Source of the DNA: a virus
Length of the DNA: 37,004 nt
IMG/VR virus record: IMGVR_UViG_3300027963_000158
Location: 1 to 37,004 of that record
Reading direction: 5' to 3' (one strand)
Position 1 is the first letter of the stretch. Each line of letters begins with the position of its first letter. The notes below the pieces were generated by a model, which worked only from the letters and a program-made list of their open reading frames with translations, did not search any database and was not told where the DNA came from. Position numbers and translations under genes: made by a program. Positions 1-37,004 of this stretch are shown here, in pieces.

Positions 1-47
1 ATTTTCTAGGAAAATTCCTACTGCAATACCCCCGTGCAAGGGGGCAT
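1..47 (-). promoter_or_regulatory. Intergenic double-hairpin element, copy 1
   Basis: Two adjacent inverted repeats follow the stop of the leftward gene that ends at 60. The first is TAGGAA/TTCCTA at 7-12 and 15-20. The second is CCCCC/GGGGG at 29-33 and 40-44, with loop GTGCAA. The layout matches three other copies at 317-356, 734-768 and 993-1028, but the first stem has a completely different sequence while still pairing. No U-run follows, so a simple intrinsic terminator is unlikely. It presumably leads into another leftward gene beyond the window edge. Confidence 0.55.
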
Positions 48-59
48 CACAGTCAAAAC

Positions 60-299
60 TCAATTCCAAATTTGCCAAGTGGCATCCTCGGGCTTGACAT
101 CAAAATCAGAGTGATACACCCTTACCTTGTTGCCGTTGGCCGTGATGTAGCCCCATTGGCCGTCCTCATAAACACCCGAGGGGTCAGACTCTAGGGTGAT
201 GGTGCGAGTCACCTCGCAAAAATCGTTGCGTACAGTCGGCAACTTAAACCCAAAATGCTTGCGGTTGTCCCGCCAAGTCACAAGTATTTTTGCTCTCAT
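60..299 (-). CDS. Small hypothetical early protein (79 aa)
   Basis: This leftward gene encodes 79 residues. I do not recognise a family. The protein is rich in charged and aromatic residues and looks soluble, with no signal peptide or membrane segment. It ends in a Trp-rich tail (TWQIWN). The ATG at 299 was chosen because AAAGGAC sits just upstream on the minus strand; a longer frame reaching 359 would run through the hairpin element and lacks this site. It is the last complete gene of a four-gene leftward run. Small genes next to an origin-like region in phages are often early host-takeover genes, but that role is inference here. Confidence 0.7.
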   Translation of the reverse strand: MRAKILVTWRDNRKHFGFKLPTVRNDFCEVTRTITLESDPSGVYEDGQWGYITANGNKVRVYHSDFDVKPEDATWQIWN

Positions 300-316
300 G
301 ATGTCCTTTCTAAGGT

Positions 317-356
317 AGTGCGAACTAGCACTGCAATGCACCCTTGCAAGGTGCAT
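317..356 (-). promoter_or_regulatory. Intergenic double-hairpin element, copy 2
   Basis: The first stem is AGTGC (317-321) with GCACT (328-332) and loop GAACTA. The second stem is ATGCACC (336-342) with GGTGCAT (350-356) and loop CTTGCAA. Read on the minus strand, the order is stop codon of the 369-560 gene, variable hairpin, AGUGC hairpin, then the ribosome binding site of the 60-299 gene. The AGTGC...GCACT half is almost identical to the copy at 734-749, including its GAACTA loop. No poly-U follows. Confidence 0.7.
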
Positions 357-368
357 CACGCTGACAGT

Positions 369-560
369 TCAATCCTCGGTGTCGAGGGGTTGGCCGTTGG
401 AACGTGTATGCCAACGGGCGGGTTGCTCAGAGGGGCGGTTGACCTTGCGGTTAAGGCAATCGTTATACGTGCCCCAACAAAAGATCTGATAGCCTGAGCG
501 TTCTACTTCACCTCGGCAAACAATGATGTTGCCGTGGCGGTCAATCTGCGCTGTATACAT
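369..560 (-). CDS. Small hypothetical early protein (63 aa)
   Basis: A leftward gene of 63 residues with no recognised family. It contains two cysteines (in IIVCRG and NDCLNR) and a basic, Pro-rich C-terminus. The ATG at 560 is chosen because GGGAG lies 8-12 bases upstream on the minus strand, inside the end of the preceding gene. It begins only two bases after the stop of the 563-718 gene, so the two are probably co-transcribed and may be translationally coupled. This is the one junction in the leftward run that lacks a double hairpin. No function can be assigned. Confidence 0.65.
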   Translation of the reverse strand: MYTAQIDRHGNIIVCRGEVERSGYQIFCWGTYNDCLNRKVNRPSEQPARWHTRSNGQPLDTED

Positions 561-562
561 GT

Positions 563-718
563 TTATTCTCCCAAAAAGTAAAAAACAAGGGAGGCAACCA
601 AGGATGCAATTGCTACCCAAAAGAACAGCAGTGACTCACTGCCTAAGGCCAAAGCGCTGATCAAGAACCCAATCATGCAGACCAAGGTCTTGAAAACGTA
701 GAACTGATAAATTTTCAT
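563..718 (-). CDS. Small two-helix membrane protein (51 aa)
   Basis: A 51-residue leftward gene product that is almost wholly hydrophobic, with two likely membrane helices at about residues 6-25 and 30-49 joined by a short GSES turn. The ATG at 718 has GGAGA upstream on the minus strand; the longer frame from 748 would start inside the hairpin element. Its size and two-helix hairpin fit small phage membrane proteins generally (inner-membrane effectors, holin-like or superinfection proteins). Its position with early-type genes, far from the lysis genes at 25-27 kb, argues against it being the main holin. Specific role unknown. Confidence 0.65.
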   Translation of the reverse strand: MKIYQFYVFKTLVCMIGFLISALALGSESLLFFWVAIASLVASLVFYFLGE

Positions 719-733
719 AGTGTCTCCAGTAGA

Positions 734-768
734 AGTGCGAACTAGCACTGATATGCCCTAGGGGCATA
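734..768 (-). promoter_or_regulatory. Intergenic double-hairpin element, copy 3
   Basis: The first stem is AGTGC (734-738) with GCACT (745-749) around loop GAACTA. The second is TATGCCC (752-758) with GGGCATA (762-768) around loop TAG. It lies between the 780-974 gene and the 563-718 gene, just ahead of the latter's GGAGA. The second stem differs in sequence from the other copies but is fully paired, so it covaries. Confidence 0.7.
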
Positions 769-779
769 CCGCTGATAGC

Positions 780-974
780 TTAAGAAACCTTGGCAATCAC
801 GCCATCTTTCATGGTGACCTGAGCAAACCACTTGCGTGATGGGCTACCGTCTGCCACGCAAAATGAACCGTTTTCTTTAAATTCAAGACCGAAAAATGAA
901 GTCTCGGTGTAACGTAATGGCTTGCCGATTGATTCTTTGAGAGCCTTTTTTGAAGGGTAGAAAGCTTGTAACAT
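780..974 (-). CDS. Small hypothetical early protein (64 aa)
   Basis: This is the first gene of the leftward run and encodes 64 residues. The ATG at 974 follows AAGGAAC on the minus strand. The protein looks like a small soluble alpha/beta fold: a basic N-terminal helix (about residues 8-17) followed by beta-prone segments (TSFFGLEF, SFCVADG, KWFAQVTM, GVIAKVS). I do not recognise the family. Its upstream leader carries double-hairpin copy 4 and faces the origin-like region, so any leftward promoter for the run should lie at about 1030-1300. Confidence 0.7.
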   Translation of the reverse strand: MLQAFYPSKKALKESIGKPLRYTETSFFGLEFKENGSFCVADGSPSRKWFAQVTMKDGVIAKVS

Positions 975-992
975 TTTTGTTCCTTAGGTTGT

Positions 993-1028
993 AGTGCAAA
1001 GAGCGCACTCCGTAGCCCACAGGGCTAC
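993..1028 (-). promoter_or_regulatory. Leader double-hairpin element, copy 4
   Basis: The first stem is AGTGC (993-997) with GCACT (1005-1009) around loop AAAGAGC. The second is GTAGCCC (1012-1018) with GGGCTAC (1022-1028) around loop ACA. It lies in the leader of the first leftward gene, immediately ahead of its ribosome binding site. A copy upstream of the first gene shows that the element travels with the 5' side of genes, which fits a leader or translation-control or processing structure better than a terminator. Confidence 0.65.
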
Positions 1029-1420
1029 AGACTAAACTCTTTAGTCACCATTAGTACGATCACTAATGATGGTGAAAAGTTATTAGTCGCACTACTCACT
1101 GTAATTTTCCCATCACGGGTCAGTGGATCAAAGCGGTCAACTTGCGTGTAAACACTAGTGCTTACAAGTGGTTCAACGCTAGTGTAACTGTATTGGTTGA
1201 CAAGAGACTACAAGTATTTTCATAGGGACAAACCCTGTGTAATCACAAGTACTCACTTTGAGGCCAAAGTAATACTCGGTCAAAAAGTATTAAAAACCTC
1301 TCAGAACGCCTCAGGATCGTTCAAAACGGGTTGGGGTAGGGTAGGGTAGCCACTTTGCAAAACGGACGCTCCTAGACCCCTTAAAATCGATTCTAGAGGC
1401 CAAAGGGTAAACCCTTATTT
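1029..1420. other. Non-coding divergent control region, left part
   Basis: I see no gene here. It holds many short repeats. There is an 11-bp interrupted inverted repeat, TCACCATTAGT (1045-1055) with ACTAA/TGGTGA (1062-1066, 1070-1075). ACACTAG (1152-1158) is inverted as CTAGTGT (1179-1185). ACAAGT is repeated near 1164, 1210 and 1245. ACTTTG/CAAAGT (1255-1260, 1265-1270) form another pair. GAGGCCAAAG occurs directly repeated at 1260-1269 and 1396-1405. Together with the DnaA boxes to the right this looks like an iteron-bearing origin or control region. I could not find a convincing leftward promoter. Confidence 0.5.
1328..1346 (+). other. G-quadruplex motif next to the origin-like region
   Basis: Four G-tracts (GGG 1328-1330, GGGG 1333-1336, GGG 1339-1341, GGG 1344-1346) are separated by two-base loops (TT, TA, TA). 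This satisfies the standard G3-N1-7 quadruplex rule with very short loops. It lies about 75 bases left of the first DnaA box. That the motif is present is directly visible; that it folds or acts in replication is inference. Confidence 0.6.
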
Positions 1421-1497
1421 TGTGGATAACTACCCCTGTTTTGTTCACAAAAAATGTGGATAACTTTCCGACTGCTGTGGATAACGTGGGTAAACCC
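1405..1497. repeat. Duplicated GGGTAAACCC palindromes
   Basis: The ten-base near-palindrome GGGTAAACCC occurs twice, at 1405-1414 (within AAGGGTAAACCCTT) and 1488-1497. The copies flank the first three DnaA boxes. They may be protein-binding sites within the candidate origin. Confidence 0.5.
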
Positions 1498-1558
1498 TAA
1501 CTGCACCAAAATGAATAACCTGTGGATAACTTTTGTACTTATCCACAGGCTTGGATAA
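1421..1558. other. Cluster of DnaA boxes, candidate replication origin
   Basis: Five perfect copies of the DnaA box occur within 127 bases. Four read TGTGGATAA on the plus strand (1421-1429, 1455-1463, 1476-1484, 1521-1529) and one is inverted as TTATCCACA (1539-1547). Two near matches are TTGTTCACA (1441-1449) and CTTGGATAA (1550-1558). TTATCCACA is the consensus site of the bacterial initiator DnaA. The cluster is in a non-coding, divergent region between leftward small genes and rightward packaging genes, the expected place for an origin. The phage may recruit host DnaA, or carry the cluster to titrate it. I see no clear AT-rich unwinding element. Confidence 0.7.
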
Positions 1559-1571
1559 CCTGTTAGTAACA

Positions 1572-1619
1572 TATAATACGAACAGTGCATGAAATGGACT
1601 AGGTGTCTATAATGTAGAC
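1572..1619 (+). promoter_or_regulatory. Possible rightward promoter(s) for packaging genes
   Basis: Two perfect -10 hexamers TATAAT occur at 1572-1577 and 1608-1613. Neither has a good -35; TTGGAT at 1551-1556 is 15 bases from the first. The second -10 sits inside an inverted repeat GTCTA-TAATG-TAGAC (1605-1619), which could be an operator overlapping the promoter. It is 30 bases upstream of the small terminase start. Confidence 0.4.
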
Positions 1620-1648
1620 GGATCAGTCACAAAATGGAGGGATCGATC

Positions 1649-2317
1649 ATGGGGAAGACTAGCAAGGCTGAGTATCAGGCGGCAATAGCCGAGGCGGGTG
1701 ATCAATGGGATGGTTTAAACGCAGACAACATGAGCGAAGCGGAACGGACAGCGGATGCCCTAGTAAAGAATGCACCTAAACCAAGGAAGAGAGTAGATGG
1801 ATTACCAGTGGCAAGTGAACATAAGAGAAGCAATGCCTTAACAGAGAATCAGCAACTCTTCACAATCGGGGTTATCAGAGGGCAAAGCCTAAGGTCAACA
1901 TACAGAGAGGCCTTTAAGAATTACACAGGATCAGATGCCTCTATATCGGCAAGTGCCAATAAACTCATGAAAGACCCGAGGGTTCAACAGGCTCTTAAAG
2001 AGGCATGGGGGGAAACCATAGAACACCTATCAGAAGACGTTGCCGCAAGTAAGAGGTATGTGTTGAAGGGGTTGTTAGCACTAAGCAAGGACGCTCAGTC
2101 AGAGCAGTCACGTATCAGAGCCTTAGAACTAATGGGCAAGGCCTGTGGCCTGTTCGCACCGTCAGAGGTAATCGACAAAGCAGTGGTAAGCGCAGAGCAA
2201 TTGAAGCGGGAACTGTCAGGACATATGAAGCTGATGGAGCAAGGCAAAGCCAATGTGCTAGACGTAGAGGCTAAGAGCATGACCCGTTTAAACAGCACTC
2301 CAGAGCCAGATGCCTAG
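1649..2317 (+). CDS. terS: Terminase small subunit
   Basis: This 222-residue protein probably recognises the phage DNA packaging site and hands it to the large terminase. The central part (about residues 55-120) has the look of the Terminase_2-type small-subunit domain: a helical segment (QSLRSTYREAFKNYT) followed by SISASANKLMKDPRVQQAL, a characteristic end of such domains. A second helical region with SRIRALELMGKACGLF follows, also typical of these proteins. The start at 1649 is preferred over 1634 because GGAGG at 1636-1640 is correctly spaced for it. The family is expected next to the large subunit; here two small genes separate them. Recognition is by motif memory, not a search. Confidence 0.8.
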   Translation: MGKTSKAEYQAAIAEAGDQWDGLNADNMSEAERTADALVKNAPKPRKRVDGLPVASEHKRSNALTENQQLFTIGVIRGQSLRSTYREAFKNYTGSDASISASANKLMKDPRVQQALKEAWGETIEHLSEDVAASKRYVLKGLLALSKDAQSEQSRIRALELMGKACGLFAPSEVIDKAVVSAEQLKRELSGHMKLMEQGKANVLDVEAKSMTRLNSTPEPDA

Positions 2318-2616
2318 GTGCATGAGGTGCGTGTAAACGTAGGTTAGCCGTCCCCCACCGCCCCCCGACCCCCACTTGGCACGATGCGACACCCTTCCGC
2401 CTATTACGCTCGAATCCACACAAACGATTACGTTCCACATAGGAAACACCCCCCCCTTCATTTCCAAATCGTCCACCCCCACCCCTATATATATTTTTAA
2501 TTTACCCCTTGCGAACGTTCGCATATGCGTTTAAACTCACATTGTCTTGGACACGCAGACGTTAAAGAGAGGTGGGCCTTGGTGGAATCCCTAGGACTTA
2601 TATAAAGGAGATCATC
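2318..2616. other. Non-coding C-tract and palindrome region downstream of terS
   Basis: About 300 bases without a convincing gene. Plus-strand C-tracts occur at 2352-2356, 2361-2366, 2369-2373, 2449-2456, 2476-2480, 2482-2485 and 2505-2508. They are followed by ATATATATTTTTAA, the 12-base perfect palindrome GCGAACGTTCGC (2511-2522), the overlapping GCATATGC (2521-2528) and then GTTTAAAC (2529-2536). The run of stacked palindromes suggests a protein-binding or packaging-recognition site (pac or cos), or a regulatory site for the next gene, which has AGGAG at 2607-2610. Confidence 0.45.
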
Positions 2617-2835
2617 ATGGACATCACTGTTTACACGAAACCCGGTTGTGAAGATTGTTTAAACGTCAAGAACTTGATTGGGTCGTTAGACCCTAAGTTC
2701 TTGGAATATGACATCACGCAGGACAATGATGCTAGGTTGTGGCTTAAGTACAACCATTCTGAGGAAGTGCCTCAGGTTTTTATTGATGATGTCCATGTAG
2801 GTGGATTGACGGAGCTTAAAAGTTATTTGGCATGA
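2617..2835 (+). CDS. Glutaredoxin-like protein
   Basis: A 72-residue thiol-disulfide oxidoreductase of the glutaredoxin/NrdH type. It carries the redox motif C11-E-D-C14 after the first beta strand (ITVYTKPG), the cis-proline signature VPQVFID (residues 51-57) and the GG pair at 62-63 followed by LTEL, all in the family's order and spacing. Phage glutaredoxins commonly supply electrons to ribonucleotide reductase, but no reductase gene is in this window. Start 2617 is set by AGGAG and by the loss of family similarity upstream. It overlaps the next gene by ATGA and sits, unusually, between the terminase subunits. Confidence 0.85.
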   Translation: MDITVYTKPGCEDCLNVKNLIGSLDPKFLEYDITQDNDARLWLKYNHSEEVPQVFIDDVHVGGLTELKSYLA

Positions 2836-3062
2836 CCAAGCATCGCCAATTAGTTTTGGAGTTCATACGTGCCTACATTAGGTTACACGGAGTTCCTCCG
2901 TCTTATGAAGTTATTGCCAAAGGAATAGGATTGAGTTCTAAGTCAAATGTCCACAGGATTGTCCATCGTTTAAAGGAAGACGGTCACCTGACCGTCCGTC
3001 CTTATAAGTTTTGTTCTATTAAGCTGGTCGATACAAGCGTACGTGAAGTGGTACGCCTATGA
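2832..3062 (+). CDS. LexA-type winged-helix DNA-binding protein
   Basis: A 76-residue protein matching the N-terminal DNA-binding domain of LexA: VLEFIRAYIRLHGVPPSYEVIAKGIGL is close in pattern to the first helices of LexA, followed by a recognition-helix region (SSKSNVHRIVHRL) and a wing (GHLTVRP). The autoproteolytic peptidase domain of LexA is absent, so it should not self-cleave on DNA damage. It may be a small transcription regulator of phage or host genes. It overlaps the genes on both sides by ATGA, implying translational coupling with the glutaredoxin and large terminase. The site it binds is unknown. Confidence 0.75.
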   Translation: MTKHRQLVLEFIRAYIRLHGVPPSYEVIAKGIGLSSKSNVHRIVHRLKEDGHLTVRPYKFCSIKLVDTSVREVVRL

Positions 3063-4558
3063 GTCTCCTTACCCACACAGAGATACAGAACTACATGGCA
3101 ATGGTTCCGGGGGCATCTAAGGAGAACCGTGCAAAGATCCAAGCTCTACTAGAGATGGACAAGGTTGAACGGAGTAAGGAGTCCTTTCTTTATTTCGTTA
3201 CCCAGATGTGGCCTATCTTTATCTCTGGAGCGCATCACAAAGTGATGGCAGATGCTTTTGAGCGTGTAGCTAGGGGAGAGCTTAAGCGTCTTATTGTTAA
3301 TATGCCTCCTAGGCATACCAAGTCTGAGTTTGCTTCTTTTCTTTTACCTGCGTGGTTTCTAGGAAAGTATCCTGAGAAGAAGATTATTCAGACTGCTCAC
3401 ACCGCAGAGCTTGCCACCGGCTTTGGAAGGAAGGTTAGGAATCTTGTCTCTTCAGAACATTATCAGAAGGTGTTTTCTACAAAGCTGTCGAGCGATTCAA
3501 AGGCCGCTGGTCGCTGGAACACTAACGTGGGTGGTGATTACTTTGCTATCGGTGTTGGCGGCGCTGTTACAGGTAAAGGCGCTGATCTCTTAATCATTGA
3601 CGACCCCCATTCAGAGCAAGAAGCCAAGCAAGGCAACCCCGCAGTGTTTGATAATGTGTATGAATGGTACACATCTGGGCCTAGACAGCGTCTCCAGCCG
3701 GGTGGATCCATCATTATTGTGATGACTAGGTGGTCTAAGAGGGATTTGACAGGTCAAATCCTCAAGAATTCGGGCAAAGACGGCGTAGATCAGTGGGAAA
3801 TCATTGATTTTCCGGCAATTATGCCCAATGGGAACCCTTTATGGCCCGGATTCTGGTCAAAAGAGGCTCTAGAAGCCCTGAAATCAGAGCTTCCAGTCTC
3901 TAAATGGGAGGCTCAGTACCAACAGAACCCCACATCTGAAGAAGGTGCGATTGTAAAGAGAGAACATTGGCAGATTTGGGAGGAGAAACGTCCTCCTTCG
4001 TGTGAATACATCATCCAATCTTGGGATACCGCCTTTGAAAAAAACAATCGGGCCGACTATTCAGCTTGCACAACATGGGGTGTCTTCCAACACCCCAATA
4101 AATCTGGTGATTTAAAGCCAAACATCATCCTTCTGGACGCAATGAAGGAGCGCATGGAGTTTCCTGAACTCAAACGCAGAGCTTTAGATCTATACAAAGA
4201 GTTTGAACCAGACACGTTGATCATTGAGAAGAGAGCGGCTGGCGCTCCTTTGATCTACGAGATGCGGAAGATGGGAATTCCTATCGCAGAGTATACGCCG
4301 GGGAAAGGAAACGATAAGATATCGCGTGTAAACGCAATCTCTGCTTTGTTTGAGTCCGGCATGGTCTGGTGTCCCGATACCCGATGGGCAGAAGAAGTCA
4401 TGGATGAGATGGCTTCCTTCCCCAACGGAGATCATGATGACCTCGTGGACTCAAGCAGTCAAGCTTTGATGCGGTTTCGACTGGGGGGCTTTATATCCAT
4501 CGACTCAGATGAAGAAGATGAGCCTATTAACTACCGCAGAAAAGTAGCCTACTACTAA
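3059..4558 (+). CDS. terL: Terminase large subunit
   Basis: This is the ATP-driven packaging motor and DNA-cutting nuclease, 499 residues, a normal length. The ATPase part shows a deviant Walker A, MPPRHTKSE (82-90), a Walker B, LLIIDDP (177-183), and the following coupling motif with MTRWS (222-226). The C-terminal RNase H-like nuclease part shows the expected acidic residues: D323 in SWDTAF, E390 in LIIEKRAAG and the DHDD cluster at 458-461. All key motifs are intact, so the enzyme should be functional. The start at 3059 overlaps the previous stop by ATGA. Packaging mode (headful versus cos) cannot be told from this alone. Confidence 0.95.
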   Translation: MSLLTHTEIQNYMAMVPGASKENRAKIQALLEMDKVERSKESFLYFVTQMWPIFISGAHHKVMADAFERVARGELKRLIVNMPPRHTKSEFASFLLPAWFLGKYPEKKIIQTAHTAELATGFGRKVRNLVSSEHYQKVFSTKLSSDSKAAGRWNTNVGGDYFAIGVGGAVTGKGADLLIIDDPHSEQEAKQGNPAVFDNVYEWYTSGPRQRLQPGGSIIIVMTRWSKRDLTGQILKNSGKDGVDQWEIIDFPAIMPNGNPLWPGFWSKEALEALKSELPVSKWEAQYQQNPTSEEGAIVKREHWQIWEEKRPPSCEYIIQSWDTAFEKNNRADYSACTTWGVFQHPNKSGDLKPNIILLDAMKERMEFPELKRRALDLYKEFEPDTLIIEKRAAGAPLIYEMRKMGIPIAEYTPGKGNDKISRVNAISALFESGMVWCPDTRWAEEVMDEMASFPNGDHDDLVDSSSQALMRFRLGGFISIDSDEEDEPINYRRKVAYY

Positions 4559-4566
4559 GGAACATT

Positions 4567-7053
4567 ATGAGTATTGAACAATCATTGAGCCAAGCCCCAA
4601 TGGGTTTAAACGACCTAGAGCTTGACAACACACCAGTCCTTGAGATTGAGATTGAGAATCCAGAAGGGGTGCGTTTAAACATGGACGGCATGGAGATAGA
4701 TCTCATGCCAGATGAGGAAGAAGGCTTTGGGGACAACCTTGCCGAATACATGGACAAAGGTGAGTTGGAGAAGATTGCCAGCGACTTGATTGAAATGGTG
4801 GACTCAGATATTAATTCCAGAAAAGACTGGGTTGATATGTATGTCAAAGGCCTAGATGTTTTGGGAATGAAATATGAAGAGAGAACGGAGCCTTGGCTCG
4901 GTGCTTGTGGTGTCTTTTCCACCGTACTCACCGAAGCGGCAGTTAGGTTTCAAAGTGAGACTATTATTGAAACTTTTCCAGCGCAAGGGCCGGTTAAAAC
5001 AGAAATTATCGGCGCAATTGATCGTCTTAAAGAGGAGGCGGCGGAGCGTGTCAAAGATGACATGAACTACAAGCTCACGGAAGGTATGCCTGAGTACCGT
5101 CCTGAGCATGAAAGAATGCTCTACTCCCTAGGTTTGGCCGGAGCGGCTTTCAAGAAAGTCTACTACGACCCCTCTATGGGCCGTCAGGCATCCATCTTTA
5201 TCCCTGCTGAAGATGTGATCATCCCTTACGGTGCTTCCAGCGCCATGACATCCGAGCGTGTTACGCACATCATGCGTAAGACCAAGAATGACATCCGCAA
5301 GCTTCAAGTCTCGGGTTTCTATGTAGATGAGGATCTTGGCGATCCCCTCCAGTTTTACACTGACGTTGAGAAGAAGAAGGCTGAAGATCAAGGCTACAAC
5401 CTCTCAGATGATGACCGCTACCAGATCTATGAGATCCACGTAGACTACGACTTACCGGGTTATGAAGATGAAGACGGGATTGCTCTTCCCTACGTCGTTA
5501 CCTTAGAGCGTGGGACTACAAAAATTCTTGCTATCCGCCGTAACTGGGATGAGGATGATGAGCACCGTTTAAAGCGCCAGCATTTTGTCCAGTACACCTA
5601 CGTACCGGGATTTGGTGCTTATGGCCTTGGATTAATCCATTTGATCGGTGGATACGCCCGTGCAGGCACATCCTTAATCCGTCAGTTGGTAGACGCAGGT
5701 ACTCTGTCTAATCTGCCCGGTGGATTAAAAACCCGTGGACTGAGGATCAAAGACGACGACACCCCAATCAATCCCGGTGAGTTTAGGGATGTGGACGTAC
5801 CAAGCGGGTCAGTCAAAGAGAACATCATGGCCCTGCCATACAAGGAACCCTCTCAGGTTCTATTGGCTCTCTTAAACCAGATCACAGACGAAGGTCGGAG
5901 ACTTGGATCCATCGCAGATATGAACATCAGCGATATGTCTGCCAACGCCCCTGTAGGTACAACTCTGGCCCTGCTTGAGAGACAACTCAAAACAATGTCT
6001 GCGGTACAGGCTCGTGTTCATTACTCAATGAAACAAGAGTTTAAACTCCTCAAGTCAATCATCAGGGACTACACCCCAGAGTCTTATGAGTACACACCTG
6101 TTGCAGGAACGCCACAGGCTAAACGCTCTGATTACGACATGGTGGATGTGATACCCGTATCAGATCCTAACTCAGCCACGATGGCCCAAAGGATCATGCA
6201 GTATCAAGCTGTGATCCAGTTAGCTCAGGGTGCTCCTCAGATCTATAACCTACCAGTCCTGCACCGCCAGATGATTGAAGTTCTAGGTATTAAGAACGCA
6301 GACAAGCTAGTACCTATAGACGATGACATGACCCCCAGAGATCCTATCTCCGAGAACATGGCATTCCTTACAGGTAAACCTACAAAGGCTTTCATCTATC
6401 AGGATCATGATGCACACATAGCTGTACATACATCCATGATGCAAGATCCCATGGTTATGGGTCAGATGGGCCAGAACCCCATGGCTCAACAGATGCAGGC
6501 CGCAATCATGGCCCACGTAGCTGAACACATTGCCTTCCAGTACCGTTCCAAGATTGAACAACGCCTTGGAGCGACTCTACCCAAACCAGACATTGAAATG
6601 CCTGAGGAGGTGGAAGTTCAGTTGTCCAAACTTGTGGCTCAAGCGGCGGCTCAGTTGCTTCAGATCAACAAGGGCCAAGCGGCTCAACAACAAGCCCAAC
6701 AGCAGATGCAAGACCCCGTCATGCAGATGCAACAGGCAGAGCTTCAGATCAAGCAACAAGATGCTCAAACCAAAGCTCAAAAGGTTCAGGGAGAGCTTGC
6801 CATCAAGCAAGCAGAACTGCAACTCAAGGCTCAAGATATGGCATCTAAACAAGGCGAAGACCCTGCCATGGCCGCACAGCGCCAGCAACAGGAAATTGCC
6901 ATGGAAGCAATGAGGCATCAAGCCGAATTGCGTCAGGCTGAACAAACCCACCAGCAGTCTTTGTCTCACAACCAACAGACGCAGGATTTACAGGCTAAAC
7001 AACAACTTCTTCAAATGCTTATTAACTCGAAAAACCAACCGAAAGGTGAATGA
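4567..7053 (+). CDS. Portal protein
   Basis: An 828-residue protein forming the ring at one capsid vertex through which DNA passes, and onto which the connector is built. Its length and its conserved core (YGLGLIHLIGG near 352, then VKENIMALPYKEPSQVLLAL and VGTTLALLERQLKTMSAVQA) match the P22-like portal type found in many podoviruses. The C-terminal quarter (about 645-828) is extremely Gln/Ala/Met rich and strongly helical, like the P22 barrel region, and probably forms a long coiled barrel. It follows terL by eight bases with a GGAAC site at 4559-4563. The acidic N-terminus (residues 15-60) is unusual in charge. Confidence 0.9.
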   Translation: MSIEQSLSQAPMGLNDLELDNTPVLEIEIENPEGVRLNMDGMEIDLMPDEEEGFGDNLAEYMDKGELEKIASDLIEMVDSDINSRKDWVDMYVKGLDVLGMKYEERTEPWLGACGVFSTVLTEAAVRFQSETIIETFPAQGPVKTEIIGAIDRLKEEAAERVKDDMNYKLTEGMPEYRPEHERMLYSLGLAGAAFKKVYYDPSMGRQASIFIPAEDVIIPYGASSAMTSERVTHIMRKTKNDIRKLQVSGFYVDEDLGDPLQFYTDVEKKKAEDQGYNLSDDDRYQIYEIHVDYDLPGYEDEDGIALPYVVTLERGTTKILAIRRNWDEDDEHRLKRQHFVQYTYVPGFGAYGLGLIHLIGGYARAGTSLIRQLVDAGTLSNLPGGLKTRGLRIKDDDTPINPGEFRDVDVPSGSVKENIMALPYKEPSQVLLALLNQITDEGRRLGSIADMNISDMSANAPVGTTLALLERQLKTMSAVQARVHYSMKQEFKLLKSIIRDYTPESYEYTPVAGTPQAKRSDYDMVDVIPVSDPNSATMAQRIMQYQAVIQLAQGAPQIYNLPVLHRQMIEVLGIKNADKLVPIDDDMTPRDPISENMAFLTGKPTKAFIYQDHDAHIAVHTSMMQDPMVMGQMGQNPMAQQMQAAIMAHVAEHIAFQYRSKIEQRLGATLPKPDIEMPEEVEVQLSKLVAQAAAQLLQINKGQAAQQQAQQQMQDPVMQMQQAELQIKQQDAQTKAQKVQGELAIKQAELQLKAQDMASKQGEDPAMAAQRQQQEIAMEAMRHQAELRQAEQTHQQSLSHNQQTQDLQAKQQLLQMLINSKNQPKGE

Positions 7054-7247
7054 TGAATCCTCTGCTTGAAAGTTTAAACAAGAAGCTTGATGAACACCTC
7101 AAGCAGTTGATTCAGATTGTCAGTGAGGGTGGTGCTAAATCCCACGATCACTACAAAGAACTGTGCGGCAATATCCGAGGTCTGCAAACCGCGCAGTATG
7201 AAATTGCTGACCTTGTGCGAAAAACGAAAGAGTATGAAGATGACTGA
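7050..7247 (+). CDS. Small hypothetical protein between portal and co-chaperonin (65 aa)
   Basis: A 65-residue highly helical protein, probably a single coiled coil (LNKKLDEHLKQLIQIVSEG, then LQTAQYEIADLVRKTKEYEDD). It starts with ATGATG overlapping the portal stop and its end overlaps the start of the GroES-like gene, so all three are probably translationally coupled. I do not recognise a named family. The context suggests a small head-assembly accessory protein. A GTTTAAAC palindrome lies near its start at 7072-7079. Confidence 0.75.
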   Translation: MMNPLLESLNKKLDEHLKQLIQIVSEGGAKSHDHYKELCGNIRGLQTAQYEIADLVRKTKEYEDD

Positions 7248-7644
7248 CTTTGATGTTAGTGCGGTGGATCTTAGTGGAGTGCTTAACACCTCCATCGAAG
7301 AGAAAGCCAAACAAGTGCCCGATCCGGCCACTTACCACCTCCTCTGTATGCTTCCCAAAGCAGAAGAAGAGTTTAGCGAAACAGGTATCCTTAAATCTGC
7401 AACTGCGATGTACCACGAGGAGCTTCTTTCCCCCGTGTTATTTGTAGCCAAGATTGGCCCCGATGCGTTTGGAGATAAAGCCCGATTCCCTTCTGGCCCG
7501 TCCTGTAAGGTGGGAGACTTTGTGTTAGTACGTCCTAACACGGGAACCCGCATGAAGATTCACGGTACGGAGTGGAGACTCATTAATGACGACTCAGTGC
7601 AGGCGGTAGTTCAAGACCCCCGTGGCATTCAACGTCCAACTTAA
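7240..7644 (+). CDS. GroES-like co-chaperonin
   Basis: A 134-residue protein with the beta-barrel co-chaperonin pattern. ETGILKSATA (47-56) occupies the place of the GroES mobile loop with its IVL-like GIL tripeptide. VLFVAKIGPDAFGD (66-79), SGPSCKVGDFVLVRPNTGT (85-103) and EWRLINDDSVQAVV (111-124) then follow the GroES order of strands, including the K-x-G-D-x-V-L turn. Phage proteins of this kind (T4 Gp31, RB49 CocO) replace GroES on host GroEL to fold the capsid protein; its location between portal and scaffold fits that. The first 25 residues are an extra N-terminal extension. The start at 7240 is chosen over 7234 for spacing from AAAGAG. Confidence 0.8.
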   Translation: MTDFDVSAVDLSGVLNTSIEEKAKQVPDPATYHLLCMLPKAEEEFSETGILKSATAMYHEELLSPVLFVAKIGPDAFGDKARFPSGPSCKVGDFVLVRPNTGTRMKIHGTEWRLINDDSVQAVVQDPRGIQRPT

Positions 7645-7653
7645 GGAGAAATC

Positions 7654-8601
7654 ATGGCTGAAATCGAAAAGACTGAATTTGAGTTCCCTGATGAAAAGGA
7701 AGAGAACCCCCGTAAGGGCGGTAAAGTTGTAGATGCTGAACCAGAAATTGAGGTGGTAGACGATACCCCCGAAGATGACAAGTACAGAACGCCTATGGCT
7801 GAACCCCCGCAGGATCCCACAGATGAAGAGTTAGCAACCTATTCAGAGAGTGTAAAGAATAGGTTTAAACACTTTACCAAGGGCTACCACGAGGAACGTA
7901 GGGCTAAGGAGTCTGCTCAACGAGAAAAAGATGAGGCAATTAGGTTTGCCCAGTCTATGGTTGAGGAGAACAAAAAGCTCAAAGGTTCTGTTAATCAGGG
8001 ACAGACTGTTCTACTGGAGCAGGCTAAGAAAGTTATTACTGGCGAGATTGAAGAGGCCAAGCGCCTTTACAAGGAAGCCTACGAGTCTGGAGATGCAGAT
8101 AAGCTGTTGGATGCTCAGGAAGCACTCACTACCGCTAGGATCCGCGCAGATAAAGTAAATAATTTTAGGCCTGCCCCTTTACAGGAAGAAGAAACTCCTG
8201 TACAAATCACCCAACAGGCTCCACAGCCTGCACCCGTGGACGAAAAACTATCTGCATGGCAAGACCAAAATCGATGGTTCGGTAGCAACAAACGGATGAC
8301 TTCATACGCCCTAGGGTTGCATGAAGAGCTTGTGGAGAGTGGTGTACGGGTTGGCAGTGACGAATACTATAAACGTATAGACACTGACATCCGCGAAAGA
8401 TTTCCCGACCAAATTGGAGTCGGGGAGTCCGTTGATGCGAAACCTCAACGTACCAAATCCAATGTTGTTTCACCTGCAACCCGTAGTACAGCGCCTAAAA
8501 AGATCGTACTTACGCAGTCACAAGTGAATCTCGCCAAGCGGTTAGGACTGACAAATGAACAGTATGCCCGTGCGGTTGCAAATGAAATGAGGAAAATATA
8601 A
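7654..8601 (+). CDS. Probable capsid scaffold protein
   Basis: A 315-residue acidic, helical protein placed just ahead of the capsid genes, the usual position of a scaffold. Residues 1-60 are acidic and disordered. About 60-170 is a long charged coiled coil (KESAQREKDEAIRFAQSMVE and following). A Pro/Gln-rich linker follows (about 172-195), and a basic C-terminal helical segment (about 265-315, LTQSQVNLAKRLGLTNEQYA) resembles the C-terminal coat-binding helix-loop-helix of scaffold proteins. Function is from position and shape rather than clear sequence homology. AAGGAG precedes the ATG. Confidence 0.75.
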   Translation: MAEIEKTEFEFPDEKEENPRKGGKVVDAEPEIEVVDDTPEDDKYRTPMAEPPQDPTDEELATYSESVKNRFKHFTKGYHEERRAKESAQREKDEAIRFAQSMVEENKKLKGSVNQGQTVLLEQAKKVITGEIEEAKRLYKEAYESGDADKLLDAQEALTTARIRADKVNNFRPAPLQEEETPVQITQQAPQPAPVDEKLSAWQDQNRWFGSNKRMTSYALGLHEELVESGVRVGSDEYYKRIDTDIRERFPDQIGVGESVDAKPQRTKSNVVSPATRSTAPKKIVLTQSQVNLAKRLGLTNEQYARAVANEMRKI

Positions 8602-9053
8602 TGGAAAAATCTGCTCGTACAGGCCGTGACCTGAGTACCCGCGAAGTTTCGGAGCGTCCAAAGCAATGGATGCCACCAAAACTACTACCTGATCCCAACC
8701 CGGAAGAAGGTTATGCGTTTCGCTGGATTCGGATTGCAGTGCAAGGAAAAGATGATGCCACGAACTATTCCTCAAAGCTTGCCGAGGGCTGGGAACCTGT
8801 TAAGGCTTCCGATCACCCCGAGATACGTCTGTTCAATGCCACAACGGCAAAGTTCCCGGACAGTATCGAAGTGGGAGGTTTGTTGCTTTGCAAAACCCCA
8901 GTAGAGTTTACTGAACAGCGTGATGCTTACTACCGCCAACAAGCGGAAGCGCAAATGCAGTCAGTGGACAATACTTACATGCGAGAGAACGATCCGAGGA
9001 TGCCTATGTTCAAAGAACGTAAGTCCACGGTCACTTTCGGTAAAGGTGTTTAA
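8601..9053 (+). CDS. Conserved head-region hypothetical protein (150 aa)
   Basis: A 150-residue soluble protein whose ATG overlaps the scaffold stop by one base. It has a well-folded look in the middle: FRWIRIAVQGKDDATNYSSK, then a segment resembling an Arg/Lys-rich beta sandwich, then GGLLLCKTPVEFTEQRDAYY followed by a helix and a basic tail. I recall similar proteins next to scaffold and capsid genes in uncultured aquatic podoviruses, without a known function. It is probably a minor head or assembly protein. No catalytic motif is seen. Confidence 0.7.
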   Translation: MEKSARTGRDLSTREVSERPKQWMPPKLLPDPNPEEGYAFRWIRIAVQGKDDATNYSSKLAEGWEPVKASDHPEIRLFNATTAKFPDSIEVGGLLLCKTPVEFTEQRDAYYRQQAEAQMQSVDNTYMRENDPRMPMFKERKSTVTFGKGV

Positions 9054-9070
9054 CTTTTTGGAGTCTATAG

Positions 9071-9685
9071 ATGGCATACCCTACCATTGATAAGACGTAT
9101 GGTTTCAAGCCAGTCAATCGACTGGATGGTCTACCCTACGCCGGAGCGATCCGTCAAATCCCAATCGCGGCCGCTTACGCTACAGCAATTCTAAACGGTG
9201 ATACTGTGCAAGTGGATACAAACGGCTATATTGTAGCCGCTTCAACCACTGATTCAGGCAAAATCGTTGGTGTGCTGGTTGGCTGTTCTTACATCAACTC
9301 GTTGAGTCAACCGACGTTTAGTCAGTACTACCCAGCCGCAGTTTCAACTACTACCGCATTGGCTTTTGCCTATGTTGTGGATGATCCTAGTGCTGTGTTT
9401 AAGGTCTGCGCTACTGTTGCCGCTGGTTCCACTCCTACGGCTTATAGCCGTGCGATTGTTGGCGCTAACGTGGCTTTGGTTGCAACCGTTGGTTCTACCA
9501 CCACTGGTGATTCGTATTATGGTATTGACGGTTCTTCCGCCGCTACCACTGCGACACTTCCCGTCCGTGTTGTTGACGTTGTGCCCGATACTGCGACTGG
9601 CTTGCCAACCGTAGCCGCCACGACATATTACGAGTTTCTCGTTAAATTCAACACCGCGCAGTACAACAATACTACCGGTATTTAA
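9071..9685 (+). CDS. Probable capsid decoration or head structural protein
   Basis: A 204-residue Ala/Thr/Val-rich, beta-rich protein directly upstream of the capsid gene, the usual site for a head decoration protein. The N-terminal half (GFKPVNRLDGLPYAGAIRQI, then a VQVDTNGYIVAA turn) has the appearance of the small beta-barrel head proteins that bind outside the capsid lattice. No signal peptide or enzymatic motif is present. GGAG at 9060-9063 sits at suitable spacing. It could alternatively be a minor capsid or fibre-like component. Confidence 0.65.
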   Translation: MAYPTIDKTYGFKPVNRLDGLPYAGAIRQIPIAAAYATAILNGDTVQVDTNGYIVAASTTDSGKIVGVLVGCSYINSLSQPTFSQYYPAAVSTTTALAFAYVVDDPSAVFKVCATVAAGSTPTAYSRAIVGANVALVATVGSTTTGDSYYGIDGSSAATTATLPVRVVDVVPDTATGLPTVAATTYYEFLVKFNTAQYNNTTGI

Positions 9686-9698
9686 GGAGTAACTTACC

Positions 9699-10610
9699 AT
9701 GGCTATTTCACGCGCACAACTATTGAAAGAGTTGCTCCCCGGTCTGAACGCATTGTTTGGTCTGGAATACGCCAAATACGGCGAAGAGCACAAAGAGATC
9801 TACGAAACAGAGACATCTGAGCGTAGCTTTGAAGAAGAGACAAAACTGTCTGGTTTCTCTGCCGCTCCTGTCAAAAACGAGGGTTCTGCCATCGCTTATG
9901 ACAATGCACAGGAAGCATGGACTGCACGTTACACCCACGAAACCATTGCGATGGGATTTTCCATCACAGAGGAAGCTGTGGAAGATAACTTGTATGACTC
10001 TTTGTCTTCACGTTACACCAAGGCTTTGGCCCGTGGTATGTCCTACACAAAGCAAGTTAAGGCCGCTTACGTCCTGAACAACGCTTTCACTGGTGGCCCT
10101 ACTTATGGCGACGGCGTGGTGCTTTGTTCTACTGCTCACCCCTTGGTTTCCGGTGGTACTAACAGCAATCGTCCTACTACAGGCGCTGACTTGAATGAAA
10201 CATCGTTGGAAAACGCTGTTATTCAGATCGCCGCTTGGACAGACGAGCGCAGTTTGCTGATTGCCGCTAAACCCAAGAAATTGGTGGTTCCTCCTTCATT
10301 GATGTTCGTTGCAACTCGTCTCCTTGAGACTGAATTGCGTGTTGGCACAACCGACAACGATATCAATGCATTGAAGAACAACGGCTCTATCCCTGAAGGA
10401 TATTGCGTTAACCACTTCTTGACCGACACAAACGCTTGGTTCTTGTTGACTGACGTTCCTAACGGTCTGAAGCACTTCGTGCGTACCCCCATGTCTACAG
10501 GCATGGACGGTGACTTTGACACAGGTAACGTTCGTTACAAAGCCCGTGAGCGTTACAGCTTCGGCGTGTCAGATCCATTAGGTATCTTCGGTTCACCCGG
10601 TTCGTCCTAA
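9699..10610 (+). CDS. Major capsid protein
   Basis: A 303-residue protein that fits an HK97-fold major capsid protein of the Mu gpT-like type. The N-terminal helix (ISRAQLLKELLPGLNALFGL) and segments such as GFSITEEAVEDN, AKPKKLVVPPSLMFVATRLL and a C-terminal beta-rich part ending RYKARERYSFGVSDPLGIFG match that group by pattern. It follows scaffold and decoration genes and is closed by a strong terminator, as expected for the most abundant virion protein. AAGGAG precedes the ATG. Codon use is noticeably regular, consistent with high expression. Probably the client of the GroES-like protein. Confidence 0.85.
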   Translation: MAISRAQLLKELLPGLNALFGLEYAKYGEEHKEIYETETSERSFEEETKLSGFSAAPVKNEGSAIAYDNAQEAWTARYTHETIAMGFSITEEAVEDNLYDSLSSRYTKALARGMSYTKQVKAAYVLNNAFTGGPTYGDGVVLCSTAHPLVSGGTNSNRPTTGADLNETSLENAVIQIAAWTDERSLLIAAKPKKLVVPPSLMFVATRLLETELRVGTTDNDINALKNNGSIPEGYCVNHFLTDTNAWFLLTDVPNGLKHFVRTPMSTGMDGDFDTGNVRYKARERYSFGVSDPLGIFGSPGSS

Positions 10611-10621
10611 TCGACGAAAAG

Positions 10622-10648
10622 AAAAAGGAGGCTTCGGCCTCCTTTTTT
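10622..10648 (+). terminator. Intrinsic terminator after the capsid gene
   Basis: An 11-bp perfect stem (AAAAAGGAGGC, 10622-10632, with GCCTCCTTTTT, 10637-10647) around the stable TTCG tetraloop, ending in a six-T run. This is a classical rho-independent terminator 11 bases after the capsid stop. Confidence 0.92.
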
Positions 10649-10649
10649 G

Positions 10650-10678
10650 TTGCATTGGTTTAAACGTAGTGGTATAAA
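10650..10678 (+). promoter_or_regulatory. Possible sigma70-type promoter after the capsid terminator
   Basis: TTGCAT (10650-10655) and TATAAA (10673-10678) are separated by 17 bases and lie just after the capsid terminator, with no gene until 10768. The palindrome GTTTAAAC (10658-10665) falls in the spacer. It could re-start transcription for the downstream structural genes. The 157-base gap otherwise holds nothing I recognise. Confidence 0.45.
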
Positions 10679-10767
10679 CATATTAATCCGGGCTTTCCGG
10701 TGTATCAAACTGTCCCGGCAGACAGCATACTGATTGATGCACTTAACTTGTATGTAAGGAACTCATC

Positions 10768-11295
10768 ATGGGATTCGCAACTCACCTTGGCCCTTGGCTC
10801 TTGGGCACTGTTAAAAACACTACCGGCACTACTGCTGGAACAATCCAAAACACTGGCGCTACTTCGGTAACTCAGACCAAAAAAGTTGTTTATGACGGCG
10901 CTCTTTATACTGCCGATACAACAACTACTTTGTTTACGCTTCCAGCAGGCGCACAAATTACCAGTATCCACATTGATACTTTGGTAGCGTTTACTGGTTC
11001 TACTGCCGCAAATATGTCTTTAGGCATTACAGGCTCAACAGCTTTGTATTTTGCTTCTACAGATATTACAACTCAAGGTCGTTTAGCTAATACTGGCGCG
11101 GCGGCTAAGTTGGGAAATTGGGCTGGCGCGGCTACTACAGCTTCTCCTAACGGTGCTGGTATTGGAGCTACAGACGTAATAATTATTGCTACGGTACGTC
11201 CTACCGTTGCCAACGTAACTGTTGGTACTGTGCAATACACCGTTGTGTACTCTGTAGCAGAGTCTAATGGCACTCAATCTCCAGCGTCTGCTTAA
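10768..11295 (+). CDS. Structural protein, beta-rich (175 aa)
   Basis: A 175-residue Thr/Ala/Gly-rich protein with alternating polar and hydrophobic residues typical of phage beta-sandwich virion proteins. The middle segment (YTADTTTTLFTLPAGAQITS) followed by VAFTGSTAANMSLGITG resembles a common small structural-protein fold in aquatic phages that carries LFTLPAG-type strands. It probably contributes to the head surface or a fibre. AAGGA precedes the ATG. No enzymatic motif is seen. It follows the capsid terminator and probably uses its own promoter. Confidence 0.65.
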   Translation: MGFATHLGPWLLGTVKNTTGTTAGTIQNTGATSVTQTKKVVYDGALYTADTTTTLFTLPAGAQITSIHIDTLVAFTGSTAANMSLGITGSTALYFASTDITTQGRLANTGAAAKLGNWAGAATTASPNGAGIGATDVIIIATVRPTVANVTVGTVQYTVVYSVAESNGTQSPASA

Positions 11296-11303
11296 TTGAT
11301 CTA

Positions 11304-11322
11304 GGGGGCTTCGGCCCCCGTT
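11304..11322 (+). terminator. TTCG-loop hairpin, weak terminator or attenuator
   Basis: A six-bp GC stem, GGGGGC (11304-11309) with GCCCCC (11314-11319), around TTCG, followed by only GTTT. The stem is strong but the T-run short, so partial termination, attenuation or mRNA end protection is more likely than full termination. It lies between two structural genes. Confidence 0.6.
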
Positions 11323-11338
11323 TACAAGGAGATTGATT

Positions 11339-11884
11339 ATGGCAATGCAATATGATGTCCTAGTCGGGCACTTAAACGTTAGCGGTATTGTGGTGAATGG
11401 CCCAAATCGTTTAAAAGGTATTATTTACACCAGCGGCACTTCCGCAGGCACAATCAATATTTTTGACACGGTGACAACCCCTACTGCAATTACTTCGTAT
11501 GTTCGTAGTTCTGCCGGGGTAATTACGGTTACTTTAGCGTCGCATGGATTGGTTACAGGCCAAACTATTGGTTTGACTTTTAGTTCTGGTACGGGCGGAT
11601 ACGGCACAAATGGTAACTATGTTGTTACCGTGTTAACTTCTAGTACATATACGGTACAAGATATTAACATTGCCGCCATTACTTCTGGCACGGGCGGTAC
11701 GCAAACTGTATCCGGCGGGCGTTGGATATTCTCTTTGGACACAGCCGCAACAACTACTTCGGGTCAAGCGGCGGCTGTAAACATTGTGATTCCCGGTGAA
11801 GGCATAAAAGTTAACACTGGAATTTATTGCCAACTTGGTACTGCTGGTACAAACCAAAACGGCGTAACGGTGTTCTATGGCTGA
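11339..11884 (+). CDS. Structural protein with inserted Ig-like module (181 aa)
   Basis: A 181-residue virion protein. The flanking parts (about 1-47 and 125-181) look like one small beta-sandwich: RLKGIIYTSGTSAGTINIFDT at the front and RWIFSLDT, VNIVIPGEGIKVNTGIYCQLG and VTVFYG at the end. They seem to be interrupted by a module at about 48-124 with VITVTLASHGLVTGQTIGL, NGNYVVTVLTSSTYTV. That module recurs in the nozzle protein at 27361. Start 11339 is chosen from AAGGAG; a TTG six bases earlier is less likely. Its stop overlaps the glycosyltransferase start. Confidence 0.65.
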   Translation: MAMQYDVLVGHLNVSGIVVNGPNRLKGIIYTSGTSAGTINIFDTVTTPTAITSYVRSSAGVITVTLASHGLVTGQTIGLTFSSGTGGYGTNGNYVVTVLTSSTYTVQDINIAAITSGTGGTQTVSGGRWIFSLDTAATTTSGQAAAVNIVIPGEGIKVNTGIYCQLGTAGTNQNGVTVFYG

Positions 11885-12611
11885 AACAAAACAGACAACA
11901 TTGATGGGGCGCAATCTGTTCATAGGCATTCCAGCTTATGACGGCAAGCTGAACATTAAGACCGCATTTGCACTGGCGCAGTTAATGCCCAAAGCGATGA
12001 GTCTTGGTGTGTCCGTCACGTTGTCTGATTTGTCTAATTGCTCAATTATTACCATGGCACGAAATGCCTTGGTACACGAATTCTTAAAAACAGACTGCAC
12101 AGAGCTTCTGTTTATTGATGCTGATCTAATTGTTAATGCTGATGACATTTTGCGTTTGATGGCCCAAAGCGGCGATAAAGATATCACTGCCGGAGCTTAT
12201 CCACGCAGAGCTAAAGATGCAAAGTTTTTTGCGGATGTGTATTTTGATGCCAACGGCGACCTAGAGTTTGATGGCTCGTTAATGCGCTTAGAACGTGCAC
12301 CTACTGGGTTTATGTTGATTCAGCGTCATGTTATTGAGACGTTGGTAAAAGCACATCCAGAGTGGACTTATGAGAAGTCCCCAACAGAAAAAATGTCGGC
12401 AGTGTTTGACTTCGCCATTGTGAACGGCAAGTATGTTGGCGAAGACTATTTGTTCTGCGACAGGGCTACGCAAATGGGCTTTAAAGTTTATATTGATGTA
12501 GACATTAGCTTGCCACACGTAGGACAAGAAAGATTTGAGCGTAACTTCCGAGAAGAAGTTGTAATGCCAATGCTAGAGAACATTCACCAGTCAAGATTAA
12601 AGGTGGCGTAA
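11877..12611 (+). CDS. GT-A fold glycosyltransferase
   Basis: A 244-residue putative glycosyltransferase of the GT-A (GT2-like) type. The N-terminal strand LFIGIPAYDG (14-23), the ARNALVHEFL helix (61-70) and the DXD metal and nucleotide-sugar site in LLFIDADL (77-84; D81, D83) are in the expected order. ITAGAYPRR and a GEDYLFCDRA segment (acceptor-side acidic residues) follow. Donor and acceptor cannot be read from sequence. Sitting within late structural genes, it might glycosylate a virion protein, or alter the host surface late in infection. Its start lies within the previous gene and its TAA overlaps the next ATG. Confidence 0.8.
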   Translation: MAETKQTTLMGRNLFIGIPAYDGKLNIKTAFALAQLMPKAMSLGVSVTLSDLSNCSIITMARNALVHEFLKTDCTELLFIDADLIVNADDILRLMAQSGDKDITAGAYPRRAKDAKFFADVYFDANGDLEFDGSLMRLERAPTGFMLIQRHVIETLVKAHPEWTYEKSPTEKMSAVFDFAIVNGKYVGEDYLFCDRATQMGFKVYIDVDISLPHVGQERFERNFREEVVMPMLENIHQSRLKVA

Positions 12612-12871
12612 TGGCGACAAAGAAAAAAGGCCCCTCATTAGCTATTGGTCGTGGTGAAAAATTACCTGTATCCAAGGGCGCTGGTCTAACTGCCAAGGGT
12701 CGAGCCAAGTACAACGCCGCTACAGGCAGTAATTTAAAAGCTCCACAACCTCAAGGTGGTGCAAGGAAAGACTCATTCTGCGCTCGGATGTCAGGAATGC
12801 CCGGCCCAATGAAAGATGAAAAAGGTAGACCTACCCGTAAGGCGGCTTCCCTTGCGAGGTGGAAATGCTAG
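12611..12871 (+). CDS. Small basic conserved phage protein (DUF6321-like)
   Basis: An 86-residue, strongly basic protein with two Cys. The pattern of LTAKGRAKYNAATGSNLKAP (26-45), followed by KDSFCARMSGMPGPM and KGRPTRKAASLARWKC at the end, is a phage-wide conserved small protein that I recall as DUF6321. Its function is unknown. The order of blocks (AGLTAKGRAKYN, SFCARMSG, RKA..RWKC) is complete, so it appears intact. The basic charge would suit nucleic-acid or capsid interior contact, which is speculation. Confidence 0.75.
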   Translation: MATKKKGPSLAIGRGEKLPVSKGAGLTAKGRAKYNAATGSNLKAPQPQGGARKDSFCARMSGMPGPMKDEKGRPTRKAASLARWKC

Positions 12872-13104
12872 ATTTAAACACCGCATGGTCAGCAGTCCTA
12901 ACTTTAGTGTTGGGATTAATTGGCTACATGATGAATGAAAAGTTCAGGGAATTGACTCGTATCACTATCCTGTTGAACAAAACACGCGAGGAGGTTGCCC
13001 GTGATAACGTTACTCAAGCAGAAATTGACAGAATTACGAACCACATTGACCAACGCTTTAACAAGCTTGAAGCAAAAATTGACCAGCTTATTCAAAAGGG
13101 GTGA
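12865..13104 (+). CDS. Small membrane protein with coiled coil (79 aa)
   Basis: A 79-residue protein with one N-terminal membrane segment (about 7-23, AWSAVLTLVLGLIGYMM) and a charged C-terminal part that looks like a coiled coil (TQAEIDRITNHIDQRFNKLE). The topology resembles small phage inner-membrane proteins, including spanin-like or holin-accessory proteins, but no family is clear. The start at 12865 overlaps the previous stop; a GTG at 12859 is an alternative. It is separated from the lysis module by about 12 kb, so a lysis role is doubtful. Confidence 0.65.
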   Translation: MLDLNTAWSAVLTLVLGLIGYMMNEKFRELTRITILLNKTREEVARDNVTQAEIDRITNHIDQRFNKLEAKIDQLIQKG

Positions 13105-13110
13105 GTAATT

Positions 13111-13548
13111 ATGAACCCCGCAACAAAAGCCGCTTTATTTTTAGCCGACAAAGCTGGTATTGATGTTCCTAAACCCGTTAGAGTGTTAGCCGATCCCATT
13201 GGCTCTGCTATTGATTATTTTGGCCCAAAAATTAATGAAGCTTTAGGCACAGCCCCCGGCACAGCAGAGGCAGTAGCCAACCCTAAAGGGTTCTTAAAAG
13301 ATCTAGCCAAAGATGTTGGTAAAGATTATTTAAGAGAAAGAAGCGAAGTTCCCGTAGAAGACCGCAGTATTTCATCATCTAGTGATAACGGCGGCTATGA
13401 CAAATTAGCTCTCAGTACTTACGCAGATGACGATATAGATGCGTTTAAACGTGGCGGTAAAGTTAAATCTGCGGCAAAATCTAGCACAGCATCCCGTAGG
13501 GGTGATGGTATTGCTCAACGGGGTAGAACTCGCGGAAGGATGCTCTAA
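13111..13548 (+). CDS. Small protein with C-terminal GG box and ADGIA-type tag
   Basis: A 145-residue protein with no known domain. The N-terminus (residues 1-75) is helical with a run of Pro and Ala. The C-terminus carries two short motifs that recur in neighbouring genes: the aromatic box FKRGGKV (112-118) and the basic tag TASRRGDGIAQRGRTRGRML (126-145). The tag ends the protein. It is the first of at least five genes in 13.1-18 kb carrying this tag. AAAAGGGG precedes the ATG. Its TAA overlaps the next ATG. Function unknown. Confidence 0.75.
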   Translation: MNPATKAALFLADKAGIDVPKPVRVLADPIGSAIDYFGPKINEALGTAPGTAEAVANPKGFLKDLAKDVGKDYLRERSEVPVEDRSISSSSDNGGYDKLALSTYADDDIDAFKRGGKVKSAAKSSTASRRGDGIAQRGRTRGRML

Positions 13549-13913
13549 TGCCAAGCACTAGCAAAAAACAACACAATTTTATGGAAGCGGTGGCTCACAA
13601 CCCAGCGTTTGCCAAGAAAGCAGGCGTACCCATGTCAGTGGGCAAAGATTTTTCAAAGGCCGACAAAGGCCGTAAATTCTCAAAAGGTGGAACTATGGCT
13701 AAGAGCGACATGAAAGAAGACATGGCAATGGACTTGAAACAAGACAAGGCCATGATGCAAAAGGCTGTAAACAAGCATGAAAGCCGTTTACACAAGGGTC
13801 AGCCCATGACTAAGCTTGCTTCTGGCGGCTACACACGGGCGGCTGATGGTTGCGCCACAAGAGGCAAGACCAAAGGCACACAGATTAAAATGATGGGCGG
13901 CGGCGCTTGCTAA
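13548..13913 (+). CDS. Small basic protein with ADGIA-type tag (121 aa)
   Basis: A 121-residue protein. The N-terminal block SKKQHNFMEAVAHNPAFAKK (5-24), continuing to VGKDFSKADKGRKF, is a motif I recall from many uncultured phage proteins without known function. Then come FSKGGTM (44-50), an acidic/Met-rich helix, LASGG (90-94), the tag TRAADGCATRGKTKGTQIKM (96-115) and a MMGGGAC end. In this copy the tag's Ile is replaced by Cys. It is coupled to the gene before it by TAATG. Confidence 0.75.
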   Translation: MPSTSKKQHNFMEAVAHNPAFAKKAGVPMSVGKDFSKADKGRKFSKGGTMAKSDMKEDMAMDLKQDKAMMQKAVNKHESRLHKGQPMTKLASGGYTRAADGCATRGKTKGTQIKMMGGGAC

Positions 13914-13922
13914 GGATTAATC

Positions 13923-14816
13923 ATGAAAAAACCTATGAAATTTAAACGTTACGATGAAGGCGGTGAAGTCGCTGACAAAGAAGCTGGTCTTAAGGCCTCT
14001 AAAGGTGAGGATGTAGGCTTCTTCCAGCGTTTACGCATGGGCAATATAGACGATCCCAACTCTGAGGCATACAAACGCTTCGGTGCAGGCCGTGGACGCT
14101 CAGAACGCAATCCCGTAAACGAGTCTGTTTCTGTCAATGAGCCTATGGCAGTAGGCAGACCAACAGCACAACCTAATCCTATTTTTGCCGCTGGCCTAGA
14201 GCAAGGTAAACGCCAGCCCTCTGGCGATGCAAGTGTGGCTGAAGAATCTGCAAGACGACCACGCAACCCAGAAGCGGAGCAGGAAGCTGACAATCCAAGA
14301 AGGACAGCTTCCAAACCTTCCACATCAAAAACTGAAAGCAAGATTCAATCAGCGCCTAAAACGCCAGCTTATGTCCAACGCTATACAGAAGAAATGATGG
14401 AAGCGGATAACCCAAGCGTTAAAGCTGAAAAATCACCTGCGGCAAAACCAAAGCCTGCGGCAGAAACCTCTACTGCAAAACCAAAACCTGTTTCGGAAGC
14501 GCCAAAGTCTAAAACTAGCATGACACCGTTTCCAAAGAGTGACGAAAGTCGCCGCATGATGAGTGAGGGTGTTGGAAAAGTAGTTTCTGGAGCCACTTCT
14601 GGGATTGCTGATTACCTTGGAAGTCTTGAATCTACTTCTCGTTATATGAACAAGAAAAAGAAAGCCGAAGGTTTTGGCCCTTTTGACAAGGGCAGTGGTG
14701 AATATAAACGTGGCGGCAGTGTCAAAAAGATGGCTTCCGGTGGCTCTGTAAGTTCAGCTTCTCGCCGTGCTGATGGTATTGCCACTAAAGGCAAGACCCG
14801 TGGCCGCATGTGCTAA
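13923..14816 (+). CDS. Low-complexity protein with GG boxes and ADGIA-type tag (297 aa)
   Basis: A 297-residue protein with a long disordered middle (about 60-235) rich in Pro, Ala, Ser, Lys and Glu, including several AAKPKPAAETSTAKPKP-like segments. It starts with a basic run and YDEGGEVADKE (10-20), a block nearly identical to one in the 15230 gene (FDEGGSVADKE). It ends with YKRGGSVKKMASGGSVSS (261-278) and the tag SASRRADGIATKGKTRGRMC (278-297). This gives the clearest pair of GG box and tag in one protein. AAGGAT precedes the start. Function unknown. Confidence 0.75.
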   Translation: MKKPMKFKRYDEGGEVADKEAGLKASKGEDVGFFQRLRMGNIDDPNSEAYKRFGAGRGRSERNPVNESVSVNEPMAVGRPTAQPNPIFAAGLEQGKRQPSGDASVAEESARRPRNPEAEQEADNPRRTASKPSTSKTESKIQSAPKTPAYVQRYTEEMMEADNPSVKAEKSPAAKPKPAAETSTAKPKPVSEAPKSKTSMTPFPKSDESRRMMSEGVGKVVSGATSGIADYLGSLESTSRYMNKKKKAEGFGPFDKGSGEYKRGGSVKKMASGGSVSSASRRADGIATKGKTRGRMC

Positions 14817-14825
14817 GGAATAATT

Positions 14826-15227
14826 ATGTCAAGAGAAACTACATATTACGATGATCAGTCTAAAGGTGGCGGTAGCGGCCTTGGTACGATGCTTGGTATG
14901 AAAGGTGCTGTAGCAGGCACTGCGGTAGGAGCAAACTATCTAATGGATCGCAAAGCCGAAAAAGACGCTCAAGAAAAGCGTGAAGCTGAAGCCGAAATGA
15001 AGCGTGAATCCCGCAATGTTCCTAAACCTTCCAACTTTGATGCAATTGAAGAATCCAAGCAAGAAGTTGCCGATGCTCGTGCTCGTAAAAAGATTAGTGA
15101 CATGGGTTATGCCAAGGGCGGTAAAGTTGGTTCAGCCTCCCGCCGTGCAGATGGCATTGCTACTAAGGGTAAAACCAAGGGCACAATGATTGCCATGTGT
15201 GGTGGTGGGATGATGAAAAGGAAGTAA
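14826..15227 (+). CDS. Small protein with GG box and ADGIA-type tag (133 aa)
   Basis: A 133-residue protein. An N-terminal Gly-rich segment (15-45, including LGTMLGMKGAVAGTAVGANY, weakly hydrophobic) is followed by a charged helix (about 45-85). It then has YAKGGKV (95-101), the tag SASRRADGIATKGKTKGTMI (103-122) and a short MCGGGMMKRK end. AAGGA precedes the ATG. The tag is almost identical in protein, but not in codons, to the 13923 gene, so it has been held by protein-level selection. Function unknown. Confidence 0.75.
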   Translation: MSRETTYYDDQSKGGGSGLGTMLGMKGAVAGTAVGANYLMDRKAEKDAQEKREAEAEMKRESRNVPKPSNFDAIEESKQEVADARARKKISDMGYAKGGKVGSASRRADGIATKGKTKGTMIAMCGGGMMKRK

Positions 15228-15229
15228 TC

Positions 15230-15715
15230 ATGATGGCAAGCCGTGGAATGGGAGCCGTTCTCCCAAGCAAAATGCCAAAAGGGAGCCGTAAGGCTCGCCG
15301 TGATGACACCAACTTCACTCAGTTTGATGAAGGCGGTTCTGTCGCTGACAAAGAAAAAGAGAAAGAAGATGCGGATGCTGTTAAGTTTGGCGTTTTAAAT
15401 CCACGTTTAAACATGGCTAAAGGCATGAAAGAACTTGGTGGTCGTTTAACTGCTGAAAAGCAATTAGGCCCAAACACTTCATTGCAAGCTTACTTAGATG
15501 CCAAGATTGGCAACCGTGGCGCTGGAATTCCGGGCGGTGGCGTTCAGTTAACACACCGATTTGCTGAAGGTGGTGCTGTTGGCCTTTATGCCAACATTAA
15601 CGCCAAGAAAAAGCGGATAGCCGCTGGTTCTAAGGAAAAGATGCGTAAGCCCGGTCAGAAGGGTGCTCCTACCGCTGACGCTTTTGTTCAATCTGCAAAG
15701 ACTGCTAAAAAATGA
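15230..15715 (+). CDS. Small basic virion-type protein with GG boxes (161 aa)
   Basis: A 161-residue basic protein. Residues 1-30 are Lys/Arg-rich. FDEGGSVADKE (32-42) matches the block in the 13923 gene. A beta-hairpin-like stretch follows (MKELGGRLTAEKQLGPNTSL, then a strand near 103-110). FAEGGAVGLYANINAKKKRI (111-130) leads to a C-terminal SKEKMRKPGQKGAPTADAF. That last block is one I recall widely in phage proteins, of unknown function. The start at 15230 is favoured by AAAAGGAAG; an ATG at 15233 is also possible. Function unknown. Confidence 0.75.
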   Translation: MMASRGMGAVLPSKMPKGSRKARRDDTNFTQFDEGGSVADKEKEKEDADAVKFGVLNPRLNMAKGMKELGGRLTAEKQLGPNTSLQAYLDAKIGNRGAGIPGGGVQLTHRFAEGGAVGLYANINAKKKRIAAGSKEKMRKPGQKGAPTADAFVQSAKTAKK

Positions 15716-16377
15716 ACCCCTTATACAACAGACTAATGGCTGAAAAAGGCGCACCTCGTGCCGCCAATAATCCAAATACAACCCAGCTTCGTGGCGCTCC
15801 CATGAACTTGCGCTCTGCCATGCAAAAGTATGCTGATGGCGGCGGGGTTGGATCTCCTCCTCCAACGGCTGGAGACATCAATAGTTTTGTGCAAGCAAAT
15901 ATTGGGAATCCTCAAGCAATAGCTGACGCGGCTCGTCAATATGGGGTGAGTATGGACGACCTTGCAGGCGCAACAGGTTACTCATCTAGTCAAATTAGCG
16001 ATTACTTTGGAAATGCAGGAATTAATCCTTTTGAAGCTCGTCCCTCCCTACCACCTGTAGAAGGATCTGGTACTTTTAATGTTCCTCCACAGCCAGCAGA
16101 TATCCCGCTAACATACATGCCCAATGAAGGTTTGAATGAGCCTGATATGCCACGGACAACTGGACAGCCGCCATATGATTATGGCAGTGTACCGGAGTTA
16201 AACCGTAGCGCAATAGATGCCGCTAGATTGGCAACTCAAAATCCGCCTCAAGTTGATTATTCTTCAATTCCACCCGAGTTGTTGAAAAAAATAAAAGAAA
16301 TGAGTAATCCGTTTAGCTCTCAACTAACGCAACAAGATGATTTAGCAAAGCTTATTCAGCTTTTGAAAGCAAGATAA
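15712..16377 (+). CDS. Hypothetical protein with one helical module (221 aa)
   Basis: A 221-residue protein that begins with ATGA overlap. It carries YADGGGV (40-46), then a helical module at about 55-90 (INSFVQANIGNPQAIADAAR, then YGVSMDDLAGATGY). The same module occurs four times in the long protein at 31224. The rest (100-195) is Pro-rich and probably disordered, with a helical C-terminus (LLKKIKEMSN and following). The shared module links this gene to the ejection-type proteins at 31-34 kb. It ends with TAA overlapping the adaptor gene. Function unknown. Confidence 0.7.
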   Translation: MNPLYNRLMAEKGAPRAANNPNTTQLRGAPMNLRSAMQKYADGGGVGSPPPTAGDINSFVQANIGNPQAIADAARQYGVSMDDLAGATGYSSSQISDYFGNAGINPFEARPSLPPVEGSGTFNVPPQPADIPLTYMPNEGLNEPDMPRTTGQPPYDYGSVPELNRSAIDAARLATQNPPQVDYSSIPPELLKKIKEMSNPFSSQLTQQDDLAKLIQLLKAR

Positions 16378-17303
16378 TGACCACTACCGGCTCAACCCTG
16401 TTCAATATGGACTTCACGGAGATTGCCGAGGAAGCATGGGAGAGGGCTGGCCGGGAAATGCGTTCAGGTTATGACTTGCGTACAGCACGTAGGTCAATGA
16501 ACCTAATGACCATAGAGTGGCAGAATAAAGGTATCAACATGTGGACGATGGAGCAGGGCTTCATTAACCTGACTGCTGGCTTGCCTACATATGCCCTACC
16601 AGTGGATACAATTGACCTGTTAGAGCATGTTATTCGCACAGGGCAGAACACAGCCTCTACACAGGCAGATCTAACCATCAGCCGTATTAGTGTTTCTACC
16701 TACGCAACCATTCCAAACAAACTTCAGCAAGCAAGGCCTATCCAAGTCTGGATTCAAAGGCTTTCTGGACAGGTTAACCCAACAACTGCGGTTTTGGATG
16801 GAGCCATTACTGCCACAGACACCACAATTACTTTGAACACTGTAGTTGGATTAGCTGGGTCTGGATTTATCCGCATTGACTCTGAAGATATTTACTACAC
16901 TTACATCTCAAGCAATGTTCTTGGTGGTGTATTCCGTGGACAAAACAATACAACTGCCGCCGCTCATACAACTGGGACTGCAATTTATGTTCCTCAGCTT
17001 CCTGCGGTAACTCTTTGGCCTACGCCAGACAATAGCACTCCTTATCAGTTTGTGTATTGGAGACTGCGCCGGGTTCAGGATGCTGGCGCTGGTGTAGAAA
17101 CCGCAGATATGAACTTCCGTTTCTTGCCTTGTTTGGTTGCCGGATTGGCATACCACATTGCAATTAAGACACCAGATTTAATGCCCCGCATTCAGATGCT
17201 TAAGCAGATCTATGACGAGACATTTGAGATAGCGGCAGGGGAAGACAGGGAGAAGGCTCCCTCTAGGTTTGTACCCCGTCAGATGTATATTGGTGGTTCC
17301 TAA
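16377..17303 (+). CDS. Head-tail adaptor (P22 gp4-like) with Ig-like insertion
   Basis: A 308-residue connector protein expected to attach to the portal ring and extend the DNA channel. The first about 130 residues are mostly helical with WERAGREMRSGYDLRTARRS (21-40) and TIEWQNKGINMW, and the end (about 205-308) again matches the adaptor core: VTLWPTPDNSTPYQFVYWRL, then LAYHIAIKTPD. About 135-205 is an inserted beta module (ITATDTTITLNTVVGLAGSG, IRIDSEDIYYT, GQNNTTAAAHTTGTAIYVP), a pattern often seen as an Ig-like addition. The assignment rests on pattern recall and position after the capsid genes. Confidence 0.75.
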   Translation: MTTTGSTLFNMDFTEIAEEAWERAGREMRSGYDLRTARRSMNLMTIEWQNKGINMWTMEQGFINLTAGLPTYALPVDTIDLLEHVIRTGQNTASTQADLTISRISVSTYATIPNKLQQARPIQVWIQRLSGQVNPTTAVLDGAITATDTTITLNTVVGLAGSGFIRIDSEDIYYTYISSNVLGGVFRGQNNTTAAAHTTGTAIYVPQLPAVTLWPTPDNSTPYQFVYWRLRRVQDAGAGVETADMNFRFLPCLVAGLAYHIAIKTPDLMPRIQMLKQIYDETFEIAAGEDREKAPSRFVPRQMYIGGS

Positions 17304-17716
17304 TGAGTAATCGTTTTGCTTCTGGCAAAAAAGCGATTGCCATGTGCGACCGCTGTGGGCAACAGTTTTTACTTAAGACGCTTAAGACAGAGATCATTAA
17401 GCAACGCAAGTACCAACTGTTGGTCTGCCATGAATGCTGGGATCCAGATCAACCTCAATTGATGTTGGGAACATTCCCTGTAGAAGATCCTCAGGCTTTG
17501 CGTAACCCACGTAGAGACACAACATATGTAACGGCTGGCACAAACGGCCTACAGCTTTATCCTGTAAATAGTCCTTCCGGAGGTTTTGTTACGGGTGGAT
17601 CTCGGGATATTCAATGGGGTTGGTATCCGGTGGGTGGGGCTAGTAATTTTGATGCAGGATTGACCCCCAACTACTTGGTGGCAACGACATTTGTTGGTAC
17701 AGTATCGATATCTTAA
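17303..17716 (+). CDS. Zinc-ribbon connector-region protein (137 aa)
   Basis: A 137-residue protein with a four-cysteine zinc ribbon: C15-D-R-C18 and C42-H-E-C45. The spacing is right for one bound zinc. The remaining half is beta-prone and Gly/Thr-rich. Small zinc-ribbon proteins often sit beside adaptor genes in uncultured podoviruses; I recall the type but not a named family. The start overlaps the adaptor stop by TAATG. It may be a minor connector or tail-completion protein. Confidence 0.7.
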   Translation: MSNRFASGKKAIAMCDRCGQQFLLKTLKTEIIKQRKYQLLVCHECWDPDQPQLMLGTFPVEDPQALRNPRRDTTYVTAGTNGLQLYPVNSPSGGFVTGGSRDIQWGWYPVGGASNFDAGLTPNYLVATTFVGTVSIS

Positions 17717-17727
17717 GGAGTTTAAAC

Positions 17728-17913
17728 ATGGCATACACAAGATCAGCCGACGGCATTGCTAAAAAAGGCAAAACCGAGGGTAAAAATTTGGGCAACAGTG
17801 GCCCCGTGCAAAAAGAAATGATGGGTGGAAAAAAGACTGCTGGCGTTACAGGCATGGAAATGCGTAAGGTCGGTCGTAACTTAGCCCGTGCAATGAACCA
17901 AAAGCGAGGTTAA
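17728..17913 (+). CDS. Small protein with N-terminal ADGIA-type tag (61 aa)
   Basis: A 61-residue basic protein. Unlike the others it carries the tag at its N-terminus: AYTRSADGIAKKGKTEGKNL (2-21), followed by KEMMGGKKTAG. That rules out a strictly C-terminal signal. AAGGAG lies at 17715-17720, and the palindrome GTTTAAAC (17720-17727) fills the space between it and the ATG at 17728. It is clearly a gene because of the ribosome site and the conserved tag, despite its size. Function unknown. Confidence 0.7.
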   Translation: MAYTRSADGIAKKGKTEGKNLGNSGPVQKEMMGGKKTAGVTGMEMRKVGRNLARAMNQKRG

Positions 17914-17915
17914 TC

Positions 17916-18182
17916 ATGGCTACATTTAGCAAAAAGATGATGGGCAAAGAAGTTGGCGATGCCGCAGTCTATGCCACTCCACACACCATGACCGGCAAAG
18001 AAGTTAAAGCTTCTACCAATCCCGGCAAAGAACCAAATCGTAGCAAGCTTGATACGCTTGATATGAGTGTTGGTGCTTTTAGCAAATCGGCTGGTGATGA
18101 GCAACCCAAGACAACTGGCATCAAAATGCGTGGCGCGGGTGCGGCGACTAAAGGCTTTATGTCTAGAGGCCCAATGGCATGA
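17916..18182 (+). CDS. Small conserved phage protein with C-terminal motif (88 aa)
   Basis: An 88-residue protein that starts two bases after the previous stop. It is polar and basic, with a C-terminal block GIKMRGAGAATKGFMSRGPM (68-87) that I recall as a recurrent ending in phage proteins. The block has a similar basic Gly-Lys-x-x-Arg-Gly texture to the ADGIA tags but is not the same motif. Its end overlaps the second adaptor start by ATGA. Function unknown. Confidence 0.7.
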   Translation: MATFSKKMMGKEVGDAAVYATPHTMTGKEVKASTNPGKEPNRSKLDTLDMSVGAFSKSAGDEQPKTTGIKMRGAGAATKGFMSRGPMA

Positions 18183-19018
18183 ACTACAGTGAGCTTGTCA
18201 CGCAAGTAAACGATTACTGCGAGAACTCTTTCCCAACTGTCAACATGGATGTTTTCATCCGTCAGGCGGAACAGCGCATCTACAATACCGCGCAACCCGC
18301 TAATTTGCGAAAGAACGTGACAGGCGTATTGACTGTTGGTAATAAGTACTTACAGTGTCCTTCGGATTTCCTGTCTGTATATAGCCTTGCCGTGTATCCG
18401 TACAACGCTACAACTGCCACAGGAACATCTGGGCTTAAAACAATTGTTGTGGCAAGTACTACAGGTATTGAGGTGGGTCAGCAAGTAACTGGGACAGGTA
18501 TTGGTACAAATGCGTTAGTTAGAAGCATTGCCAGCACAACCATTACCTTGACTGTAGCTAACAGCGGCACTGTATCTGGTGCTGTTGTGTTCCAAGGCGA
18601 CTATCTGTACTTATTAAACAAGGACGTTAACTTCATCCGTGAGGCGTATCCTTTGACATCTCAGCTTAGTGAACCTAAACACTACGCAATCTTTGGCCCC
18701 CAATCAAACGATGTAAACGAGTTAACATTCATTGTTGGCCCTACGCCTAGCGGAGCTTACTATGCAGAGCTTCACTACAACTACTATCCTGAGTCTATTG
18801 TCACAGCTACTAATACTTGGCTAGGTGATAACTTTGATTCTGTTTTGTTGTACGGCACTATTTGCGAAGCCTACACCTACATGAAGGGTGAAGAGGGCAT
18901 GGTTAAGCTGGCTCAAGATCGCTATGTACAGGCTATTGCTCTGTATAAAAACTTGTCAGACGGCAAGCAACGTGCTGATGCTTACAGAGATGGCCAAGTC
19001 CGAGTTGCGGTGTCTTAA
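18179..19018 (+). CDS. Second head-tail adaptor with beta insertion (279 aa)
   Basis: A 279-residue connector protein. The start (MNYSELVTQVNDYCENSFPT) and FIRQAEQRIYN (26-36) match the SU10/P22-type adaptor family pattern, as do LHYNYYPESI and the C-terminal helices (YTYMKGEEGMVKLAQDRYVQ). About 75-140 is an inserted Thr/Gly/Val-rich module (GLKTIVVASTTGIEVGQQVT), a different beta module from the one in the 16377 adaptor. It likely attaches the tail nozzle to the connector. It is followed without overlap by the HNH gene. Confidence 0.75.
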   Translation: MNYSELVTQVNDYCENSFPTVNMDVFIRQAEQRIYNTAQPANLRKNVTGVLTVGNKYLQCPSDFLSVYSLAVYPYNATTATGTSGLKTIVVASTTGIEVGQQVTGTGIGTNALVRSIASTTITLTVANSGTVSGAVVFQGDYLYLLNKDVNFIREAYPLTSQLSEPKHYAIFGPQSNDVNELTFIVGPTPSGAYYAELHYNYYPESIVTATNTWLGDNFDSVLLYGTICEAYTYMKGEEGMVKLAQDRYVQAIALYKNLSDGKQRADAYRDGQVRVAVS

Positions 19019-19019
19019 T

Positions 19020-19550
19020 ATGAGAACTTGCAAAGTTTGTAGTTTGGAACAACCTCTTGGCAACTATACGATTGCCAAGGGTTACCATATCTACACTTGC
19101 AAAAAATGTATGCAAGCTCGCGGCAAAAAATGGGCGGAACAAAACAAAGAAAAAATGCGTGAATACGCAAAAGCATACAAAGCTCGCAATAAAGAGTTAA
19201 TTGCTGAACGGGCTAAAGTTTATGTGCAACAAAATCCTGAAAAACGCAAAGCTACTATGCAAAGCTACCGGCAAAAAAATAAAAGTGCCGAAGCCGAAAA
19301 TGTTAGACGTAGGCAGGCAAGAGTTCTGCAAAGAACACCAAAATGGCTTACAGTTGATGATATTTGGATGATGCGCGAGGCGTATGCTTTAGCTCAGTTA
19401 AGGACAAAAATGTTTGGTTTTACTTGGCACGTTGATCATGTTTTGCCATTACAGGGTAAGACTGTATCTGGATTGCACGTACCTCAAAACTTGCAAGTTA
19501 TTTCTTGGGTTGATAATTTATCTAAAGCTAATAGGGTTTCAGTCTCATGA
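19020..19550 (+). CDS. Free-standing HNH endonuclease
   Basis: A 176-residue putative nuclease. An N-terminal zinc ribbon (C4-K-V-C7, C27-K-K-C30) is followed by a long basic helical linker (about 31-105), then a Zn/Mg-binding HNH core: WHVDHVLPL (136-144, H137, D139, H140), LHVPQNLQV (N157) and NLSKANR (166-172). All catalytic positions look intact. Such genes in phage structural clusters are commonly homing-type selfish elements. It sits between connector genes, just after the 18179 stop. The Lys- and Asn-rich, AAA/AAT-heavy codon use differs somewhat from its neighbours, in keeping with insertion. Confidence 0.85.
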   Translation: MRTCKVCSLEQPLGNYTIAKGYHIYTCKKCMQARGKKWAEQNKEKMREYAKAYKARNKELIAERAKVYVQQNPEKRKATMQSYRQKNKSAEAENVRRRQARVLQRTPKWLTVDDIWMMREAYALAQLRTKMFGFTWHVDHVLPLQGKTVSGLHVPQNLQVISWVDNLSKANRVSVS

Positions 19551-19963
19551 GTAGTATTCTCCAGACCCAGACCACTAGCTTTAAAACAGAGCTATATACA
19601 GCCGTCCACAATCTATCTACGGATACATTAAAGATTGCCCTGTACACAGCCAATGCTGATTTAAACGAAGCAACCACTGTTTACACGGCCTCTGGTGAAG
19701 TTACTGGGACTGGTTACGTTGCAGGCGGAGTAACTTTGACAGGCGTAACAATCAGTTCTTCTGGATATACCGCTTATGTGGATTTTTCTGATGTAGTCTT
19801 TGGCGCATCCGTCACGGCTCGTTGTGCTCTGATTTACAACGTCACGCAGGGGAACAAATCTATTGCAGTTTTGGACTTTGGGTCTGACAAGACTTCTGCT
19901 AATTTCACCATCACAATGCCTGCTAACACAGCAACGGCGGCATTAATTCGTTCTTCTAACTAA
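19547..19963 (+). CDS. Tail or fibre-associated structural protein (138 aa)
   Basis: A 138-residue beta-rich protein. LKIALYTANADLNEATTVYT (28-47), ASGEVTGTGYVAGGVTLTGV and AYVDFSDVVFGASVTARCAL form a pattern often found in phage tail or baseplate-region structural proteins, especially in aquatic phages. It starts with ATGA overlap onto the HNH stop. It likely marks the start of the fibre region. No enzyme motif. Confidence 0.65.
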   Translation: MSSILQTQTTSFKTELYTAVHNLSTDTLKIALYTANADLNEATTVYTASGEVTGTGYVAGGVTLTGVTISSSGYTAYVDFSDVVFGASVTARCALIYNVTQGNKSIAVLDFGSDKTSANFTITMPANTATAALIRSSN

Positions 19964-19972
19964 GGAGTCAAT

Positions 19973-20551
19973 ATGACCACCGAAAAACTCACAGCCACCG
20001 ACCATGTTTCTGGCGGTCTGACTTGTAATCTTAAATCCGGTGAGGAAGCAAAAGCTACCGGCCTGTTTGAAATCAAGTGCCATGACAAAGACGGCAACTT
20101 GAAGTGGGAAGCGCAGTCTAAGAACTTGGTAGTTAATGCTGGTCTGGCTTATATGGCTGGTTCTGCACTGACTTCAGTCACCCAGATTACTACTTGGTAT
20201 CTTGGCCTGTACGGGGCTGGTGCTTCTAATACACCTGCGGCTGGCGACACGATGTCTTCCCATGCTGGCTGGACTGAGGTTGTGGCTTACAGCAATGCAA
20301 CCCGTGTGGCGGCTACGTTTGTTACGGCTACGACTGCTAACCCTTCTGTGGTGACTAACTCAGCTTCTCCTGCTACGTTTAACATCAACGGCACAACAAC
20401 TGTGGGCGGGGCGTTCCTGACCAGCGGTAGTGCTAAGAGTGGTACAGCAGGAACTTTGTTCTCAGCGGCTGACTTTGGCTCACCGGGTGACCGCTCTGTG
20501 GTGAGCAGTGACACTTTGTCTGTGACTTACACATTCAGCTTGGCGGGCTAA
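19973..20551 (+). CDS. Tail structural protein (192 aa)
   Basis: A 192-residue protein. After about 30 charged residues, CHDKDGNLKWEAQSKNLVVN (36-55) followed by GLAYMAG and WYLGLYGAGA is a pattern I recall in short tail-tip or fibre-related proteins. The rest is Ser/Thr/Ala-rich beta. AAGGAG precedes the ATG, and the stop is followed within one base by the next start. Its exact position in the tail is unknown. Confidence 0.65.
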   Translation: MTTEKLTATDHVSGGLTCNLKSGEEAKATGLFEIKCHDKDGNLKWEAQSKNLVVNAGLAYMAGSALTSVTQITTWYLGLYGAGASNTPAAGDTMSSHAGWTEVVAYSNATRVAATFVTATTANPSVVTNSASPATFNINGTTTVGGAFLTSGSAKSGTAGTLFSAADFGSPGDRSVVSSDTLSVTYTFSLAG

Positions 20552-20552
20552 T

Positions 20553-21296
20553 ATGTCAGCGTGGGGTTCCGGCGCATGGGGTGATGGTGGCTGGGGCTTC
20601 ACGGCTTTTTCAAGCACGGTTACTGAAAGTGCAACAGGCACAGATGCGGTAACGGCAATAGCTAGTTTAAGTGCCCCGGTTAGCGAGACTGCTACGGGAA
20701 CGGATGCTGTAACTTCCTTGGCTTCAGTAAATGCGGTAGTCGCAGAAACGGCTACAGGTACAGATGTTGTTGTAGCGGCGCAAGGGTTTGAGGCGGCAGT
20801 TACTGAAACTGGTACGGGTAGCGATGCAATAACAGCATTACTAACGTACAACCCAACCATAACGGAGACAGCAACTGGGGCGGATGCGGTATCAAGTGTG
20901 CCGATATATGCGGCTGTAGTTGCAGAAACTGCAACAGGTACGGATGCTGTAAATTCTAGTTTTACATTCTTTGGGTCTATAACTGAAACAGCTACTGGGA
21001 CGGACGCAGTAGTAAGTAGTTTGTCGGTCAGTTCAGACATTACTGAAAGTGCGACAGGAACCGAAGCGGTAACGGCAAAGGCAACTTTTTTAGGAGCGGT
21101 AGCAGAAACTGCAACGGGTACAGATGTAGATGCGGCGGCTGTGGCTTTCATAGCTTCTCTTACTGAGTCAGCAACTGGGACAGATTCAATCACGGCACGG
21201 TTTTTTTGGGAAATTATTGATGACACGCAGACTGCAAACTGGCAGAATATCAGCAACACACAAACAGCGGCTTGGACTGCTGTGGTAACGACTTAG
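20553..21296 (+). CDS. Tail protein made of ten 20-residue repeats
   Basis: A 247-residue protein. Residues 1-24 have a Trp-Gly cap (AWGSGAWGDGGWG). From residue 25 on, a unit of exactly 20 residues repeats ten times, each beginning with a version of ETATGTDAV (ESATGTDAV, ETGTGSDAI, ETATGADAV and so on) and continuing with variable hydrophobic residues. The C-terminus (DDTQTANWQNISNTQTAAWT) is a short conserved tail. The regular period suggests a solenoid or fibrous stalk. Function is probably a fibre spacer; repeat number may vary between relatives. Confidence 0.7.
   Translation: MSAWGSGAWGDGGWGFTAFSSTVTESATGTDAVTAIASLSAPVSETATGTDAVTSLASVNAVVAETATGTDVVVAAQGFEAAVTETGTGSDAITALLTYNPTITETATGADAVSSVPIYAAVVAETATGTDAVNSSFTFFGSITETATGTDAVVSSLSVSSDITESATGTEAVTAKATFLGAVAETATGTDVDAAAVAFIASLTESATGTDSITARFFWEIIDDTQTANWQNISNTQTAAWTAVVTT
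20625..21191 (+). repeat. 60-bp in-frame tandem repeats
   Basis: Ten in-frame units of 60 bases lie within the 20553-21296 gene. The conserved ETATGTDAV part is encoded with many different synonymous codons (for example gctacgggaacggatgc versus gcaacaggtacggatgc), so the array is old at DNA level but constrained at protein level. Confidence 0.75.
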
Positions 21297-21306
21297 GAGC
21301 ATTTAA

Positions 21307-22494
21307 ATGGCGGCTACAACAACTCTTTTGGGCTTAGTTACCCCCACACAGGGAACGCTCTCTGGTACGTGGGGCGACACAGTCAACTACGGTATTTCTG
21401 ATTACCTTGATATTGCTATTGCAGGCACATTATCTTTTGCAGGTGATGGCGCTATTACTTTAGCTAACACAACAGGTAGCTCGTCAGGAAACGCAATAAC
21501 TACTACCACAGCGCAGTACATGGTAATCCGTATTACTGGTACACAAACGGTTACCAAGGTTATTACAGGCCCAAGCTACAGCAAGCTGTACATGGTGGAT
21601 CACGCAGGCGCTACCAGCGCGGTAACATTCAAAGCCTCTGGTCAAACAGGTGTTTCTATTGCAGTTGGCGAAAAAGCGTTTGTGTATTACAACGGCACTG
21701 ATTACGTCAAAGTGGCTACCAGCACGGGTACTGGATCAGTCACAAGCGTTGCGGCATCAGTCCCAAGCATTTTTAGTATTTCAGGTTCGCCAATCACCAC
21801 ATCTGGTACATTGGCAATGACTTATTCTGGTACTGCGCTTCCAGTAGCCAACGGCGGTACAGGCTTAACAGCAGGAACCTCTGGCGGCGTTTTAGCCTAC
21901 ACAGCATCCGGCACATTGGCTTCTTCAGCGGCATTGACAGCAAATGCGCTAGTGATTGGAGGGGGCGCTGGCGTAGCACCATCAACAACTACAACAGCGG
22001 CAGGTGCTTTAACGTTCCTTGGAACGCCTACCAGTGCAAACCTTGCGGCCTTGCTAACAGACGAAACAGGCACAGGAGCTAATGTATTTGCTACAAGCCC
22101 AACATTAGTAACTCCTCTTCTTGGAACACCAACTAGCGGCACACTCTCAGCTTGCACAGTTGATGGCACAAACAAAGTTGGCTATCTCAACATTCCGCAG
22201 TCAGGCTCTTCCAAAACAACAAGTTACACACTTGTTGTAGGTGATGTTGGTAAGTACATCTTGCTTGGCGCAAGCGGTGCGATTGTGATTCCTGACGCTA
22301 CATTTGCGGCGGGTGACGTTGTCACCATTTTTAACAACACCGCCAGCACAGCAACAATCACTTGCTCAATCACTACAGCGTACATTGCAGGCACATTCAC
22401 TGACAAAGCCACGATGACCTTGGCGGCGGCAGGTGTAGCAACTGCTTTGTTTATTACCAGTACTCTCGTTGTCGTTTCAGGAAACGTGACCTAA
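21307..22494 (+). CDS. Tail fibre protein (395 aa)
   Basis: A 395-residue Thr/Ala/Gly/Ser-rich fibre protein. The N-terminus (LGLVTPTQGTLSGTWGDTVN, 8-27) is a common attachment region of aquatic phage fibres. The middle has the widespread fibre motif LPVANGGTGLTAG, and SPTLVTPLLGTPTSGTL (around 265-281) is another frequent fibre segment. The end (about 300-395) is a small beta domain. It should form a trimeric fibre that reaches to the host. AGGAG precedes the start. Confidence 0.75.
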   Translation: MAATTTLLGLVTPTQGTLSGTWGDTVNYGISDYLDIAIAGTLSFAGDGAITLANTTGSSSGNAITTTTAQYMVIRITGTQTVTKVITGPSYSKLYMVDHAGATSAVTFKASGQTGVSIAVGEKAFVYYNGTDYVKVATSTGTGSVTSVAASVPSIFSISGSPITTSGTLAMTYSGTALPVANGGTGLTAGTSGGVLAYTASGTLASSAALTANALVIGGGAGVAPSTTTTAAGALTFLGTPTSANLAALLTDETGTGANVFATSPTLVTPLLGTPTSGTLSACTVDGTNKVGYLNIPQSGSSKTTSYTLVVGDVGKYILLGASGAIVIPDATFAAGDVVTIFNNTASTATITCSITTAYIAGTFTDKATMTLAAAGVATALFITSTLVVVSGNVT

Positions 22495-22495
22495 T

Positions 22496-24463
22496 ATGAG
22501 TTCAACACAGCAACTACTACTGGGCGAAGGCGCAGGTGGCTCTGGCCCTCCCATTTATATTGAGGATGTGTTCTCCTGTTTTCTCTACACAGGTACAGGT
22601 GCTACACAGACCATTACCAATAATATTGACTTGTCTACCAAAGGTGGGTTAACTTGGATAAAAGGCAGAAGTGGCGCAACTGGTCATCGTTTAACCGATA
22701 CCGCAAGAGGTGTTACAAAATCACTTGCATCTAACTCTACTGACGCAGAAGCAACTGAAAGCACAGGATTAACTGCGTTTAGCACAACTGGATTTACGAT
22801 TGGTGCTGATGCGGATTACAACACATCTGCGGCTACTTATGTTTCATGGACATTCCGTAAACAAGCAAAGTTCTTTGATATTGTGACTTATACAGGGAAT
22901 GGGTCAACTCAGACAATTGCACATAATCTTGGAAGTGTCCCCGGTTGTATTATTGTTAAAAATACATCAGATTCTACTAATTGGCCGGTTTATCATAGAG
23001 GATGTAGCGGGACAGGCGACACTATAATACTTTTAAACGATACGTATATTGCACAAACTAATACCGCTTTTAATAATGCTCTACCAACTTCAACTAATTT
23101 TCAAGTCGGAAATCCAAGCGGTACAAATGGCACAAACGCCAATGGTAATACATACGTTGCCTACCTATTCGCCCATGACGCAGGAGGCTTTGGCCTAACT
23201 GGTACAGACAATGTGATTTCGTGTGGAACATACACTACTGATGGCAGTGGCGTTGCAACTGTAAGTTTGGGCTATGAGCCTCAATGGGTTTTAACCAAAG
23301 CAACTAGTGGGATTTACGGAGAAACAAATTGGGTTATTGCTGACAATATGCGTGGTATGCCAGCACCTCCTACAACTGACGGGGTTGGTGGATTATTTCC
23401 AAACACTTCAGGCGCAGAAGATAATAATTTCAACAGAAGTGTTCACCCAACAAGTACAGGTTTTGTAGCAAATCAATATGCGTCAACACCCTACATCTAC
23501 ATAGCCATTCGCAGAGGCCCGATGAAAGTGCCTACTGTGGGGACGAGTGTGTTTAGTCCTAACACTTCATCAGGCACAACAGGTACAGCTATTACAACTG
23601 GATTCCCCGTTGATTTATCAATTTCTCAGTATCGTTTGGGAGACCCAGCGTTTTGGGGTGACAGACTTCGCGGAGTAGATACAACAACTGTGGGGACGTC
23701 CACACCTCGCTTAAAAAGCGATGGCACTGGCGCAGAAACTTTATCTAGTTTCACTAGGAATTGGGGCAGTACTGGAATTACAATATCTAGTAACTACAGT
23801 GGTTTGTCTACTATTTACTGGAACTTCAGACGCGCCCCTAGCTTCTTTGATGAGGTTTGCGATACAGGGACGGGTGTAGCAAAAACTGTGACGCATAACT
23901 TAGGAGTTATGCCCGAATTAGTAATTCGAAAAAGTAGAAGCAACACAGGGCCATATTGGTTAGTTGGGTCAACATATTTATCATATGCCAATGATGAATA
24001 TTTAAAACTATCTACAACTGGCGCAATATCTGCTGGAGGTGGTAGTTATTGGAATAGCACAGCCCCCACTTCGTCTGTGTTTAGTGTTGGAAATAATTCG
24101 TATTCAAATGGTAACGGATACACATTTGTGACTTACCTTTTTGCAACTCTTGCAGGTATTTCCAAAGTAGGCTCATACACAGGCAATGGCTCAACTCAAA
24201 CAATTGATTGCGGATTCGGTGCGGGTGGTGCAAGGTTTGTTCTTATCAAACGCACAGACTCAACGGGTGATTGGTATGTATACGACACAGCCCGTGGCAT
24301 GACAGTATTGACAGACCCATATTTATGGTTAAACGATTCAGTAGCTGAAGTGGCAACTCTTGGCTCTGTTACAACAGTCTCAACAGGCTTTGCTTTAAAT
24401 GCGGCAATTACAGTAGCAATTAACACAAGTTCAGCAAGCTACATCTTTTTGGCAATCGCATAA
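22496..24463 (+). CDS. Receptor-binding tail fibre with repeated DUF7483-type modules (655 aa)
   Basis: A 655-residue protein, almost all beta. It contains a module, recognisable from DIVTYTGNGSTQTIAHNLGS (around 130) with PGCIIVKNTSDS and NWPVYHRG, that recurs in weaker form as VCDTGTGVAKTVTHNLGVMP and as SYTGNGSTQTIDCGFGAGG (with FVLIKRTDSTGDWYVYDTAR). I recall this module as DUF7483-like, found in phage fibres. Each repeat ends with YLFA-type strands. It is the best candidate for the host-recognition fibre. The chaperone-like gene follows at once. Confidence 0.75.
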   Translation: MSSTQQLLLGEGAGGSGPPIYIEDVFSCFLYTGTGATQTITNNIDLSTKGGLTWIKGRSGATGHRLTDTARGVTKSLASNSTDAEATESTGLTAFSTTGFTIGADADYNTSAATYVSWTFRKQAKFFDIVTYTGNGSTQTIAHNLGSVPGCIIVKNTSDSTNWPVYHRGCSGTGDTIILLNDTYIAQTNTAFNNALPTSTNFQVGNPSGTNGTNANGNTYVAYLFAHDAGGFGLTGTDNVISCGTYTTDGSGVATVSLGYEPQWVLTKATSGIYGETNWVIADNMRGMPAPPTTDGVGGLFPNTSGAEDNNFNRSVHPTSTGFVANQYASTPYIYIAIRRGPMKVPTVGTSVFSPNTSSGTTGTAITTGFPVDLSISQYRLGDPAFWGDRLRGVDTTTVGTSTPRLKSDGTGAETLSSFTRNWGSTGITISSNYSGLSTIYWNFRRAPSFFDEVCDTGTGVAKTVTHNLGVMPELVIRKSRSNTGPYWLVGSTYLSYANDEYLKLSTTGAISAGGGSYWNSTAPTSSVFSVGNNSYSNGNGYTFVTYLFATLAGISKVGSYTGNGSTQTIDCGFGAGGARFVLIKRTDSTGDWYVYDTARGMTVLTDPYLWLNDSVAEVATLGSVTTVSTGFALNAAITVAINTSSASYIFLAIA

Positions 24464-24472
24464 GGAAAAATC

Positions 24473-24955
24473 ATGCAAATACGAATTCGCGCAACAGGTC
24501 AAGTGCTTTTACAACACGAGTGGGAAAAGTGGGTCGCCCAAACTTACGCCAAATCTTTGAGTGGCATTACCGAAGAGGCGGTCAATAGGTTTGAATCAGA
24601 CATTGTGTTTGAAGGCCCACAAGCATCAGGTGGTACGGTATATCAATACTCACAGCAAGACGGCGTTGAGCAGATTGATGGCAAGTGGTACACCAAGTAT
24701 GTGCTTGGCCCTGTCTTTACAGATGGTGAGACAACTGCCGCAGAACAAGAAGCCGCTTACAAAGCCATTAAAGACGCAGAGCAAGCCAAGTCTGTACGCA
24801 CCTCACGCACGGAAAAGCTCAAGGACTGCGACTGGACTCAGATTTCTGATAGCACTGCGGATAAAACTGCATGGGCTACGTACCGTCAAGCATTGCGTGA
24901 TGTTACTGCTCAGTCTGGCTTCCCTTGGACAATCACTTGGCCTGACGCGCCCTAA
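24473..24955 (+). CDS. Tail fibre assembly chaperone-like protein (160 aa)
   Basis: A 160-residue protein. The C-terminal part (about 110-160), with LKDCDWTQISDSTADKTAW and ATYRQALRDVTAQSGFPWTI plus TWPDAP at the end, matches the Phage_tail_APC-type domain by order and spacing. Such proteins help fold or attach fibres and are usually located just after the fibre genes, as here. AAGGA precedes the ATG. The N-terminal part is specific and likely binds its own fibre. Confidence 0.8.
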   Translation: MQIRIRATGQVLLQHEWEKWVAQTYAKSLSGITEEAVNRFESDIVFEGPQASGGTVYQYSQQDGVEQIDGKWYTKYVLGPVFTDGETTAAEQEAAYKAIKDAEQAKSVRTSRTEKLKDCDWTQISDSTADKTAWATYRQALRDVTAQSGFPWTITWPDAP

Positions 24956-24957
24956 TC

Positions 24958-25050
24958 ATGAAAGACTGGACTGAAGCAATCATTGCGGCAGTCTCTATCA
25001 CTGCGTTTATTGTTTTTGGTACGTACATAATTGCATGGAGTGTGGTGTGA
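24958..25050 (+). CDS. Tiny single-pass membrane protein (30 aa)
   Basis: A 30-residue gene with one hydrophobic helix (about residues 7-29, beginning AIIAAVSITAFIVFGTY). Its ATG follows two bases after the chaperone stop, and its stop TGA is four bases from the next start, so it fits neatly into a gap otherwise too small for another gene. I place it with the lysis genes as a small holin-like or antiholin-like protein; this is inference from size and position. Confidence 0.55.
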   Translation: MKDWTEAIIAAVSITAFIVFGTYIIAWSVV

Positions 25051-25053
25051 TAA

Positions 25054-25341
25054 ATGCGTTGGCTCATACTGTTACTGCTGTTGGGGCTAGTTGGAGCCGT
25101 AGCCAAGAGCGGATGCCATGTGCGCGAGTTCTATGGGATTGCTTACACAGTCCACGACCCAACCCTGCGGCACAGAGAGATGGTAGCGTGGCTCGACAAG
25201 AATGCGCCCTATTGCAAGACAACGGATTACGTGGTCATCTGGAACAATCTGGGCGAATGGGCGGGAACGGCAGACTCACCAAAGATTAGAGAGTTAGTCA
25301 TTCATGGGTACAAAGAGGCACAAGAGCGTGAAAAGAAATGA
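25054..25341 (+). CDS. Small secreted or membrane-anchored protein (95 aa)
   Basis: A 95-residue protein with a strong N-terminal signal peptide or anchor (LILLLLLGLVGAVA, 4-17) followed by KSGCHVREFYG. The Cys at 21 is not in a good lipobox. The mature part is charged and partly helical (HREMVAWLDKNAPYCK) and has another Cys at 54, so a disulfide in the periplasm is possible. It lies in the lysis region and may be a periplasmic accessory or spanin-type factor. No family recognised. The next gene overlaps its end by ATGA. Confidence 0.65.
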   Translation: MRWLILLLLLGLVGAVAKSGCHVREFYGIAYTVHDPTLRHREMVAWLDKNAPYCKTTDYVVIWNNLGEWAGTADSPKIRELVIHGYKEAQEREKK

Positions 25342-25574
25342 TCGACACCATCAAATTATTTCCGACCGTTCAGCCGTCTGGGTATCCAGACAAGCATGAC
25401 CTTGCTCAGAAAAAGATGGAAAGACAGCATGAAGTTAACAAGGCAAATGAGTTAGCCAAACAGAAACAGGTGCAGTTGCAAGACATAGGGTTTGAGATTT
25501 ACTGCAAGAAGACAGTGCAAGACCGGCTCCGTATGGAGATATTTAACAACCGCAAACTGGATGTATACGTGTAA
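25338..25574 (+). CDS. Small helical hypothetical protein (78 aa)
   Basis: A 78-residue protein with a long helix (about 22-50, KHDLAQKKMERQHEVNKANE). It starts with ATGA overlap and its TAA overlaps the next ATG, so it is embedded in the lysis-region operon. No signal peptide or membrane segment. Family not recognised. Confidence 0.6.
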   Translation: MIDTIKLFPTVQPSGYPDKHDLAQKKMERQHEVNKANELAKQKQVQLQDIGFEIYCKKTVQDRLRMEIFNNRKLDVYV

Positions 25575-26296
25575 TGGTTACAAAGAAACCCCCAGCCAAG
25601 GTAGCGCCTGTCAAACAGCGTACACCCAAGCCCAAACCAGAACAGATAATCAATGTATCTATTTCTGAGCCAGCCCCTGTCAAGCCTGAAGCTAAGAAAG
25701 ACGACAGCACCGTTGGTAAAGTGATTGGTTTAATTGAATGGGTGGACAATCCTTTCAAGTTGTTTACGGTTATCCTGCTGTCGTTCTTGTTCTTTGCGGG
25801 TTATTTTGCTTGGGACTCACGTACAGTCATTTTGAACGCCATTACAAGCTCAAGCCACCAGCCCCAGCTTAAAGAAATCAAAGTGCTGGAGCACATAGCT
25901 GAAAAACTGAAGAAAGACTTAGAAGCTGAGACTGTGCTGGTTCACAAAGTAGCTCTGGTAGTTAATAGCCGGATTACGCTACTTGCGTATGGCCCAAAGG
26001 GTCGAGACATAACGCTTGATGGCTATAACTCTACCTTGTTTGGCAAAGATGCCACCCGTAACTCTGCCGTAATTGCAATGATGAATGGCGAGGTGCATTG
26101 CGATAAGCTTGTGGCCTCTGGTAAAACATCAGACTGGGAAGAGAAACAAGGCGTAGGCTACATCTGCCGTGGTTCAATACCACCTGAAATGGGTGCATTT
26201 GAGGGGTACATCTCTGTGGGCTTTACCAAAGAACCACAAGACCTTGGCGCAGTCAAAACCCGTATCAACCTAGCCGCCACTGAAATGGCTAAATAA
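25574..26296 (+). CDS. Single-pass membrane protein with periplasmic domain (240 aa)
   Basis: A 240-residue protein. A Pro/Lys-rich cytoplasmic head (1-55) precedes one membrane helix (about 61-80, FKLFTVILLSFLFFAGYFAW). A helix (LKEIKVLEHIAEKLKKDLEA) and a globular C-terminal domain with two cysteines (in GEVHCDKL and VGYICRGS) follow, all expected in the periplasm. Its shape resembles signal-anchor envelope proteins, but the fold is not one I know. Its place between small lysis-region genes and the holin suggests a role at the inner membrane during lysis or superinfection control. Confidence 0.6.
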   Translation: MVTKKPPAKVAPVKQRTPKPKPEQIINVSISEPAPVKPEAKKDDSTVGKVIGLIEWVDNPFKLFTVILLSFLFFAGYFAWDSRTVILNAITSSSHQPQLKEIKVLEHIAEKLKKDLEAETVLVHKVALVVNSRITLLAYGPKGRDITLDGYNSTLFGKDATRNSAVIAMMNGEVHCDKLVASGKTSDWEEKQGVGYICRGSIPPEMGAFEGYISVGFTKEPQDLGAVKTRINLAATEMAK

Positions 26297-26305
26297 GGAG
26301 TAACC

Positions 26306-26800
26306 ATGCTTGATATTCTTTCCGGTGGACTGATGGGTTCCATCTTTGGTGGGCTGTTCCGTATGGCCCCCGAAGTGCTCAAATATTTTGACAAGAAGAA
26401 CGAACGCCAGCACGAGTTGGCAATGTTCAAAAACCAATGCGACTTGGAAGCCCAGCGCGGCCAGCAGAAATTGGCTGAGATTGGCGCACAGCGTGAAGCC
26501 GCTATTGACGTAGGTGTTATGGATGCGTTTAACAACGCCATCACCCAGCAGGCCGAGATGGTCAAAGCCGCAGGCGGTTGGGTAGCCAGCCTTTCAGCTT
26601 CTGTCCGTCCGGTGGTTACCTATTGGGTGCTGTTTGTTTGGTCGTTCATCCACGTATGGTTTGCATGGAACGCATGGCTTGCCGGTGCGCCTGCCGTAGA
26701 AGTGTTTAAGACCATGATGACACCTGACTTCTCAGCCCTGTTGTCTGGGACAATTAACTATTGGTTTCTTGATCGTACTTTAAAGCAAAGGGGTATTTAA
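26306..26800 (+). CDS. Holin (3TM / GTA-type)
   Basis: A 164-residue protein with the features of the Holin_3TM group: an N-terminal amphipathic hydrophobic helix (LSGGLMGSIFGGLFRM, 5-20), a charged linker (about 28-75) with coiled-coil character, and a strong membrane segment (VVTYWVLFVWSFIHVWFAW, about 103-121) followed by a Trp-rich C-terminal helical region (INYWFLDRTL). It would open the inner membrane so the lysozyme reaches the cell wall. AAGGAG precedes the start, and the endolysin follows after one tiny gene. Confidence 0.75.
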   Translation: MLDILSGGLMGSIFGGLFRMAPEVLKYFDKKNERQHELAMFKNQCDLEAQRGQQKLAEIGAQREAAIDVGVMDAFNNAITQQAEMVKAAGGWVASLSASVRPVVTYWVLFVWSFIHVWFAWNAWLAGAPAVEVFKTMMTPDFSALLSGTINYWFLDRTLKQRGI

Positions 26801-26917
26801 ATGGCACACGCAAACAACTGTTTAGTTCACGAAGACGGCCCATGCACCTGTGGATTTGAAGAGATTCTTGAAGACGAGGCAAGAGAAGCCGAACAAGAGC
26901 ATCTTGAACAAGAATGA
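26801..26917 (+). CDS. Tiny acidic Cys-containing protein between holin and lysozyme (38 aa)
   Basis: A 38-residue gene in the gap between holin and lysozyme. The residues C7, C15 and C17 (with CLVHEDGPCTC) are followed by a strongly acidic tail. Its ATG at 26801 directly follows the holin stop, and its own stop overlaps the lysozyme ATG at 26914, so it looks coupled to both. It could bind a metal or act as a small lysis regulator; both are speculation. Confidence 0.5.
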   Translation: MAHANNCLVHEDGPCTCGFEEILEDEAREAEQEHLEQE

Positions 26918-27357
26918 ACCTAGAACTAGCCGCTGAACTGTGCCGCCGGTATGAAGGGTATCGGGCTAAGCCCTACCTTTGTCCGGCTGGCGTGGCTACG
27001 ATTGGCTACGGTTCTACCTACTACGCAGACAAACGCAAGGTAACTTTGGAAGACGCTCCGATGGACGAACCTACGGCTAGGGCGCTTTTAATGATTGAGC
27101 TTGAGCACACGTACCTACCCGGTGTTCTGCGTAACTGCCCCGGCTTGATTACTGACGTACGTAAGTGCAACGCCATCGTGGACTTCTGCTACAACCTAGG
27201 CACAGGACGCTTGCAAACATCTACGTTAAAGAGGAAAATCAATGCCAATGATTGGGAAGGCGCAAAAGAACAACTGATGCTCTGGACTAAAGGTGGCGGT
27301 CGGGTACTGCCGGGTCTGTTTAAACGCCGCACGGCTGAGTGCGCTTTGTTGGATTAA
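26914..27357 (+). CDS. Lysozyme endolysin (GH24)
   Basis: A 147-residue T4-type lysozyme (glycoside hydrolase family 24), which cleaves peptidoglycan between MurNAc and GlcNAc. The catalytic Glu is E14 in RYEGYRAKPY. The position nine residues on, Asp20 in T4, is Cys here (C23 in LCPAGVATIGYG), and T29 is the third member. An E-C-T triad is known from other members of the family, so it is probably active. The rest (CNAIVDFCYNLGTGRLQTST, then the GLFKRRTAECALL helix) matches. There is no signal peptide, so it needs the holin. GTTTAAAC lies at 27318-27325. Confidence 0.9.
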   Translation: MNLELAAELCRRYEGYRAKPYLCPAGVATIGYGSTYYADKRKVTLEDAPMDEPTARALLMIELEHTYLPGVLRNCPGLITDVRKCNAIVDFCYNLGTGRLQTSTLKRKINANDWEGAKEQLMLWTKGGGRVLPGLFKRRTAECALLD

Positions 27358-27360
27358 CCG

Positions 27361-29259
27361 ATGGCACTTAAAAAACTAACTTTGAAAGCTGGTGTAAACA
27401 AAGAAAACACCCGTTATACCAATGAAAATGGTTGGTATGAATCCGATAAAGTGCGGTTTCGCCAAGGTACGCCTGAAAAAATTGGTGGTTGGGAACGCAT
27501 ATCAGCGGCAACATTCTTAGGTGTTTGTCGTTCTTTGTGGAATTGGGTCACTCTTGGATTTTTAAATTTAGTTGGGGTTGGCACTAACTTAAAGTTTTAT
27601 ATTGAGAGCGGCGGCGCATACAACGACATTACACCTATTCGGGCATCTAGCACAATTAACAACAACCCGTTTGTAGCTACAAATGGCTCTGCCACAATCA
27701 CAGTAACAGATACAAGTCACGGTGCTATTACGGGTGACTTTGTTACTTTTAGTGGTGCTATAGGGTTGGGCGGGAATATCACGGCTACGGTGTTAAACGC
27801 TGAATATCAAATAACAGTTCTTACTGCAAATACATACACATTTACAGCGTCAGCCACAGCCAATGCAACGGATGCTTCTGGCTCTCCCGGTGGTGGTGCT
27901 TCTGTCGTAGCGGCGTATCAAATCAGTGTTGGCCCTGCCATAGTTGGCCCATTTGTTGGTTGGGGCGGTGGTACTTGGGGGCAAGGTGTGTGGGGTACTG
28001 GAGGTACTTCTTTATCTAGTATTCGCATTTGGAGTCAAAGCAATTTTGGTCAAAATTTAATTTTCAGTTACCGTGGGAGTCCTATTTATTATTGGGATGC
28101 CGCATCTGGTTTGACAACTAGGGGTGTTCTTGTTTCATCTTTGTCCGGTGCTTCTGATGTCCCAACAGTTCAAAATTTTATTTTTGTATCTGATACAAGC
28201 AGATTTGTATTTGCATTTGGTTGTAATGACATTGGTTCAGGAACACTAAACCCTATGTTAATCCGTTGGTCAGATCAAGAATCTGTAGTAAATTGGACAC
28301 CGGCAACAATCAATCAAGCTGGTAGTGTGGTGTTATCTCACGGCTCAGAAATTATTACAGTTGTCCAAGCTCGGCAAGAAATTGTAGTATTTACTGATTC
28401 GTCTATTTATTCATTGCAATACCAAGGCCCACCAGTAATATGGAGTTCTCAACTTCTTGGCGACAACATTTCAATTATTAGCCCTAATGCGGCTGTAATT
28501 GCTTCCGGTGTTGTGTATTGGATGGGTGTAGATAAGTTTTATAAATATGACGGGCGAGTCCAAACTTTGCGTTGCGATTTACTTCGTTTTATCTACCAAG
28601 ACATTAACTTAGTTCAATCAACGCAAGTGTTTGCGGGAACCAATGAAGGCTTTAATGAAGTCTGGTGGTTTTATTGTTCTGCTACTAGCACCGCTATTGA
28701 CCTGTACGCAATCTATAACTACGCAGAAGATGTTTGGTCTTATGGAACGCTAAGTCGTACAGCATGGCTTGATTCGGGTTTGCGTGATTATCCGTTGGCG
28801 GCTACATACAACTCAACCACAAGTACTGGTAACCTTGTAAACCATGAGTATGGTGTAAACAACAATGAAACTGGAACACCTGTAGCAATTAACGCTTTAA
28901 TTGGCTCTGCTGAGTTTGACATTGATGACGGCGATCATCTTGGATTTGTCTGGAGAATGCTCCCAGATATTACATTCCGTGGGTCTGACGCGGTTTCTCC
29001 GCAAGTGACTATGACACTAATCCCCATGCAGAACTCAGGATCCGGGTATAACAATCCAGTCTCTGTGGGCGGTAACTCAAGTGCGACAGTAACCCGTACA
29101 TCTACTTCAGTGATTGAGCAGTTTACGGGTCAGGTGTACGTTAGGGTGCGAGGCCGTCAAATGATTCTTCAAGTTGAATCTAGCCAGATTGGGTGTACTT
29201 GGCAATTGGGTTCACCCCGTATTGACATCAAACAAGATGGCCGCAGGGGTAATTCATGA
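27361..29259 (+). CDS. Tail nozzle or DNA-stabilisation protein (P22 gp10-like)
   Basis: A 632-residue protein. LKAGVNKENTRYTNENGWYE (8-27) and VRFRQGTPEKIGGW (31-44) are typical of the Phage_stabilise (gp10-like) tail hub or nozzle family, which folds as a six-bladed beta-propeller and closes the connector. A beta insertion lies at about 100-185 (TITVTDTSHGAITGDFVTFS, then LTANTYTFTASAT). This is the same module type as in the 11339 protein. WGGGTWGQGVWGTGG (201-215) is a Trp-Gly segment like the cap of the 20553 protein. It follows the lysozyme stop by three bases, starting the second structural block. Confidence 0.75.
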   Translation: MALKKLTLKAGVNKENTRYTNENGWYESDKVRFRQGTPEKIGGWERISAATFLGVCRSLWNWVTLGFLNLVGVGTNLKFYIESGGAYNDITPIRASSTINNNPFVATNGSATITVTDTSHGAITGDFVTFSGAIGLGGNITATVLNAEYQITVLTANTYTFTASATANATDASGSPGGGASVVAAYQISVGPAIVGPFVGWGGGTWGQGVWGTGGTSLSSIRIWSQSNFGQNLIFSYRGSPIYYWDAASGLTTRGVLVSSLSGASDVPTVQNFIFVSDTSRFVFAFGCNDIGSGTLNPMLIRWSDQESVVNWTPATINQAGSVVLSHGSEIITVVQARQEIVVFTDSSIYSLQYQGPPVIWSSQLLGDNISIISPNAAVIASGVVYWMGVDKFYKYDGRVQTLRCDLLRFIYQDINLVQSTQVFAGTNEGFNEVWWFYCSATSTAIDLYAIYNYAEDVWSYGTLSRTAWLDSGLRDYPLAATYNSTTSTGNLVNHEYGVNNNETGTPVAINALIGSAEFDIDDGDHLGFVWRMLPDITFRGSDAVSPQVTMTLIPMQNSGSGYNNPVSVGGNSSATVTRTSTSVIEQFTGQVYVRVRGRQMILQVESSQIGCTWQLGSPRIDIKQDGRRGNS

Positions 29260-29597
29260 TTGTTATATCCGAGTTTGAGATCAATCAGGTTGCTTCGCCC
29301 AACCTACCACTGTCTCCGCTTGAGTACAACCAGCAATACACCAATCAGCTAAACAACGTACTACGCCTGTACTTTAATAGGGTTGATGCTATTCTTGGTC
29401 AGCTTAAGACAGATGAAATCATCCCACCGTTAACTAATTACACTGTAGCAACATTACCTAGCGCAGTCACTTCAGGTAAAGGTGCAAGGTCTTTTGTTAC
29501 TGATGCTTTAGCTCCTGTATTTGGGGCAACCGTTGCGACTGGCGGGGCAGTGGCAGTGCCCGTCTACTCTGACGGCACGAATTGGAAGGTCGGGTAA
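29256..29597 (+). CDS. Conserved tail-region protein (113 aa)
   Basis: A 113-residue protein coupled to the nozzle gene by ATGA. The N-terminal helical part (PLEYNQQYTNQLNNVLRLYF, about 21-40) and the C-terminal beta part (ARSFVTDALAPVFGATVATG) form a widespread arrangement in phage tail genes, in which the latter resembles a short fibre-type repeat. It may be a tail-needle or fibre-attachment protein; the function is unknown. The stop overlaps the next start. Confidence 0.65.
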   Translation: MIVISEFEINQVASPNLPLSPLEYNQQYTNQLNNVLRLYFNRVDAILGQLKTDEIIPPLTNYTVATLPSAVTSGKGARSFVTDALAPVFGATVATGGAVAVPVYSDGTNWKVG

Positions 29598-31231
29598 TGA
29601 CTTTAGAAGAACTTAAAGCCCTGTATGCCGAGAAAGGCGCTACTGAAGCCGTTCATGGCGTATCTGAACAGGGCGACACCGTAGATTACCAACCTATTCA
29701 ATATGGGCAAGGATGGACTGCTTGGGATAAAGCGCCTGAAATTATTGGATATCAAGATGGTGCAGGCGGTGGAGAAGGCGGTGATCAGCCCGTTCCAATT
29801 TATAGCACTGACAAAAAACTTGGTGGCTTTGCCAAGCAAGAAGGCGATTACATCACTTCCTACGACTTAGACGGCAACGTTGTTAAACGTGAGAAGATGG
29901 ATCATGATAACTTTTTAAAGACCATGATCAAGGATCTTGGGCCTTTAGCTCTGGCCGCCATGACAATGGGTGGCGGTAATGCTTTGCTAGGAAATGCATT
30001 ATTTGGCCTGACAGGTGCAGGTGCATCAGCCGCTGGCGGAGCTTTGGCAGGCAGTTTAAACGCTTATGGAAATGACAGCAACATCCTTAAAGGCGCATTG
30101 CTTGGTGGTGTATCGGGCGCAGGCTCTGCAAAACTTGCAGATATTTTTGGTGCTGATACTTTAGGCAAAACGTTTGAAAATGCCAAGATAGGCGATATAA
30201 CCAAAGCAATTAACTTTGCTCAAAACCCCACCCTAGCCGGAGCGGCAAATATTGCCTCTCCTTACATGACAACCAACTTTGAACTTGGTGATACTGGATT
30301 TACCACTAACGATTTACTTAAAGGCGTTAACACGGCGCAAGCTTTTGGTAGTGGAGATAACAAAAAGATATTTGACGCTATTACAGGTTTAGCTAAAGGA
30401 ACAGACTTTAGCGGTTTAACCGCAAGCGAACAGGCGGAACGTAATGCCAATCGAGAAACCGCACGTTTAAACAAAATTGAAAACGCAGTTTTAAACCAGC
30501 CAGCGTCTGATGATGGGTCAACACAAGGAATTGTTGATTTAATTAATGAGATGTACCCAGCCGCAGATGTTAAAGGTATGTCTCAAGGCGATTTAGTTAA
30601 ATTCCTTGAAGCCAATATGGGTGAAATTCAAGGTTCTGCGGAGCTTGAAACTTTGCTTAAAGGCCAAGGAAAAACTGCCGCAGATGAAGGCACTGTTACT
30701 GTAACGGGCGATAGGCCTACAGGCCTTGGCGACTTTATGGTTCCCACCACAGATACACCCAAGGGCAATGTGGTTCCAGTAGATAACCCTGATGAAGTGG
30801 TTATTACAGGTGATCGTCCCGCGCCGTATATTTCTAGCCTTAGAACCAAAGATATTAAGTCTGACATTCCGGATGAGATAACTTCCGATCAGATTGACAA
30901 GTTGTTTCCAGATATTGATTTTAATGATATCTTGCAAACTGTTACCGTTCCGGGCGACACAAAAACTGTTACTCCAACCAAGACGGTTATTCCTGCAACT
31001 GTTACGCCAAAAACAACTGTGCCGGGAACAACAACCACAGAGCAGGCATTAATGAATCTTGGTTTAAACGCACCAATGCCTAGCCAAGATCCGTATGCCA
31101 ATATAAAATTGATGGAAGAGTTGTTTGGCGGTGATACAGCTTACAAGCTCAGAGCACTTGGAGCACCTAAAAACCAAGCATCTACGGATATGGATGCTCT
31201 TGCTCGTTTACTAAGGAAGCAAAATGGATGA
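29597..31231 (+). CDS. Internal virion or ejection-type protein with Gly/Ala-rich core (544 aa)
   Basis: A 544-residue protein of the long internal type that podoviruses eject with their DNA. The N-terminus (1-110) is hydrophilic. About 112-182 is a Gly/Ala-rich hydrophobic stretch (LALAAMTMGGGNALLGNAL, then GASAAGGALAGSLNAYG) that could insert into membrane. About 370-470 carries a repeated VTVTGDRP / VVITGDRP / TVTVPGD motif and a Thr/Val/Pro-rich region. The C-terminus is helical. The start at 29597 replaces a slightly longer frame because it overlaps the previous stop. The family is not clear. Confidence 0.65.
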   Translation: MTLEELKALYAEKGATEAVHGVSEQGDTVDYQPIQYGQGWTAWDKAPEIIGYQDGAGGGEGGDQPVPIYSTDKKLGGFAKQEGDYITSYDLDGNVVKREKMDHDNFLKTMIKDLGPLALAAMTMGGGNALLGNALFGLTGAGASAAGGALAGSLNAYGNDSNILKGALLGGVSGAGSAKLADIFGADTLGKTFENAKIGDITKAINFAQNPTLAGAANIASPYMTTNFELGDTGFTTNDLLKGVNTAQAFGSGDNKKIFDAITGLAKGTDFSGLTASEQAERNANRETARLNKIENAVLNQPASDDGSTQGIVDLINEMYPAADVKGMSQGDLVKFLEANMGEIQGSAELETLLKGQGKTAADEGTVTVTGDRPTGLGDFMVPTTDTPKGNVVPVDNPDEVVITGDRPAPYISSLRTKDIKSDIPDEITSDQIDKLFPDIDFNDILQTVTVPGDTKTVTPTKTVIPATVTPKTTVPGTTTTEQALMNLGLNAPMPSQDPYANIKLMEELFGGDTAYKLRALGAPKNQASTDMDALARLLRKQNG

Positions 31232-34052
31232 AAATGCATATGACGTAGAAGATGCTGGCGGTGGTTATACAGTAGCCGCACCGTTCCCCGGCGCAGATAC
31301 GGATCCAAATACCAACCCCAACACTAGTACCGGCCCCAATTCACCGTTTACACGCGGTGATGTTTTTACAAACCAAACTGTGATGGATCCATCTGCTGGT
31401 ATAGCAGGGCTAAAGAAGTTTGTAACAGATAACAAAGCATTTATAACTGGTGCAGGCGCGTTGGCTAGTGTCTATGGTGGCGGTACAAACGCTGATAAGA
31501 AGACAGGCTACCAAGGCGTTATTCCTACATTAGCCGCTTCTCGTTCAATGATTGCCGCTCCTCCTACCCGTGCACAAGGCTACCGTCCCGGCGCAGGTGG
31601 GATTGATTATGGTGGTGATGTATCCTACACGCTTGCTCCGGGTCAAGCTCCTTATGCCAATCTGTCAGGAACTTCAGGTTCTGCGGCTGGTGCAAATTTA
31701 ACCACTCCCGGCGACACAACTTCCGGAGGTTTAACCACTATTGCAGGCGGCACAACTCCCGGTGGCACAACCGTGACTCCCGGTGGCACAAAAGTAGTAA
31801 CCCCCCCATTACCCAAAACAATAACACCTTTACCACTTGATGTTAAGCCTCCACCACCTACCAACCTAGGTTCTAAGGGATACCAAGCCGCTATTGCGGC
31901 AGGACTTACTCCCGCCCAATATTTAGGCAATATTAATCAATGGCTTATTGATAATCCCCGTGCAAGTAAAGCGCAAGTTGATGCCGCCATGAGCCAGTTT
32001 GGCGTAAGCCAAGAAGATTTGCAAACGGCTTTAGGAACCACAAACTTTTCAGACTACACAAAGTATGGTTTGACTCATGGTCAAGGTTTGCAAGAGTTGA
32101 ATTTCAAGATTGCTGATTGGGTTTCTCAACACCCATATGCAACAAACAAAGAGATACAAGATGCAATGAAAGCCGCAGGAGTTAATGATGCGGATATTGC
32201 CCGTGGTTTAAACGGCCTGTCAGCCTCTGCTGGCAAAGAATCTGCAATCATTAATGACATGGGCTTAGATCAGTTGTACAAGAATATCTTGGACTACCAA
32301 GCCGCAGGTCATTCTTCTGCTGAAGTTGCCGCCGCATTAGCGGCTACGGGACTTGATCAACGTGATATCAATGCCGCTAATAAATTTGCCACGGCGCAAA
32401 ATTACACCGCTAATCCTACATCTGCGGCGGCTACTGTTAACTATCTACCCACTACTAATGTAGCGGATACTTCTACACCACCTCCTCCTACTAAAGTGGC
32501 TGATGTTGTGCAAGCCGCATCAACACCTACAGCGGTTCAAAATACTGCGCCTGACAACTCAGGCAAGATGAGCGAGATTTATCAGTATTTTGCCGACCCC
32601 TCAACACAAGCCGCACTTGCCTCTGGTAATACACGAGGTATTGCTGAAACCATGCAAGCTTTGGGTTATTCTCCAGCCGAAGTAGCACAAGCTACAGGTT
32701 CAAATGTGGCTGATGTTCAGGCCGCATATGATGCGGCTCTTGGTTCTAATAAGGTTGGATTTTATGATCCTTACAGCGAAGCATTTGCCGAGGGTGGTAT
32801 GGCTAAAGGTCGTTATCTACAAGGTGAAACAGATGGCATGGCAGATAAACTTCCAGCCCAAATTGGTAATGACCAACCCGCCGCTTTAAGCCATGGTGAG
32901 TTTGTTATCCCTGCGGATGTGGTTTCCCATATGGGTAACGGCAACTCTGATGCCGGAGCTAAGAAGCTTTATCAAATGATGGACAAAATTCGTATGGCAC
33001 GTACAGGTACAAAGAAACAAGGTAAACGTATCAACCCTGATAAGTTTATGCCCGGTGGATTGGCTCAAGCTTACGCTTCAGGTGGCTCAGTTAAGCACTT
33101 TGACAATGGTGGTTCCACAGGAACTCCTGCGGCTAACTACGGCGCAGGTCTTGCAGGCGTTGAATCTAACCTATCCAACTGGGCAGGCCCATATGTAACC
33201 AACATGCTTGGTCAAGGCCAAGCCTTGGCTAACATGCCTTATCAGGCTTACATGGGTCAGTTGTCTGCGGGTGAATCTCCTTTACAGACTTCAGCATTCA
33301 GCAATGCTTCCAATCTACAAACACCGTCTAGCATTGGTACTGCCGCTACAAACGCAGGAACTATTGGTACTGCGGCTCAAGGGTTGAAGTACACGCCTAC
33401 AACCACATCGTTTGATGCGGCACAGGCTCAGAATTACATGAACCCCTATTTGCAGGCTTCTTTGAATCCTCAACTAGATGAAGCTCGCCGTCAGTCTCAG
33501 ATTACCCAACAAGGTAATGCCGCCAAGATGACTCAGGCAGGTGCTTTTGGAGGCTCCCGTCAGGCTATCCTTGATGCCGAAACACAGCGTAACTTAGGCA
33601 CTAACCTAGCTAATATCACTGGTCAGGGCTATAACACTGCGTTTAACAATGCACAACAGCAGTTCAATGCTGATCAGACCCGTAAGATGCAAGAAGCTCA
33701 ATACGGTGCAGGCTACGGTTTGCAGGGTCTACAGGCAGGCTTACAAGCCGCCACGGCTCAAGGCGCTTTGGGCGTTCAACAGAACCAAGCCGACATTAAT
33801 AACCTCAACGCACAACTGACCGCTGGCGGTCAACAACGTGGCATTGAGTCTGAAGGTATTGCCGCAGACAAAGCACAGTTTGAAGAAGCTAGGGCCAATC
33901 CTTATAAGATGGTTCAGTACCAACAGTCTTTATTGCAAGGCCTGCCTTTGGCGGCTCAGAGCTATCAAGGTATTGAGCCTTCTGCGTTGCTTAAAGCTTC
34001 TCAAGGTGCTTCCACCGTTAATGCTTTGTTAAAGAATCTTGGCCTAGCCTGA
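31224..34052 (+). CDS. Internal virion protein with repeated helical modules and GG boxes (942 aa)
   Basis: A 942-residue protein of ejection type. About 1-215 is Pro/Thr/Gly-rich. Four copies of a helical module then occur at about 235-271, 293-331, 350-386 and 449-492 (for example INQWLIDNPRASKAQVDAAM, then GVSQEDLQTALG). Next come FAEGGMAK (521-528) and GEFVIPADVVSHMGNG (558-573) with TGTKKQGKRINPDKFMPGG, a block I recall in many uncultured phage proteins, then YASGGSVKHFDNGG (617-630). The last 280 residues are Gln/Ala-rich and helical (YMNPYLQASLNPQLDEARR, then AFGGSRQAIL). It overlaps the previous stop by eight bases. Confidence 0.7.
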   Translation: MDENAYDVEDAGGGYTVAAPFPGADTDPNTNPNTSTGPNSPFTRGDVFTNQTVMDPSAGIAGLKKFVTDNKAFITGAGALASVYGGGTNADKKTGYQGVIPTLAASRSMIAAPPTRAQGYRPGAGGIDYGGDVSYTLAPGQAPYANLSGTSGSAAGANLTTPGDTTSGGLTTIAGGTTPGGTTVTPGGTKVVTPPLPKTITPLPLDVKPPPPTNLGSKGYQAAIAAGLTPAQYLGNINQWLIDNPRASKAQVDAAMSQFGVSQEDLQTALGTTNFSDYTKYGLTHGQGLQELNFKIADWVSQHPYATNKEIQDAMKAAGVNDADIARGLNGLSASAGKESAIINDMGLDQLYKNILDYQAAGHSSAEVAAALAATGLDQRDINAANKFATAQNYTANPTSAAATVNYLPTTNVADTSTPPPPTKVADVVQAASTPTAVQNTAPDNSGKMSEIYQYFADPSTQAALASGNTRGIAETMQALGYSPAEVAQATGSNVADVQAAYDAALGSNKVGFYDPYSEAFAEGGMAKGRYLQGETDGMADKLPAQIGNDQPAALSHGEFVIPADVVSHMGNGNSDAGAKKLYQMMDKIRMARTGTKKQGKRINPDKFMPGGLAQAYASGGSVKHFDNGGSTGTPAANYGAGLAGVESNLSNWAGPYVTNMLGQGQALANMPYQAYMGQLSAGESPLQTSAFSNASNLQTPSSIGTAATNAGTIGTAAQGLKYTPTTTSFDAAQAQNYMNPYLQASLNPQLDEARRQSQITQQGNAAKMTQAGAFGGSRQAILDAETQRNLGTNLANITGQGYNTAFNNAQQQFNADQTRKMQEAQYGAGYGLQGLQAGLQAATAQGALGVQQNQADINNLNAQLTAGGQQRGIESEGIAADKAQFEEARANPYKMVQYQQSLLQGLPLAAQSYQGIEPSALLKASQGASTVNALLKNLGLA

Positions 34053-34063
34053 AGGATATTTAA

Positions 34064-35491
34064 ATGTTTACACCTCCATCCGTCAATCAGATTGCCTCAG
34101 CATATCAAGGCAACCCTGCGCCCTTGGCTCAGAAAGTTGACCAAGATAAAAAACAACATGGTGGAATCCCACAGGATTTGCGCCAGCTTCTTGCTTTAAA
34201 CGACATCAACCAGATGCGTCAGGGTGCTGGTATTCAGGCCGCTTTAAACGCTCCTCCTAACATGCCAACAGTTGCAGAAGATGTTCAGGCCAAGGCCAAG
34301 CAGGCTTTACAGGCTCGTATGGTTCAGGAGGCTCAGAAGCAAATGGCTAAAGATGGCAGACCCGGTATTGTTCCTATGGGAGTTCCACAACCTAGACCTC
34401 AACCTGAGGAACAGGGCATTGATAGCCTAACCTCTAATGTGGGCGAATCCTATTTCCATGGCGGGGTAGTCTCGTTTGATGAGGGTGGCCCAACACCAGA
34501 CACAAGAAGCGCAGACGACATTCTTCGTGAACAGATGCGTGTAAACGAGGAAGCTAAACGTACAGCCGCTATTGAGCGTCAAAGGGCTGAAGTTGGTGCT
34601 CCCGACACGACGCAGATTGATCGCTTAATTGCTGAGAACCAAGCACGTAAGGAGAAGCTTGCTCCTCCTAAACCCGGCTATGACGCAGTGATGGAGTATC
34701 TTGAGCAGGTTGCCAATGCTCCAGTTAGTACCCGCTCTAGTGCGGCGGCTGGCTCTTATGGTGCACAGCAACAAAGAGCATTGCAGAAAGCCCGTGAAGC
34801 AGAACAGAACACCTTGACTGACAAAATGATTGATCTGGCTCAGAGGAAGTCTGACACTGGCTATCAGTATAAGAAAGAACTGTACCAGACAGGTAACACT
34901 GCCGCTGAAGCCGCTATCAAGCAGAAGTACGATGCGGCTATCCAAGTGGCTAGAACAGATCAAGAAAAGCTTAAGTTGGCTCAAGAGAAAGATCTTGAAC
35001 TTAAGAAGCTTGCTATTGAGCGTGACAAAGTTGGCGTTATGAAAATTAACCCAGCTTTGCAAATTGCAGATGCCCTCCAAAAAGCCGACCCAGATCGTTT
35101 AAATGCTATCAGAGAAGGTATTGCAAGCGTGTATGGAAATAGAACTGGTCAAGCAGATGCCGCATTGCTTGGTCAATACGAAAGAGCAATTAAAGAACAC
35201 GATACAAAATATAAAGATGATCCACGCCAGTATCAAAAAGCTGAAAAAGAAGCGTGGAAAACTGAGAAAGCCGCCGATCTTGAAGGTATTAATAAGCATT
35301 ATTCTAAGTACAACATTGGCCCACTAGCTGAAAAAGGCTTGCCTTCTGCCGTTCCCGGCGCAACTCCAAGTGCAACTCCTAGTGCGACTCCAACCGCTGG
35401 AGGATATACTGTTACGGCAGGAGGAATGGTTCACACATTCCCAACCCAAGCGGCGGCTGATGCGTTTAGACTAGCTAGTGGAGCAAAATAA
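34064..35491 (+). CDS. Internal virion-type protein, Lys/Ala/Gln-rich (475 aa)
   Basis: A 475-residue protein, helical and rich in Gln, Ala, Lys and Glu. It has a FHGGVVSFDEGG pair of GG boxes (131-142), a long coiled-coil-like region (about 195-345, QKYDAAIQVARTDQEKLKLA) and a Pro/Ala/Thr-rich linker ending GATPSATPSATPTAGG (around 433-448). The C-terminal GGMVHTFPTQAAADAFRLA looks like a small recurring domain. It lies between two other long internal proteins, so a role in the ejected complex is likely. Its TAA overlaps the next ATG. Confidence 0.65.
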   Translation: MFTPPSVNQIASAYQGNPAPLAQKVDQDKKQHGGIPQDLRQLLALNDINQMRQGAGIQAALNAPPNMPTVAEDVQAKAKQALQARMVQEAQKQMAKDGRPGIVPMGVPQPRPQPEEQGIDSLTSNVGESYFHGGVVSFDEGGPTPDTRSADDILREQMRVNEEAKRTAAIERQRAEVGAPDTTQIDRLIAENQARKEKLAPPKPGYDAVMEYLEQVANAPVSTRSSAAAGSYGAQQQRALQKAREAEQNTLTDKMIDLAQRKSDTGYQYKKELYQTGNTAAEAAIKQKYDAAIQVARTDQEKLKLAQEKDLELKKLAIERDKVGVMKINPALQIADALQKADPDRLNAIREGIASVYGNRTGQADAALLGQYERAIKEHDTKYKDDPRQYQKAEKEAWKTEKAADLEGINKHYSKYNIGPLAEKGLPSAVPGATPSATPSATPTAGGYTVTAGGMVHTFPTQAAADAFRLASGAK

Positions 35492-37004
35492 TGGATCTAG
35501 AAGAACTGGCAAAACAGTATGGCGGTGTTTCAACCAAAATTGAACCAGTTAATCTAGAGAAATTAGCCAAAGAGCTAGGCGGTACGTCACGCCCCGTTAA
35601 AGAGCGCACAGTTACTGAAGCCTTTACCGACCCTGCGGCTAAGTTTGCCTCAGGCATTGGCTCATTAATTCAGTTCCCCGGTCAGATCTATGGCCTGACT
35701 ACAGGTGCTATCAAAGAGAAAGACTTTGGAACCACTGGCCTGCAAGGCCTAGGTCAAGAATTACAGGACTATGCCAAGAAGAAGCTTTCTGAAAAGCTTG
35801 TATCTGAAGAAGCAGAAACTGCCCGTAAGGTTGAAGAAGCCGAGAAAAAGGGTGTTCTTTCAGCCTTAGGCACTCAGTTTGGTGAAGTCCTTAAGAACCC
35901 TTTAACTCAGGGTATCGGTTTTGCCGCAGAGCAACTTCCTCAGGCTATCCCTTCTATTCTTGCCGCCGCTATTCCCGGTGTTGGCCCTGCCGCCGCCGCA
36001 GAGTTACGTGCCGCTCAGACTGCCGCCAAGGCCGCAGTCGGTAATGCCGCTAAAGAAAAAGCCGCCAAAGCCATTGTTGATTTAGCTGAAGATGCCGCTA
36101 AAAAATCCCAAATAGCTCGTGGTACTGCCGCCGCTATTGGCACTGGAGCCGCCCAACAGGGCGCAGACATCGGCTCAGGTAGCTTTGAGGAGATCAAACA
36201 GTACCTGATGAAGGAAAAAGGCATGTCCGAGCCTCAGGCTTCGGCAGAGGCTTTAAACCTTGCCAGAGCCTCCGGAGTAAGTGGTGCGGCTATTTCCCTT
36301 TTGGCACAGAAATTACCCGGTGCACAAGCCCTAGAACGTGCCCTTGCAGGCGAAAGACTTGGTACAGGTCGTATTAAAGGTGCAATCGCTGGCGCTCTTA
36401 AGAATATCCCTGAGGAAATGGTTGAAGAGGGTGGCGGTAAAGTTACCCAGAACCTTGCCTTGCGTGAAGTCAATCCAGAGCAAAGTCTCACTGCCGGACT
36501 AGGACAAACCCTAGGTCAAGCCGCTTTAGGCGCAGGCCTTATCGGTGGTGGTGCAGGTGCTATCTCTGGTGGTAAACCCACAATTAATCCTGAAGATGTC
36601 AAGAACGCAGAGTTTGAGAAGCGCAGGGCTGAAGACACCAAACTAGCTGAAGAAAAGCGGGCAGTAATCTCCAAGCAGATGGAGGTTGTTAAGAACCCTA
36701 TTGGTGCTTTGACAGAGGCTGACCTTGGCCCTGAGTTAACCTCATATGTAAACGAGCACCGGACAGCAACAGGTAAGCCTACGCTATCTGCGTACAGTTT
36801 GGATGATGTGGTTGATGCCCTGCCGGGCAAAGATGTAGCTAAAGAGACTGCCGCTTTAAACGCATTGATCGCCCAGAAGACCGGTCACACAGATCAGGTT
36901 TACACGCCTGACGCGGTAACTGCGCTGGCTACTGAAAAGAATGTGGATGTAAACGCTCCCGGGTTTGGGGACTTCCTTTCTAGATCAACTGGCATCGCTG
37001 ATCT
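35491..37004 (+). CDS. Long internal virion or polyvalent-type protein, truncated by window end
   Basis: The reading frame opens at 35491, overlapping the previous TAA, and stays open for 504 codons to the window end, so this is only the N-terminal part. It starts with two imperfect copies of a short unit, LEELAKQYGG (3-12) and LEKLAKELGG (22-31). A hydrophobic segment follows (about 141-171, IGFAAEQLPQAIPSILAAAI) and many Ala-rich helices. It resembles the very large ejected or multi-domain polyvalent proteins found at the end of podovirus structural regions. The remaining enzyme domains, if any, are beyond the window. Confidence 0.7.
   Translation, partial: MDLEELAKQYGGVSTKIEPVNLEKLAKELGGTSRPVKERTVTEAFTDPAAKFASGIGSLIQFPGQIYGLTTGAIKEKDFGTTGLQGLGQELQDYAKKKLSEKLVSEEAETARKVEEAEKKGVLSALGTQFGEVLKNPLTQGIGFAAEQLPQAIPSILAAAIPGVGPAAAAELRAAQTAAKAAVGNAAKEKAAKAIVDLAEDAAKKSQIARGTAAAIGTGAAQQGADIGSGSFEEIKQYLMKEKGMSEPQASAEALNLARASGVSGAAISLLAQKLPGAQALERALAGERLGTGRIKGAIAGALKNIPEEMVEEGGGKVTQNLALREVNPEQSLTAGLGQTLGQAALGAGLIGGGAGAISGGKPTINPEDVKNAEFEKRRAEDTKLAEEKRAVISKQMEVVKNPIGALTEADLGPELTSYVNEHRTATGKPTLSAYSLDDVVDALPGKDVAKETAALNALIAQKTGHTDQVYTPDAVTALATEKNVDVNAPGFGDFLSRSTGIAD

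Follow-up and report, generated by a model that had tools for sequence, protein, structure and literature searches.

The window analyzed here, a 37,004-nucleotide stretch of viral DNA (IMG/VR record IMGVR_UViG_3300027963_000158), carries on its plus strand a head module (4567..17716) with genes for a GroES-like protein (7117), a scaffold-like protein (7654), the major capsid protein (9699), an adaptor (16377-17303), and g17303 (17303-17716); the shell gene of this terminase-portal-capsid module encodes a phage major head protein (phrog_371). The module frames several small genes whose products share a peptide tag. A sequence-only reading had reported this tag in five genes, four times C-terminally and once N-terminally, and the motif is indeed present in all five, at or near the C-terminus of T1 to T4 and at the N-terminus of T5. 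The same reading placed these genes around the connector genes, and the map agrees: T1 to T4 precede, and T5 follows, the adaptor and g17303 genes; the portal gene itself is located at 4567-7053.

T1 (13111..13548, plus strand, as are all genes described here) encodes a 145 aa protein with an Ala/Leu-rich N-terminal part that matches no family; homologues are present in L095, L119 and L093. Its motif match reads RRGDGIAQRGRTRGRML-stop, and the last residue of the complete 16-residue tag, RGDGIAQRGRTRGRML (13498..13545), directly precedes the stop codon. The 121 aa T2 protein (13548..13913) consists of an N-terminal helical domain (residues 1-44), a variable middle region and the tag, whose match RAADGCATRGKTKG is followed by 11 more residues; tag and extension (RAADGCATRGKTKG-TQIKMMGGGAC) occupy 13836..13910, and the extension is common to many relatives. 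T3 (13923..14816) is a basic, low-complexity protein of 297 aa with the match RRADGIATKGKTRGRMC-stop, its tag RADGIATKGKTRGRMC (14766..14813) being directly followed by the stop codon; compared with the relative L010, its N-terminal part and its C-terminal end are conserved and its middle is exchanged. In T4 (14826..15227; 133 aa), the match RRADGIATKGKTKG is followed by 14 more residues, and the tag with its extension, RADGIATKGKTKG-TMIAMCGGGMMKRK, spans 15144..15224. The tag hence forms the exact protein end in T1 and T3, and a short extension follows it in T2 and T4. T5 (17728..17913) encodes only 61 aa and carries its tag, RSADGIAKKGKTEG (17740..17781; motif match MAYTRSADGIAKKGKTEG), close to the N-terminus; T5-like genes are found between g17303 and g17916 in many relatives. 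From composition, about 8e-6 occurrences of the motif would be expected in the window proteome, where five proteins contain it, and 2000 trials with shuffled window proteomes gave 0 matches.

Three neighboring genes deserve mention. The 88 aa product of g17916 (17916..18182) ends in a related, 17-residue type B peptide, RGAGAATKGFMSRGPMA (18129-18179), which the sequence-only reading had missed. Among the matches listed, g17916-like genes occur in a single copy per phage and adjoin the second adaptor, and the notion that type B is a second multi-copy tag was rejected since there is one such gene per phage. The gene at 12611..12871 is the only one in the window to match the DUF6321 profile (PF19846; E=3e-23). 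Its product is untagged, and orthologues at 7 other loci have the tag appended past the end of DUF6321; proteins of this type thus exist both with and without it. The third gene, g15236 (15236..15715), encodes an untagged basic protein whose last 44 residues are common to proteins of T7-like cyano- and pelagiphages.

Distribution and pattern of the tag family

IMG/VR was searched by degenerate-DNA scans, each with at least 120 matching stretches, so that the resulting counts are lower bounds. The tag family consists of 16-residue C-terminal peptides of the pattern R-x-x-G-[I/C/A]-A-x-[K/R]-G-x7-COOH, usually preceded by a Gly-rich 'GGxV' linker; some carry an extension of about 9 residues, and in one gene family the peptide is N-terminal. 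This wider R..G[ICA]A.[KR]G family had not been foreseen in the sequence-only reading, whose original observation was understated. The position of the tag relative to the protein end is narrowly set: among the matches listed, 163 complete type-A proteins have exactly 5 residues past GKT, and the distance from the generic core to the stop codon is 7 residues in 399 and 8 residues in 181 of 713 cases.

The search over phages for clustering of the motif, proposed in that reading, had a strongly positive outcome. Nearly all matches listed come from a single podovirus-like lineage of uncultured aquatic phages, a large group in which a phage usually has 1-5 tagged genes, and map to its head module (TerL/portal/GroES/scaffold/capsid/adaptor). 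At the 199 type A and B loci mapped among these matches, judged where the fragment includes flanking genes, tagged genes are placed either next to g17303 or in the interval from MCP/DUF6321 to the adaptor genes; some tagged genes occupy the gap from TerL to portal or from portal to GroES. The type C and D patterns, which name no lineage, matched at least 239 loci, 235 of them with homologues of the same head genes. On whole contigs (up to 87 kb), all tags sit together in a single cluster; the sole outlier (DGFARHG) is a sequence that does not fit the tag.

A tblastn search of named phages with the bare 25-mer and with T5 gave no match. Direct reading showed that gp32 and gp51 of Pelagibacter phage HTVC023P and UMO75986.1 of Planktothrix phage Pag-Yong1 end in divergent forms of the tag that retain its length and pattern (RGVGAAIRGHKFIGVK, RGGGAAVRGMGFKGVF, GRDGCAKRGRTKGRFI). 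Both phages possess the same head module as the lineage of the window; the three proteins are annotated as hypothetical and their peptide is unmentioned. A search of the literature for virion proteomics of these or other tagged phages gave no match.

The location of the tagged genes, which adjoin the adaptor genes or sit between TerL and portal or portal and GroES, would suit a role of the tag in anchoring minor structural components to the portal-adaptor neck or the capsid shell; the tagged proteins would then be neck or decoration components retained by the particle instead of being delivered. For g17303 and the second adaptor, distance shows a weak correlation with that of the tag, as this explanation would have it. 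We nevertheless judge it unlikely: tagged genes differ in number and identity from one phage to the next (0-5 canonical tags between MCP and adaptor); the bodies are mostly basic and of low complexity, unlike symmetric structural parts; and several different proteins would have to share the few sites available on a neck.

Modularity of the tagged proteins and selection on the peptide

The claim that the sequences around the tag are unrelated is borne out by the 327 tagged bodies among the matches listed, which fall into 115 families. An origin of the tagged genes as paralogues from one gene duplication was rejected, as 250 of 282 within-genome tagged pairs combine different body families. Turnover is evident at the T4 slot, where L010 encodes an unrelated protein of 86 aa that bears the same tag, between flanks that are 90-97% identical to the window. 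Tag identity is still 0.58-0.66 when the bodies share less than 60% identity, and phages with adaptor identities of 90-100% still have few tagged bodies in common, a comparison biased by incomplete loci. On non-homologous bodies, tags of one genome differ from each other at 4.38 of 17 positions and those of different genomes at 5.80 (p=0.0002, label permutation; a control segment was without effect). We read this as co-adaptation, for which shared lineage history could be an alternative cause.

The exchange of tagged genes at the locus, together with 90%-identical DNA that covers the T3 tag beside the swapped T4 slot, would be compatible with a DNA-level feature (a recombination, packaging or regulatory site) that is translated by chance. 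This possibility is largely refuted, and we give it hardly any credence: the frame in which the tag is read and its spacing from the stop codon are both conserved, and at identical tag residues the codons differ in 54% of within-genome comparisons (63% are expected from body codon usage). It follows that the peptide itself is selected, just as the sequence-only reading had argued from differing codons.

The tagged bodies are small, mostly basic proteins of low complexity; 85% carry a positive net charge and the tag contributes a mean of +4.4. In contrast, the window's main structural proteins of head and tail have neutral or acidic net charges. With such charges, the tag might be a basic nucleic-acid-binding tail without a specific protein receptor, on proteins that coat or condense the packaged DNA or act on cellular DNA or RNA. 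We consider this unlikely, because strict conservation is found at D, G, [I/C], A, G and T rather than at the basic positions, which vary between K and R, and because general charge needs neither a fixed C-terminal distance nor uniformity per genome and would not confine the tag to one head module.

Structure of the tag and candidate partners

A known folded domain, raised in the sequence-only reading as a competing explanation, did not emerge: the tag has no match in Pfam (T1-T5) or PHROGs, and in a PDB profile search the GGxV linker gave repeat matches and the other matches were weak and at chance level, with no solved structure matched. Its statement that no function had been described also stands, as no description of the tag was found in the literature searched. 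In AlphaFold models, the tag of T2 is disordered and its N-terminal domain ordered; confidence for T4 is low throughout. The sole Foldseek matches of T2 are phage homologues of its N-terminal domain, and a Pfam/PHROG scan of ten long tagged proteins detected only this domain and one family of unknown function. Correlations of distance with the tag are all weak for MCP, g17303, DUF6321 and the second adaptor, and no single partner stands out.

Residues 1-44 of T2 are homologous to phrog_16759/PHIKZ165.1 of phiKZ and also correspond to the N-terminus of the jumbo-phage virion structural proteins GAP32_317 and CBB_322. Mass spectrometry identified CBB_322, with 30 peptides, in the virions of phage CBB (PMC5259590); through the shared domain, this is the only evidence, and an indirect one, that speaks for virion incorporation of tagged proteins. 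PHIKZ165.1, GAP32_317 and CBB_322 have the 44-residue domain in common with T2 but lack the tag, and that the jumbo-phage carriers of this domain are untagged myovirus proteins counts against the explanation that we favor below.

Since a GroES-like gene belongs to the same conserved module, the tag might recruit an assembly or quality-control factor (GroEL with the phage GroES, or a scaffold chaperone) to small, unstable, non-virion products of the head genes; the tag with its GGxV linker presumably resembles the GroES mobile loop in its glycine/alanine make-up, which we counted in favor of this proposal. It is very unlikely in our view, as the tag lacks the hydrophobic (IVL-like) tripeptide with which GroES loops contact GroEL, the candidate loop of the phage GroES-like protein (TGILKSATAM, by reading) is unlike it, and there is little reason for 1-5 interchangeable clients. 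Mimicry of the mobile loop as such is likewise unlikely by reading, the GIA/GCA being flanked by charged residues and only the linker being similar.

A putative address label for head loading

That the peptide serves as a linear address tag is well supported, and it looks like an undescribed address label; the common docking peptide deemed plausible in the sequence-only reading fits the restriction to the head module of one phage lineage. We infer that the tagged proteins are incorporated into the virion and that the partner of the tag resides in the head. We suggest, at close to even chances, that basic, interchangeable accessory proteins use the tag as a docking peptide to enter the capsid, as cargo to be delivered to the host. 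The tag would remain flexible up to its binding to a single component of the lineage's head during assembly, possibly the inner face of the major capsid protein, the scaffold, the portal or the adaptor, and docking would draw the basic cargo into the procapsid. The cargo might then travel with the DNA and, by analogy, enter the host on infection, where it may act as exchangeable early host-takeover or anti-defence proteins in a role comparable to that of the T4 internal proteins. Recognition is not simply of a free C-terminus, given the one gene family with an N-terminal tag and the several C-terminal extensions. More tentatively, and as less likely than not, we envision a C-terminal address code common to the whole, very large lineage (R-x-x-G-[ICA]-A-x-[KR]-G-x7-COOH) that loads exchangeable small host-takeover or anti-defence proteins into the virion.

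The capsid-targeting sequence of the T4 internal proteins IPI-III and Alt is an N-terminal peptide of about 10 residues that is removed by the gp21 protease. As in the tagged proteins, one short conserved peptide occurs on several small, basic, rapidly evolving proteins, and the cargo differs between relatives; the tag, in contrast, is mainly C-terminal (N-terminal only in T5-like genes), has 16 residues and is unrelated in sequence. Among the window proteins scanned, no separate prohead protease gene was recognized. Encapsulin cargo-loading peptides are short, flexible C-terminal peptides that send unrelated cargo into an HK97-fold shell. The tag is likewise a short, flexible C-terminal peptide on unrelated proteins, for which we infer docking, but it differs in sequence, and its shell gene is that of a phage major head protein, with no encapsulin gene beside the cargo.

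Hundreds of unannotated small phage proteins have one recognizable ending, so that a single motif assigns a large part of the dark matter of this lineage to one functional class, for which a shared partner is predicted. If the address code does load the virion, the tagged genes could be searched as a catalogue of phage proteins that are injected, which are hard to recognize from sequence, and the tag would be a general packaging handle, a ready peptide for putting chosen cargo into phage heads. Should it instead be a neck or assembly signal, it would still open up the assembly of an abundant group of phages with few isolates.

The tag in the window and its confinement to the head module

The sequence-only reading had placed an ADGIA-x-KGKT-x-G peptide (the type A tag) in five genes, starting at 13111, 13548, 13923, 14826 and 17728, and all five sites were confirmed. 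In the 13111 and 13923 proteins the stop directly follows the tag; the 13548 and 14826 proteins continue for 11 and 14 residues beyond its last glycine, and in the 17728 protein the tag begins four residues from the protein start. From its composition, the window proteome should contain 8e-6 matches by chance, and none arose when it was shuffled 2000 times. Where two tags of one genome share a residue, their codons differ in 54% of cases (63% expected); hence the protein and not the DNA is conserved, in line with the earlier claim that selection acts on the peptide while its codons differ.

The window is a 37,004-base virus record of IMG/VR. Its PHROG matches comprise TerS, TerL, portal and major head protein, and comparison of gene content and gene order with named phages groups the window with Phage DSL-LC04, Pelagibacter phages HTVC023P and HTVC027P, 023Pt_psg01, Planktothrix phage Pag-Yong1 and Roseobacter phage CRP-901. 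Terminase comes first, followed by portal, GroES-like, scaffold-like, major capsid and cement genes, then small genes and finally the adaptors. Mapped loci share the order capsid, DUF6321 gene (12611..12871 in the window), tagged genes, (g15236), adaptor 16377 and g17303, continuing through (an N-terminally tagged gene) and g17916 to adaptor 18179. A glycosyltransferase-like gene (window 11877-12611; phrog_1574, weak phrog_12406) lies within the head module of some lineage members, and the tail region (20553-21296) encodes a protein made of repeated 'TETATGTDAV'-like units.

When ADGIA.[KR]G[KR]T was written as a degenerate DNA pattern and run against 2.9 million viral contigs, it matched at least 120 stretches; among the matches listed, at least 118 loci carry the tag in an open frame, with at least 228 tags in total. 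Statements on abundance and lineage restriction rest on samples of the matches from the viral-contig scans, and most loci are fragments, so that tagged-gene counts per phage are lower bounds. Of 55 loci covering the stretch from capsid to adaptor, 43 hold between one and five canonical tags, and the other 12 hold none; most uncultured loci of the latter kind have variants at the same C-terminal place, e.g. RGAGCAKKGVRPCKMM. The motif search proposed earlier thus found the tags clustered in the head module of mapped loci: within whole contigs of up to 87 kb they form one cluster, the single match outside it (DGFARHG) is not a form of the tag, and a reversed pattern used as control matched once, versus 41 times. 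Since a stricter pattern matched just two metagenome-assembled contigs in a species-level collection of bacterial and archaeal genomes, the tagged phages appear to be mainly lytic. Among named phages, HTVC023P has two type D copies (see below) and Pag-Yong1 one type A-like copy; Phage DSL-LC04 is without a C-terminal tag and has an N-terminal relative, MAGRGMGCATRGGGAVESGP, at L126:1315-1542, resembling the 17728 protein. Six representative tag strings had no match in the literature searched.

A peptide family of fixed form

Type C peptides (GGxVRGxGCAx[KR]G...) gave at least 119 matches, with the last G followed by exactly 7 residues in 90 of those listed, and type D peptides (RGxGAAx[KR]GxxFxGV) at least 122, of which 120 of those listed end one residue later. 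From these end positions, types A, C and D all span 16 residues, counted from R to the C-terminus. Across all loci listed, the distance from the end of a generic core, defined without an end condition, to the stop is 7 residues in 399 of 713 cases and 8 in 181, totals that depend on the patterns chosen, none of which includes the stop codon. Type C and D tagged genes sit between TerL and portal, portal and GroES, or capsid and adaptor, or beside g17303. The tag is tied to one virion type, because, of 239 loci among the matches listed for types C and D, 235 have homologues of the same head genes; an anchor in the neck or shell is one rival account of its role.

Address-like modularity of the tagged proteins

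Single linkage sorts the remainders of the tagged proteins, their bodies (n = 327 from the loci listed), into 115 families, 91 of them singletons, and 250 of 282 tagged pairs within a genome belong to different families. Seven DUF6321 proteins have the tag appended past the DUF6321 end, where others, including that of the window, stop. A relative (L010), with an adaptor gene 89% identical to that of the window, encodes an unrelated protein of 86 residues in the slot of the 14826 gene; the tag is the same, and the flanks of the slot are 90% and 97% identical. In the 13923 protein the middle is replaced while the N-terminal part and tag are kept. Orthologues with 20-60% body identity retain 64-66% tag identity, and comparison of the 13548 gene with L010 shows purifying selection (dN/dS 0.10). 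Positive charge is found in 85% of bodies and the mean tag charge is +4.4; a nucleic-acid-binding tail is among the rival explanations.

The N-terminal 43 residues of the 13548 protein are 72% identical to phiKZ PHIKZ165.1, and this domain also stands at the N-terminus of jumbo-phage virion structural proteins (CBB, GAP32), one of which, CBB_322, was detected with 30 unique peptides in CBB particles (PMC5259590). In the AlphaFold model the domain is ordered (pLDDT 75-89) and the tag disordered (about 50). The domain (window 13548-13679) stands alone in phiKZ (PHIKZ165.1) and Stenotrophomonas phage BUCT555, a small domain moving between very different phages.

The untagged neighbour g15236 ends in a 44-residue module common to T7-like cyano- and pelagiphages (window 15581-15712, beginning GLYANINAKKKRIAAGSKEKMRKPG; 68-82% identity in T7-like cyanophages, pelagiphages and roseophages), which in S-RIP2 belongs to a different protein, between the scaffold and capsid genes. 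The motif [FY]xxGG (often GGxV), which precedes the tag, also occurs in g15236, g15712 and the late large proteins starting at 31224 and 34064, and in at least eight window proteins altogether (13111-15715, 15712-16377, 31224-34052, 34064-35491); the two late proteins could be ejection proteins.

Within-genome uniformity and a putative docking role

Tags on non-homologous bodies differ at 4.38 of 17 positions within a genome versus 5.80 between genomes (0 of 5000 permutations as extreme, p = 0.0002). The effect was absent from a control segment at 28-45 residues from the protein end. This uniformity fits a phage-specific shared partner, with common lineage history contributing too. Tag distance correlates significantly, yet weakly, with the distance of several candidate partners, none of which is singled out; recruitment of an assembly factor is a further rival reading. 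For g17303 (window 17303-17716), which has CxxC...CxxC pairs resembling a zinc ribbon, is encoded between the two adaptor genes and occurs in most tagged loci, r is 0.30 over 22 genomes.

Bacteriophage T4 brings internal proteins into its capsid by a peptide of its own. That peptide is different and lies at the opposite protein end, but the loading role proposed here would be the same. The tag may act like a capsid-targeting or cargo-loading peptide, but differences in position, sequence or shell set it apart from both known classes. The data show that the tag is modular in the manner of an address, fixed in form, confined to the head module and uniform within genomes; we infer a binding partner for the tag, incorporation of the tagged proteins into particles and their delivery to the host. 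In the best reading, the tag is a docking peptide through which the assembling head would acquire interchangeable basic proteins, most likely inside the capsid, from which this cargo would then be delivered to the host.
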